DNA of 45,904 nt. Origin: an uncultured Bacillota bacterium (GTDB lineage: Bacteria > Bacillota > Clostridia > Oscillospirales > Oscillospiraceae). Position numbers and translations under genes: made by a program. Below, piece by piece: positions 1-45,904 of the stretch (the stretch's first letter is position 1; each line of letters starts with the position of its first letter). The stretch spans positions 1-45,904 of the forward strand of contig CANDKT010000005.1 in assembly GCA_947385365.1 (NCBI GenBank). Reading direction: 5' to 3'. Below the pieces are notes generated by a model. The model was not told the origin of the DNA, did no database searches, and saw only the letters and a list, made by a program, of their open reading frames with translations.

Positions 1-66
1 CAGGCCGCCGCACACGCCGCACACGATTTTATAGTCGCCTTCCGTCCGATATAAGCGTTTTTCCAT
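1..66 (-). CDS. PspC-domain protein, N-terminal fragment
   Basis: Only the first 22 codons lie in the window; the gene continues past the left edge. The start is ATG at 66-64 with an AGGAGG ribosome site at 76-81 (reverse complement) nine bases upstream. The visible peptide begins MEKRLYRT and then reads KIVCGVCGGL, the typical opening of PspC domains, in which a short basic stretch is followed by a Gly-Val-Cys-Gly-Gly-Leu turn before a membrane helix. PspC proteins are small membrane proteins linked to envelope stress, either alone or as modules of larger proteins. Which type this is cannot be told from the fragment. Confidence 0.75.
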   Translation of the reverse strand, partial: MEKRLYRTEGDYKIVCGVCGGL

Positions 67-200
67 CACGCTCAACCTCCTGATCGAAAAATTTCAGTCC
101 CCGCGGGGAACGTGGAGTTTACAGTTACAGGATACGCCGCGGCAGACGAAAAATCCATAGATTTCGGATGAAAAAAAGATTAAAATACAGGGAGCGTTCT

Positions 201-1379
201 CTACTTCTGCGCCGTCGTGACCAAATCGCCCTGTTCGTTGAAACGGGCCGGGCGGATCTTGTTCCCGGTGAACTTCTGGATCTCGTCCAGGCGCAGGCCC
301 TCGGTGATGCTCGAAACCAGCGAAAACGCTACGCCGTGCCGTTTGGCCCGGCCTGTGCGGCCGATGCGGTGGATGTAGTACTCGTTCTCGTCGGGCACGT
401 CGTAGTTGAACACCGCGTCCACGTCGTCGATATCCAGACCGCGGGCGGCCACGTCCGTGGCGGCCAGCACCCGGATCTGACCGTCCCGGAATTTTTTCAG
501 CGTCTTCTCCCGGACGGACTGCTGAATCTCCCCGTGGATGGCCTGACAGGAGATCCCCCGCATATTCAGCAGACCGGACAGGCGATCCGTCATGTTCCGG
601 GTGTTGCAGAACGCGATGACCCGCTCGTAGTCTCCCATCTCCAGCAGGCGCGCGAGGACCTCCGCCTTCTGCTCGCGCTCCACGTCCAGCCGGAACTGCG
701 CGATATCCGGTTTGTTTGCCGCGTCGGCGGGGACCGTGATCTCGACCGGGTCCCGCTGGTAGACCCAGGAGATATCCATCACCTCCCGGGAGATGGTGGC
801 GGAAAACATCCCCAGATTACGCCGGTCCGGCATTTTGTCCAGAATGTGGGTCACGTCCCGCACGAACCCCATGTCCAACATACGGTCCGCCTCGTCCAAC
901 ACCACCGTCTGCACCTTGTCCAAGCAGATCGTGCGGCGTTTCATGTGGTCCATCAACCGCCCCGGCGTCGCGACGACGATTTGAGGACGCTTCTTCAGCT
1001 GGACGATCTGCCGGTCAATCGGCTGCCCCCCGTAGAGGCAGGCCACACGCACCCCTTCGCGGAACGCGCACAGGTCGCGCAGCTCGTCCTGGATCTGCAA
1101 GGCCAATTCCCGCGTGGGAGCCAACACCAACGCTTGCACATCCCTGGAGGCGGGGTCCACGTGTTCCACCATCGGTATCCCGAACGCGAACGTTTTGCCG
1201 GTACCCGTGGGGGCTTTGGCGATGACGTCCTTCCACTCCATGAAGAAGGGGATCGCGCCGCTCTGGACCGGCGTGGCCTGCATATAGCCTTTCTTTTCGA
1301 TGGCGCGCATCAGTTCCGGAGACAGCCCTAACTGCGCGTACTGCAACGTCTCGTTCACGGCTTGCCCGTTGATCTCCAT
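201..1379 (-). CDS. DEAD-box ATP-dependent RNA helicase
   Basis: ATP-dependent RNA helicase of about 392 residues, expected to remodel RNA duplexes in ribosome assembly or mRNA decay. From the ATG at 1379 it shows a Q motif (ATPVQSGAIP), motif I APTGTGKT (residues 56-63), Ia PTRELALQ, Ib TPGR, the VLDEAD box, motif III SAT, motif V DVAARGLD and motif VI HRIGRTGRAKRHG. It has the helicase core and almost no C-terminal extension, unlike CsdA/CshA proteins with long RNA-binding tails. The frame is open up to 1535, but the ATG at 1379 follows a purine-rich AAAGGAAAG site and starts where the family starts, so the longer version is unlikely. A minus-strand promoter lies at 1494-1521. Confidence 0.93.
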   Translation of the reverse strand: MEINGQAVNETLQYAQLGLSPELMRAIEKKGYMQATPVQSGAIPFFMEWKDVIAKAPTGTGKTFAFGIPMVEHVDPASRDVQALVLAPTRELALQIQDELRDLCAFREGVRVACLYGGQPIDRQIVQLKKRPQIVVATPGRLMDHMKRRTICLDKVQTVVLDEADRMLDMGFVRDVTHILDKMPDRRNLGMFSATISREVMDISWVYQRDPVEITVPADAANKPDIAQFRLDVEREQKAEVLARLLEMGDYERVIAFCNTRNMTDRLSGLLNMRGISCQAIHGEIQQSVREKTLKKFRDGQIRVLAATDVAARGLDIDDVDAVFNYDVPDENEYYIHRIGRTGRAKRHGVAFSLVSSITEGLRLDEIQKFTGNKIRPARFNEQGDLVTTAQK

Positions 1380-1493
1380 TTGCTCGTCTTTCCTTTCTGT
1401 CTCGAATGGCGAGGCCCGGACCGCAAAGACGTCTGTTCTCCCGGACGCGGCCCCAACTCCTGGGAACGGCGTTCCGTTCCCGCCGCACCCTAT

Positions 1494-1521
1494 ATTATAG
1501 CGGTTTTTCCGGGATTGTCTA
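1494..1521 (-). promoter_or_regulatory. Predicted sigma-A promoter of the DEAD-box helicase gene
   Basis: On the minus strand a TAGACA box (1521-1516) is followed after 16 bases by a perfect TATAAT (1499-1494). This places the transcription start about 105-110 bases before the helicase ATG at 1379. Confidence 0.6.
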
Positions 1522-1578
1522 TCCCCGCGCAACAAATTCCCGCACCCGTCTCATAAAAGCGGTCGGGGGTACGCTGGG

Positions 1579-1671
1579 TGTGCAAAGCAGGACGCGTTTG
1601 TGCAAACGGTATGTGCATCCGCGGCGGAACATGTGCAGCGCATATGTGCAAATTCCTGCACAGTATGTGCA
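1579..1671 (+). repeat. Array of TGTGCA motifs upstream of the XRE-PIN-ankyrin operon
   Basis: The hexamer TGTGCA occurs at 1579, 1599, 1612, 1632, 1645 and 1666, plus one inverted copy (TGCACA) at 1657. Start-to-start spacings are 20, 13, 20, 13 and 21 bases, an alternating pattern with a 33-base period. Several copies read TATGTGCA or CATGTGCA. The array ends 16 bases before the predicted -35 box of the operon whose first gene encodes an XRE DNA-binding domain. Inference: an operator array for that protein or another regulator. The intergenic stretch 1380-1771 otherwise holds only the two promoters. Confidence 0.65.
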
Positions 1672-1687
1672 TTGTTTCCCGGCGATA

Positions 1688-1717
1688 TTGACGCACACCA
1701 ACCGGGCGTGCTATAGT
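1688..1717 (+). promoter_or_regulatory. Predicted promoter of the four-gene XRE-PIN-ankyrin operon
   Basis: TTGACG (1688-1693), an 18-base spacer and TATAGT (1712-1717). The start codon at 1772 is about 48 bases below the expected transcription start. Confidence 0.6.
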
Positions 1718-1771
1718 AAAAACGGTCCCGGTCCGCCAAACGGACCGGATTTCCGGGAGGCGGCAGACGAT

Positions 1772-3115
1772 ATGGCGAAGCGATTGTTCGGAGAAGAGGA
1801 CGCGCGGATCGAGAAGGAACGCAACGCGATTATCCGGAAAAATATGCGGGAGATCCGAAAGCAGTCCGGGAAAACCCAGGAGGAAGTCGCGCGGGGGCTG
1901 CTGATCGACCGAACCGTGTACTCCAAGTACGAGACCGGGAAACTATCGCCGGGCGTGGAGTTCGTCCAGCGGTTCGCGGCGTACTTCAACATCCCGCCGG
2001 ACCGTTTGGAGAAGAGCGTTTCGGCGGTCATACCGGACACGTCCGCGCTGCTGAAAAACCGGCGGCTGCTGAGCCTGCTGCTGCACGACTTCGACGTGGT
2101 CCTGATCCCGGACATCGTGCTGAGCGAGCTGGACCATCAGAAAGATCACGGTCGGAACCAGAAGGCGGCGTGGCAGGTGATGATGACAATCGACGACTAC
2201 CGCACCCGGTACAGCGACCGTCTGGTGGTGGTGCGCAGCGAAAACCACACGGCGGGCCGGAACGACGACGCGATTTTGGACGTGGCCCGCGCAATGGACC
2301 GGAAGCTGAACAAGAAGGTCTACTTGATTCACGACGACATCGGCATGACGTTGAAGTACGACAACGGCATCCTCCTGCGGGACTACATCGCCAAGCGGAC
2401 CTGCTACACGGACTACGAGAGCCTGCTGTCGCTGGACGAGGAGTACGACCGGCTGGACTGGTACCGGAAGCTGGCGGGCACGTTGGATCTGAACGCGTAC
2501 TTGCCCGACGGCATGACGCTCCTGATCCGGTGCATCCGCTGCAACGACCCGGACAAGATCGAAGAGCGCGGCGGTTACTGCGTCCCGGATTCGAAGCGGT
2601 ACAAAAAGCTGGAGTTCCTGTTATCCGCGGGCGCGGACCCGGACACGACCGATAACAGCCGGTACTGCCTCACGCCGCTGGCGCACTGCGTCCAGGCGGG
2701 GGATTTCAAAGCGTTCTGCATCCTGCTGGCGCACGGGGCCGATTACAACAAAGGTTCCGTGGACGAGGTCACGCCCAGTTACCTGAAAATGCAGAACGCC
2801 AACGAAGGGAACACCCCTTTGATGATCGCCTGTTGGCATGGCCGAAAACGTTTCGTAAAGAAGCTCTGCCAACTGCCGGACATCTCGCTCAACCAGCAGG
2901 ACAGCAACGGTTACACCGCCTTGCACAAATGCGCGGTGCAGCGGTACAACCGGAAGAAACAGCAAAAAAGCGTCGCCGCGATGGAAGCGATCTATCGCTA
3001 CTTACTGACGGTCCCGAACGTGGACACGCTCATTCGGGACCGGAACAATCGGACCGCCGCGGATTGGTGGCGCGACGGGGACGCTTTAGAAGAGGAGGGC
3101 CCGACGGATGATTGA
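1772..3115 (+). CDS. XRE HTH - PIN ribonuclease - ankyrin repeat fusion protein
   Basis: Predicted 447-residue cytoplasmic protein with three parts. Residues about 20-77 form an XRE/Cro helix-turn-helix (SGKTQEEVARGLLIDRTVYS, then YETGKLSP). Residues about 85-215 form a PIN domain that keeps the usual acidic positions: D89 (IPDTSALL), E119 (VLSELD), D165/D166 (NDDAILD) and D188/D189 (LIHDDIGM), so an active metal-dependent RNase site is plausible. Residues about 245-430 contain ankyrin-like repeats (TPLAHCVQAGDFKAFCILLA, GNTPLMIACWHGRKRFVKKL, GYTALHKCA). The start is ATG 1772, 11 bases after GGGAGG; the open frame runs upstream to 1406 but covers the promoter and motif array. The gene overlaps the next by 8 bases. 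PIN and ankyrin calls rest on motifs; I do not know a named family with this order. Confidence 0.82.
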   Translation: MAKRLFGEEDARIEKERNAIIRKNMREIRKQSGKTQEEVARGLLIDRTVYSKYETGKLSPGVEFVQRFAAYFNIPPDRLEKSVSAVIPDTSALLKNRRLLSLLLHDFDVVLIPDIVLSELDHQKDHGRNQKAAWQVMMTIDDYRTRYSDRLVVVRSENHTAGRNDDAILDVARAMDRKLNKKVYLIHDDIGMTLKYDNGILLRDYIAKRTCYTDYESLLSLDEEYDRLDWYRKLAGTLDLNAYLPDGMTLLIRCIRCNDPDKIEERGGYCVPDSKRYKKLEFLLSAGADPDTTDNSRYCLTPLAHCVQAGDFKAFCILLAHGADYNKGSVDEVTPSYLKMQNANEGNTPLMIACWHGRKRFVKKLCQLPDISLNQQDSNGYTALHKCAVQRYNRKKQQKSVAAMEAIYRYLLTVPNVDTLIRDRNNRTAADWWRDGDALEEEGPTDD

Positions 3116-3914
3116 CCGCATCTGTATCTCGCTGAGCGACCGGTGCAATTTGAACTGCGCCTACTGCCACTTCCGGGAGAAGAAGACGATGGACCCCGCG
3201 CCGATGGACGCGCTGGAGATCCTGCGGCACGTGAAGGAGTACGCCCACGGTCCGTTCAAGATCGGCTTCGTCGGCGACGGGGAGCCGTTCCTGGAGCTTG
3301 ACCTTCTGAAGGAGTGCCTGCGTTTCATGGAGGACAGCCCGTTCCTCCAAGCCTACACGATCACGAACGGGACTATCCCGCTCTCCGCAGAGGATATCCG
3401 CTTCCTGGAACGGCATTCGGTCAACGTCGGCGTTTCTCTGGACGGCTACCAGACCCTGCATGACAGGAACCGCTGCAATTCCTTCGAACGGGTCATGGAG
3501 AACGTGCGGCAGTACCGGGACGTCGCCGGGCATTTCCCCACGTTCAACGCCACGGTGGGACCGGAGAGTTTGCGGAACCGGGAAGCGGTCTTCTCTTTTT
3601 TTGAGCCGTTCGGCTCGAAAGTGACCTTTTCCAGAATGATCGGACCGCATGGGATCTCCCTGCCCGCGTACCGCGCCTTTCTGGACGAGGCGGAAAAACG
3701 ACTCCCCATCCGGCGGGGCGGTCTGGACTGCACCATGTACGGCGGCCAATGCGCCGCCGGAACCAATAACTACTTCTTCGCCAACGGCAAAGTCTACTAC
3801 TGCGGCAACTGCGTGGATCTCCCGCCGGTCGCGGACAGCTCCGTGCGCTTCTCCGACCTGGAACGGCTCTCCCTGACCTTCGACCGCAGCCGGTGCTACA
3901 AGGAGTCGCTATGA
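3108..3914 (+). CDS. Radical SAM enzyme with SPASM-like C-terminus
   Basis: Predicted radical S-adenosylmethionine enzyme of 268 residues. The cluster motif CxxxCxxC is at C13, C17 and C20 (CNLNCAYC), at the extreme N-terminus as in minimal radical SAM barrels. The C-terminal part has further cysteines at 208, 215, 232, 235 and 263 around NGKVYYCGNC, resembling SPASM or twitch auxiliary cluster regions. GDGEPFLE resembles the GGEP strand that contacts SAM. The start ATG 3108 is nine bases after AGGAGG, and the gene overlaps both neighbours (8 bases before, 4 after), so translation is coupled. The substrate is unknown. The kinase-HAD and phosphoribosyltransferase partners suggest a nucleotide-like or base-like molecule, but peptide or RNA modification is also possible. 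Confidence 0.88.
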   Translation: MIDRICISLSDRCNLNCAYCHFREKKTMDPAPMDALEILRHVKEYAHGPFKIGFVGDGEPFLELDLLKECLRFMEDSPFLQAYTITNGTIPLSAEDIRFLERHSVNVGVSLDGYQTLHDRNRCNSFERVMENVRQYRDVAGHFPTFNATVGPESLRNREAVFSFFEPFGSKVTFSRMIGPHGISLPAYRAFLDEAEKRLPIRRGGLDCTMYGGQCAAGTNNYFFANGKVYYCGNCVDLPPVADSSVRFSDLERLSLTFDRSRCYKESL

Positions 3915-4963
3915 AGATCGGACTGTACGGCCTGCCGTCGGCAGGCAAGACGACCTTGCTGGAACAGATCCGCTTCGCTCCGGTGCGGAACGGGAGCCGT
4001 CTGCTTCAGGAACTGGCCCCCACGTTCGCCGGACTCCCGGAGAGGGCGCGGCGCGAGGTCCGGAGACGTCTGGCGCGGACGCTCCAAGCCGAGGACGGCT
4101 TCGTGATGGACGGACACTACGCGTTCGGGGACACGGTCGTGTTCACGGAGGAGGACGGCGCGCTTTACGACGCGTTCCTCTACCTGTACGTCGACCCGGA
4201 GGTCTTGCGGGAACGTATGGCGCGGTCCGAGAAGAATCGCGCCTACGCCGCCTTGGACCTCGCCCGCTGGCAGCGGGCGGAGATCGAAGCGCTGCGCGCC
4301 TACTGCCACGGCCACGAGAAGGATTTTTACGTGCTGGACGACCCGCCGCAAAACTGCTTCGCGGACGTGACGGAACCGCTCTCGTTTCTCCGCGCGGTCT
4401 GGGAGGGGTACAGCTGCGTGCAGTTCGCCCGGACGTGCGCGGCGGAGATCCTGGCCGAGGACGTCCGTCCCGCCGTCACGCTGACGGATGGCGACCGGAC
4501 CCTCACGGAAGAGGACAGCAGTTCGGCGGTGTTCCGCTACCGGACCCGGCTGTTCGACGGCAATTTTTACACCGGCTACCAGTCCTGGCGGCAGGCAAAA
4601 GAATTTCACGCCGTGGAACTCCCAGCGCAAGCGGCTTTGCCGGTCCGCTTCTCCCCCAAAATCCTGGCGCGGCTGGAACCGCCCGTGTACATCCTGACGT
4701 CCGGACATCCGGAAATCTGGAAACGGTTCGCCGGACAACTCCGCTTCCGGTACTTCTGCGGAAGTCCGATGTCCGCGGACACCAAAGGTTTCATCGCAAA
4801 ATTTCTCCGTCAGGCCGGCAGAACCGTGACCGCGTATGGGGACAGCCTGAACGATTACTATATGCTGAAACAGGCGGATCAGGGCTACCTGGTCACCCGG
4901 TCGGACGGGAGTACGAGCCGTTCTTTGAAGGGCAGAGATCTGGGAGGGATCACGTTTGTTTGA
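3911..4963 (+). CDS. P-loop kinase - HAD phosphatase fusion
   Basis: Bifunctional-looking protein of 350 residues. The N-terminal half (about 1-165) is a P-loop nucleoside or nucleotide kinase-like domain with Walker A GLPSAGKT (7-14) and an arginine-rich lid region (RERMARSEKNR, about 100-110). The C-terminal half (about 185-345) is a HAD-family phosphatase: nucleophile motif D193-G-D195-R-T, motif II ILTSG (261-265), a motif III lysine in ADTKG (K292) and motif IV GDSLND (310-315). All HAD catalytic positions appear intact. ATG 3911 follows AAGGAG and overlaps the radical SAM stop as ATGA. A kinase joined to a phosphatase suggests processing of one phosphorylated intermediate. Substrates cannot be read from the sequence. 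The family calls are strong; the joint role is inferred. Confidence 0.85.
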   Translation: MKIGLYGLPSAGKTTLLEQIRFAPVRNGSRLLQELAPTFAGLPERARREVRRRLARTLQAEDGFVMDGHYAFGDTVVFTEEDGALYDAFLYLYVDPEVLRERMARSEKNRAYAALDLARWQRAEIEALRAYCHGHEKDFYVLDDPPQNCFADVTEPLSFLRAVWEGYSCVQFARTCAAEILAEDVRPAVTLTDGDRTLTEEDSSSAVFRYRTRLFDGNFYTGYQSWRQAKEFHAVELPAQAALPVRFSPKILARLEPPVYILTSGHPEIWKRFAGQLRFRYFCGSPMSADTKGFIAKFLRQAGRTVTAYGDSLNDYYMLKQADQGYLVTRSDGSTSRSLKGRDLGGITFV

Positions 4964-5456
4964 ACTGGAAAAAAATCCGGAGGTACAGCGGTTCATTCAG
5001 GTCACGAAGTCCGACTCCGGCGTTTCCGGACCGGAGTTGGCTCTGGCGCATATGGAGCTGGGACGGCGTCTGGCGGAGCGCATGGACTTCAATCCCGCCG
5101 AAACCACAGTCGTCGCAATCCTGCGGGGCGGTTTATTTTTCGCGGAGGGACTCTATTTTCAGCTCGGGTGCCGCTTCCAGACCTACGACCCCAAACGCGA
5201 GACCTTCCAAAGGCCCGCGACCCCTAAGGTGATCCTAGCCGACGCGGTCATCAACACGGGGAAAACCATCCGCGCCATTCTGGAACCGGACATGACGGTC
5301 GCCTGCTGCGTGGCCCACGAGAGGGCGGCGGCGGACTTACGGGATCAACTGTATACGGTGCGGGTCTCGGGGAACTCCTTCGTCGGAGCGGAGGTCCGCA
5401 GGCAATCCGGGGCGGTAGGCCCGGACACCACGCTGCGCCTGTTCAATCTGATCTAG
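4956..5456 (+). CDS. Type I phosphoribosyltransferase-like protein
   Basis: Predicted phosphoribosyltransferase of 166 residues. The PRPP loop VILADAVINTGKT is at 92-104, with the aspartate and TGKT typical of the family, and the pyrophosphate-loop region AILRGGLFFAEG is at 54-65. The C-terminal VGPDTTLRLFNL resembles the end of uracil phosphoribosyltransferase-like proteins. It should join a base-like substrate to PRPP or run the reverse reaction. The start is TTG 4956, eight bases after GGGAGG, overlapping the kinase-HAD gene by 8 bases. It is the last gene of the operon; a strong terminator follows 40 bases downstream. It could be an ordinary salvage enzyme, but the operon context argues for a dedicated pathway. 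Confidence 0.82.
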   Translation: MFELEKNPEVQRFIQVTKSDSGVSGPELALAHMELGRRLAERMDFNPAETTVVAILRGGLFFAEGLYFQLGCRFQTYDPKRETFQRPATPKVILADAVINTGKTIRAILEPDMTVACCVAHERAAADLRDQLYTVRVSGNSFVGAEVRRQSGAVGPDTTLRLFNLI

Positions 5457-5495
5457 CGCGGTGCGTTCCGGGACCGGAGGGCCCCCGTCCCTTGG

Positions 5496-5537
5496 CACAA
5501 TAAAGCCCAAGCGCGGAAGCGCTTGGGCTTTATTGTG
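5496..5537 (+). terminator. Strong hairpin terminator after the phosphoribosyltransferase gene
   Basis: A perfect 19-base-pair stem, 5496-5514 with 5519-5537, closed by a GGAA loop. The lower stem is A/T rich (CTTTATTG on the 3' arm), which serves as the U-rich part. It closes the four-gene operon. Confidence 0.85.
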
Positions 5538-5542
5538 AAAAA

Positions 5543-5810
5543 GAGGATTAAAATGAAACGAACTGTCTCTTGCGAATCTTATGATACCGGAAAGATATTA
5601 ACAAGTCCAACCGAATATGTTACATAAGTTTTAAATCTTTCCGCTTCCGGTCCGCTCCGGAAAAGGGAGAACGGCCAGCGGGACGCTCCGCGGGCCGTTC
5701 TAAAAAATTGGAGGATAGAATGAAAAGATGTTCTTGCCTTGCGAGTATCAGTATATCCAGGTTTTATTAAGAAAGCTATCCTCAAATGTTACAAAAACTT
5801 TAAATATTCG
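5543..5810 (+). repeat. Degenerate tandem duplication in a convergent intergenic region
   Basis: Two related segments of about 100 bases lie at 5543-5640 and 5711-5810. Each starts GAGGAT, contains an AATGAAA start and CTTGCGA, and ends with ATGTTACA followed by TTTAAAT. Each carries a ribosome-site-like purine tract before a tiny open frame: 5553-5627 (24 codons, MKRTVSCESY...) and 5720-5770 (16 codons, MKRCSCLASI...). The small frames share only the first residues, so they may not be genes. A hairpin lies between the copies. The region 5457-5827 has no other gene. Confidence 0.4.
5669..5700 (-). terminator. Hairpin, possible terminator for the signal peptidase transcript
   Basis: GAACGGCC (5669-5676) pairs with GGCCGTTC (5693-5700), and an inner GCGG/CCGC stem lies around a GACGCT loop. 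Read on the minus strand it is followed by TCCCTTTTCC, a weak U-rich tract. It lies 130 bases below the signal peptidase stop. Confidence 0.4.
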
Positions 5811-5827
5811 CGCCGCGCCATTCCGCC

Positions 5828-6439
5828 TCAGAAGACGCCGATCCGGTCCGGCGGCCACAGGCCAAGCACGACTTTGCCTAAGATGTAGTCCTCGTCCACC
5901 GGTCCCAGCCGCTGATCGCGGCTATCCGTGGAGGCGTTGCGGTTATCGCCCATGACGAAGACGGCGTGTTCCGGGATCTCCCAATGGGTCTGCTGCATGG
6001 TGAAGCCGTTGGGCAGGTACATTTGCTCTTTGATGTAGGGTTCGTCCAGCGGCTGGCCGTCCACGTAGACGGAGCCGGTCTCGTAATCGATATCCACGGT
6101 CTGCCCGCCCCGGGCGATGACGCGTTTGACAATCGCGCGGTTGTCCAGAAAATCCGCCGTGACCTTGTTCAGCACGACGATATCGCCCTGCTGCGGGCGG
6201 TAGCCCAGGGACCAGACCAACATCAATTCGCCGTGTTTCAAAGTGTTGTCCATAGAACCGCCATCCACGCGGGTCAGCCGGGCGAAGCAGTTGAACAGCA
6301 GTACCGCGGCCAGCACGCACCACATGACCATCTGGAACCAATCAAAAAATTCCCGGCCCGGATTCCGGGCATCCTCCGGTCCGTCAAGCCCCTCCGGCTG
6401 CCCCGCTGAAACGTTCCGGTTTTCAAATTCATCGCGCAA
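5828..6439 (-). CDS. lepB: Signal peptidase I
   Basis: Membrane-anchored serine protease that cleaves signal peptides from exported proteins. The product is 203 residues with one N-terminal membrane helix (about 36-54) and the catalytic domain outside. The catalytic serine is S62 in GGSMDNTL and the general base is K105 in NRAIVKRVIARGG. The conserved box GDNRNASTDSRD follows near 164-175. The length fits the short Gram-positive type. The start is TTG at 6439-6437, eight bases after AGGAGG (6453-6448 on this strand); no in-frame ATG is better placed. A minus-strand promoter lies at 6469-6497. The first 30 residues are acidic and proline rich, as expected for a cytoplasmic leader. Confidence 0.95.
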   Translation of the reverse strand: MRDEFENRNVSAGQPEGLDGPEDARNPGREFFDWFQMVMWCVLAAVLLFNCFARLTRVDGGSMDNTLKHGELMLVWSLGYRPQQGDIVVLNKVTADFLDNRAIVKRVIARGGQTVDIDYETGSVYVDGQPLDEPYIKEQMYLPNGFTMQQTHWEIPEHAVFVMGDNRNASTDSRDQRLGPVDEDYILGKVVLGLWPPDRIGVF

Positions 6440-6468
6440 GGTTTATACCTCCTTCCCCGTTCGCCTTT

Positions 6469-6497
6469 ATTATAAGCCCTTTCCTTCAAAATTGCAA
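6469..6497 (-). promoter_or_regulatory. Predicted promoter of signal peptidase I
   Basis: On the minus strand TTGCAA (6497-6492), a 17-base spacer and a perfect TATAAT (6474-6469), ending about 30 bases before the TTG start. Confidence 0.65.
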
Positions 6498-6613
6498 GAC
6501 GCTAGATTGCTATCACTGCGCCTATCCCATAAAAGTTGTATTTTTCCTCGAAAAAACGAAGTGTTGACGCGGACCAGACAGGGTCTGCCGTCACCGTGAA
6601 TACAGGAAGGATA

Positions 6614-6640
6614 ATTAAAAACGAAATTTTCGTTTTTAAT
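6614..6640. promoter_or_regulatory. 27-base palindrome upstream of the SWIM gene, likely operator
   Basis: ATTAAAAACGAAA (6614-6626), one central T, then its exact reverse complement (6628-6640). It abuts the -35 region of the following promoter, a common position for an operator. It lacks the GC core and trailing T tract of a terminator. Confidence 0.55.
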
Positions 6641-6641
6641 A

Positions 6642-6669
6642 TTGGTTTTCTGAGCGGGCGTGGTATAAT
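6642..6669 (+). promoter_or_regulatory. Predicted promoter of the SWIM zinc-finger gene
   Basis: TTGGTT (6642-6647), a 16-base spacer and a perfect TATAAT (6664-6669). The -35 box is weak, so activation or control through the adjacent palindrome is plausible. Confidence 0.55.
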
Positions 6670-6863
6670 GTAGACATCAAAAACGCATGAAAAAAAGTGA
6701 CATTAAGAAGAGTGAAGCCTATCAAAGCGGTTTCCTTGAGGGAACCGTTCCCATGTATGAAGCGTACATGGATTTGAAGAAGGTTCTCATGAAAGCAAAT
6801 GAGGGGGGCTGTATATGGAGCTTTCCAAGTATGCAGCCTGTCAGACACGTGGAGGTGGAGACG

Positions 6864-8582
6864 ATGCCTTTTCGGCAAGGAATACAGCAGTTTTTAGATG
6901 ATGTAAATCCTACCATCCTGTCCCGCGGAGAGGATTATTACCTTTCAGGGCAAGTGGAGAGCATCGACTGGAACGAAAATCATGTGACTGCCGAGGTCTC
7001 TGGCAGTGAAGATGAGCCCTACTTCGTCGAGCTTGACTTTTCAGAAGACGGTGAAGTGGAGGACTGGTCCTGCGATTGTCCCTATGACTGGGGTCCAGTA
7101 TGCAAGCACACAGCGGCGGTACTGCTGGCCATTCAGGAGGAGTCACCAAAGGAGTCGAAGAACGGCCCTGAAGCTCCAAAAACTGACCTTAGGCCCTTGT
7201 TGGAACGCGCTGAGAAGTCACAGCTTGTCGCATTGATCTTGGAACACTGCCGGGAGGACCTGCGTTTCCGAAGCCGGGTCTTGATGGAGCTGGAAAGCAG
7301 CGATGAACAGGAGATGGAGGGGATCAAAACTCTTGTAAAAACCTCTATTCGTTCCAATACACACGGTGGATACATTGATATGAGGGACTGCGATAAAATT
7401 TGCCTGGATCTTGACGAAGCCTTGGATCAGGCCCGCCGCCGCGTCAAGGACGGACGATACGATCAGGCTCTGAACATTACGTTGTTTATCCTGCGCACGG
7501 CAGTAAAGCTGGACAGGGAAACGGACAACAGTTTCGACTCTCTGAGTTACACAGTTGACGCCGCATTGGAAACTGTGGAGCTTATCGCGGCCGGGCTTGC
7601 CGAAAGCGGAGGAAAACGGGAAACGATTGTGGAAAAGATATTAAAAACTGCGGAAGACCCGGCGTTTGACGACTGTGATGACTGGCGCTATGACCTGGTG
7701 CAGCGTGCGGCGTCGCTGGCGGACAAGGAAAATGAAGGGGAGTTCTATCGTCTGCTGGACCGTCTGAGCGACCAGCAATGGGAAAAATTTCAGGACACGC
7801 CCATGTGTGACGAAGCGGATAAGATCACCCGCTATGCCATTTTGCGTTCCGCTCAGGGGCCGGAGGCGGCCAGGGCGTACCTGGAGGAAAACCTGGAAGT
7901 GGATAAATTTCGCCTGATTCTGATACGGGAAGCTATGACAAAGAAGGAGTATGCCTATGCGGAACGCCTGTGTCGGGAGCGGCTGGAAAAGGAGCAGATA
8001 AAGGGCTGGTACTGCTCTGATCTGTGGCAGAATCTTCTCTATGAAATCTACCGGGATGGAGGACAGCGGGAGGAGCAAATCAACCAGGCCCGCAAGCTGG
8101 CCCTTTTGGGGAACCAGGCTTTCTATCTGACCGCGAAGGAACTGCTGACAGAAGATGGGCGCTGGCAGGAGGTGTACCCAGGATTCATTGCGGAGCTGAA
8201 AGCCGAACGGCCTGTATATGAGTACATGGAGATTCTGGAGCTGGAGGGAGATGTACCGTTATTGATGGAGCAGGTCCGTTTGAATCCGGAATCCGTATTC
8301 CACTATGGAGACGTGTTGGCTGGGCAGTATGGGGAAGAAGTCTATCAATTGTGTACAGATGTGATTCGGAAGGATTCGGACCAGGTTGGAAACCGGCGTG
8401 AGTATCAAGCATTGTGCGACCTGATTAAGTCGTTAGCGGACTTTGGGGGACGGGCTGAGGCGAAGGCAATTATTGCCGAACTGCGGCAGAAATATCCCCG
8501 CCGCCCGGCGCTGCTGGATGAGCTGGGGCGAATAGAGCCGAAATGTTGTGAACCCGCACCTTCACATCGAAAAGTAATTTGA
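6864..8582 (+). CDS. SWIM zinc-finger protein
   Basis: Protein of about 572 residues with an N-terminal SWIM zinc finger: CDCPYDWGPVCKH fits the CxCx(n)CxH pattern. It is preceded by the usual region with RGEDYYLSGQVESI. SWIM domains bind DNA or protein; bacterial members often sit near helicase or repair genes, and their function is poorly known. The rest is helical, with acidic and leucine-rich stretches like a tandem helical-repeat solenoid. I chose ATG 6864 because GGAGGT lies seven bases upstream and family members start there. The frame is open back to ATG 6687, adding 59 residues, but that start is only about ten bases from the predicted transcription start and has no ribosome site. 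Base composition is lower in GC than the flanking core. Confidence 0.8.
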   Translation: MPFRQGIQQFLDDVNPTILSRGEDYYLSGQVESIDWNENHVTAEVSGSEDEPYFVELDFSEDGEVEDWSCDCPYDWGPVCKHTAAVLLAIQEESPKESKNGPEAPKTDLRPLLERAEKSQLVALILEHCREDLRFRSRVLMELESSDEQEMEGIKTLVKTSIRSNTHGGYIDMRDCDKICLDLDEALDQARRRVKDGRYDQALNITLFILRTAVKLDRETDNSFDSLSYTVDAALETVELIAAGLAESGGKRETIVEKILKTAEDPAFDDCDDWRYDLVQRAASLADKENEGEFYRLLDRLSDQQWEKFQDTPMCDEADKITRYAILRSAQGPEAARAYLEENLEVDKFRLILIREAMTKKEYAYAERLCRERLEKEQIKGWYCSDLWQNLLYEIYRDGGQREEQINQARKLALLGNQAFYLTAKELLTEDGRWQEVYPGFIAELKAERPVYEYMEILELEGDVPLLMEQVRLNPESVFHYGDVLAGQYGEEVYQLCTDVIRKDSDQVGNRREYQALCDLIKSLADFGGRAEAKAIIAELRQKYPRRPALLDELGRIEPKCCEPAPSHRKVI

Positions 8583-8604
8583 GAGACAGACGTGAAAAAA
8601 TTGC

Positions 8605-8634
8605 TTGACAATATTGCGTACCGTGTGATATAGT
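8605..8634 (+). promoter_or_regulatory. Predicted promoter of the pPIWI-RE operon with overlapping palindrome
   Basis: TTGACA (8605-8610), an 18-base spacer and TATAGT (8629-8634). The palindrome GTACACTTGTAC (8633-8644) overlaps the -10 box and the expected start site, an operator-like position. A leader of about 145 bases precedes the first gene. Confidence 0.7.
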
Positions 8635-8728
8635 ACACTTGTACACGAGAAAAGTGAAGAGGTTCCACTCTGATATACAGGCTCCTCTGTGTAGGCGTCA
8701 GTGTATCAGTGTAATTGTAGCTTATTGT

Positions 8729-8755
8729 GGCTCTCTTGTACAAAACAAGAGAGCC
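8729..8755 (+). terminator. Leader terminator (possible attenuator) before the pPIWI-RE operon
   Basis: A perfect 11-base-pair stem, GGCTCTCTTGT (8729-8739) with ACAAGAGAGCC (8745-8755), followed by ATTTTTAG and a second T-rich stretch. It lies between the promoter and the first gene, so it would stop most transcription before the coding region unless antitermination occurs. The upstream segment AGAGGTTCCAC (about 8659-8669) could pair partly with GTGG and CTCT of the 5' arm, giving a possible alternative structure. It could instead end a separate small RNA. Confidence 0.7.
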
Positions 8756-8787
8756 ATTTTTAGTTGTTTTTGAAAGGAGGATGAAAT

Positions 8788-9918
8788 ATGGATTTGGCAT
8801 TTCTGGAAAAGGCATTTGCATTGATTGCGAAAGGACTGATAGAAAAAGAGCAGCTGCTGCAAAAGGAGCCGACACGATATCCATACAGTAAAGAATTGCA
8901 GCATGGGATCAATATGTTCCTGACTGCGAGTATCCAAGTAGGAAAAGTAGGAGGGAATGTCTTCGAATGGGCTGATGAAGCATCTTTTCTGCGGCAATTT
9001 ATCACGAGACCAATTCCGGAGTGGTTTTTGGAATGGAGCCCGGATGTGGTAAGAGAGTTGAATCTGGAGGATCAGCCGTTTTATGGTTATGAAGCCTTTG
9101 CACGTCGAAGAAACGAGAATATTTATATTCCAAGCTCGGAGTGCTATGAATTTCTTGATACGCAAGATAAGGATATCATATCTGGAACAGATGAGAGAGT
9201 CCTATATGAAAAAATGTTTCTGTTAGGTCAAGATGCTTATTGCCGTCTTCGCAGATATCTCATTGAACATCCCATCATTACCATAGATGAAAAGCGTATG
9301 ATGCGGGTAGAATTGGCAGATGATCGAATGGGAAGAGAGGCGTTTGAGTTTGCTTATGAAGAAATCACCGAGGAAAGTTTTCGTTGTCCATATTGTGGTT
9401 GGACTATGACCCGAGGCAAGTATGGTTTTAACTGTCATTCACCTCATTGTACCGATATCGTTCCGGAATTAACGGATAATATGAAACTGGATATCTCTAG
9501 TGGAATGTTCCGGTTGAAAAAAGGTATCATGCGCTATTTTGCGCAGCCCGGAAAACTGGAACTTGCCATCGCGGATTTTTGTGAAAAGAAAAAACTGTCT
9601 TGGACTTTGTGGCCATACATGGACAAATTTGATGTAGAGATTCGATTTTCTGATGGGGAAGTTTGGGAAATTGATGCAAAAGCATACCGCAATCCCATTA
9701 CACTGAGAACAAAAATCCAAAATGATAACGGCTTTCCTGTAGGAGATTATACCAGGGGGTATTTTGTTGTTCCGAGCGAATATACATTGGGTCAGCGCAA
9801 CTATACAGCAGTTGTCAATAAAGCGCTAAAGCAGCAGACAAATGTTAAATGTATCACCTTAAGAACACTGAAATCAGAGATTTCACAAAAGGAGGCGAAA
9901 ATTCTTGCGGCAGACTAA
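8788..9918 (+). CDS. REase-fold nuclease of a pPIWI-RE three-gene system
   Basis: 376-residue protein. A zinc-ribbon pattern lies at C200, C203, C216 and C221 (FRCPYCGWTM ... NCHSPHC). Downstream is a restriction-endonuclease-like core with D282 (DKFDVEIRF) and D296-A-K298 (VWEIDAKAY), matching the D...(D/E)xK catalytic pattern. In published pPIWI-RE loci (Burroughs, Iyer and Aravind 2013) a nuclease of this kind is encoded with a DinG-type helicase and the pPIWI-RE protein, and that order is seen here. ATG 8788 follows GAAAGGAGG by seven bases. The stop overlaps the next gene by 14 bases. Lower GC and more AT-ending codons than the surrounding core suggest acquisition. The nuclease call is from motifs; target specificity is unknown. 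Confidence 0.8.
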   Translation: MDLAFLEKAFALIAKGLIEKEQLLQKEPTRYPYSKELQHGINMFLTASIQVGKVGGNVFEWADEASFLRQFITRPIPEWFLEWSPDVVRELNLEDQPFYGYEAFARRRNENIYIPSSECYEFLDTQDKDIISGTDERVLYEKMFLLGQDAYCRLRRYLIEHPIITIDEKRMMRVELADDRMGREAFEFAYEEITEESFRCPYCGWTMTRGKYGFNCHSPHCTDIVPELTDNMKLDISSGMFRLKKGIMRYFAQPGKLELAIADFCEKKKLSWTLWPYMDKFDVEIRFSDGEVWEIDAKAYRNPITLRTKIQNDNGFPVGDYTRGYFVVPSEYTLGQRNYTAVVNKALKQQTNVKCITLRTLKSEISQKEAKILAAD

Positions 9919-12900
9919 TGTAAACGCACGATATGCGCCTCTTGAGGCACAATTTCAACTGATTGAAGATGCGATGCCCCTCTATCGTTTCGCTGCCATT
10001 GAAGCAGTCTTGTACTTGCTGCTGCTCAGTACTCCTGACGCTGACCCAATGAAAGCGTACCTTTTATTTTCGCAGTACCAGTTAATTGGCACTACGCAGT
10101 GCAGTGCTATGGAACACATTTTACAGCGTGCAAGATATACGCTTGGCTATTATCGCTCTAAAAAATACTGGCAGGATGATTTACATACTTATCGAGAACA
10201 GAGATATGATGCAGTCCGCGCATTTTCCATTCAAGAAACAGAGGGAAAACTGTCTTTCCTGAAATCATCGGAAGCATACCCCTATCCCTATGAGGAACGC
10301 GAAAAGGAGTGGCGGACGTTTTGGCTTGAAGGTGATGTGGATAATGTATCATTCCGTTATGCGGGAACAGGGATTTACAAATACATTCGCCCTGGTTCCG
10401 AAAAGGAAGAAGCAGAAACGGTTTCTGTAAAAATCGAAGCGGAATGCGCTGCGCCGAATTTACCGTTACCGCATGCAAAGGGGATTCGCCCGCCAGTTTC
10501 AATCCCAGTTGAAGAACTTTTGGCCGCAGCGTTGGAGATGTCCGAAATATGTCCGGGTGATCCCTGCTATTCGATTTTGAATGCAAATGTCTTGAAACAG
10601 GTATCAGGCTCATCTGTTCAGAAATGTACTGCTCTTGATACCTGTGCAGTGACCAATATTGTAGGTATGGTCGGCTCTGGAAAGTCAACTCTGATTAAAG
10701 TGTTGTCTTACTGGTGTCACAAAAAGGGGTATCAAATTGCAATCGTTGTGGATACGGTAGCAGAAGTGATGAATTTGCAGAAATACCTGTCCTCGTTTGG
10801 GATTTTATGCAGTCCGCTGATCGGTCGCAGTGAACGCCTGAAATATATTAACCAAGTTGTTCAACCAGATGATATGTGTCTCTCGGCGGACTTTTCAAAG
10901 TATTTGACGCCTGCTTGTTTCATTGATGGGATGGATGAACAGCATAGTACAGCTTTGTCATTTGGAAAAGAACCCTGTTATTCGCTGAAGAAGCATGGAA
11001 AACGTTATCTTTGCCCCTATTTTGATGATTGTCCTGGGACAAAAATGTTGCGGGAATGTTATTGTGCATCCGTTGTGGTCACTACTGTCGCGGGATTTGC
11101 GGCTTCACGGGTGGGCCGAACCAGAGAGACATTTTTAGAATTGGCAATGCGCAGCATTGATTTCGTTATCTTTGATGAGTGTGATCGGGTTCAGAAAACA
11201 CTGGATTATTTCTTTATGCCGGAAACCAAGTTTAATGATTTTATCAACGACAGTGCAGAGGACTGTAGCGCTTACATGAAGCTGGCCAGCAAACGCCGCG
11301 AAGAAAATTTAGCTGCCCAAATCTATGACGAATTGCAGCGACAAAGTGTGACGGTATTAAGCTGCCTGATCAAGTCCATGCACTATAATCTGGGGGCGTG
11401 GCAAAAGATTACATACGGCGATTCATTTTCTGCACTTACACTATTAGATGATTTGTATCAGGATGACACCGAATATAAGATCCCCAAAGTTGTTTATAAA
11501 TCGCTGTATCACTTGATTGATTTAGGAGATGAGGATTCAATTAAGCAGACCACATTATGGGCTGTACTGGAAAGCTCCTGTAAAAGTGTGAATGATTCGT
11601 TTTTCAATCATATGTACCGTGCTTGGCTGAGTGAACTTGGGTCCGAATTTCCGCGTCCTGCAAAAGACAAGGCGAAGCAGATCCAGGATGCACGAATCAA
11701 GCTGATTTTGCGGCTGATTTATTTCGATCACTTTATCCGTAACCTGAGCGATGCATATGAAGCCAGTCATGAAACTGCTTATGAGCAAAATGAACTGTTT
11801 AGTTTTTTGCAGACGCGATTCCGTCAGCAACAATATTTTCTGCCGTCCGCACTATGCGGAAACTTGTTTGGGATGCGAAAAACGGAGGATGAGGATATCG
11901 TACTCTTTCGTCAGTTTGCGTTTGGCCGGAGTCTGATGAAAGATTTACCGTATTTACGAACGCTGGAAGATGGCAGTCCTGCTGGGCCGCATACGATTTT
12001 ATTGTCTGGTTCCAGTTGGGCGGAGGGGTCGTATGAGTATCATGTAAACCGACCGGTCCATTACATCCTAGAGGCAGGGAAAGAAAAACGGAGATTTTTA
12101 GAAAAAACGCGTTTTTATGAATCTGGATTTTCAGAACGTGTTTCAGGGGCGGGCGACAACCGTCGTATGGAGCAGCTTCGTATTGTGACACAGAAGACCG
12201 TAGAATGGATTATTCGAGAATACAACCGGAATGCCGGAAAAATTCTTCTTGTGGTAAATAGTTATTCGCAAGCCGAGGAGGTACAGCAGATCCTGGATAC
12301 TGCTCTCAGGGAAGCGCACTGTCCGGCTGGTGTATGCCGGATGATATCGGATGCGCTCGATGGTCCGGACAAGACCGGTACAGTCCGGCGCGGTGAGGTG
12401 AACCGGTTTGCTGGTATGGACGAGAGTATCTTAATTGCACCGGCAATGGCGATTGAACGAGGTCATAATATCGTGGATGAATCTGGTCATTCCGCGCTTT
12501 GCGCTGTTTTCTTTATGGTGCGTCCGATGGCTGTCCCGGATGACATTCAGCAAAAAGGAAGCAAGTTGAATGGTTTTGTGGAGGCGCACTGTAAACGGAA
12601 TTTGGGTGAGTCTCTATTTGATTATAACATACGAATCCGAAAATTTGCAGCACAGTATTGGTCTGAAATCAGCAAAAGCAAGGCGCTTGGGCTATCGGAT
12701 CTGGAGGAAAATGAGCAAAGAGACATTGTAGCAACTTTGTTCGTTTTGATCCTGCAAATTTTTGGCCGTTTGGCTCGAGTGACTGATGTGACAAGGCCCG
12801 AACCCCATGTCTATTTTATGGACGGTGCATTCCGTGGTCGAGAAGACAAACAAGGTGATTTCGATTGCTTATCTGCCCTGGGAAAATATCTTGAAGGCTT

Positions 12901-12988
12901 GATGACCCAGAAAGAGAGCGCTGAAATTGCCAATACGCTCTATGCTCCATTTTATGAGGCATACAAAAAGGACATTCAATATGAGTAA
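9905..12988 (+). CDS. DinG/XPD-like Fe-S helicase of the pPIWI-RE system
   Basis: Large superfamily-2 helicase-like protein, 1027 residues. Walker A GMVGSGKST has its lysine at K260; Walker B FDECD is at 423-427, in the DEAH-type position. Between them are four cysteines, C358, C370, C376 and C385 (CYSLKKHG ... LCPYFDDCPGTK ... REC), placed like the 4Fe-4S cluster of XPD/DinG helicases. The C-terminal motor half includes APAMAIERGHNI, a motif V-VI-like region. The first 250 residues are an extra domain typical of pPIWI-RE partners. The start is TTG 9905, nine bases after AAAGGAGG inside the previous gene; no ATG gives a better start. It should unwind nucleic acid for the nuclease and PIWI partners. 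Confidence 0.85.
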   Translation: MRQTNVNARYAPLEAQFQLIEDAMPLYRFAAIEAVLYLLLLSTPDADPMKAYLLFSQYQLIGTTQCSAMEHILQRARYTLGYYRSKKYWQDDLHTYREQRYDAVRAFSIQETEGKLSFLKSSEAYPYPYEEREKEWRTFWLEGDVDNVSFRYAGTGIYKYIRPGSEKEEAETVSVKIEAECAAPNLPLPHAKGIRPPVSIPVEELLAAALEMSEICPGDPCYSILNANVLKQVSGSSVQKCTALDTCAVTNIVGMVGSGKSTLIKVLSYWCHKKGYQIAIVVDTVAEVMNLQKYLSSFGILCSPLIGRSERLKYINQVVQPDDMCLSADFSKYLTPACFIDGMDEQHSTALSFGKEPCYSLKKHGKRYLCPYFDDCPGTKMLRECYCASVVVTTVAGFAASRVGRTRETFLELAMRSIDFVIFDECDRVQKTLDYFFMPETKFNDFINDSAEDCSAYMKLASKRREENLAAQIYDELQRQSVTVLSCLIKSMHYNLGAWQKITYGDSFSALTLLDDLYQDDTEYKIPKVVYKSLYHLIDLGDEDSIKQTTLWAVLESSCKSVNDSFFNHMYRAWLSELGSEFPRPAKDKAKQIQDARIKLILRLIYFDHFIRNLSDAYEASHETAYEQNELFSFLQTRFRQQQYFLPSALCGNLFGMRKTEDEDIVLFRQFAFGRSLMKDLPYLRTLEDGSPAGPHTILLSGSSWAEGSYEYHVNRPVHYILEAGKEKRRFLEKTRFYESGFSERVSGAGDNRRMEQLRIVTQKTVEWIIREYNRNAGKILLVVNSYSQAEEVQQILDTALREAHCPAGVCRMISDALDGPDKTGTVRRGEVNRFAGMDESILIAPAMAIERGHNIVDESGHSALCAVFFMVRPMAVPDDIQQKGSKLNGFVEAHCKRNLGESLFDYNIRIRKFAAQYWSEISKSKALGLSDLEENEQRDIVATLFVLILQIFGRLARVTDVTRPEPHVYFMDGAFRGREDKQGDFDCLSALGKYLEGLMTQKESAEIANTLYAPFYEAYKKDIQYE

Positions 12989-13454
12989 TATTATTTATCC
13001 CCTGGCATATCAGTTAACTCCTGGTCAAACACAAACGCTTTATTATTTGGGCTTTCCGGCGTCCTGGAAAACTGTGCTACTGGAAATTGCGCAAAAAAAT
13101 AACCCACGCTTTAAAGATGAATATGGTCTGCCGACCAACGCCCTGAAAAAATTAGTTGACAGCTGGATGGAAGGTATCATTGCATTAGCGCCGCTGAAAA
13201 AGGACAGTCATGATGAGCATTGGCTCACATCCTGCTATCGGTACACAGAACAGGATATCAGGGTATTATGTGGACTCATTAAGGTTTGGGTGATGGCGAC
13301 TTACGTCGTGCCACCGAAAGTATCTCCGGTGGTGAAGGAGATGGCCCGTAATTTTTGTGAGAAAGTTTGTCCGGAAGCATTCCTGTCGAATCAAAGTGAG
13401 CAAACCGTATGTCTGACAGCGGAAGACGGAACCGTAACGGAGGAGGCGTACTAA
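12981..13454 (+). CDS. pPIWI-RE protein, N-terminal part (ended by in-frame TAA)
   Basis: 157-residue product starting at ATG 12981, which overlaps the helicase stop (ATGAGTAA) and follows AAGGAC by eight bases. An in-frame ATG exists at 12927 but lies inside the helicase gene without a ribosome site. The protein is helical and tryptophan containing (PASWKTVLLEIAQ, VDSWMEGIIAL). It stops at TAA 13452-13454. The next gene is in the same reading frame only 18 bases on, and the bases between read without further stops (AIPLLA). Together they give about 825 codons, near the size expected for a pPIWI-RE protein. I therefore read this as the N-terminal domain of one split protein. Alternatively it could be a real separate subunit. 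Confidence 0.65.
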   Translation: MSNIIYPLAYQLTPGQTQTLYYLGFPASWKTVLLEIAQKNNPRFKDEYGLPTNALKKLVDSWMEGIIALAPLKKDSHDEHWLTSCYRYTEQDIRVLCGLIKVWVMATYVVPPKVSPVVKEMARNFCEKVCPEAFLSNQSEQTVCLTAEDGTVTEEAY

Positions 13455-13472
13455 GCGATCCCCTTACTTGCA

Positions 13473-15458
13473 GTGAACCGTTTGCTTGGAAGGGACATTA
13501 CTCTAAATGGTCAGGTTTTGCATCTTTGCTATTCCGGCAAAAACCAATTAATCAGCTACCCCTTAGTGGCTAAAAGCCAGCACCAGTATTCTTTTGTGTT
13601 TGATTTTTCGGTTCAAACGACTCCGCCAAAACGGCAGGCTTTGCTGCTCTGTCAAATGAGTATTCGCCGTTGGATTTCAGACAGTAAGAATAAAGAGGCG
13701 CGTCCGTTTATGCTTGAGGATATCCATGCCCATATTAAGATTTCAGACAGCAAATATTGTCAGATCCCGATTACGTATTCTCTCAAAGGCAAGCGGATTG
13801 ATTGGAAAAATCAAGATAGAGAATGTTATAACATTTTTGGGTATGAACAGTTGCCCTCAGCAGAAGACGTCTTGCGGAATCCAGCAAAATATACAGCTCA
13901 AATTTTGCTGCCATATAAAAATGGAATGAAAGGGTTTGCAAAGTCAAAAATTGGGACCGGAGTTTCTGTGGCAGATAAGGCTGCGCTGTATCAAGCAATA
14001 AAAGGCTGCTTGGATGATATGATTTGCGAGCAGCCCCAGGCGCATCGTGTCAGCCTCAGAGGTCAAACGTTTTTCACGTTGGCATCTCCGAAGGAGTATG
14101 ACACGAAAGAAGGATTCCGGAGTTGGGCGAGCAAATGCGCTGAGACGGATCACATCACATTTGAACTCTACGGTTTATGGAGAGATCCACTCCAAAAGCG
14201 TATTTTAGAGCAGGTAGAAGAAAAAATATCTCGGGATTTCGGTGAGAACACGCCAGAATCCAGTTTGGAGATTTGGTGTATCCACAAAGAGATTGGGGAC
14301 CTTGCTGACGAAATGCCAAACGGCTATAAGGATACACAGATTCAGCGATGCGATGAGATTGTTCAAAAGTTGGGACCGTCTAGGTCTGTAACTGCCTGTA
14401 TTTTTGTACTGCCTGGCAAAGAACATTATGCGGTGGGAGACCCGAAACAGGTGATTCGGAATGCGTTTGCGAGGACCGGACGCGTGGTACAGTTTATAAA
14501 CCCCAATCCAGAGGAAGCTACCAACCTGAATAAAATCGAAAATACGGTTTATGACCTCTACCGGCAGTTGGGCATTGTTGCTTTGCTGAATCCTGAAAAA
14601 AAGTTGCCCCGTTATGCAACCACTCCATGTATTGGGATGCATATATGTACTCAGGTTCATGGAAAATTGAATAAAGGCCGCTTTTTACCAATCTATGTTT
14701 CCGTTGATCTTTCAACAGGTAAAACCAGGGTCCGCTGCGATGCTTTTTCCAAGATAGAGGTCTCCTATCGGGAGGCCTGCCTTGAAATGGCCCAGTTATT
14801 TTGGAAGAATGACTTAGAACAGCTCTGTGTAGATGCAAGCCGCTCTCCGGCAAAGAAGAAGCTGATTGAAATGAAAAATCGTTATAATCAGCGGGAAGAC
14901 AGTGTGCTTTTTCTGGTTCAGTCAGATGGGAACACACGTACTTTGTGGAGTGGTATTTCGGATAAAGAGATTGGAAATTATGAGATGAGGGATGAATATT
15001 GTCCTATACGGCTCAATGTTGGAGTGTCCAAAACCCCGGTTTCTTTGTCAATCGAAAATACCGGCATCCGAATTATCCGAATCCGCAGCAATCAAGAAGT
15101 TCCCGATTATTATACTGAACTCAGCGGGGGTTCATTGGATAAATGTATACAATACGCTGCTGCTTCTGGAATATTCAAGTATAACGGTGTATTTTGGGGG
15201 ATCCCTGCCAAACCAAACGACTCGCGATATACCGATAGCTATAAAAAATCAAGGACCACTTATCCAACACTGGACTTTGCTGAAAAAGATATGATTGAAC
15301 TTTATCCGTTGCAGCTACAGCCGGGGGACGATGCTTCCCGATGGATTTTTTACACAAACGCTCTGCGACATGTGTCAATTCAATATAAGCAACCAACTGT
15401 TTTGCCATTACCACTCCATTTGGCGAAAGCTCTTGAGGAATATCTGTTTAACATTTGA
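13473..15458 (+). CDS. pPIWI-RE protein, MID and RNase H-like (PIWI) part
   Basis: 661-residue product read from GTG 13473. It has the general layout of pPIWI-RE proteins: an N-terminal X region, a middle MID-like part, then a C-terminal RNase H-fold PIWI region with segments such as LPIYVSVDLSTGKTRVRCD, VLFLVQSDGNTRTLWSG and IRIIRIRSNQEVPDYYTE (about 532-549). The last contains arginines and a glutamate that are candidates for the residues the family is named after. Many members of this family lack the usual PIWI catalytic acids, so guide-directed binding may matter more than cutting. The GTG has no ribosome site at the right distance; GGAGGAGG lies about 28 bases upstream, before the TAA. 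Expression would need re-initiation, read-through or repair of the stop. Confidence 0.7.
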   Translation: MNRLLGRDITLNGQVLHLCYSGKNQLISYPLVAKSQHQYSFVFDFSVQTTPPKRQALLLCQMSIRRWISDSKNKEARPFMLEDIHAHIKISDSKYCQIPITYSLKGKRIDWKNQDRECYNIFGYEQLPSAEDVLRNPAKYTAQILLPYKNGMKGFAKSKIGTGVSVADKAALYQAIKGCLDDMICEQPQAHRVSLRGQTFFTLASPKEYDTKEGFRSWASKCAETDHITFELYGLWRDPLQKRILEQVEEKISRDFGENTPESSLEIWCIHKEIGDLADEMPNGYKDTQIQRCDEIVQKLGPSRSVTACIFVLPGKEHYAVGDPKQVIRNAFARTGRVVQFINPNPEEATNLNKIENTVYDLYRQLGIVALLNPEKKLPRYATTPCIGMHICTQVHGKLNKGRFLPIYVSVDLSTGKTRVRCDAFSKIEVSYREACLEMAQLFWKNDLEQLCVDASRSPAKKKLIEMKNRYNQREDSVLFLVQSDGNTRTLWSGISDKEIGNYEMRDEYCPIRLNVGVSKTPVSLSIENTGIRIIRIRSNQEVPDYYTELSGGSLDKCIQYAAASGIFKYNGVFWGIPAKPNDSRYTDSYKKSRTTYPTLDFAEKDMIELYPLQLQPGDDASRWIFYTNALRHVSIQYKQPTVLPLPLHLAKALEEYLFNI

Positions 15459-15677
15459 TGAGATGTCGATACACCCAAAGTAAATGATTACCCAATCGGA
15501 TCCTTTTTCGGGGAACCTACCATGATCTCAGTTTGAGGGCAACGTATCCGGAGCAAGCTGCGGAAAGTCCTGTGCTTTTCTGGCGCGGCATGATAGAATG
15601 GAGCCATAGAACGGAACAGACAGCGGGCCGGGAAGGAATAGGGGTAATGCCCACACGGGAAGGGGAGAAAATGGACG

Positions 15678-16931
15678 ATGCATAGGAAAAAGGGTGGTTT
15701 TTTCGGCTATTGGGGAATACTTCCCCTGACTGTAATCAGTCTGGTTATCGCGGCGGGTATCCTGTTGAACCAACGAGAAGAAGCGGCGCAACAGTTCCCG
15801 CCGGTTTCGCCGCAGGGCAGCGAACCAGGGACGGAAACGATACCGGTCCCAGACGAACCGCTTGACGCTGCGCCGACAGAGGACACGGGAATGAGTGCCT
15901 CGACGGACACCGTGACGCGGCAAGCGCGGGAGATCCTCGATGGGATGACCTTGGAGGAAAAAGTAGGGCAGATGTTTCTGGTACGCTGTCCTGCCGCCGA
16001 TGGCGCTCAGAAGGTGGAGGAATATCATTTTGGCGGTTACATCCTCTTTGGGCGGGACTTCTCCGAGAAGACCAAGGACGAAGTGATCCAGTCAGTCCAA
16101 GCGTTCCAGAACGCGGCAAACATCCCTTTATTGATCGGCGTGGATGAGGAAGGCGGCACGGTCAACCGTGTCAGCAGGAACCCGAACCTACGGGAGGCGG
16201 CGTTCTGGTCCCCGCAGAAACTCTACGCGGAGGGCGGCTTCGCTTTGGTTCAGAGCGACACGAGGGAGAAGTGCGGGTTACTGCGCGGTTTAGGGATCAA
16301 CTTGAACTTTGCTCCGGTGTGCGATGTGTCCCAAGATGCGGGTGATTTCATTTACAAGCGAAGTTTTGGGCAAGACGCGGAGGAAACCGCCGCTTATGTA
16401 CGCGTCGTGGTGCAGACGATGTCCGAAGAAGGGATGGGGAGCGTTCTGAAGCATTTCCCAGGTTACGGCAACAACGCGGATACGCATACGGAGATTGCTT
16501 ATGATGACCGCGCCTATGAGACGTTTTTGGAGTCAGATTTTTTGCCGTTTCAGGCGGGAATCGATTCCGGAGCCAACCTCGTATTGGTTTCCCATAACAT
16601 AGTAGCCTGTATGGACGGTCAAACCCCGGCTTCTCTGTCTCCGCGGGTACATGAAATCCTGCGGGAGGAGTTGGGGTTCGCGGGCGTGATTATCACGGAT
16701 GATCTGGCGATGGAAGGAGTACGGAAGTTTGCGGGGGACACAGAAGTTGCGGTTCAGGCGGTGCAGGCTGGGAACGATCTGCTGTGCTGCACGGATTTCG
16801 AGACGCAGGTCCCAGCCGTACTGGAGGCAGTGAAACAGGGAGAGGTCAAAGAGGAACGGATTGAGGAATCCGTTCTGCGCATACTGGAATTGAAAATCTC
16901 GCTTGGACTCATAGAGCCGCTTGCTTCATAG
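15678..16931 (+). CDS. nagZ: Glycoside hydrolase family 3 beta-N-acetylhexosaminidase-like, membrane anchored
   Basis: 417-residue enzyme with a short basic N-terminus and one membrane helix (about 11-30) followed by a low-complexity linker, so the catalytic domain should sit outside the cell. The family 3 core shows GVDEEGGTVNRV, the KHFPGYG ... ADTHTE loop that carries the catalytic His, and ITDDLAMEG with the aspartate nucleophile. NagZ-type enzymes remove GlcNAc from muropeptides; Gram-positive exported members act in wall recycling. ATG 15678 follows AGGGGAG by ten bases; an overlapping ATG at 15671 is out of frame. A strong terminator follows at 16962. The neighbours are unrelated, so it is probably monocistronic. 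The symbol is given by family likeness only. Confidence 0.85.
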   Translation: MHRKKGGFFGYWGILPLTVISLVIAAGILLNQREEAAQQFPPVSPQGSEPGTETIPVPDEPLDAAPTEDTGMSASTDTVTRQAREILDGMTLEEKVGQMFLVRCPAADGAQKVEEYHFGGYILFGRDFSEKTKDEVIQSVQAFQNAANIPLLIGVDEEGGTVNRVSRNPNLREAAFWSPQKLYAEGGFALVQSDTREKCGLLRGLGINLNFAPVCDVSQDAGDFIYKRSFGQDAEETAAYVRVVVQTMSEEGMGSVLKHFPGYGNNADTHTEIAYDDRAYETFLESDFLPFQAGIDSGANLVLVSHNIVACMDGQTPASLSPRVHEILREELGFAGVIITDDLAMEGVRKFAGDTEVAVQAVQAGNDLLCCTDFETQVPAVLEAVKQGEVKEERIEESVLRILELKISLGLIEPLAS

Positions 16932-16961
16932 CAGCGTTTCTTTGCTCTGCTCCGAACGCAC

Positions 16962-16985
16962 AAAACCGCCCCGTAGGGCGGTTTT
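16962..16985 (+). terminator. Rho-independent terminator after the nagZ-like gene
   Basis: AAAACCGCCC, a CGTA loop, GGGCGGTTTT, then TGTTTC. It lies 30 bases after the stop codon. Confidence 0.9.
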
Positions 16986-16995
16986 TGTTTCGTTT

Positions 16996-17014
16996 GGGCT
17001 GTTTGTAACAGCCC
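16996..17014 (+). terminator. Second terminator-like hairpin
   Basis: GGGCTGTT, a TGT loop, AACAGCCC, followed by CCTTCTTTTTG. It is probably a back-up terminator. A third perfect hairpin, TTGACGCC-GGAA-GGCGTCAA, lies at 17026-17045 but has no T tract on either strand. Confidence 0.6.
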
Positions 17015-17167
17015 CCTTCTTTTTGTTGACGCCGGAAGGCGTCAAGGGAAGGTTTTGCACAATGTCCACACGATTTTCCACAAACCGTGCGGAAAACTTG
17101 GGGGAAGGTCCCGTTTTTCCGGGGAAGTTCCCGTGAAACGTGGCGGGATCTGGAAAAACGGGTCCGG

Positions 17168-18178
17168 TCAGCCGGAGGCGATGTCCCGTGTGGCGTAAGC
17201 GTTCAGGTCCAAACCGGCCTGGTGTCCGGCCTGGTACTCGTAGAACGCCTGGCAGCCGATCATCGCGGCGTTATCGCCGCAGTAGCTCAGCTCGGGGAGG
17301 AACAGGAGGTTTCCGCTGGCGTCGCAGGCCCGCTGCAAGTCCTGCCGGATGCGGCGATTGGCGGCGACGCCGCCTGCGACGGCGACTTTGCCGTAACCTT
17401 TCTGGGCGGCGGCCTGCATGACCCGCGGGACGAGGCATTCGCTGACGGTCCGCCCGAAGCTGGCCGCGAACGCAGCCAGATCCAACGGTTCCTGTTTTTG
17501 TTCGGCGTTGTGGATCAAGTTCAGGCTGGCGGTTTTGAGCCCGGAGAAGGACAAGTCCAGTTCCCGGTCCTGGACGTGCGCGTGGGGCAGATGGTATTTC
17601 TGATCGTCTCCGCCTTCGGATAAGCGGTCCATCGGCGCGCCGCCTGGGTAGCCGATGCCCAGCACCCGCGCCACCTTATCGAAGCACTCTCCGACGGCGT
17701 CGTCCCGCGTCTCGCCCATCACTTTCATACGGGTGTAGTCCTGCACGTCCACGATTGCGGTGGTCCCGCCGGAGATGCACAGGCAGACGAAGGGTGGTTT
17801 CAGGTTTGGGTGCGTGATGTAGTTGGCGGCGATATGGCCTCGGACGTGGTGGACGGGGATGAGCGGCACGTCCAGAGCCATAGCGGCGCCTTTGGCGAAG
17901 TTCACGCCCACCAGCACCGCGCCGATCAAACCGGGCGCGTAAGTGACCGCCACGGCGTCCAGCTGGTCCAAGCGCAGGCCGGACTCTTCCACGGCCTGGC
18001 GGCACAGGGCGGAGATCACCTTGATATGGTTCCGGGAGGCGATCTCCGGCACGACGCCGCCGTAGGCGGCGTGCATCGCGATCTGGGACGACACGCAGTT
18101 GGAGAGTACGGTCCGGCCATCCCGAACGACTGCGGCGGCGGTATCGTCGCAGGAGGATTCGATTGCGAGCAGGTTCAT
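17168..18178 (-). CDS. tsaD: tRNA N6-adenosine threonylcarbamoyltransferase
   Basis: TsaD transfers the threonylcarbamoyl group from TC-AMP to A37 of ANN-decoding tRNAs (t6A), working with TsaB and TsaE. The 336-residue product has the ASKHA fold signatures: N-terminal LAIESSCDDTAAAVV, the GLIGA loop, and the metal-binding HHVRGH with H111 and H115. The C-terminal region VAVAGGVAANRRIR is also typical. Length is normal. ATG 18178 follows AAGGTGAG. It is the last gene of a minus-strand run rimI, GNAT, tsaD, with 31 bases to the GNAT gene. tsaB and tsaE are not in the window. Housekeeping gene, high GC. Confidence 0.96.
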   Translation of the reverse strand: MNLLAIESSCDDTAAAVVRDGRTVLSNCVSSQIAMHAAYGGVVPEIASRNHIKVISALCRQAVEESGLRLDQLDAVAVTYAPGLIGAVLVGVNFAKGAAMALDVPLIPVHHVRGHIAANYITHPNLKPPFVCLCISGGTTAIVDVQDYTRMKVMGETRDDAVGECFDKVARVLGIGYPGGAPMDRLSEGGDDQKYHLPHAHVQDRELDLSFSGLKTASLNLIHNAEQKQEPLDLAAFAASFGRTVSECLVPRVMQAAAQKGYGKVAVAGGVAANRRIRQDLQRACDASGNLLFLPELSYCGDNAAMIGCQAFYEYQAGHQAGLDLNAYATRDIASG

Positions 18179-18209
18179 GTTCTCACCTTCGCTTTTCGGA
18201 GGCGGCCGG

Positions 18210-18818
18210 TCACGTTTCCGTCCAGCGCCAGACGGGGTGAGGCGACTCGCCGGGGGCCAGGGGGATCTGGATGAAGTCCCGGTAGATATGTTCCGGCATA
18301 TGCCGCTGGTAGATGCGCTGATGGGCTTCGATCAAGGCGGGCGGGCTCACTTCGGCGCGGTCCCAGACGAGGGTCCGGTAGTGGACGCCGAACAGCGCGC
18401 AGTCGTAACCGGCGTAGCGGAACCCGTTGCGGGCGTAGAAGGCCAAGCGTCTGCGGCGCAAGGGTTCGCCTTCTGGCGCGCCGTTTTCGGGGGCTTCGGC
18501 TTCGCCGAACAGGGTCAGCGATTCCCCGCACGCTTCCACCAGCAGGCTCAGCGTGACCGCGCCGAGTCCTTGGTTCCGTTTGCCTTCCAGCGTGCCCAGG
18601 TAGTCCAGCAGCGCGAAAGGCACGCCGGGTTCCAGCCACAGCATGGCGTAGCCGAGCAGTTCCGTACCGTCGTACAGCCCCAGCGGACGGTAACGCGCCT
18701 GTTCCATCATGCGCAGCATGGCGGACAGAGGTTTCAGCTCCTCAGGCGGGAAGGCGTTTTTCAATTCGGTTTCGTACAGGCCGGAGAGCTGTTCCGGCGT
18801 CAGGTCAATCAGCTTCAT
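18210..18818 (-). CDS. GNAT-family N-acetyltransferase-like protein
   Basis: 202-residue protein lying between rimI and tsaD. The acetyl-CoA-binding core is recognisable as GLYDGTELLGYAMLW followed by LLDYLGTLEGKRNQGLGAVT, where R/Q-x-x-G-x-G/A resembles motif A of GNAT enzymes. LAFYARNGFRYAG is the usual C-terminal strand and helix. The acceptor is unknown. It overlaps the start of its own operon partner rimI by 14 bases (ATG 18818 lies inside rimI's end), so the two are co-translated. The C-terminal 45 residues go beyond the standard fold. Being sandwiched between rimI and tsaD suggests a translation-linked role, but that is only context. Confidence 0.85.
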   Translation of the reverse strand: MKLIDLTPEQLSGLYETELKNAFPPEELKPLSAMLRMMEQARYRPLGLYDGTELLGYAMLWLEPGVPFALLDYLGTLEGKRNQGLGAVTLSLLVEACGESLTLFGEAEAPENGAPEGEPLRRRRLAFYARNGFRYAGYDCALFGVHYRTLVWDRAEVSPPALIEAHQRIYQRHMPEHIYRDFIQIPLAPGESPHPVWRWTET

Positions 18819-19260
18819 GTTTGAACTCCCGTGTCATGATGATGGCGTCCTCGACAGGGTGGCGGTAGTAATCCCGGCGCAGGCCCGTTTGGGCGAAGCC
18901 GTACTTCTGGTACAGCGTGATGGCGGGGGTGTTGGAGGCCCGGACTTCCAGGGTGAGGAAGGCCAGTTTCGCCGCGCCGAACCGGCAGAACACGTCCAGC
19001 AGCGCGGAAGCGACGCCATGCTGTCGGGCGTTGGGTTCCACGGCGATGTTGTCGATGTAGCCCTCGTCCAGCACCGCGTGGAGTCCGGCGTAACCTAAGA
19101 CCTGACCTTCCTCGTCCTCGGCGACGATAAAACTCGCCAGCGGATCGAAGAGCGCCTCTTCCAGCAGGGCGGGGCTCCAGGGGTCCGGGAAGCACATCTG
19201 TTCCAGTTCTGCAATCTGGGGGATATGGCTGCGGGCCATAGGCACGATCTCGTAATACAT
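18805..19260 (-). CDS. rimI: Ribosomal-protein-alanine N-acetyltransferase RimI-like
   Basis: 151-residue GNAT acetyltransferase expected to acetylate the N-terminal alanine of ribosomal protein S18 or similar N-termini. It opens with IVPMARSHIPQIAELEQMCF and DPWS, the RimI signature region, then has IDNIAVEPNARQHGVASALL (acetyl-CoA motif) and ASNTPAITLYQKYGFAQTG. ATG 19260 is six bases after AGGAGT. The frame is open further upstream to 19371, but that stretch contains the promoter. RimI next to tsaD is a common arrangement in Firmicutes. The stop overlaps the next gene by 14 bases. Confidence 0.92.
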   Translation of the reverse strand: MYYEIVPMARSHIPQIAELEQMCFPDPWSPALLEEALFDPLASFIVAEDEEGQVLGYAGLHAVLDEGYIDNIAVEPNARQHGVASALLDVFCRFGAAKLAFLTLEVRASNTPAITLYQKYGFAQTGLRRDYYRHPVEDAIIMTREFKHEAD

Positions 19261-19342
19261 ACGGGTACTCCTATTGATTGGGATCAGTTGTCCGCGCCGG
19301 GGATTCGCTTTGGAATAGCGTTTCCCCCGCGGGGGCAGCCTA

Positions 19343-19371
19343 ATCTTAACGCGTTTTTTTTCCCGTGTCAA
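19343..19371 (-). promoter_or_regulatory. Predicted promoter of the rimI-GNAT-tsaD operon
   Basis: On the minus strand a perfect TTGACA (19371-19366), a 17-base spacer and TAAGAT (19348-19343). It lies about 83 bases before the rimI start. A TATAAT at 19408-19413 on the plus strand may serve the divergent LTA-synthase-like gene, but its -35 box is not clear. Confidence 0.7.
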
Positions 19372-19483
19372 GGATTGCCAGGGTTTCTTTTTTCGGCTGC
19401 GTATGCTATAATACCGGCCAGGACCCCGATGATTCCGCGCAGGCGGACTGCGGAAGGGTACGTTTCAGGAAAGAGGTGGAGGT

Positions 19484-21391
19484 ATGAGAAAGCGGATGCA
19501 GATGCTCCGTCTGCCGCCGGAGGCGCGTGCGGTTTGGATGACGTTCGCTTTGACCGCGCTGGGGTGCTGCATAGGACTGCTTTCTCTGATGTACTCGGCC
19601 GCCGCCTGTCTGTCTTTGGACGGCTGGGCGTTATTTGGGGCGTACCTGTCCAGCCCGCTCCATCTGCTGCTGAATCTGCTGCCTGTGGTCCTGCTGATCT
19701 GGCTGTTCTACTTTCTCACGGGTCGGAGCTGGGCGGCGTTTGGGGTCACGTACCTGCTGGTGATCGGGCTGTCGGTGGCGAACTACTACAAGATTCGCTT
19801 GCGCGCGGACCCGCTGTTGGCCAGTGATCTGCTTCTGACGGCGGAGGCCGGGAACATGGTGCAGGGCTACACGTTGGATGTGACGTGGGTCACATGGGCG
19901 GTGCCGGGGTGCTTGCTGATCGGACTGCTGTTCACGTGGATTCTGATGCCGGCTCGTCCGGACCGTGCGCGCACGCGGCGGATCTGGCGGGAACGGGTGT
20001 TAGGCGCGGCGTCCTGTTTCGCGTTGTTTCTGGTGTCGATCCCGGCGATGTACACCAACACGAGGTTCTACTACGACCTGAACCTGGAAGGGATCAACTA
20101 CTGGTCGGACGTGGAAAGTTTCGTTTCCCGTGGAGGCGTTTACTCTTTTCTGCACAGCGTGCGCGGGATGCTCCCGGTGGTGCCGGAGGGCTACAGCGCG
20201 AAGGAAGCGGCCGCGCTGCTGGAGCAGTATCCGGACGCGGACATTCCGGAGGAAAAGAAGGTCTCGGTCGTCGGGATCATGCTGGAGGCGTTCTGTGACC
20301 TGAGCGATTTACCGGGCGCGTCCGCGCTGGAAGCGGTGGTGGATGTGTACGAACCCTGGCATGAGTTGGAACGCCGGGCGGTTTCGGGCGATCTGCTGAC
20401 GAACATTTTCGCGGGAGGCACGGTGGACACGGAGTGGGGGGTTCTGACCGGCTACTCCACCCACAGCCAATTCCGGGGGCCGGTGGACTCCTACGTCTGG
20501 TACTTCCGCTCCCAAGGCTACCAGACCTTCGGCGGTCATCCGGGACACGATTGGTTCTACAACCGGAACAACATCAACCAACGCTTAGGGTTTCAGGAGT
20601 ACTGGTTCTCCGAGAACCACTACAGCGCGTTGGTCGCGGTGGAGTCGGCAATCTACCGTTCCGATCGGGTTTTGGTGGCGGAGATTCTGTCTCAGCTGCG
20701 GGAGCGGGTCCGGGACGGCCCATGTTTTTCGTTTTCGGTGTCGCTCCAGAACCACGGGCCTTACGAGACGGAGGAGACCATTTACGAGACCTACCTCACC
20801 CCGCGGGACTCCGGCTGTTCGCAGGCCAACTGCAACATCTGGAACAACTACCTGAGCGGGGTTTCGGAAACCATCCAGGCGATGCTGGAGCTGACGCAGG
20901 GGTTGGAGGAGATGGAAGAACCGGTGGTTCTGGTTTTGTTCGGGGACCACAAGCCTTGGGGCGGCAACGGGAACCTGGCCTATTTGGATCTGATGGGCGG
21001 GGACTTCGACCTGTCCGACGGACAGGGGTTCTACCGCTACTACGCCACGCCGTATCTCATCTGGGCGAATCCGGCGGCGAAGGCGGTGTTGGGGAGGACT
21101 TTCACGGGGGACGGCGGCGATTTTTCGCCCTGTTTCCTGATGGAGGAAGTGTTTTCCCAGTGCGGCTGGACTGGACCGGGATTCATGCAGCTGTCGCGTC
21201 AGGCGCGGCAAGTGACGCCTTTGCTGCACGCGCAGGGGCTGTACTGGCGGGATGGTCTGACGGACGTGCTGCCGGACGAGGACGCGGAACGACTGCGGGA
21301 ATTTTTATGCGCGCAGTTCTACCGGGAGCGGGCCGCGACGCCGGAGCCGTTGGAAGAAGAAACAGGATTCCCCGCCGGAAGCGGGGAGTAA
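19484..21391 (+). CDS. LTA synthase family membrane sulfatase/phosphotransferase
   Basis: 635-residue protein with about five N-terminal membrane helices (residues about 15-200) and an extracellular alkaline-phosphatase-fold domain. The likely nucleophile is T313 in FAGGTVDTEWGVLTGY, the position used by LtaS. GGHPGHDWFYNRN and LVLFGDHKPWGGNG carry further metal-site residues. LTA synthases polymerise glycerol phosphate from phosphatidylglycerol on the outer face of the membrane; related proteins modify other glycolipids or glycans, so the exact product is not certain. The sequence ends in a short acidic tail. ATG 19484 lies directly after AGGTGGAGGT. The ymdB-like gene starts 11 bases after the stop, so they are probably co-transcribed. 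Confidence 0.88.
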   Translation: MRKRMQMLRLPPEARAVWMTFALTALGCCIGLLSLMYSAAACLSLDGWALFGAYLSSPLHLLLNLLPVVLLIWLFYFLTGRSWAAFGVTYLLVIGLSVANYYKIRLRADPLLASDLLLTAEAGNMVQGYTLDVTWVTWAVPGCLLIGLLFTWILMPARPDRARTRRIWRERVLGAASCFALFLVSIPAMYTNTRFYYDLNLEGINYWSDVESFVSRGGVYSFLHSVRGMLPVVPEGYSAKEAAALLEQYPDADIPEEKKVSVVGIMLEAFCDLSDLPGASALEAVVDVYEPWHELERRAVSGDLLTNIFAGGTVDTEWGVLTGYSTHSQFRGPVDSYVWYFRSQGYQTFGGHPGHDWFYNRNNINQRLGFQEYWFSENHYSALVAVESAIYRSDRVLVAEILSQLRERVRDGPCFSFSVSLQNHGPYETEETIYETYLTPRDSGCSQANCNIWNNYLSGVSETIQAMLELTQGLEEMEEPVVLVLFGDHKPWGGNGNLAYLDLMGGDFDLSDGQGFYRYYATPYLIWANPAAKAVLGRTFTGDGGDFSPCFLMEEVFSQCGWTGPGFMQLSRQARQVTPLLHAQGLYWRDGLTDVLPDEDAERLREFLCAQFYRERAATPEPLEEETGFPAGSGE

Positions 21392-21401
21392 GGAGGCTGT
21401 T

Positions 21402-22178
21402 ATGATTTTGAACGTATTGGCCGTCGGCGACGTAGTCGGCGAGGGCGGGCAGGAGATTTTGAGCCGTCGGTTGCGGGGGCTTCAGGAGGACACGCAGGCG
21501 CATTTCACGGTGGTCAACGGGGAGAACGCCTCTGGTTTAGGGATCACCCCGGCGCAGGCGCGGCGGATTCTGGAAGCTGGAGCGGATGTGATTACGTTGG
21601 GCAACCACACGTGGAACCGGCTTCAGATTGGGGACTTTCTGGACAAGGAACCGGCGATTCTGCGCCCGGCGAACTACGCGGGCCGAGTGCCGGGTCGCGG
21701 GATGGGGATCTACGAGTGCCAAGGGTTCCGGGTCGCGGTGCTGAACCTGATGGGCCGGGTGGAGCTGAACCCCAATCTGGACAGTCCGTTCAAAGCAGCA
21801 GACGGGTTGCTGAACGCGGGGCGGTTTGATCTTGCGTTCGTGGACTTCCACGCGGAGGCGACCAGCGAGAAGGGCGCGATGGGGTGGTACTTGGACGGAC
21901 GGGTGCAAGCGGTCTGGGGGACGCACACGCACGTGCCGACCGCGGACGGTCAGATACTGCCGAAGGGGACGGGCTTCATCAGCGACCTGGGCATGACCGG
22001 TCCGAGCCGTTCCGTGCTGGGCCTGAAGCCGGAAAATTCCCTCAACCTGTTTCTGGGCGGGCTGCCCCACCGTTACGAGGAGGCGGAAGGGAACGCGAAG
22101 CTCAACGCCTGCCTGTTCGCGGTGGACACGGAGACGAAACGTTGCGTTGACGTCCGGCGGGTGGACGTGGTGGAATAA
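21402..22178 (+). CDS. ymdB: YmdB-family metallophosphoesterase (2',3'-cyclic-nucleotide phosphodiesterase-like)
   Basis: 258-residue metallophosphoesterase of the TIGR00282/YmdB type. Metal-binding motifs are GDVVGEGG (D10), VVNGENASG, TLGNHTWNR, a VDFHAEATSEK loop and GTHTHVPTADG. In Bacillus, YmdB hydrolyses 2',3'-cyclic nucleotides and influences biofilm and motility decisions; the role here is inferred by family. Length matches the family (about 260). ATG 21402 follows AAGGAGG by five bases and the stop lies 21 bases before the next gene. It forms part of the run LTA-synthase-like, ymdB, yhaO, yhaN. Confidence 0.93.
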   Translation: MILNVLAVGDVVGEGGQEILSRRLRGLQEDTQAHFTVVNGENASGLGITPAQARRILEAGADVITLGNHTWNRLQIGDFLDKEPAILRPANYAGRVPGRGMGIYECQGFRVAVLNLMGRVELNPNLDSPFKAADGLLNAGRFDLAFVDFHAEATSEKGAMGWYLDGRVQAVWGTHTHVPTADGQILPKGTGFISDLGMTGPSRSVLGLKPENSLNLFLGGLPHRYEEAEGNAKLNACLFAVDTETKRCVDVRRVDVVE

Positions 22179-22199
22179 GAAAGGGACCTGGTTTTTATG

Positions 22200-23294
22200 A
22201 TGCTGAAATTGATCCACGGGGCTGATTTCCACCTGGACAGTCCCTTTTCCGGGCTGAGTCCGGAGCAAGCGGCCCGGCGGCGCGGGGAACAGCGGGAGTT
22301 GCTGGACGCGTTGGCCGCGCTGGCGCGGGAGAAGGAAGCGGATCTGGTCTTGTTGTCCGGGGATCTGCTGGACTCCGCCCGTATTTTCCGGGAGACCGGC
22401 TGGGCGTTTGCGCAGGCGTTGGCGGCGATTCCCTGTCCGGTGTTCCTCGCGCCGGGCAATCACGATTGCCTTGGACCGGCGTCGCCCTACGCGGCGTTGG
22501 AGTGGCCGGAGAACGTACATATTTTCACAGCGGGGCCGGGTCAAGCGGAACCGGTGGACTTGCCGGAATTGAACTGCACGGTTTGGGGCTGGGGATTTTT
22601 CGGACCGCGTCAAGCGGTCAGTCCGCTGCGGGGGTTCCGCGCGGAGAGCAAACCGGGACGGTTCAAGATAGGGGTTCTGCACGGGGACGTCGGCGGGACG
22701 GGCGATTACGGGCCGATTGACCGGGCGGACATCGCGGCCAGCGGGTTGGACTACCTGGCGCTGGGGCACGTCCACCAGTACAGCGGGCTTCAGCGGGAGG
22801 GGGAGACGTTCTGGGCGTACCCCGGCTGCCCGGAAGGCCGCGGGTTCGACGAGACGGGGGACAAGGGGGTTCTCTACCTGGAAGCGGGACCGGGGCGGGT
22901 ATCCGCCCGGTTCATCCCCATGAGCCGCCGGCGGTATTTATCGCTGACGGTGGACGTCACGGGCGCGGCGGACGCGCGGCAAGCGATCTTAGCGGCTCTG
23001 CCGGAGCGGACCCAGAATGACATCTGCCGCATACGGCTCACAGGGGAGGGCGAGATTCCGGACTTAGCCGCGCTGGAACGGGACTTATCGTCTCATTTTT
23101 ACGGGTTGAGCTTGAGGGACAGCACCCGACTGCCGCGGGACTTATGGGCGCGGCGGGAGGAAGACAGTCTGACCGGTCAATTTCTCCGGATCATGTGGGC
23201 GCGGTCCCAGAGCGACCCGGAAGATCCGGTGTGTCAAATGGCGGCGCGGTTTGGGTTAGCGGCCCTGGAGGGAGGGGAGGACGCGGTTCTATGA
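22200..23294 (+). CDS. yhaO: DNA repair exonuclease subunit, YhaO/SbcD-like
   Basis: Calcineurin-like phosphoesterase of 364 residues of the Mre11/SbcD superfamily. Metal-site motifs appear in order: HGADFHLDSPF, LLSGDLLDSA, APGNHDCLG, LHGDV and LALGHVHQY. The partner encoded next is a YhaN-like SMC-type ATPase, the usual pair in Firmicutes, so the complex probably trims DNA ends. Two adjacent ATGs occur (22197 belongs to TTTTATGATG; I use 22200, the second codon is equally possible). The ribosome site AAAGGGA is about 12 bases away, so weak. The stop overlaps the ATPase start as ATGA. Confidence 0.88.
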   Translation: MLKLIHGADFHLDSPFSGLSPEQAARRRGEQRELLDALAALAREKEADLVLLSGDLLDSARIFRETGWAFAQALAAIPCPVFLAPGNHDCLGPASPYAALEWPENVHIFTAGPGQAEPVDLPELNCTVWGWGFFGPRQAVSPLRGFRAESKPGRFKIGVLHGDVGGTGDYGPIDRADIAASGLDYLALGHVHQYSGLQREGETFWAYPGCPEGRGFDETGDKGVLYLEAGPGRVSARFIPMSRRRYLSLTVDVTGAADARQAILAALPERTQNDICRIRLTGEGEIPDLAALERDLSSHFYGLSLRDSTRLPRDLWARREEDSLTGQFLRIMWARSQSDPEDPVCQMAARFGLAALEGGEDAVL

Positions 23295-25681
23295 GGATCA
23301 AGAAAATGACGGCCACGTTTGGCGTTCTGAACAAGGCGAGTTTGGAGCTGGACGCCGGTTTGAATCTGATCTGCGCCCCCAACGAGAGCGGGAAATCTAC
23401 CTGGGCGGCGTTCTGGAGAGCGATGCTGTACGGTCTGGACACGCGGGAGCGGGACCGGAAGGGCTACTTACCGGAGCGGAAGCGTTACCTGCCCTGGTCT
23501 GGCGCGCCGATGGAGGGAGAAGTGGAGCTGGAATGGGAAGGCCGGGACGTGACGATACGCCGTGGTCCGCGTGGGAACGTCGCGTTTGGAGCGTTCTCGG
23601 CGGTGTACACGGGGACGGAGGAAGCGGTTCCTGGATTGACGGCGGCCACGTGCGGGGAGCTGCTCACGGGGGTGAGCCGGGAGGTGTTTGAACGCTCCGC
23701 GTTCATCGGCTCGGGCGGGAACCTGACGGTGACCGCCGCGCCGGATTTGGAGAAGCGCATCGCGGCGTTGATTTCGTCGGGGGAGGAAGACGTGTCCTTC
23801 TCGCAGACGCAGGAACGCTTACGGGAGTGGCGCAACCGGCGAAAAGTGAACCGCAGTACCGGTTTGATTCCTCGGTTAGAAGGGGAATTGGCGCAGACAA
23901 TGGCGGCGTTGGACACGCTGGCGTCCATCACGCAGGAGGTCACGCAGCTGGAAGGGGAACGGGTCGGTCTGGCGCGGGAGTGCGCGCGGTTGGAGGGCAG
24001 TTTGGAGTCGCTCCGGCAGCAGGCGCGGAGCCAGCTCAACCGCCGCTGCGCGCAGGCCGGGAAGGACTTGGCGGAGGCGCAGGCGCAGTTGGACGCGCTG
24101 CACAAGGAATCGGCGCGTTTTGGGGTTCTGCCGTCCAAGGAGGAGCTGAAGCGTTACCAAGGGGAGCTGCAATACTTACGCGTGTTGGACGAGGAGATCC
24201 GGCGCGGCGAGTCCGACGTGGAACAGGCGGACGCGAACGACGCACAGGCACAGGAGGCGCTGCAAGCGGACCGTCGTTTTGCGGGGCTGACGGGGGAGGA
24301 AGCCCGTGGACAAGCGGAGGCGTGCCGTCTCAGCTACCAGGAGCATTTGGAGAAGGCGGTGGCGTTCGGGAGACGGTTCTGGCTGTTCCAAGGGTTAGGG
24401 GTTCTGCTCGGCGGCGGGCTTGCGGGGCTGTCGCTGACCGGGACGCTGACGCTCCCGATTTGGGCGGGAGCGGGGGTTTACCTTGCGTTTGCGGTCTTAT
24501 CGGCGGTTGCGTTCCGGGGCCGGAACGAGCGGCGGCGGCAAGCAGCGGCGTTGTTGGAGAACTGGCAGGTCTCCAGCTTGGAGGAGCTGCACCAGAAGGC
24601 GGAGGAATACGTTTCGCTCTGGCGCGCCGCCGAGGAGGCGAACCGCTACGCCAAAACGGTCCGTTTGGCGGTGAACGAACACCGGGTCCAGCGGGAGAAC
24701 AGCCGCGCCGGACTGCTTACGTTCGTCCACGGGTTCGCGCCGGAGATACGGGATCTGTTCGGCTGTTCCGCCGCGCTGTCCCGAGCGTTAGGGTTGGAAC
24801 ACGACCTGGCTTTGGCGGAGGAACGGGTCGCGGAACGCCGCCGTCGCCGGGAGGATCTGCTGGCGCAGGGCGGCAGCGACGAAGCGATCCCCATACCGGG
24901 CGCGTTGCCGGAGAAAACGCCGGAGGCGTTGGAGGCGGATCTGGCGGCGGCACGGGCGCGTCTGGAGCAGACCGATCAGGCGCTCAACCGCGCCCGGGGC
25001 CGTCAGAGCGCGGCGGGAGACCCGGCGGCGTTGTCCGCCCGGCAGGAGGAGTTGGAGACGCAGTTAGCCCGCCGCCGTCAGGAGTACGACGCCTTGACCC
25101 TCGCGCTGGAGGGCTTGGAGCAGGCCAACGCGCGGCTTCAGGAGCGGTTTTCGCCCGCCCTCAACCAGCTGACGGGACGTTATCTGGCTCGGCTCACCGG
25201 GCAGCGTTACGCGTCCGTCTCGCTGGACCGGAACCTGGAAGGTTCCGCGTCGCGGCCGGAGGACGTGCTGGGGCATAGCAGTCTGTATCTGTCCAGAGGG
25301 ACGGCGGATCAGCTGTACTTAGCCGTCCGGCTGGCCATCTGCCAGCTTTGTTTGGAGAAGGAGAACCCGCCGCTGCTGTTGGACGACGCCTTAGCGGCGT
25401 TTGACGATGAACGCATGGGGTATGCGTTGGAGTTGCTTCAAGAGTTGGCCGCACAGCGGCAGGTCATTCTGTTCACCTGTCAGAGCCGGGAAGGCGACAA
25501 GTTGGGGCTCCGCCCCAAACCCCGCCAGGGCTCCGCCCTGGACCCGCCAGGGGGCCAGCCCCCTGGACCCCGGGACCGGACCGGCGTGGGAAGTGAGAAT
25601 GACGTTTTGGGGATCACGCGCGGGTGCGGTTCATGTAGAACCCCAGGCCCGCGCCGCACAGACCGCCGACGATATGGGTGA
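23291..25681 (+). CDS. YhaN-like SMC/Rad50-type ATPase with an aberrant C-terminal tail
   Basis: 796-residue AAA/ABC-type ATPase. Walker A APNESGKSTW lies near residue 33-42, a long coiled coil with two GGLAG-type membrane-like or hinge segments lies in the middle (about 360-430), and the C-terminal ATPase half has YLSRGTADQLYLAVRLA (signature) and LLLDDALAAFDDER (Walker B). It should work with the YhaO-like nuclease. ATG 23291 overlaps that gene's stop; the open frame runs back to 23144 inside it. After QVILFTCQSREGDK (about 735) the frame enters a GC-rich hairpin element and 60 further residues of proline-arginine-rich tail that look non-native. The tail overlaps the rhomboid gene by 68 bases. 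Confidence 0.87.
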   Translation: MRIKKMTATFGVLNKASLELDAGLNLICAPNESGKSTWAAFWRAMLYGLDTRERDRKGYLPERKRYLPWSGAPMEGEVELEWEGRDVTIRRGPRGNVAFGAFSAVYTGTEEAVPGLTAATCGELLTGVSREVFERSAFIGSGGNLTVTAAPDLEKRIAALISSGEEDVSFSQTQERLREWRNRRKVNRSTGLIPRLEGELAQTMAALDTLASITQEVTQLEGERVGLARECARLEGSLESLRQQARSQLNRRCAQAGKDLAEAQAQLDALHKESARFGVLPSKEELKRYQGELQYLRVLDEEIRRGESDVEQADANDAQAQEALQADRRFAGLTGEEARGQAEACRLSYQEHLEKAVAFGRRFWLFQGLGVLLGGGLAGLSLTGTLTLPIWAGAGVYLAFAVLSAVAFRGRNERRRQAAALLENWQVSSLEELHQKAEEYVSLWRAAEEANRYAKTVRLAVNEHRVQRENSRAGLLTFVHGFAPEIRDLFGCSAALSRALGLEHDLALAEERVAERRRRREDLLAQGGSDEAIPIPGALPEKTPEALEADLAAARARLEQTDQALNRARGRQSAAGDPAALSARQEELETQLARRRQEYDALTLALEGLEQANARLQERFSPALNQLTGRYLARLTGQRYASVSLDRNLEGSASRPEDVLGHSSLYLSRGTADQLYLAVRLAICQLCLEKENPPLLLDDALAAFDDERMGYALELLQELAAQRQVILFTCQSREGDKLGLRPKPRQGSALDPPGGQPPGPRDRTGVGSENDVLGITRGCGSCRTPGPRRTDRRRYG
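25504..25566. repeat. GC-rich triple-hairpin element inside the end of the YhaN-like gene
   Basis: Three perfect inverted repeats lie in a row: GGGGC-TCC-GCCCC (25504-25516), CCAGGGC-TCC-GCCCTGG (25525-25541) and CCAGGGGG-CCAG-CCCCCTGG (25547-25566). The stems share CCAGGG and GCTCCGCC modules. Such short GC-rich mobile hairpin elements are common between genes of Clostridia; here the element is read in frame. It could also serve as a terminator between the two convergent genes. Confidence 0.7.
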
Positions 25682-26198
25682 GGTGAGAGATGTTATCCTG
25701 AGCGGCGACCGCGTCCACAACCTCGCCGCCCAGGTATAGGATTACGACCAGGATGAGGGTGAGGGGAATGGAGCCGCTGCGCATACCGGACAGGGAGGAC
25801 AGCACGATCAGCATGAAGACGATACCGCTTGCGCCCAGCAGAGCGGTGTGGGGGAAGAGCAGCACTTGCACAAGTCCGGAGACCAGAGCGGTCACGGCGA
25901 TACAGGCCAGCAGGCGGAGCGAACCGTATTTTTCTTCCAAGGGCGGGCCGATCACGAGCAGGAGCATCATGTTGCTCATATAGTGGGCGTAACCGGCGTG
26001 GCCCAGCACGTGGCCCAACACGCGGACGTAGGAGAGCGGGTCGGAGAGAGGCGCGCGGTAGACGCTGAAGAGGGACAAGGTACTCCACCCGCCGGTCAGC
26101 GCGTCCAAAGCCAGCGCGGCCAGGGAAATCAAGGCGAACGTGAGTACCACGGGGGAGTTATACTGGACGGACAGCGGTGATTTTTTGGATTCGTTCAT
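25614..26198 (-). CDS. Rhomboid-family intramembrane serine protease
   Basis: 194-residue protein with about six membrane helices. Rhomboid catalytic residues are present: serine S124 in LLGASGIVF and histidine H175 in SHLTHIVGG; HYMSNMM supplies the H72/N76 oxyanion pair. Rhomboids cut membrane-spanning substrates; the substrate here is unknown. ATG 26198 follows AGAGGTGG. The gene lies 11 bases below serA on the same strand and may be co-transcribed with it. Its 3' end overlaps the tail of the YhaN-like gene. Confidence 0.9.
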   Translation of the reverse strand: MNESKKSPLSVQYNSPVVLTFALISLAALALDALTGGWSTLSLFSVYRAPLSDPLSYVRVLGHVLGHAGYAHYMSNMMLLLVIGPPLEEKYGSLRLLACIAVTALVSGLVQVLLFPHTALLGASGIVFMLIVLSSLSGMRSGSIPLTLILVVILYLGGEVVDAVAAQDNISHLTHIVGGLCGAGLGFYMNRTRA

Positions 26199-26209
26199 GG
26201 GACCACCTC

Positions 26210-27382
26210 TTAGTGGTTCAGCACCCGGACCCGGATGACGTCAGGGATGGCGCGCAGTTCACGGGCTACGCCCTCGGTCAGGCGGGTATTGACGTCCACC
26301 AGCGTGTAGGCGTAATCCTTCCGGGATTTGTTGGTCATGTTCTCGACGTTGATGCCGTCGTTGGAGAGGGTGGTCATGATCTGGGTCAGCATAGCGGGCA
26401 CGTTCTTGTGGATGACGCACAGGCGGGCGATCCCGCTCCATTCCTGCGTGACCTCGGGCAGGTTGACGGAATTGCGGATGTTGCCGTTCAGGAGGTAATC
26501 TTCCAGCTGACGCACGGCCATGACCGCGCAATTTTCCTCGCTTTCGGGCGTGGACGCGCCTAAATGCGGCAGAGCGATCACGTGGGAGACGGTTGCGATC
26601 CGGTCGTCGGGGAAATCGGTCACGTAGCGCGCCACACGACCAGATTCCAGAGCGGCGATCATGTCCTCATCGTTGACCAGCCCGCCGCGGGCCAGGTTGA
26701 TGATCCGGACCTGACCTTTCATTTTGCGGATTGCCTCCGCGTTGATGGTGTCCTTGGTGGAGTTGTTGTAGGGGACGTGGATGGTGATGTAATCGCTGAC
26801 GCGATACAGTTCGTCCACATTGGAGACCACGTGGACGTGGCGGTCCAATCGGAGAGCGGTTTCCACAGAGAGGAAGGGGTCGTAGCCGTAGACGTCCATG
26901 CCCAGATCCAGAGCGGCGTTGGCCACCAGCACGCCGATTGCGCCTAACCCGATGACGCCTAACGTTTTGTGGTAGAGTTCCGGTCCGGCGAAGGCGGACT
27001 TCCCCTTTTCGACGGCCTGAGCCAGGTCGACTTTTGGGGTGTGGGCCTGTTCCTGCACCCAATCCGCGCCGCCCAGGATGTCACGGGAGGCGATGAGCAT
27101 CGCGGCGAGGACCAATTCCTTGACCGCGTTGGCGTTTGCGCCGGGGGTGTTGAAGACGACGATTCCGTTTTCGGAGCAGCGGTCGACAGGGATATTGTTG
27201 GTCCCGGCTCCGGCGCGGGCGATGGCCCGCAAACTGTCAGGAAATTCGTAGTCCTGCATCGGCGCGGAACGCACGAGGATACCGTCTTCCTCAGTGAGGT
27301 CGTCTCCGGTTTGGAAGCGGCTCTTGTCCAGCTTGGAGAGCCCGACGGAAGAGATTTTGTTTAGGGTTTTGATACGATACAT
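26210..27382 (-). CDS. serA: D-3-phosphoglycerate dehydrogenase
   Basis: First step of serine synthesis, oxidising 3-phosphoglycerate to 3-phosphohydroxypyruvate with NAD. The 390-residue product has an N-terminal substrate-binding part with GAGTNNIP, a Rossmann NAD site GLGAIGVLVAN, the catalytic HLGASTPESEENCA region and a C-terminal ACT domain from about residue 315 (VIHKNVPAMLTQIMTTLSN), which usually binds serine for feedback. It is the short form without the long extra regulatory domain. ATG 27382 is chosen; the longer frame (to 27448) lacks a ribosome site. Only a weak GAGAG lies upstream. serC lies 1.4 kb away on the same strand, separated by a plus-strand channel gene. Confidence 0.95.
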   Translation of the reverse strand: MYRIKTLNKISSVGLSKLDKSRFQTGDDLTEEDGILVRSAPMQDYEFPDSLRAIARAGAGTNNIPVDRCSENGIVVFNTPGANANAVKELVLAAMLIASRDILGGADWVQEQAHTPKVDLAQAVEKGKSAFAGPELYHKTLGVIGLGAIGVLVANAALDLGMDVYGYDPFLSVETALRLDRHVHVVSNVDELYRVSDYITIHVPYNNSTKDTINAEAIRKMKGQVRIINLARGGLVNDEDMIAALESGRVARYVTDFPDDRIATVSHVIALPHLGASTPESEENCAVMAVRQLEDYLLNGNIRNSVNLPEVTQEWSGIARLCVIHKNVPAMLTQIMTTLSNDGINVENMTNKSRKDYAYTLVDVNTRLTEGVARELRAIPDVIRVRVLNH

Positions 27383-27508
27383 AGGGATTCTCTCAGACCT
27401 TTCCTTAAAAAATACGCCTGACGCGAGACCGAAACGCGGCTGCGGCAAGCGGTCCAGGTGTTTGGGAAGTTCAGGGGCTTACGCGCCCCGGAAAGAAGGT
27501 GACGGTCT

Positions 27509-28768
27509 ATGACGCAGCTGCCGGAATGGGGGCGGAAAAGTTTACGTTCCTGTGGATTTTTCGTCAAGTGGGTCCTGTACGCCAGTTTAGTCGGCGGGTT
27601 GGTGGGACTGGTCGCGGTCGCGTTTCACTTAGGCATCGACGGCGCGGCGGAGCTGCGCAGCGAGTACCCTTGGCTGATCTGGCTGCTGCCCGCGGGCGGC
27701 GCGGCAATCGTGTTATTGTACCGCGCCTGCGGCATGGAGAAGGACCGGGGGACCAATTTAGTTCTGGTGGCGGTCCGGGACGCGGAGCGGTTGAAACTGC
27801 GCACCGCGCCTTTGATTTTTCTGTCCACGATACTCACCCATTTAGTCGGCGGTTCCGCGGGCCGGGAAGGCGCGGCGTTACAGTTAGGCGGTTCGCTGTC
27901 CGCGTACATAGGCAAAAAGCTGCGCCTGGACGAGAAAGATGAACGGATCGTGGTTCTGTGCGGTATGGCGGCGGCATTTTCCGCGCTGTTCGGAACGCCT
28001 TTGACGGCCGCGCTGTTTGCGATGGAGGTGGTCACGGTAGGGCGGATGTACTACGCGGCTCTGGTGCCGTGTTTGATCTCCGCGCTGACCGCGCTGTGGA
28101 CCGCGCAGTGTTTTGGTCTGCATGAGGCTCCGGGTTATCTTGTGCCGGACCCGATTCCCGCGGCTCCGCTGTCCATGCTGCAAGTTTCGGTGTTAGGGGC
28201 GTTTTGCGCGGTGCTGTCCATCGTGTTCTGCGTTGTGGTGCATAACGCTTCCAGTCTCTACGCCAAGTACATCCCGGACGCGCGGCTCCGCGGTCTGGCA
28301 GGCGGGGCATTGGTGCTGACGCTCACGTTACTGGTGGGCAGTCAGACGTACAATGGCGCGGGGGACCCGGTGATCCGCCGCTTACTGGCCGGGGAGACGA
28401 TCCCGGAAGCGTTTGCGCTCAAGATTCTCTTCACCGCGCTGACGTTAGGCTCAGGGTTCCGAGGCGGTGAAATCGTCCCGGTTTTATTCACGGGGTGTGC
28501 GTTTGGGGTGTGGGCCGGACCGGTTTTCGGTCTGCCGCACGGGTTTTCCGGCGCGTTAGGCATGGCGGCGACCTTCTGCGGGGCGACGAACTGTCCGCTG
28601 TCGTCGATTCTGCTCTCGTTGGAGCTGTTCGGCGGGGAGAGTCTGCCGTTGTACGCGTTGTGCTGCGGGGTATCCTTTCTGCTGTCGGGCTACTACGGGC
28701 TGTACAGCGAGCAGAAGATCATCTACTCCAAGTTCCGGCCGGAGCGTCTGCACACGGACGGGGACTGA
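27509..28768 (+). CDS. CLC-family anion channel/antiporter, CLC-F-like
   Basis: 419-residue membrane protein with the CLC fold. Helix-F motif GGSAGREGAALQLGGS (about 114-129) and the later GGEIVPVLFTG segment resemble CLC-F fluoride/proton antiporters more than chloride CLCs: GSGIP at helix D is missing (TNLVLVAVRD is there instead) and the GxFxP loop reads GGEIVP. It should therefore export fluoride, but this is inferred from motifs. No fluoride riboswitch was recognised in the upstream 120 bases. ATG 27509 follows a GAAGGTGA site. The gene lies between and opposite to serA and serC. Confidence 0.85.
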   Translation: MTQLPEWGRKSLRSCGFFVKWVLYASLVGGLVGLVAVAFHLGIDGAAELRSEYPWLIWLLPAGGAAIVLLYRACGMEKDRGTNLVLVAVRDAERLKLRTAPLIFLSTILTHLVGGSAGREGAALQLGGSLSAYIGKKLRLDEKDERIVVLCGMAAAFSALFGTPLTAALFAMEVVTVGRMYYAALVPCLISALTALWTAQCFGLHEAPGYLVPDPIPAAPLSMLQVSVLGAFCAVLSIVFCVVVHNASSLYAKYIPDARLRGLAGGALVLTLTLLVGSQTYNGAGDPVIRRLLAGETIPEAFALKILFTALTLGSGFRGGEIVPVLFTGCAFGVWAGPVFGLPHGFSGALGMAATFCGATNCPLSSILLSLELFGGESLPLYALCCGVSFLLSGYYGLYSEQKIIYSKFRPERLHTDGD

Positions 28769-28771
28769 GGG

Positions 28772-28803
28772 AAGACCCGGAACCGGTCCAGGTTCCGGGT
28801 CTT
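28772..28803. terminator. Hairpin between convergent CLC and serC genes
   Basis: AAGACCCGGAACC, a GGTCCA loop, GGTTCCGGGTCTT. It fits the 41-base gap between the two stop codons and may end both transcripts, though it has no long T tract. Confidence 0.6.
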
Positions 28804-28809
28804 GCCGTC

Positions 28810-29895
28810 TCAATTCGCCCGGTCGAAGGATTGGATAAAGTCGCACAATTTTTCGACGCCTTCGAGGGGCATGGCGTTGTAGATGGAGGCGCGCATTCCG
28901 CCGGTTTTGCGGTGGCCTTTGAGGTTGACGAGCCCGGCGGCGGCGGCCTGTGCGACGAACTTTGCGTCCAGGGTCTCGTCTCCGGTGCGGAAGGTGACGT
29001 TCATAGCGGAGCGGGAATTTTTCTGAGCGTGGCAGCGGAAGAGGCGGGAATGGTCCAGGGTATCGTAGAGCAGACCGGCGCGTTTTTGTCTCAAGTCGAG
29101 CATACCCTGCAAGCCGCCGTTTTCGTCGATCCAATCCAGGACAAGGCCGAGCATATAGATACACCAGCAAGGCGGGGTATTGTACATGGAATCCTTGTCG
29201 ATCATGGTTTTGTAGTTCATCATCAAGGGGGTGAAGGGCAGCTCATGCCCGGCGAGGTCCTCGCGGATGACGACGACGGTGAGTCCAGCGGGGGCCATAT
29301 TTTTCTGTGCGCCGGCGTAGAGGATGCCGTACTGGGAGACGTCGACGGGCATGGAGAGGATATCGGAAGACATATCGCAGACCAGAGGGACGGAGCCGGT
29401 TTGCGGGACGTAGTCCCATTCGGTGCCGTAGATGGTGTTGTTGGAGCAGTAGTAGAAGTAGCTGGCGTCGGGATCCAAGTCGAGTTCTTCCTGACGCGGG
29501 ATACGGCTGTAATCGTTCTCGGCCATATCGGCGGCGAGGTGGATCTGGCCGTATTTTTTGGCTTCCTGGAAGGCCAGGTTGGAGAAGTTCCCGGTGACGG
29601 CGTAGTCGGCTTTTCCGGTCCGGCTGATGAGGTTGAGTGGGATCATGGAGAACTGACCGGACGCGCCGGTCTGGAGGAAGAGGATGCGGTAATTTTCCGG
29701 GACGTTGAGCAAGCGGCGTAATTTTTCCTGGGTACGTTCAAAGATGCCGAGGAAGAGTTTGGACCGGTGGCTCATTTCCATGACGGACATACCGGAACCT
29801 TGGTAATTGGAGATTTCGGCGCCGGCGCGTTCCAGCGCGGGCAGCGGGAGCATGGATGGGCCAGCGGCGAAATTGTAAACACGTTGGCGACTCAT
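28810..29895 (-). CDS. serC: Phosphoserine aminotransferase
   Basis: Second step of serine synthesis, turning 3-phosphohydroxypyruvate and glutamate into phosphoserine. The 361-residue PLP enzyme opens with VYNFAAGPSMLP, has the phosphate-binding TGASGQFS, a CDMSSDILSMPVDV region and the PLP lysine in YAGAQKNMAPAG. It ends with the conserved HRKTGGMRASIYNAM. ATG 29895 follows AAAGGAGT, after a leader with a near-perfect promoter. A CGCCCGT/ACGGGCG stem (29925-29948) lies in the leader. Confidence 0.96.
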   Translation of the reverse strand: MSRQRVYNFAAGPSMLPLPALERAGAEISNYQGSGMSVMEMSHRSKLFLGIFERTQEKLRRLLNVPENYRILFLQTGASGQFSMIPLNLISRTGKADYAVTGNFSNLAFQEAKKYGQIHLAADMAENDYSRIPRQEELDLDPDASYFYYCSNNTIYGTEWDYVPQTGSVPLVCDMSSDILSMPVDVSQYGILYAGAQKNMAPAGLTVVVIREDLAGHELPFTPLMMNYKTMIDKDSMYNTPPCWCIYMLGLVLDWIDENGGLQGMLDLRQKRAGLLYDTLDHSRLFRCHAQKNSRSAMNVTFRTGDETLDAKFVAQAAAAGLVNLKGHRKTGGMRASIYNAMPLEGVEKLCDFIQSFDRAN

Positions 29896-29955
29896 TGAGG
29901 GAGGACTCCTTTCGCTTTCACCATCGCCCGTGTCGATTCTTACGGGCGTCCTTCC

Positions 29956-29984
29956 ATTATAGTGAACTCTCCCGGAAGTGTCAA
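29956..29984 (-). promoter_or_regulatory. Consensus sigma-A promoter of serC
   Basis: On the minus strand TTGACA (29984-29979), exactly 17 bases, then TATAAT (29961-29956): a full consensus match, implying strong basal expression. Confidence 0.85.
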
Positions 29985-29997
29985 CAAATTCCCCGCA

Positions 29998-30032
29998 AAA
30001 ACGGCCCTGACTTTCAAATGTCAGAGCCGTTT
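29998..30032 (-). terminator. Terminator of the 30.0-32.5 kb minus-strand run
   Basis: On the minus strand AAACGGCTCTGAC, an eight-base loop region, GTCAGGGCCGTTT, then TTGCGG; one mismatch in the stem. It lies 43 bases after the hypothetical gene's stop. Confidence 0.7.
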
Positions 30033-30074
30033 CGCTTTATGGAGTGTGCAAATTTAGAGGACAACGCTATAGAA

Positions 30075-30512
30075 TCAGATCCTTTGAGCTTTCGCATGGG
30101 CAACGTATCGCCTTACAAATTCATCCAGGCAATCCGGTTCAAAAGCATAAACAATTCTCGTACCCCGCCCGGAATACTCCGTATTAGCGAGAATCTTTGC
30201 AATTTGGCCAGGAACAGGATTCACCTTCTCTTTTTTGACAGAAAAGTTAGTTGTTCCTCTTGCTCCTTCCCATAAATTCCACGCCACATAAACGTTATCA
30301 TCTGGAAAAAACTTTATCGCAAATAGATGTGTGTCCAGCCTTTTCCTGTGAGAGGTCGAGTGCTTATACACTTTTTGAACCGGCCTTGTTGCACAGCTGT
30401 ATTGAAACACAGAATCCGCATCGACACCATATTTTTTGCAAACTTGCTTCAGCAATGTATCTGCCTCTTTTTTATTTATGACTACACCTTCTTTACAGTC
30501 CTTCTTTGACAT
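30075..30512 (-). CDS. Hypothetical protein, basic, AT-rich
   Basis: 145-residue soluble protein with no signal peptide or membrane segment. It is rich in lysine and has VYVAWNLWEGARGTTNFSV and TEYSGRGTRIVYAF segments, which suggest an alpha/beta fold. I do not recognise a family. ATG 30512 has no clear ribosome site, and no other Met lies near the N-terminus, so the start is uncertain. It follows the repeat protein gene by 46 bases on the same strand and precedes a terminator, so it may be the last gene of that run. Its composition is much more AT rich than serC next door, as expected for an acquired island. Confidence 0.55.
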   Translation of the reverse strand: MSKKDCKEGVVINKKEADTLLKQVCKKYGVDADSVFQYSCATRPVQKVYKHSTSHRKRLDTHLFAIKFFPDDNVYVAWNLWEGARGTTNFSVKKEKVNPVPGQIAKILANTEYSGRGTRIVYAFEPDCLDEFVRRYVAHAKAQRI

Positions 30513-30558
30513 ATGAACAAATTTGTGCGAATTTCAGATTTGCTCATTTATGGGTTAA

Positions 30559-32244
30559 TTATGCTACACGTATACAGATATCTTCGTTCCTATACAAGTT
30601 CCCCACTCTCGTTACGTAAGAGAACTGATTCGTAGAAATATCGCAGATTTCATGATACTTGTCATATGTTTGGTAAGAATCACTGAGACAATAATGTCCA
30701 TCATAATAGCTGATTGATGAACTTACATCATCATGCTTCTCATACTTATAGTAGGTAAGTTGGCACCGACCACCTTGAATATCGAAAGCATAATGTTCAC
30801 CTTTCCAACTTCCTTGCAGAGCCAGTAATGTTTTCATTTGCGGCAGATCCATTAGGTCACTTTTGAGAGATTCATTTTCAATTTCATCAGAAATACGGTT
30901 ATATATAGCTGCAAGATCGTGTATCTGCCCATCATCAAAATCGATTCCTTTGATATCACAGTATACGGCCCGTTCAGTCGAATCCCGATAACCTCTGAGC
31001 TTCATAAAAGCAGCAGCGGCTCCATCATAGTCTTGCTCAGCCAATAATTGTTCAGCAATTTCATATGCCCGTTCAGCCGAATCTTGGTAATTCCCAAGTG
31101 CCGTAAAAGCAGCAATAGCTCCTTCGTAGTCTTGCTCAGCCACTAATTGTTCCGCTGCTCTATATTTAGCGTCAGTTGCCCGCTCAGCCGAATCCTGATA
31201 ATCTCCGAGTGCCGTAAAAGCAGCAATGGCTCCTTCGTAATCTTGCTCAGCCACTAATTGTTCCGCTGCTCTATATTTAGCGTCAGTTACCCGTTCAGCC
31301 GAATCTTGATAATCCCCAAGTGCCGTAAAAGCAGAAGCGGCTCCTTCGTAGTCTTGCTCAGCCAATAATTGTTCAGCAGCTTTATATTTGCTTGCTGGAA
31401 TAATTACTTTTTGGACAACCATAGTGGCTGTGATTCCAATCACAATGACAATCGTGGCAATAATGGCAATACGCTTCGCCTTCTTGAACGCGATACGTTG
31501 TTTTTCTTGCTGGCGTTCAAGAGCCTCTCGTTCCTCTTCCGCCCTTCTCTCTTGCTCTTGACGTTCCTCTTCCGCCTTCCTCTCTTGCTCCTGACGTTCC
31601 AATTCCTCCTGCGCTAAACGAGCATCTTTTTTCCTGGTTAATTCCCTTAAATCGAGCGCGGACAGAAGTTTAGCCGTTTCTCTGCCGCACTGATGGCACA
31701 CTCTGTCCTTGGATAGATTTACTGCACCGCAAGCGCATAAGAATAAATGGTCACATATCACGGGAACGTATTCGCAATTTTCGCCGACTTCAATAGCATA
31801 TTGCTTCTGCAATTCAACGTCCGGAAATATGTCCCGGATTCGCTGCCTGTCTGGGGAAATTGATTTCCATTCGCTACCAGAATATTGCCATACTGTTTGG
31901 TCTTCAAAGACCGCTTGCGTGACAGAAACAAAGATTTTCCGCGTTGTGCTGTCAGGCAAATAAATCGGGCTTTGGGAACCAAAATATTCCCCGCGGGGTA
32001 CTGCAAGGTCTAAGTAGGAGCAATTTTCTACGCCGGTCACTTCTGCTCCGCTGGGGTCAAAAGCCCGAACGGAAACTTTACAGGCAACTAATTGTGACTG
32101 CCTCAGATTTTGCAGCTTCAACTGTACCAGAACTTTTTGATTCTGGTTGTCTTTGAGCAGTGCGCCTGCCGCAATCAAAACCGGCGCACCATTCGTATAT
32201 ACGTTTTCCGGAAGCGTGTATAATCGGGTGAACCGTTCGCTCAT
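30559..32244 (-). CDS. Zinc-ribbon, coiled-coil, single-helix membrane protein with TPR-like repeats
   Basis: 561-residue protein, not in a named family. The order is: a beta-rich N-terminal domain (about 1-160); a zinc ribbon with four cysteines, CACGAVNLSKDRVCHQCG (about 170-187); a Glu/Arg-rich coiled coil (EELERQEQERKAEEERQEQE, about 210-255); one membrane helix IAIIATIVIVIGITATMVV (about 265-285); then four TPR-like repeats of about 33-37 residues (AAEQLVAEQDYEGAIAAF, GDYQDSAERATDA) and a C-terminal beta domain (SWKGEHYAFDIQGGRCQL). Topology would place repeats and C-terminus outside. ATG 32244 follows AGGAGG by ten bases. The 15-base gap to the small membrane gene suggests co-transcription. 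Confidence 0.7.
   Translation of the reverse strand: MSERFTRLYTLPENVYTNGAPVLIAAGALLKDNQNQKVLVQLKLQNLRQSQLVACKVSVRAFDPSGAEVTGVENCSYLDLAVPRGEYFGSQSPIYLPDSTTRKIFVSVTQAVFEDQTVWQYSGSEWKSISPDRQRIRDIFPDVELQKQYAIEVGENCEYVPVICDHLFLCACGAVNLSKDRVCHQCGRETAKLLSALDLRELTRKKDARLAQEELERQEQERKAEEERQEQERRAEEEREALERQQEKQRIAFKKAKRIAIIATIVIVIGITATMVVQKVIIPASKYKAAEQLLAEQDYEGAASAFTALGDYQDSAERVTDAKYRAAEQLVAEQDYEGAIAAFTALGDYQDSAERATDAKYRAAEQLVAEQDYEGAIAAFTALGNYQDSAERAYEIAEQLLAEQDYDGAAAAFMKLRGYRDSTERAVYCDIKGIDFDDGQIHDLAAIYNRISDEIENESLKSDLMDLPQMKTLLALQGSWKGEHYAFDIQGGRCQLTYYKYEKHDDVSSSISYYDGHYCLSDSYQTYDKYHEICDISTNQFSYVTRVGNLYRNEDICIRVA
30968..31400 (-). repeat. Tandem 111-base coding repeats in the TPR-like gene
   Basis: Successive copies start near 31069, 31180 and 31291 (111-base units), with a shorter, more diverged copy near 30968. 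They share GTTCAGCCGAATC and CAGCCACTAATTG type blocks almost exactly, so the array expanded recently and could vary in copy number. Confidence 0.8.
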
Positions 32245-32258
32245 ATTTTCCCCGCCTC

Positions 32259-32507
32259 CTAAAGTTCCGGAAGAGTATCATCCGTTCTTGCCGCTAAACT
32301 GCTGTCGACATTTCCGGATTCTTGTATGGAATCTCCCTGGTTTCGGTCAGGAAGCGCAATGACCATAGCCCATCCAATTGCGCCAAGCCAAAAACACCAC
32401 CAAAAATACCCCGTGTGTCCTTTCATGTTCGCGATTGCCTCAAATTTCATTGCGACAAATGCGCTTATTGCAAAAAAAATGATAAGAAATATAATGATGT
32501 ATTCCAA
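32259..32507 (-). CDS. Small membrane protein
   Basis: 82-residue protein with one clear N-terminal helix (EYIIIFLIIFFAISAFVAM) and a second weakly hydrophobic segment (YFWWCFWLGAIGWAMVIALP), ending in a polar acidic tail. Similar small proteins with a KGH-x-G-YFW motif followed by LGxIGW and ALPD are common in Firmicutes genomes with no assigned role. I choose TTG 32507 because AGGAG lies eight bases upstream; the frame is open for 19 more codons to 32564 without a ribosome site. It is the first gene of the minus-strand run that continues with the repeat protein. Confidence 0.65.
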   Translation of the reverse strand: MEYIIIFLIIFFAISAFVAMKFEAIANMKGHTGYFWWCFWLGAIGWAMVIALPDRNQGDSIQESGNVDSSLAARTDDTLPEL

Positions 32508-32709
32508 AAACTCATCTCCTTTACAGATTATTGAAACGTATACTTTTTTGTAAGTCGACCTCACATTTCAAAATCTCCCATTTTCCTATTGAAAACCTAA
32601 CATTTTTCTGCTATACTACATTGCGGGAAGGGGGGCTGAGATTTACAAAAAAGCATACATTTTTGTAAATCGTCCTTCTTTTGGCAAGGGAGTTTTCGCA
32701 TAAAAATTA
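32508..32709. other. Intergenic region with direct and inverted repeats
   Basis: Contains two 20-base related sites, 32538-32557 and 32653-32672 (17 of 20 identical, both ending TTTTGTAA-TCG), and the inverted repeat GATTTACAAAA ... TTTTGTAAATC at 32640-32671. No coding sequence is convincing here. Confidence 0.4.
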
Positions 32710-32745
32710 CGGGCCGTCTGCGGTTTGCACACCGAAGACGGCCCG
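32710..32745. terminator. Bidirectional terminator at the MATE gene end
   Basis: CGGGCCGTCT (32710-32719) pairs with AGACGGCCCG (32736-32745). Plus-strand reading is followed by ATTTTTTTATTTTT, minus-strand reading by TAATTTTTATG. It lies directly below the MATE stop. Confidence 0.85.
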
Positions 32746-32751
32746 ATTTTT

Positions 32752-34170
32752 TTATTTTTGCTCCGCCGGAACTGCGGATGGATGAATGCCTTCCGTTTTG
32801 AGGTAGGACGGACCGTCGCCTTGGACCTTGGCGAAGGCCCGGCGGCGTACAAGCAAATAAAACAGCCCGTGAAACGCTACCGTAATCACCCAGCTCACCG
32901 GATACGAGAAGTACAACGTGGCCGGAATCGGGTTCAACGGGAAAATACAGGCTACCCAAATCAGCCGCAGCCCGCAAACCCCTAACAGCGACACCACCAT
33001 CGGAATCACCGAGTACCCTAGCCCGCGCAGCATCCCGACCATTACATCCATCATTCCGCATAGAAAATACGGACAGCTGATGAGACTCAGCCGGATCACC
33101 GCCTGCGTGATGACCTCCTCTTCCCCGGGGGCGTAGAAACCAGCCAGAGGCCGGCCGAATAGGTACGCCAGATTCCCCAGCACAAGCCCCGTGACCACTA
33201 CATAGCCCATACACCAGAACAATACACGGTCGACTCGCTTGCACTGCCCCGCGCCGTAGTTCTGACCCGTGAAGGTCAGCGCCGCTTGGTAGAACGCGTT
33301 CATCGAAACGTACACGAATCCTTCAATGTTCGCCGACGCCGACGACCCCGCTACCAACACCGCGTCGTCAAACGCGTTCAGCGACGACTGGATCACAACG
33401 TTCGACAGCGAAAACAAAATCCCTTGAAACCCCGCCGGTAGACCAACCTGAAGAATCTGCCGCACCACCTGCGGTTCCAAACGCAAGCGCTTCAGCTCCA
33501 ATCGGAGCGGGCCTTCCTCCCGGAACAGACACCGCAGAATCAGACCCGCCGAAACATACTGCGAAATCACCGTCGCCCAGCCTACCCCCGCTACGCTCAT
33601 GTCAAAGCGGATCACAAAGACTAAGTTCAACGTCAGGTTGATGACCCCCGCCGCACTCAGAAAGTACAACGGCCGCTGCGTATCGCCTCCAGCCCGGAGA
33701 ACCGCCGCCCCAAAATTGTACGCCATCGTCGCCGGCATCCCCAGAAAGTAAATGCGTAAGTACAACGCCGCTAAATCAATCACGTCCGTCGGCGAAGACG
33801 TCCAGATCAGCAGCTGCCGTACCGATACCACCCCCGCCGCCGCTAGCCCTACGCCGCTCAGAAACGCTAACGCCATAGATGTGTGGACCCCTCGCGTCAC
33901 GTTGTCGTTCCGGCACGCGCCTAGCTCCCGCGCAATCACAACGTTCGCCCCAACCGATAAGCCCATGAAAAGATTTATCATCAGATTGATGAGCGCCGTG
34001 TTCGAACCAACCGCCGCTAACGCTTCCTTCCCAGCAAACTGCCCTACCACAATCACGTCCGCCGCGTTGAACAAAAGCTGCAGCAAACTGGACGCCATGA
34101 GCGGTAGAGCAAAAATCAGAATCTTATTCCACAGCGGTCCGCTGCACATATCTATGGAATGCCGGTTCAT
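32752..34170 (-). CDS. MATE-family multidrug/cation antiporter
   Basis: 472-residue membrane protein with about twelve predicted helices in two similar halves. It starts IDMCSGPLWNKILIFALPLM and includes LLFNAADVIVVGQFAGKEALAAVG, the characteristic first-repeat sequence of NorM/DinF-type MATE proteins, then RAGGDTQRPLYFLSAAG and FNAFYQAALTFTGQNYGAGQ-like repeat-two motifs. It likely uses a sodium or proton gradient to export small cationic compounds. ATG 34170 follows AAAGGCGG. A predicted promoter lies at 34228-34255 and it has its own terminator, so it is monocistronic. Confidence 0.93.
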   Translation of the reverse strand: MNRHSIDMCSGPLWNKILIFALPLMASSLLQLLFNAADVIVVGQFAGKEALAAVGSNTALINLMINLFMGLSVGANVVIARELGACRNDNVTRGVHTSMALAFLSGVGLAAAGVVSVRQLLIWTSSPTDVIDLAALYLRIYFLGMPATMAYNFGAAVLRAGGDTQRPLYFLSAAGVINLTLNLVFVIRFDMSVAGVGWATVISQYVSAGLILRCLFREEGPLRLELKRLRLEPQVVRQILQVGLPAGFQGILFSLSNVVIQSSLNAFDDAVLVAGSSASANIEGFVYVSMNAFYQAALTFTGQNYGAGQCKRVDRVLFWCMGYVVVTGLVLGNLAYLFGRPLAGFYAPGEEEVITQAVIRLSLISCPYFLCGMMDVMVGMLRGLGYSVIPMVVSLLGVCGLRLIWVACIFPLNPIPATLYFSYPVSWVITVAFHGLFYLLVRRRAFAKVQGDGPSYLKTEGIHPSAVPAEQK

Positions 34171-34227
34171 TCAATATCCGCCGCCTTTCTCTCCCACGTT
34201 TCCCTGCCGGAACGTGAGTGCATACGC

Positions 34228-34255
34228 ATTATATCACGGATTCCAGCCTTGGCAA
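34228..34255 (-). promoter_or_regulatory. Predicted promoter of the MATE gene
   Basis: On the minus strand TTGCCA (34255-34250), a 16-base spacer and a perfect TATAAT (34233-34228), about 58 bases before the ATG. Confidence 0.6.
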
Positions 34256-34337
34256 GAGCAAAATCCGCTTTTCCCGGAAATTTTCTCCCTCCTGTTCGCT
34301 CCGCCCGCGGAGTTCAAGAGCAGACTTTCTTGGCAGA

Positions 34338-34369
34338 CTGGAAGTTTCCCTTTCAGAGGGAAACTCCAG
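34338..34369 (+). terminator. Plus-strand terminator-like hairpin without an obvious upstream gene
   Basis: CTGGA (34338-34342) and GTTTCCCT (34344-34351) pair with AGGGAAAC (34357-34364) and TCCAG (34365-34369), leaving one bulged A; CCTTTATTTTGG follows. No plus-strand gene ends here, and the MATE gene runs the other way. It might end a small RNA. The rest of 34171-34444 holds only the MATE promoter and a CTCCGC/GCGGAG stem near 34300. Confidence 0.4.
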
Positions 34370-34444
34370 CCTTTATTTTGGAGCTTCTCCCCTTCCAGAG
34401 AAGAATCCAGTATGTATGAGACGGACGTGATAATGAAATTGATC

Positions 34445-35158
34445 TCAACTCTGCACAGGTTGTATCGAATCGCTCAGTGATTGTAACTGGCTGAGCCACG
34501 CCGAAAAATGTGGACACTTGTCACGAATTGCTCCCACTGTAATTGCCTCAATCAATGGTGAAACCGTTTCGCCTTTCTGATACCCAACCGCGTGAAGCAG
34601 ACGCTTGGAAGGCGCCGTATCTGCACCGTGGTTAATTTCTTCCGGAGGAATGTCCTTTGTTTCTGCGTACAGACGGTCTATATGATAAACATCGTCTGTG
34701 TCAATATAGTCCTCCTTGAGAACTAATATGTTGGTAAACAACAGCGACTCAAACTCGTGCAGCTGTATATATGGGATAAACCGGCGTTCAACATCCAAGT
34801 CAGGTAATTCCGATCTGATGTTTCCCTTCATCGCGGATTCCAGGGTGAGAACCGCGTCCAGGTGATTGTCTAGCTCCATAGCATCCTCGTATCCTGGAAA
34901 GTCACTCGGAATGCGGAAAAAGTCAAACATCGTCGTGACATAAGCATGTGTATCCTCTTTCAGCCACGATACAATATCCCTTTTCGCCTTTTGGTAAGAT
35001 AACAAACCTCCACGATATTCGTAGTTCGTCCTGCGTGTCCGGCTGGTCAGAACACAACGCGCGTCCAGAATTGGTCTGCCACCTAAATACCGGTTCAGCG
35101 GACCTTTGACACAGTGCATTTCGCTTTGGCCTTCTGCTACAACATTGACCCGTATCAT
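34445..35158 (-). CDS. DUF4276-family (TOPRIM-like) protein
   Basis: 237-residue protein resembling the DUF4276 family, believed to carry a TOPRIM-like nuclease fold. The opening VNVVAEGQSEMHCVKGPLNR has the expected early glutamates (E9, E13), followed by TTMFDFFRIPSDFPGYEDA with a D-x-F pair in the DxD-like position. QLHEFESLLF is also typical. It is encoded with an ATPase whose stop overlaps its ATG (ATGA at 35155-35158), a stable two-gene module seen in many genomes. ATPase plus TOPRIM pairs include PARIS and OLD/Gabija-type defence systems, so a defence role is likely but inferred. Confidence 0.8.
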   Translation of the reverse strand: MIRVNVVAEGQSEMHCVKGPLNRYLGGRPILDARCVLTSRTRRTNYEYRGGLLSYQKAKRDIVSWLKEDTHAYVTTMFDFFRIPSDFPGYEDAMELDNHLDAVLTLESAMKGNIRSELPDLDVERRFIPYIQLHEFESLLFTNILVLKEDYIDTDDVYHIDRLYAETKDIPPEEINHGADTAPSKRLLHAVGYQKGETVSPLIEAITVGAIRDKCPHFSAWLSQLQSLSDSIQPVQS

Positions 35159-36282
35159 AGAGGCAGACCCCCTAATACATTCTTCTCCCACAACTCACCC
35201 AGGGTGTATTCGTCCAGCCACTCCCGCAGTTCCGATTCTTTGTGACGCTTCAAAACACTGCATTGGTTTTCATTATCATACTCTGCCGTGATGACATCTT
35301 CACAGGAAAATTCGTTCAGTAAAAGTGGGGATTGCGTGGATACAATGATTTGGGAAGTTTTGCTTGCCGTTCGTATTTCCTTTGCAAGTATGGAAATGGC
35401 GTAGGGATGCAGCCCAATTTCAGGCTCGTCCAAAATGATGGTCATGGGAGCGGTCGCCGCCGGTTGCAGCAACAATGTCGTGAGCGCCACAAATCGAAGC
35501 GCGCCATCTGAAAACTGATGCGGACCAAAAATTTCTTCGCAGCCGGTCTGTCTCCAGTTCAATGACAGGTAGCCGCTTGGATTTGGTTCCAATACAAAAT
35601 CGTAAAACTGCGGGAGAACCATCCGGATATTGCGCAAAATACGTTCATAGTACTTTGCAAAATCCTGATTTTCTCTCATATTGTACAGAAAAGCCGCGAT
35701 GTTCCCACCATCGGAACGAAGATATGCCCCGTCTGCCATACTGCTATTGCTGCGAATACGCGCATGGATCGTCGTGTCGTTGAAGTGAAAAACACGAAGA
35801 CGTTCCAGATAGGTCCGCAGTATTCGAGGAGTTGACTCCGTGGAATCCGCAAGGCCGGACTCCAAATGCCCTACGCCAAAATCACGCACGTAAGGTCTGA
35901 AATGCCGCTCGTCCCGGAAAGACATATACTCATGGGTAAAGAATAGCTGATCCACTGCGCTTCTTTCCAAGGCGAATGAATATTTATCTTCTTTTGTTCG
36001 ACCCGCATCATGAATCAACAGTTCTCCGCAAATTTTGTCGGTCCGCTCTGCTCCAAAATGAAACAGCGGCTGAGTCCCACCCTGTTTGGCAACGTAAGTG
36101 CGCAACCCTCTTGTCATCATAAACGAGATCATTTCCAGAAAGGAAATCAGGTTGCTTTTCCCGGCGCCATTTGCCCCGATCATGATATTGACATCGTTAA
36201 ACTCAATTTTATTATGCTCCAAATCATTGTTGTAGGAGCGGTATCCTGAAAGGGCAAGCGTGCGTAATGACGTTTCAATCAT
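35155..36282 (-). CDS. AAA/ABC-type ATPase partner of the DUF4276 protein
   Basis: 375-residue ATPase of the AAA_21/AAA_15 (RecF/OLD-like) group. Walker A GANGAGKS is at 36-43; QFSDGALRFVALTTLLLQP is the signature region; TIILDEPEIGLHPYAISIL is Walker B with the following D-loop histidine; VSTQSPLLLNEF carries the switch region. No long coiled coil is present, as in OLD and PARIS-type sensors. ATG 36282 follows GGGAGG by eight bases; the open frame continues to 36549 but lacks a start signal and covers intergenic DNA. It is the first gene of the two-gene module. A sensor role, with the TOPRIM partner as effector, is inferred from similar systems. Confidence 0.88.
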   Translation of the reverse strand: MIETSLRTLALSGYRSYNNDLEHNKIEFNDVNIMIGANGAGKSNLISFLEMISFMMTRGLRTYVAKQGGTQPLFHFGAERTDKICGELLIHDAGRTKEDKYSFALERSAVDQLFFTHEYMSFRDERHFRPYVRDFGVGHLESGLADSTESTPRILRTYLERLRVFHFNDTTIHARIRSNSSMADGAYLRSDGGNIAAFLYNMRENQDFAKYYERILRNIRMVLPQFYDFVLEPNPSGYLSLNWRQTGCEEIFGPHQFSDGALRFVALTTLLLQPAATAPMTIILDEPEIGLHPYAISILAKEIRTASKTSQIIVSTQSPLLLNEFSCEDVITAEYDNENQCSVLKRHKESELREWLDEYTLGELWEKNVLGGLPL

Positions 36283-36464
36283 AAACTTATCCTCCCTATT
36301 GTGCGGTTTTTGCTCTATTATGGAATAGTTTATCATAATTCTATGCGTTCCGTCAATGTCTAAACTTTCTCGGACTACGCCCGTCTCATAAAAGCTGTCT
36401 TCTCCCCCGAAGGGAGAAGAATACAAAAAATTCTCTTTCTTTGTTGAAATTTTTTCTTCCTTCG

Positions 36465-36494
36465 TGCAACATTTCCGCCTGCTCATCTGTATAC
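36465..36494 (+). promoter_or_regulatory. Candidate ECF-sigma promoter of the secreted-protein/sigma operon
   Basis: TGCAACATTT (36465-36474) resembles the -35 of clostridial ECF sigma promoters and CTGTATAC (36487-36494) the -10, with about 16-17 bases between the AAC and TGTA cores. It would let the sigma factor encoded downstream activate its own locus. This is inferred; no sigma-A promoter is obvious here. Confidence 0.4.
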
Positions 36495-36552
36495 AAGGCA
36501 GAACGGCAGGAGTACCGTTCGAAACGACTGAAATAGAAAGGAAGATCATCTT

Positions 36553-37434
36553 ATGAAAAAATGGCTGACCGCGATTCTCTCACTATCCTTGCTGGCTGCT
36601 GCTGCCCTTCCCGCTTTGGCCGCTGATGCGGAACCGTCTGCGCTCATCTCCTCCGCCCCGGAGAACGACCGGACCACCTCCGGTTTCCTCATTGAGATGG
36701 ACGGCGGACAGGTTGATGCCAAGGCATATATCATGGTTCCCCTGCGGGTCTTGGCGGAAAAGCTGGGCTTTACCGTTGTCTGGGAAAACGGCGTTGTCAC
36801 CGTAACAGGGCCGGAACGGTATGTTCAACTGACCATCGGGAAGGACGAGTATTTCGCTGCCCCTACGCAGGAGGGGATGATGGGCGCAAGTTTGTTTTCC
36901 CTGGGCTGCGCTCCCTACGTGACCGATGGCTGTACTTATGTACCCGTGGAATTTTTCGACGCTCTGCTGGGCTGCAAGGAGGGATCTGTTACCTTGAACG
37001 GAAACACGGTCAAACTCTGGACCGTCCCCGCTATGAACACCGTCCAGATTCCGAATCCCTTCACGAGTCATGCTACATTGTCGGAAGCTGCCAAAGCCGC
37101 CGGGTTTGATCTGACCGTTCCCGAAAAGGTCAATGGCAGTCCCAGGCAGAACATCCAGACTATGGACGGCGGAATGATCCAGGTTTTTTATGGTGATGAG
37201 GAGAATCAAATCTGCATCCGCAAGGCCCCCGGCAATGAGGACATCAGCGGCGATTACAACTCCTACGCACAGGTCACGAATGTGGACATAGATGGAACCA
37301 GCGTCACCATGAAAGGGGAAAATAACACGCTCCACCTTGCCATTTGGACCAGCGGAGAGTATACTTATTCCATCTCCGCCCGGGCTGGTATGAGCAGAAC
37401 TGATATGTCTGCTCTCGTTCAGCTGGTCAAGTAA
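36553..37434 (+). CDS. Secreted protein: copper-amine-oxidase-N-like domain plus DUF4367-like domain
   Basis: 293-residue exported protein. The signal peptide MKKWLTAILSLSLLAAAALP ends with ALA-AD (about 23). Residues about 45-165 look like the copper amine oxidase N-terminal-like domain common in Firmicute surface proteins (YIMVPLRVLAEKLGFTVVW ... GVVTVTGPER ... CTYVPVEFFDALLG). Residues about 180-293 resemble a DUF4367 domain. The last 70 residues (SGDYNSYAQVTNVDI ... VTMKGENNTLHLAIWTSGEY) are clearly related to the end of the anti-sigma-like protein two genes on. ATG 36553 follows AAAGGAAG. A terminator follows before the sigma gene, so expression of the two parts may differ. Confidence 0.82.
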   Translation: MKKWLTAILSLSLLAAAALPALAADAEPSALISSAPENDRTTSGFLIEMDGGQVDAKAYIMVPLRVLAEKLGFTVVWENGVVTVTGPERYVQLTIGKDEYFAAPTQEGMMGASLFSLGCAPYVTDGCTYVPVEFFDALLGCKEGSVTLNGNTVKLWTVPAMNTVQIPNPFTSHATLSEAAKAAGFDLTVPEKVNGSPRQNIQTMDGGMIQVFYGDEENQICIRKAPGNEDISGDYNSYAQVTNVDIDGTSVTMKGENNTLHLAIWTSGEYTYSISARAGMSRTDMSALVQLVK

Positions 37435-37442
37435 CAAAAGAC

Positions 37443-37473
37443 GCGGGGCTGTGGGGTGTTTCCACAGCCCCGC
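37443..37473 (+). terminator. Terminator after the secreted-protein gene
   Basis: GCGGGGCTGTGG pairs perfectly with CCACAGCCCCGC, followed by GCTTTTG. Only a short T run follows, so partial read-through into the sigma factor gene is plausible. Confidence 0.75.
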
Positions 37474-37500
37474 GCTTTTGTCACAAAGGAGGAAACACAT

Positions 37501-38118
37501 TTGGAATCTTGTTTGGAACCAGCAGCGTTACTTTTATTGTTACCGAAGATGATCCAGGAATGGCTCCACCGCCTTTTTGCGGTATTTGTGGCAGAGTGGA
37601 ATCCCCATCCGGAAGCGGCGGCGAACTGTGAGGCGGTCAACTGTCAGGCAGAGCGTCTGCTCAACGATTACGGCAACAGTGTCCTGCGACTGGCTTACTC
37701 CTACCTCCACAACATGAGCGACGCAGAGGATGTTTTACAAGACACGCTCATTCAGTTTTTGAAAACGGCCCCGGCACTGAGCAGTCCAGCGCATGAAAAG
37801 GCGTGGATGCTGCGAGTAGCAGCGAATTTGAGCAAAAATCGCATTGATTTCAATAAAATTCGGATTGCGGATGAATTGAATGAGGAATTGATTGCGGAGG
37901 ATCAGGAAGACCTGTCCTTTGTTTGGGAGGCAGTGAAGGCTTTGCCTGAAACGCAGCGAGAAGCTGTCCATCTGTTTTATTATGAGGGCTACACCACAGC
38001 GGAAATTGGGAGAATACTTGGACGGCGGGAAACTACCGTCCGTTCCGATTTACGTCGGGGCCGGGACAAGTTGAGAAATGTGCTGAAGGAGGCGTATGAT
38101 TTTGGGAAAGGCATATGA
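37501..38118 (+). CDS. ECF-type RNA polymerase sigma factor
   Basis: Sigma-70 family factor, 205 residues from TTG 37501, which follows AAAGGAGG by nine bases. Region 2 reads RLAYSYLHNMSDAEDVLQDT and the sigma-70 region 4 reads LPETQREAVHLFYYEGYTTA followed by GRRETTVRSDLRRGRDKLR. No region 3, so it is an ECF sigma. The first 45 residues (ESCLEPAALLLLLPK, FAVFVAEW) do not match the usual family start and might be a leader read from upstream; a start nearer codon 55 is possible. The stop overlaps the next gene by 23 bases, the usual coupling between an ECF sigma and its anti-sigma. Confidence 0.88.
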   Translation: MESCLEPAALLLLLPKMIQEWLHRLFAVFVAEWNPHPEAAANCEAVNCQAERLLNDYGNSVLRLAYSYLHNMSDAEDVLQDTLIQFLKTAPALSSPAHEKAWMLRVAANLSKNRIDFNKIRIADELNEELIAEDQEDLSFVWEAVKALPETQREAVHLFYYEGYTTAEIGRILGRRETTVRSDLRRGRDKLRNVLKEAYDFGKGI

Positions 38119-38713
38119 TGAAATTATGGAAAGAATCAAAGTAACGCCGGAAATACGGCAGCGTGTACTGGAACATATCGCTCAGGAGGACATCTCTCCC
38201 GCTTCTTCTAAAATTGTGCGTTTTCCCGCCTTGAACAAGTATCTGTCTATTGCAGCCTGCTTTGTCCTCCTGTTGGTGGGTGTCACTGCTTTGCCGCACC
38301 TGCTGAAGCATCCTGAACCAGAACCCCCAGTGCTGATTGTCTCCGATATTGTGGAAACCACCTCCCTTGATGAGTTGTCCGAGATGGTGGAGTTCAAGGT
38401 AACAGAGAAGTTTTCCCTGCCCTTTGAGGCAGAACAGACCGCCTATCGCTCTTACTGGAACGAGCTGGCTGAAGTTGAATACAGCGGTGGGGAATACACC
38501 GCCACATACCGGCAATCCTTGGGGACTGACGATAACTCGGGAGACTATAACACTTACGACGATGTGGCTGAAATTTCGGTAAATGATCGAAATGTTACAC
38601 TGAAAGGAAACGGCGGACTGTATGCGCTGGCAACGTGGACAGATGGGACTTACGCCTATTCTCTGTCTATTTCCCCGGGTGTTTCGGCGGAAACCTGGCA
38701 GACCATTTTGTAG
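38096..38713 (+). CDS. Anti-sigma-like membrane protein with DUF4367-type sensor domain
   Basis: 205-residue protein encoded from ATG 38096, overlapping the sigma gene by 23 bases. A cytoplasmic N-terminus of about 45 residues (IMERIKVTPEIRQRVLEHIA) could bind the sigma factor. One membrane helix follows (NKYLSIAACFVLLLVGVTALP, about 48-68, then outside). The extracellular part ends in a DUF4367-like domain (SGDYNTYDDVAEISVNDR ... GGLYALATWTDGTYAYSL) that matches the C-terminus of the secreted protein at 36553. Position and topology suggest an anti-sigma factor; the role is inferred. A terminator follows at 38795. Confidence 0.78.
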   Translation: MILGKAYDEIMERIKVTPEIRQRVLEHIAQEDISPASSKIVRFPALNKYLSIAACFVLLLVGVTALPHLLKHPEPEPPVLIVSDIVETTSLDELSEMVEFKVTEKFSLPFEAEQTAYRSYWNELAEVEYSGGEYTATYRQSLGTDDNSGDYNTYDDVAEISVNDRNVTLKGNGGLYALATWTDGTYAYSLSISPGVSAETWQTIL

Positions 38714-38794
38714 CTCTATGGCTGTCCTTGCAAGCAAGGCACTGGTATAGACCCGGCGCGTGTTTGTTGGCGGCTGACCGCCCCAAACCCCTGT

Positions 38795-38825
38795 AAGGAC
38801 CAACGCATTTGCGCCGGTCCTTTTT
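38795..38825 (+). terminator. Terminator after the sigma/anti-sigma operon
   Basis: AAGGACC (38795-38801) pairs with GGTCCTT (38816-38822), with an inner GC/GC pairing, followed by TTTAATAA. Between it and 39025 only the promoter described next is seen. Confidence 0.8.
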
Positions 38826-38925
38826 AATAAGCCGCCTTCCGTGTCTGCTGCCCCTGCGGGGGAACGTGGAGGTAAGAGAATTGCCGTTTCTTCCAGATAA
38901 CGGACAAAACGGGCGCGCGAGCGTC

Positions 38926-38954
38926 TTGACAGACCGTGAAAAATCCTGTACAAT
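38926..38954 (+). promoter_or_regulatory. Predicted strong promoter of the AMP-ligase gene
   Basis: TTGACA (38926-38931), exactly 17 bases, TACAAT (38949-38954). The leader to ATG 39026 is about 65 bases. Confidence 0.8.
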
Positions 38955-39025
38955 GCTTTAATGGTTTAAAGGTTGAAACCAGTAAAGAAACGCGGCCCAT
39001 CCCGCTTCGGAAAGGAACGAGCCTT

Positions 39026-40660
39026 ATGCCTATCACTGATCTGCTGGAACGTAACAGTAAACTTTACGGCGATGAGATCGCCTTGGTGGAGATCAACCCC
39101 GAAATCCAAGAACAACAGCGGGTGACTTGGAAGGAATACGAGCTGATCCAACCCTCCGCTTCCGCCCCCTACCGTAGGGAAATTACTTGGTCCGTCTTCG
39201 ACGAGAAAGCAAACCGTGTGGCAAATATGCTGCTGGGCCGGGGAATCCGGAAAGGTCAGAAGGTCGCCATACTCTTGATGAACTGCCTGGAATGGCTGCC
39301 CATCTACTTCGGCGTCCTCAAAACCGGCGCGATTGCCGTCCCCTTGAACTTCCGCTACACCGCCGACGAAATCGACTACTGTGTCAAACTCTCCGACGCC
39401 GACGTACTCTTCTTCGGCCCGGAGTTCATCGGCCGGGTGGAGAGCATCGCTCCCGCCTTGGGCCAAAACCGCCTGCTCTTCTTCGTCGGCGAAACCTGCC
39501 CCTCCTTTGCCGAAGACTACCTGCGGGCCACTGCCAACTGCTCCAGCGCCGCCCCCAAAATCCTGGTCGACGACGAGGACGAGGCCGCTATCTACTACTC
39601 CTCCGGCACCACCGGCTTCCCCAAAGCCATCCTCCTCAAACATACCGCCCTCATGCAGTCCGCGCGTATGGAAGCAATCCATCACGAAACCACTCACGAG
39701 GACGTCTTCCTGTGCATCCCGCCCCTGTACCATACCGGCGCAAAAATGCACTGGTTCGGATCGCTCTTCACCGGCGGAAAGGCCGTGCTGCTCAAGGGCA
39801 ACTCCCCCAAGGCGATCCTGGACGCCGTCAGTCAGGAACGCTGCTCCATCGTCTGGCTGCTGGTGCCTTGGGCCCAGGACATCCTCGCCGCGCTGGACCG
39901 CGGAGACCTGAACCTCCAAGATTACCAGCTGTCCCAGTGGCGGCTGATGCACATCGGCGCACAACCTGTGCCGCCCTCCCTCATCAAACACTGGCTGCAA
40001 TACTTCCCTGACCATAAGTACGACACCAATTACGGCTTGTCTGAGTGTACCGGTCCGGGCTGCGTCCACCTTGGCTTGGAAAATATCCGCAAAGTCGGCG
40101 CCATCGGCGTCCCAGGCTACGGCTGGAAGATCAAGATCGTCGATGAACAGAACGTCCCGGTCCAGCCGGGCGACGTGGGCGAACTGTGCGTCAAAGGCCC
40201 CGGCGTGATGGTGTGCTACTACCACAACCCCGAGGCGACCGCTGAAGTGCTGGAAAACGGTTGGCTCCACACCGGCGATATGGCCCGGCAGGATGAGGAC
40301 GGGTTCGTGTTCCTGGTGGACCGGAAAAAGGACGTCATCATCTCCGGCGGCGAGAACCTTTACCCCGTGCAGATCGAAGACTTCCTTGCCGCGTACCCGA
40401 AAGTCCACGACGTGGCCGTCATCGGACTGCCCGACAAACGCTTGGGCGAGATCGCCGCCGCCATCATTCAGGTCAAAGAGGGCATGACCTGCACCGAAAG
40501 CGAGATCAATCAGTTCTGCATGGACCTGCCCCGGTACAAGCGGCCCCGAAAGATCATCTTCGCGCCGGTGCCCCGGAACGCGACCGGGAAAATCGAAAAA
40601 CCAAAGCTGCGGGAAATCTACTGCGGCGTGCGCCTGGTCGAAGCTCAGAACCGTTCCTGA
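39026..40660 (+). CDS. AMP-dependent acyl-CoA synthetase / AMP-ligase
   Basis: 544-residue member of the ANL superfamily that activates a carboxylic acid as acyl-AMP and usually transfers it to CoA. Motifs are YYSSGTTGFPKAILL (P-loop), TNYGLSECTGPG, GWLHTGDMARQDEDGFVFLVDR (A8-type aspartate) and the C-terminal lysine in PRNATGKIEKPKL. The early insertion WKEYELIQPSASAPYRREIT separates two halves of the usual N-terminal signature. The chain length of the substrate cannot be told. ATG 39026 follows AAAGGAA; the frame is open to 38936 but spans the promoter. It has its own promoter and terminator, so is monocistronic. Confidence 0.92.
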   Translation: MPITDLLERNSKLYGDEIALVEINPEIQEQQRVTWKEYELIQPSASAPYRREITWSVFDEKANRVANMLLGRGIRKGQKVAILLMNCLEWLPIYFGVLKTGAIAVPLNFRYTADEIDYCVKLSDADVLFFGPEFIGRVESIAPALGQNRLLFFVGETCPSFAEDYLRATANCSSAAPKILVDDEDEAAIYYSSGTTGFPKAILLKHTALMQSARMEAIHHETTHEDVFLCIPPLYHTGAKMHWFGSLFTGGKAVLLKGNSPKAILDAVSQERCSIVWLLVPWAQDILAALDRGDLNLQDYQLSQWRLMHIGAQPVPPSLIKHWLQYFPDHKYDTNYGLSECTGPGCVHLGLENIRKVGAIGVPGYGWKIKIVDEQNVPVQPGDVGELCVKGPGVMVCYYHNPEATAEVLENGWLHTGDMARQDEDGFVFLVDRKKDVIISGGENLYPVQIEDFLAAYPKVHDVAVIGLPDKRLGEIAAAIIQVKEGMTCTESEINQFCMDLPRYKRPRKIIFAPVPRNATGKIEKPKLREIYCGVRLVEAQNRS

Positions 40661-40676
40661 ATACGTACCCGTCAGA

Positions 40677-40699
40677 AGGACAGCCGTTCCGGCTGTCCT
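40677..40699 (+). terminator. Terminator of the AMP-ligase gene
   Basis: AGGACAGCCG, a TTC loop, CGGCTGTCCT, then CCATTTTTTGG. Confidence 0.9.
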
Positions 40700-40953
40700 C
40701 CATTTTTTGGACGGGACCCGTCAGGCACATCGACCGCGGCTGCGCCGCCGTTTTCCGCGTAATGCAAAATTGCGCAAATCTGTGAAAGCGTTCCCACCCT
40801 CTGTGAAAGGCCAGGTTTCCGGGGCTTGGGAAGGAATGCCTGAAACCAGCCGTGAAAGTTCCCGCCCTATCGGAGCGCGTCAAAATGACAGATATTGGCA
40901 GGGGAAATCTCAAATTTAACTGTGCAAAATGGGGGGATTTCGCACAAATATGA
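40700..40953 (+). other. Intergenic region with three GTGAAAG repeats
   Basis: No gene is seen. CTGTGAAAG or CGTGAAAG occurs at 40780, 40801 and 40850; the first and third copies are followed by a similar TTCCC(A/G)CCCT tail. TGTGC ... GCACA (40921 and about 40942) brackets the region just before the promoter. Confidence 0.4.
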
Positions 40954-40983
40954 TTGACAAACCTGTGCTTTTGATGGTATATT
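40954..40983 (+). promoter_or_regulatory. Predicted promoter of the large secreted peptidase
   Basis: TTGACA (40954-40959), 18 bases, TATATT (40978-40983). The 5' untranslated region would be about 160 bases, unusually long for this window. Confidence 0.75.
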
Positions 40984-41007
40984 AGTACGGCGCAGAGATT
41001 GGGGCAT

Positions 41008-41062
41008 TTACGCTGCGTAAGGCCCGCTTGAGCGGGCCTGTCCTTGTGTTTGGACGCAAGGA
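41008..41062 (+). ncRNA. Structured 5' leader: three adjacent hairpins
   Basis: TTACGC-T-GCGTAA (41008-41020), GGCCCGCT-TG-AGCGGGCC (41021-41038) and TCCTTG ... CAAGGA (41041-41062) follow each other within the leader of the peptidase transcript. None carries a T tract, so they are not simple terminators. mRNA stability or a regulatory role is possible. No known riboswitch was recognised. Confidence 0.5.
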
Positions 41063-41151
41063 ATGCGCCTCAAAAACAGGAAGGAGGAAAATTCCCACAC
41101 CTGAATGGTAAACGCCTGTTTCTAGTTGAAAGGAAGTGCAAACAAAATAGT

Positions 41152-44100
41152 ATGAAGCATTACGGAAAGAAATTGCTCAGTCTGGCCCTGGTATTCTCCA
41201 TGCTGACCGGTTTGCTGGTCACCGGCGTCTCCGCCGCGGAGCCTCCGGCCGCCGAGCCGAAGGTCGAGACGGTCCAAAACGCCGTCCTGTACCAGATCAA
41301 AGAAGGTAAGCTGGAGTACAACGTGACTCACAGCGCCGAGATCGCGGACAACGCCGTGGTCAATGGCAGAGGAGGCGTCGCCTCCCTTGACGCTTTGCAG
41401 ACCGCTCTGGGCGTGGCCGACGCGCCTGAAGCTGTCCACGGCGTCGAAGTTGGCGAGCGTACTCTGAGCAGCAAAGCCTACTACGCCGACCTGACCCTCA
41501 CAGACGGTAAGATTACCAAGATCTCCGTAACTGGGGTTTCCCAACGTCCCGTTATCGGTATCTCTTGGAGCAGCAATACCGTCAGCGACTCCTATAAGGG
41601 TTTCGCCGAGGCTTATGAGCGCAACGGCGCTTACGCCGTCTACCTGCCGCAGCTGGAGACCGCGGAGGAAGCGCAGGAAGTCCTGAACCAAGTCGACGGC
41701 GTGTTCGTCACTGGCGGCGAAGATTGGGGTACCAATCTGTACACGCCTCCCGAACCGGCCTATCCTCATGGCACCACTGGTGTGAATGCGGCCCGTGATA
41801 CATCTGACATCAACCTGATGCAGCAGGCTATCGCGCTGGACGTTCCCATGTTCATGGTCTGCCGCGGCGAACAGGGCTTCAACATCGCGATGGGCGGCGG
41901 TCTGATTCAGGATATCCCCACCTACTTGGGTAAGCAGGTCCTGGAAGGCAAGATTGCCCCCGAACGCGTCACTCGCGTCGAAGGCGGCCTCACCGCTGAA
42001 GTGCAGAGGGCAATCGCCACAGCTAACAACACGACGGTTGACAAGCTGCCTGAGCTGCTGAAAACAGAGGTTCCTGACCCTGGCATCACAAGCTGGGTGC
42101 AGGACAGTGCTGGCAACTGGAGTCCGGTAACGACTCCGTGTACCGAAAACCACCTGCGCGTTTGGGTCGACGGCAATCGCCACAGCGGCGGTTCCTACCA
42201 CGATTTGAGCGCTGGCGTCAACAACGAGGAGTTCACCATCAAGGAAGGTTCCAAAGTCTACAACATCCTCACCGAAAACGGCATTGACATCTCCGAGGGC
42301 CTGAAGAACATCGCGACCGCCCATCACCAGGCGGTCAATCCCGACGCCCTGGCTCCCTCCGTGGAAGTCGTGGCTAAGTCTTCGGACGGCATCATCGAGG
42401 CCATCGAACACAAGACCGCGACCTTCGCCGTCGCCCTCCAGTGGCACCCTGAGCGCGACGCCCTGGGCGACAGCTCCACGGCAAACAACGCTGGCGTCGA
42501 CGTCGATCAGGACGCCTGCAACGCGTTCCTGCGCGCGCTGGTGGACGCCGCGGCTACTAAGAAAAACAACGTCAAGGTCAAGTTCGAGTACCCTGAGACC
42601 GTCAATCCGGCCGATGTCACCTTGACCGTCTTCGACGGCATCCCCTACTGGACCCAGAAGAACGGCGGCAACTCCGCTGAGTCCGTCATGGAAATGCTCA
42701 CCAATCCTACTCCCTCCTACTACGGCGACTACCCCGCCCTGAACGTCGTGGAACCCAACGAAGACGGCAGCTATACGCTGTCCGCGTTCGGCCCCGGCGC
42801 GTACTGCTACTTCGTCCGCCCCAACGCGGAGAACGTCGGCAAGTACTACAACATCATCAAAATGTTCATCGTTGACGAAGCTGATGTCGCCGCAGGCGAG
42901 CTGACCCTCACCGTTCGGACCGCCCCCAGCGCAGGCACCGGTTTCGAGACCGGCACCAATACCCCCGTCGGCGAAAACGGCGAGAAAGCCCCCGAGGGCT
43001 TCAATCAGGGTACCCAGCATATGGTCCCAATCGACGCCACCGACGAAATGATGAACACCCTTATGGGCGTCAGCGACCTGAAAGACGAGTATAAGGACAT
43101 CACCTTCACCACCCCCGCCTTCACTCGCGGCGAGTACCAGAAGGGTATGTATCAGGCAACGACCCAGAAGGAAATGGAGGACTTCATCGCCAAGTACGCC
43201 GAGACCAGCAGCTATATGCACGTCTACAGCGCAGGCACCACCTCCACTTACCACTATGACTACCCCGTCCTGGTCTTTACCAAGCAGAATATCCCCGAAA
43301 ACGCGACGATGGAACAGGCCGCCGAGATCATCAAGGCCGATAACAAGCCCATCATCTGGCAGCAGGCCCAGATCCATCCCTACGAGCCCGCCGCCGGTGA
43401 GAGCGCACTGGTCATGATTCAAGAACTGTGCGGCGCTTACGGCGAGAACATCCTGGACAAGATCAACGTCGTCATGATCCCCCGCGTCAATGTGGAAGGC
43501 GGCTTCCTGTTCTGGCGCGGCGATATCGACGGCGTCGATATGAACCGTGACCACCTGGCCGTCACAACGGAACAGACCGCTATGCTGCACGACGCCTACT
43601 ATCTGTTCCAGCCCCATATCGTCATCGACAACCATGAGTTCTTCTTCTCCGAGTTCGGCAACGTCGGCGACGCGGAACACTACAACATGAACGAGTTCCA
43701 AATCTCCGGCGCAACCAGCATGAACATCGACGAAGACGTCGTGAACCTGACCCTTGACGTTGTGGATAAGATCCACGTTGACCTGAAAGATAAGGGCTTC
43801 CGTCCCTACCACTACAACGCCACCAGCAACAACTGCATTGGCCGCGCCTACTACGGCCTGACCAACGCCATCTCCATCCTGATCGAAAGCCACGGCGCTG
43901 ACGGCGCTCTGTACGCCTTCCCGCGCCGCGTCGCCGGTCAGGTGCTGTCCACTAAGTCTATCTACGAGAGCGCCGCTGAAAAGGGCGACCAGATTGTTTC
44001 CGCCATCAACAGCGCCCGCGATGAGGTCATCAAAGAGGGCGCTACTTACGAAGAGGACGATATCCTCATCCTGTCCCAGAAAGGTTCCGGCAACAAACTC

Positions 44101-45904
44101 AGCCCCAGAACGCTGCCTTACTACCTGGCAGACGTCTACGGCAACTATGAGGAGTTCGTCGAGACCACCGACGGCATCATTAACGGTAAGATCATCCTTC
44201 AGGACACCATCAACCGTTCCCGTACCCGTCCCACCGCTTACGTGATCCCCGCTGACGTCCCCCAGATCAAGACCATCCTTGAGACCCTCGACCACCACGG
44301 CGCGGAATACTATATGCTGACCCCCGGTACTTCCGCAGTCCTGCAACAGTACTTCAAGGCAGAGAGCAACGCCGACCTGCGCGCCGAAGCGGAAGTCACC
44401 TTCGAAAAGGGCGCCTACGTGATCCCAATGGACCAGATGATGGGTAACGTACTCGGCATGATGCTGGAACCCGACGTCAACGACAACGGCAGATACAAGG
44501 GCACCTTGGTTCAGAGCGGTTACATGACCCACGACGAAACCACGATGAATTACCCCCTGTACCGCTACACCAAAGACAATCCCCGTGAAACTCTGGTGAG
44601 CAACAATACCGGTACGCTCAAAAACGCCATCCTGTACCAGGTCAACGACCAGGGTAAACTGGAGTACAATGTTACTTACGTCTCCGATATCGCCAAAGAC
44701 GTCAAAGTCAGCGGCGGCGGCGTCTCCTCCCTCGAGGACCTGACCGACGCGCTGGGTAAGGCCGACGCCCCCGAGGTCGTTCACGGCACCGATGTTGGCC
44801 GCCGCACCTTGAGCAGCACCGCCTACACAGCCGACCTGTCCTACGTCGGCAATACCATCACCGAAATCAAAATCGTCGACAAAAATGAACGCCCCGTCAT
44901 CGGTATCTCCTGGAAGAGCGACACCATCGGTTCCGATTACCAGGGCTTCGCCGAGGCTTATGAGCGCAACGGCGCTTACGCCGTCTACCTGCCGCAGCTG
45001 GAAAGCGCCGCGGATGCCAAGGAAGTCCTCAGAGAAGTCGACGGCGTGTTCGTCACTGGCGGCGAGGATTGGGGTACCAATCTGTACACACCTGCCGAGG
45101 AACCCTATCCCCACGGCACCTCCGGCGTGAACGAAGCCCGCGACACCTCCGATATCAACCTGATGCAACAGGCAATCGAACTGGACGTCCCCATGTTCAT
45201 GGTCTGCCGCGGCGAACAGGGCTTCAATATCGCGATGGGCGGCGGCCTGATCCAGGATATCCCCACCTACTTGGGCAAGAAAGTCCTGGCCGGTGAGATC
45301 GCTCCTGAACGCGTCACCCGCGTGGAAGGCGGCCTTACCGCTGAGGTGCAGCAGGCTATCGCAACAGCCAACAATACAACCGTTGATAAGCTGCCTGAAC
45401 TTCTGCAAACCGTCGTTCCTGACCCCGGTATCACGAACTGGGTGCAGGACAGCACTGGCAACTGGAAACCCGAAACGACTCCGTGCGAGGAACCCCACCT
45501 GCGCGTCTGGGTCGACGGCAACCGGCACAGCGGCGGTTCCTACCACGACCTGGCCGCTGGTGTTGACAACGAGACCTTTACCATTAAGAAAGACTCCAAG
45601 GTCTACGACATCCTCACCGAAAACGGCATCGACATTTCCAACGGCTTGAAGAACGTCGCAACTGCCCACCATCAGGCGGTCAATCCCGACGCTCTGGCTC
45701 CCTCCGTGACCATCACGGCCATGTCCTCCGACGGTATCGTCGAGGCCATTGAACACAACACCGCAACCTACGCCGTCGGCGTGCAGTGGCACCCCGAACG
45801 CGACGCCCTGGGCGACAGCGATACCGCAAACCGCGCCGGCGTCGACGTCGATCAGGACGCCTGCAACGCCTTCCTCCGCGCCCTGGTCAACGCCGCGATC
45901 GACA
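41152..45904 (+). CDS. Giant secreted peptidase-like protein: C26 amidohydrolase - M14-like - C26 (partial)
   Basis: The frame opens at ATG 41152 and has no stop to the window edge, giving at least 1584 residues. A signal peptide (KKLLSLALVFSMLTGLLVTG, then VSAAE) starts the protein. Unit 1 has a gamma-glutamyl-hydrolase (peptidase C26) domain about 132-445 with nucleophile C237 (MVCRGEQGFN) and H432/E434 (QWHPE). Residues about 735-930 resemble a zinc carboxypeptidase (M14): H742-PY-E745, the VNVEGG ... VDMNRD region, H828 (IDNHE) and E912 (IESHG). Unit 2 repeats the C26 domain with C1352 and H1547/E1549. The ribosome site AAAGGAAG is 15 bases upstream. Codons end mostly in C, suggesting high expression. 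The role is likely cleavage of gamma-glutamyl or peptidoglycan peptides outside the cell. Confidence 0.82.
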   Translation, partial: MKHYGKKLLSLALVFSMLTGLLVTGVSAAEPPAAEPKVETVQNAVLYQIKEGKLEYNVTHSAEIADNAVVNGRGGVASLDALQTALGVADAPEAVHGVEVGERTLSSKAYYADLTLTDGKITKISVTGVSQRPVIGISWSSNTVSDSYKGFAEAYERNGAYAVYLPQLETAEEAQEVLNQVDGVFVTGGEDWGTNLYTPPEPAYPHGTTGVNAARDTSDINLMQQAIALDVPMFMVCRGEQGFNIAMGGGLIQDIPTYLGKQVLEGKIAPERVTRVEGGLTAEVQRAIATANNTTVDKLPELLKTEVPDPGITSWVQDSAGNWSPVTTPCTENHLRVWVDGNRHSGGSYHDLSAGVNNEEFTIKEGSKVYNILTENGIDISEGLKNIATAHHQAVNPDALAPSVEVVAKSSDGIIEAIEHKTATFAVALQWHPERDALGDSSTANNAGVDVDQDACNAFLRALVDAAATKKNNVKVKFEYPETVNPADVTLTVFDGIPYWTQKNGGNSAESVMEMLTNPTPSYYGDYPALNVVEPNEDGSYTLSAFGPGAYCYFVRPNAENVGKYYNIIKMFIVDEADVAAGELTLTVRTAPSAGTGFETGTNTPVGENGEKAPEGFNQGTQHMVPIDATDEMMNTLMGVSDLKDEYKDITFTTPAFTRGEYQKGMYQATTQKEMEDFIAKYAETSSYMHVYSAGTTSTYHYDYPVLVFTKQNIPENATMEQAAEIIKADNKPIIWQQAQIHPYEPAAGESALVMIQELCGAYGENILDKINVVMIPRVNVEGGFLFWRGDIDGVDMNRDHLAVTTEQTAMLHDAYYLFQPHIVIDNHEFFFSEFGNVGDAEHYNMNEFQISGATSMNIDEDVVNLTLDVVDKIHVDLKDKGFRPYHYNATSNNCIGRAYYGLTNAISILIESHGADGALYAFPRRVAGQVLSTKSIYESAAEKGDQIVSAINSARDEVIKEGATYEEDDILILSQKGSGNKLSPRTLPYYLADVYGNYEEFVETTDGIINGKIILQDTINRSRTRPTAYVIPADVPQIKTILETLDHHGAEYYMLTPGTSAVLQQYFKAESNADLRAEAEVTFEKGAYVIPMDQMMGNVLGMMLEPDVNDNGRYKGTLVQSGYMTHDETTMNYPLYRYTKDNPRETLVSNNTGTLKNAILYQVNDQGKLEYNVTYVSDIAKDVKVSGGGVSSLEDLTDALGKADAPEVVHGTDVGRRTLSSTAYTADLSYVGNTITEIKIVDKNERPVIGISWKSDTIGSDYQGFAEAYERNGAYAVYLPQLESAADAKEVLREVDGVFVTGGEDWGTNLYTPAEEPYPHGTSGVNEARDTSDINLMQQAIELDVPMFMVCRGEQGFNIAMGGGLIQDIPTYLGKKVLAGEIAPERVTRVEGGLTAEVQQAIATANNTTVDKLPELLQTVVPDPGITNWVQDSTGNWKPETTPCEEPHLRVWVDGNRHSGGSYHDLAAGVDNETFTIKKDSKVYDILTENGIDISNGLKNVATAHHQAVNPDALAPSVTITAMSSDGIVEAIEHNTATYAVGVQWHPERDALGDSDTANRAGVDVDQDACNAFLRALVNAAID
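41278..45904 (+). repeat. Large internal direct repeat of the peptidase gene
   Basis: Unit 1 begins at the Asn codon 41278 and unit 2 at 44623. Corresponding landmarks (Asn-Ala start, RPVIGISW, nucleophile Cys, QWHPE) are all 3345 bases (1115 codons) apart. Parts are near identical at DNA level, for example 41603 onward against 44948 onward. The second unit runs off the edge at 45904, so whether it also contains an M14 part is not visible. Confidence 0.85.

Follow-up and report, generated by a model that had tools for sequence, protein, structure and literature searches.

In VapBC and other PIN toxin-antitoxin systems, a PIN RNase is accompanied by a DNA-binding regulator, while the nucleoside modules linked to Ter genes bring phosphoribosyltransferase (PRTase) and HAD domains together, with an enzyme of the PRTase_2/PRTase_3 type. 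To our knowledge, no immune effector is known to be controlled by a nucleotide signal that a radical SAM enzyme produces together with a PRTase. Clover, in the part of its description available to us, consists of the dNTPase effector CloA and the nucleotidyltransferase CloB (PMC12265719). Among the DefensePredictor systems, in the available portion of that report, DS-3 and DS-5 contain PIN RNases and DS-9 contains a HAD phosphatase; PIN and HAD parts protect or occur in systems that protect, and a figure legend bears a PRTase label (PMC13092281).

The locus considered here comes from an uncultured Bacillota bacterium and lies in a window (the whole stretch of DNA that was analysed) of 45,904 nucleotides. 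The operon consists of four genes (1772-5456) with successive overlaps of 8, 4, and 8 bases, and its features are as follows.

1579-1671, plus strand: operator-like repeat array of TGTGCA copies, with a pair spacing that recurs in relatives
1688-1717, plus strand: promoter TTGACG-18-TATAGT (sequence match)
1772-3115, plus strand: XPA, the XRE-PIN-ankyrin protein (ORF call and Pfam)
XPA residues 25-79: XRE helix-turn-helix (HTH; Pfam HTH_3, E=2.7e-13)
XPA residues 87-195: PIN domain with D89, E119, D165, and D189 (Pfam PIN_4, 8.8e-12)
XPA residues about 276-396: ankyrin repeats (Pfam Ank_2, 2.6e-17)
3108-3914, plus strand: radical SAM enzyme (ORF call and Pfam)
3911-4963, plus strand: kinase-HAD, a P-loop (NMP-kinase-like) domain fused to a HAD phosphatase, conserved ATG start
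4956-5456, plus strand: PRTase, a UPRTase-like phosphoribosyltransferase, TTG start
5496-5537, no strand assigned: 19-bp hairpin at the operon end, likely terminator (folding energy)

The overlaps and the promoter agree with the original prediction of four overlapping genes forming one operon, and from this anatomy it follows that the four genes are predicted to be co-expressed. The promoter hexamers match the consensus at 10 of 12 positions, and TG precedes the second hexamer. A single terminator had also been proposed. The hairpin is present, within a segment (5457-5545) with a folding energy of -52.3 kcal/mol (z -6.4), but because its U-rich stretch sits within the stem it can be called only a likely terminator. 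Rfam gives no match at gathering scores within 1-16000. A long open reading frame antisense to kinase-HAD (3896-4996, minus strand), absent from the original prediction, is taken as spurious.

The PIN domain of XPA scores 45.9 bits against a PIN_4 cut-off of 21.9, and its four acidic residues are all retained in 13 of 15 XPA sequences, so the intact PIN domain anticipated from the single sequence is borne out by both profile and conservation. Two related loci encode an HTH-PIN protein mutated at two catalytic residues (D89H, D165K), and both carry a second PIN-ankyrin protein without an HTH whose catalytic residues, judged by eye, are intact. Because these loci keep the second intact copy, the PIN nuclease appears to be under selection, and XPA is a predicted RNase. 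XPA evolves faster than the enzymes (mean identity of 39% against 55-63%), and its distances correlate only weakly with theirs (r 0.33-0.49).

A repeat array upstream of the promoter had been missed in the original prediction. Direct copies of TGTGCA start at 1579, 1599, 1612, 1632, 1645, and 1666, with spacings of 20, 13, 20, 13, and 21; one inverted copy is found at 1657, and an inverted half-site, GCACA (1693-1697, read by eye), overlaps the end of the first promoter hexamer and the spacer. TGTGCA occurs 25 times in the whole window against 18.2 expected, a count reached by 7 of 100 shuffles; it is unusual in the window only by its clustering and is not over-represented as such. The 20-bp spacing recurs in relatives whose motif is GTTGC rather than TGTGCA, and the motif type (TGTGC or GTTGC) tracks, by eye, the kind of XRE recognition helix. 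A motif pair 20 or 21 bp apart is found in 11 of 16 upstream regions, compared with 6 of 1976 control segment-strands, taken from the same loci as 260-base pieces with each strand counted. Loci without upstream DNA or XPA were dropped from this count (L009, L013, L014, L019, L020, and L021), as was L086, whose upstream region is identical to that of L026; L088 and L128 enter only a motif-free analysis of 18 regions. There, lag 20 has 59 repeated 5-mers and other lags have a mean of 6.6 (sd 6.5). In a separate test of 18 single regions, pairing at 20/21 bp reaches significance (P up to 0.01) in only seven: the window, L011, L016, L017, L023, L026, and the head of L018. The array is absent upstream of L006, L008, L015, and L025, although XRE domains are present. 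As judged from its recurrence, the array is a putative conserved, operator-like control element, and XPA is its predicted binding protein.

The complete four-gene set occurs in 19 loci of anaerobic bacterial or viral origin (the window, 13 other bacterial genomes, and five viral contigs), including the named strains Lachnospira multipara and Sporofaciens musculi, and gene order is identical in 18 of them. The original prediction of strict linkage thus stands, homologues not being generally scattered. One viral copy, only 28-36% identical, has its genes in the usual order and almost every catalytic residue in place. Scans of viral sequences with kinase-HAD, PRTase, or radical SAM each returned the same four contigs; the radical SAM alignment already included the four viral members, and L088 escaped both the kinase-HAD and the PRTase scan. 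Such scans reach only near relatives because exact short peptides are required. Over 15 loci, Mantel r is 0.82 for kinase-HAD with PRTase and 0.81 for radical SAM with kinase-HAD. Kinase-HAD and PRTase share one open frame in L018-L021, and L022 encodes a HAD-PRTase fusion without the kinase, which ties the HAD domain to PRTase; the L022 protein has no match at 1e-10 in 398 genomes, in a search run without a positive control. The radical SAM gene is missing from five of 17 genomes, and in four of these XPA is likewise absent or only a weak partial match, so the enzyme may be dispensable or these loci may be decayed or incomplete. The enzymes are found without XPA in three of 17 genomes (four when the weak partial match is not counted), and a search of 398 genomes, with four candidates scored per genome and limited sensitivity, detected no XPA on its own. 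Enzymes that occur without XPA, and the lack of a lone XPA in that search, suggest restraint of XPA by the enzymes rather than activation. Of seven viral XPA matches, five come with all the enzymes, one is truncated where its contig ends, and one covers ankyrin repeats only. Full-length kinase-HAD is found in one of 300 genomes of the family, the window's own; in many genomes of this search and the XPA search, only the first 4-8 candidates were scored. No match was found in 72,556 plasmid records to the kinase-HAD and radical SAM proteins of the window and L088 (E limits 1e-5, 1e-20, 1e-4, and 1e-12), or in 50,697 phage records to the window's kinase-HAD and XPA or the L088 kinase-HAD.

Mobility of the set is suggested by L025, where it lies between endolysin and serine recombinase genes. 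Flanks of the bacterial copies, read from ORF lists, vary by locus. The five same-genus genomes in the kinase-HAD sample have no kinase-HAD match; cshA and lepB lie on different contigs in these genomes or, in the one-contig genome, about 156 kb apart, so there is no clean empty insertion site. A pPIWI-RE gene lies near the operon in the window, and genes picked by eye elsewhere include a DruE1-type gene (1767 bits) with a weak DruD match beside L018, AbiD near L010 and L013, and a DrmD-type helicase near L015. A control nevertheless does not show enrichment of defence genes: PADLOC families at 1e-30 number 34 in the flanks (all 80 flank proteins of at least 150 aa from 12 loci, with L008, L009, L019-L021, and the flanking genes in the window itself not among them) and 32 in controls (roughly alternate proteins, 80 of 164, from 15 stretches of six module-bearing genomes placed blind to content). 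An anti-phage role for the four-gene set is plausible.

The radical SAM enzyme (Pfam Radical_SAM, 1.3e-18) has a CxxxCxxC motif (C13, C17, C20) that is invariant in 17 of 17 sequences, and a second invariant cysteine set (C208, C215, C232, C235, C263) that we take to be a shortened SPASM/Twitch-like tail. In kinase-HAD, the P-loop domain (Pfam AAA_17, 2.7e-8) includes K13, and the HAD part matches Hydrolase at 7.7e-4, below the model's cut-off, with D193, D195, T197, K292, D311, and D315 invariant in all 19 aligned sequences. PRTase matches Pribosyltran (1.2e-6, 28.4 bits against a cut-off of 26.3) and has a DxVINTG loop from D96 and a GPDTxxRLFN tail; against the UPRTase model it scores 21.7 bits (cut-off 27), and its fused relative in L018 scores 33.0. 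PADLOC yields no family at E up to 1 for kinase-HAD or PRTase, and matches of the enzymes to solved structures in a profile search are to generic folds. The likeness to Ter-linked modules first suggested is not borne out: the profile matches of PRTase are to Pribosyltran and, below the cut-off, UPRTase rather than PRTase_2, whose only match (L018) scores 14.4 bits where 28.8 would be needed, and a Ter module was rejected.

Sequence comparison establishes that the set is linked and also occurs in viral contigs, that catalytic residues are conserved and the PIN domain retained, and that the array exists. From these, the set is tentatively read as a mobile, self-repressed PIN ribonuclease switch gated by a small molecule. 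The fuller proposal, that a pyrimidine-type second messenger made with the radical SAM enzyme restrains a self-repressing PIN RNase with a 20-bp-phased array, in an immune switch borne by both phages and bacteria, is possible but doubtful. In the tentative reading, XPA would be repressor and effector in one protein, its XRE domain keeping the operon low by cooperative occupation of array sites spaced 20 bp apart, and its PIN domain acting as RNase. The UPRTase-like enzyme would couple a pyrimidine-like base with ribose-5-phosphate; the phosphorylation state of the product would be set by the kinase and HAD domains, and the radical SAM enzyme would alter either an intermediate or the base or sugar itself. 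This product, presumably a pyrimidine nucleotide, would be the ligand that checks XPA by way of the ankyrin repeats; once nucleotide or SAM metabolism is upset by infection or stress, the ligand would change and XPA would leave the array, its PIN domain then cutting RNA and halting growth or phage production. Action of a nucleotide-like product on XPA and an anti-phage output are what we infer. The set could represent a novel type of switch, for dormancy or against viruses.

An unlikely alternative to this gated switch is a viperin-like role, in which the enzymes make a pyrimidine nucleotide that poisons phage polymerases and XPA regulates them and provides back-up shutdown. PRTase and an NMP-type kinase could feed such a nucleotide, the set is present in viral contigs, and PADLOC matches the radical SAM enzyme only to two pVip models, at 42 bits for the better one; however, the NCBIfam viperin model gives 35 bits (cut-off 180), a lower score than those of HxsB and other maturases, the second cysteine set is invariant, and retained PIN catalysis is left unexplained. 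Maturation of XPA or a phage protein by the radical SAM enzyme, with PRTase and kinase-HAD adding or removing a ribose-phosphate mark, would fit the nearest families among the matches listed (HxsB, CcpM, PapB, and sulfatase maturase) and the best solved relatives, which include sulfatase-maturating and peptide-modifying enzymes. It is improbable, as the operon has no precursor-peptide gene, kinase-HAD and PRTase persist where the radical SAM enzyme is missing, and the radical SAM core is common to many chemistries. HxsB itself, the best of those matches, scores 77.7 bits against a cut-off of 370, and no maturase cut-off is passed among the matches listed (25 of 79 families).

We are equally sceptical of prophage addiction or lysogeny control, with XPA stalling cells that lose the element or tuning the choice between lytic and lysogenic growth: the position of the L025 copy and the pairing of an XRE domain with an operator-like array are consistent with it, but the bacterial flanks differ and the L088 copy sits instead between portal-like and terminase genes. 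T4 Pnkp is a kinase joined to a HAD phosphatase, a layout that kinase-HAD resembles, yet repair of PIN-cut RNA is highly improbable, with no ligase gene in the operon and the kinase-less L022 fusion tying HAD to PRTase; it was rejected, none of 49 solved-structure matches (E up to 1) being Pnkp. Least credible is an ordinary pyrimidine salvage operon, despite the UPRTase-like PRTase, since the set is found in viral contigs. Housekeeping salvage was rejected on the separate UPRTase of the genome (256 bits), in keeping with the original prediction that PRTase is not the salvage enzyme, and on the rarity of kinase-HAD in the family; with this UPRTase, PRTase gives a weak hhalign match (probability 0.3%).

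The four-gene set is a defined unit open to testing, present in named strains, and thanks to the operator array its regulation can be tested directly in vitro. If the gated switch is real, new chemistry and a self-repressing effector would be added to signal-gated immunity. As first supposed, no named system with this set was found in the searches, nor was a paper on it. Like VapBC, XPA pairs a PIN domain with a DNA-binding part, but it fuses PIN, HTH, and ankyrin parts, and its partners are enzymes rather than a small separate antitoxin gene. Ter-linked modules differ in PRTase family and from the radical SAM and PIN components here, and no Ter genes were found among the genes scanned. The SPASM maturases (HxsB, CcpM, and sulfatase maturase) also combine a radical SAM core with extra cysteines, while the enzyme of this operon has a shorter tail, no precursor peptide, and nucleotide-type enzyme partners. 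The likeness to pVip, a radical SAM enzyme possibly paired with a nucleotide kinase, is one of working, and the operon differs in its sub-threshold viperin score, second cysteine set, and PIN effector. DS-3, DS-5, and DS-9, in the available part of the report, consist of one or two genes and lack the set described here (PMC13092281). Clover, as far as its description is available, is alike only in how it works, a nucleotide from a partner enzyme restraining the effector; there a dNTPase is paired with a nucleotidyltransferase, whereas here a predicted PIN RNase that itself carries a DNA-binding domain is accompanied by radical SAM, kinase-HAD, and PRTase enzymes (PMC12265719).

The four genes that the original prediction joined in one operon lie in the place predicted, with open reading frames and domain matches in agreement. 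The operon and its flanks are as follows.

201-1430, minus strand: CshA-like helicase, flanking the operon
1579, 1599, 1612, 1632, 1645, 1666: direct copies of TGTGCA upstream of XPA
1657: inverted copy of TGTGCA
1688-1717: sigma-70-like promoter
1772-3115: XPA (XRE-PIN-ankyrin protein)
3108-3914: radical SAM protein, 8-base overlap with XPA
3911-4963: kinase-HAD (P-loop kinase fused to HAD phosphatase), 4-base overlap with radical SAM
4956-5456: phosphoribosyltransferase (PRTase), 8-base overlap with kinase-HAD
5496-5537: 19-bp hairpin
5828-6439, minus strand: signal peptidase I (lepB), the other flank

Between the operon and lepB (5618-5805), similar AT-rich stretches, TGTTACATAAGTTTTAAAT and TGTTACAAAAACTTTAAAT, were noticed by eye about 170 bases apart.

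The kinase-HAD scan of genome contigs recovered 17 relatives, and all four genes are adjacent in 12 of them, counting two loci (L009 and L013) in which the contig edge truncates XPA. L005 lacks the radical SAM gene and has a shortened XPA, and L014 keeps just the PRTase and a 5'-cut kinase-HAD. In L019, L020, and L021 kinase-HAD and PRTase are fused, and the contigs end close to the fusion. In whole-genome searches of these relatives, the radical SAM gene is present in one copy in 12 of 17 and was not found in five, and XPA is matched in 14, counting the genome of L021, where the sole match is weak, partial, and on another contig; apparent losses may be gaps, since many of the 17 genomes are metagenome assemblies. 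Genome G900 has a further complete copy (a match in G930 is L006 again and was not counted), so that the window, the 12 relatives, this copy, and five viral contigs give 19 complete sets. The order XPA, radical SAM, kinase-HAD, PRTase is found in 18 of the 19, while L018 has kinase-HAD-PRTase, XPA, radical SAM. One open frame spans kinase-HAD and PRTase in L018-L021, though in L020 and L021 the contig start truncates it. A more distant relative from the window's own family (L022, 1243-2718) is a HAD-PRTase fusion without kinase or other partners, and by eye it adjoins an apparent membrane flippase gene.

Full-length kinase-HAD was found only in the window's own genome among 199 phylum genomes and among 300 family genomes (in G366 the match is confined to the HAD part), and in three of 236 class genomes, the window's own among them; full-length radical SAM protein (next best 78 bits versus 467) and full-length XPA were each found only in the window's own genome among 398 phylum genomes, these samples overlapping and the first four to eight candidates alone being scored in many genomes.

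Scans of viral contigs with kinase-HAD and PRTase, using query alignments without viral sequences, recovered the identical four contigs (L023-L026), each with the complete set. The radical SAM scan, whose alignment already included them, recovered those four only. The XPA scan, its alignment again free of viral sequences, recovered seven: the four, L088 with a complete set, L086, in which the contig end falls within XPA, and L089, matched in ankyrin repeats only. The L089 contig carries a series of several ankyrin-repeat genes. With L088 added, the radical SAM scan recovered 20 loci: the five contigs with complete sets, plus 15 where just part of the protein matched, at 20-33%. A profile check of the latter detected neither kinase-HAD nor PRTase at 1e-3. 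The L088 proteins are 28-36% identical to those of the window, and the module sits between a portal-like gene (named by eye) and a terminase gene with 25-26% identity to three phage records. L088 retains the PIN acids, P-loop lysine, HAD aspartates, PRTase GPDTxxRLFN tail, and all radical SAM cysteines except C263. In L025 the module is 3' of an endolysin gene and 5' of serine recombinases (one tested), and in L026 it comes after an amidase-glucosaminidase.

The PIN acidic residues described as intact in the original prediction (D89, E119, D165, D189) proved to be conserved in 13 of 15 aligned XPAs. The close relatives L008 and L025 have D89H and D165K. Both carry tandem XPA-type genes (L008 412-2915, L025 4677-7180), the first with the mutated PIN site and the second encoding a PIN-ankyrin protein without HTH, with the acidic PIN residues present in sequence (PIN_4 51 bits in L025). 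These genes may be read as a regulator and a putative effector split apart. Because the HTH-less second gene retains the PIN residues where the XPA site is mutated, nuclease activity appears to matter.

The PRTase, as the original prediction required, is very probably not the housekeeping enzyme: a separate UPRTase gene is present elsewhere in the genome (256 bits). The PRTase scores slightly over the cut-off for Pribosyltran, and the fused relative in L018 exceeds the Pfam UPRTase cut-off (33.0 versus 27 bits). Evidence that it is UPRTase-like is moderate, because the match was weak when its profile was compared directly with that of the genome's own UPRTase. Beyond AAA_17, the kinase part has thymidylate-kinase-type matches, all weak, and may resemble AK6-type NMP kinases. 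The HAD part weakly matches P-type ATPase and phosphoserine-phosphatase-type HADs, and the radical SAM protein is closest to SPASM maturases, passing no cut-off among the matches listed.

TGTGCA pairs in the window array are spaced 20, 20, and 21 bp. The window-wide count is not significantly high (25 versus 18.2; 7 of 100 shuffles reach 25); it is the clustering that stands out, as no 6-mer reached the cluster's count when the upstream 250 bases were shuffled 300 times. L017 has the same layout, and TGTGC is also used by L024 and L018 (ahead of the first gene of L018). GTTGC with 20-21 bp pairs is found in L007, L010, L011, L012, L016, L023, and L026. L088 has two upstream copies of GTACATTG 20 bp apart. 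L128, a locus found late, lacks a strict pair and, by eye, has just GTTG pairs at 20 bp; no array is present upstream of the module in L006, L015, L008, or L025. Taken region by region (300 shuffles), 20/21-bp pairing reaches P <= 0.01 in 7 of 18 upstream regions, the 18 including three alternative starts for L018. Of 16 upstream regions, 11 contain strict motif pairs, versus 6 of 1976 control segment-strands of the same loci. A motif-free count of repeated 5-mers gives 59 at lag 20 over 18 regions, where the remaining lags between 8 and 60 average 6.6 (sd 6.5), with the same peak (40) in a ten-region subset; these counts are not independent because the regions are related. By eye, the XRE recognition helices are of the KST/KSS-x-SR kind in the eight GTTGC loci (including L005, which has no strict pair) and differ in the four TGTGC loci, where they end in YE. 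L008 and L025, which carry an RTVYSKWE helix with no array, speak against a simple helix-motif rule. We infer that XPA binds the array.

A NERD-domain protein is encoded 3' of the module in L023-L026 (9704-10876 in L025) and adjoins it in L009, L016, L018, and L019; the NERD scan, whose alignment included L023-L026, recovered these four and no others. It is present in 4 of 18 genomes, the window's genome being without it, and is possibly an optional fifth component. Further genes were noted in the window.

6687-8582: SWIM-domain protein
8788-15458, plus strand: pPIWI-RE three-gene island beginning 3.3 kb 3' of the PRTase (a REase; a DinG-type helicase that includes domain Z; pPIWI-RE with MID and RNaseH domains)
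34445-36549, minus strand: AAA ATPase and DUF4276 pair that matches HEC-01, a candidate defence system

L018 lies next to a gene of DruE1 type (1767 bits). Defence linkage stays anecdotal, because PADLOC counts in module flanks showed no enrichment versus a matched control.

In titles and abstracts among the matches listed, a scope outside which subscription papers and most preprints fall, the four-gene set is undescribed. The best explanation as a whole, that XPA is a self-repressed, ligand-restrained PIN RNase switch, is offered tentatively as one possibility. That a radical-SAM-made pyrimidine-type nucleotide restrains the self-repressing PIN RNase, as an immune switch borne by both phages and bacteria, is rather unlikely. 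The enzyme product could activate XPA or restrain it. The enzymes occur without XPA in L014, L019, and L020, and also in L021 barring the weak distant match, while no lone XPA was seen in 398 phylum genomes (four candidates per genome scored) or in the viral XPA scan. Since the enzymes persist alone and a lone XPA was not seen, restraint is likelier than activation in this small sample, and the pattern resembles the logic of an antitoxin and its toxin.
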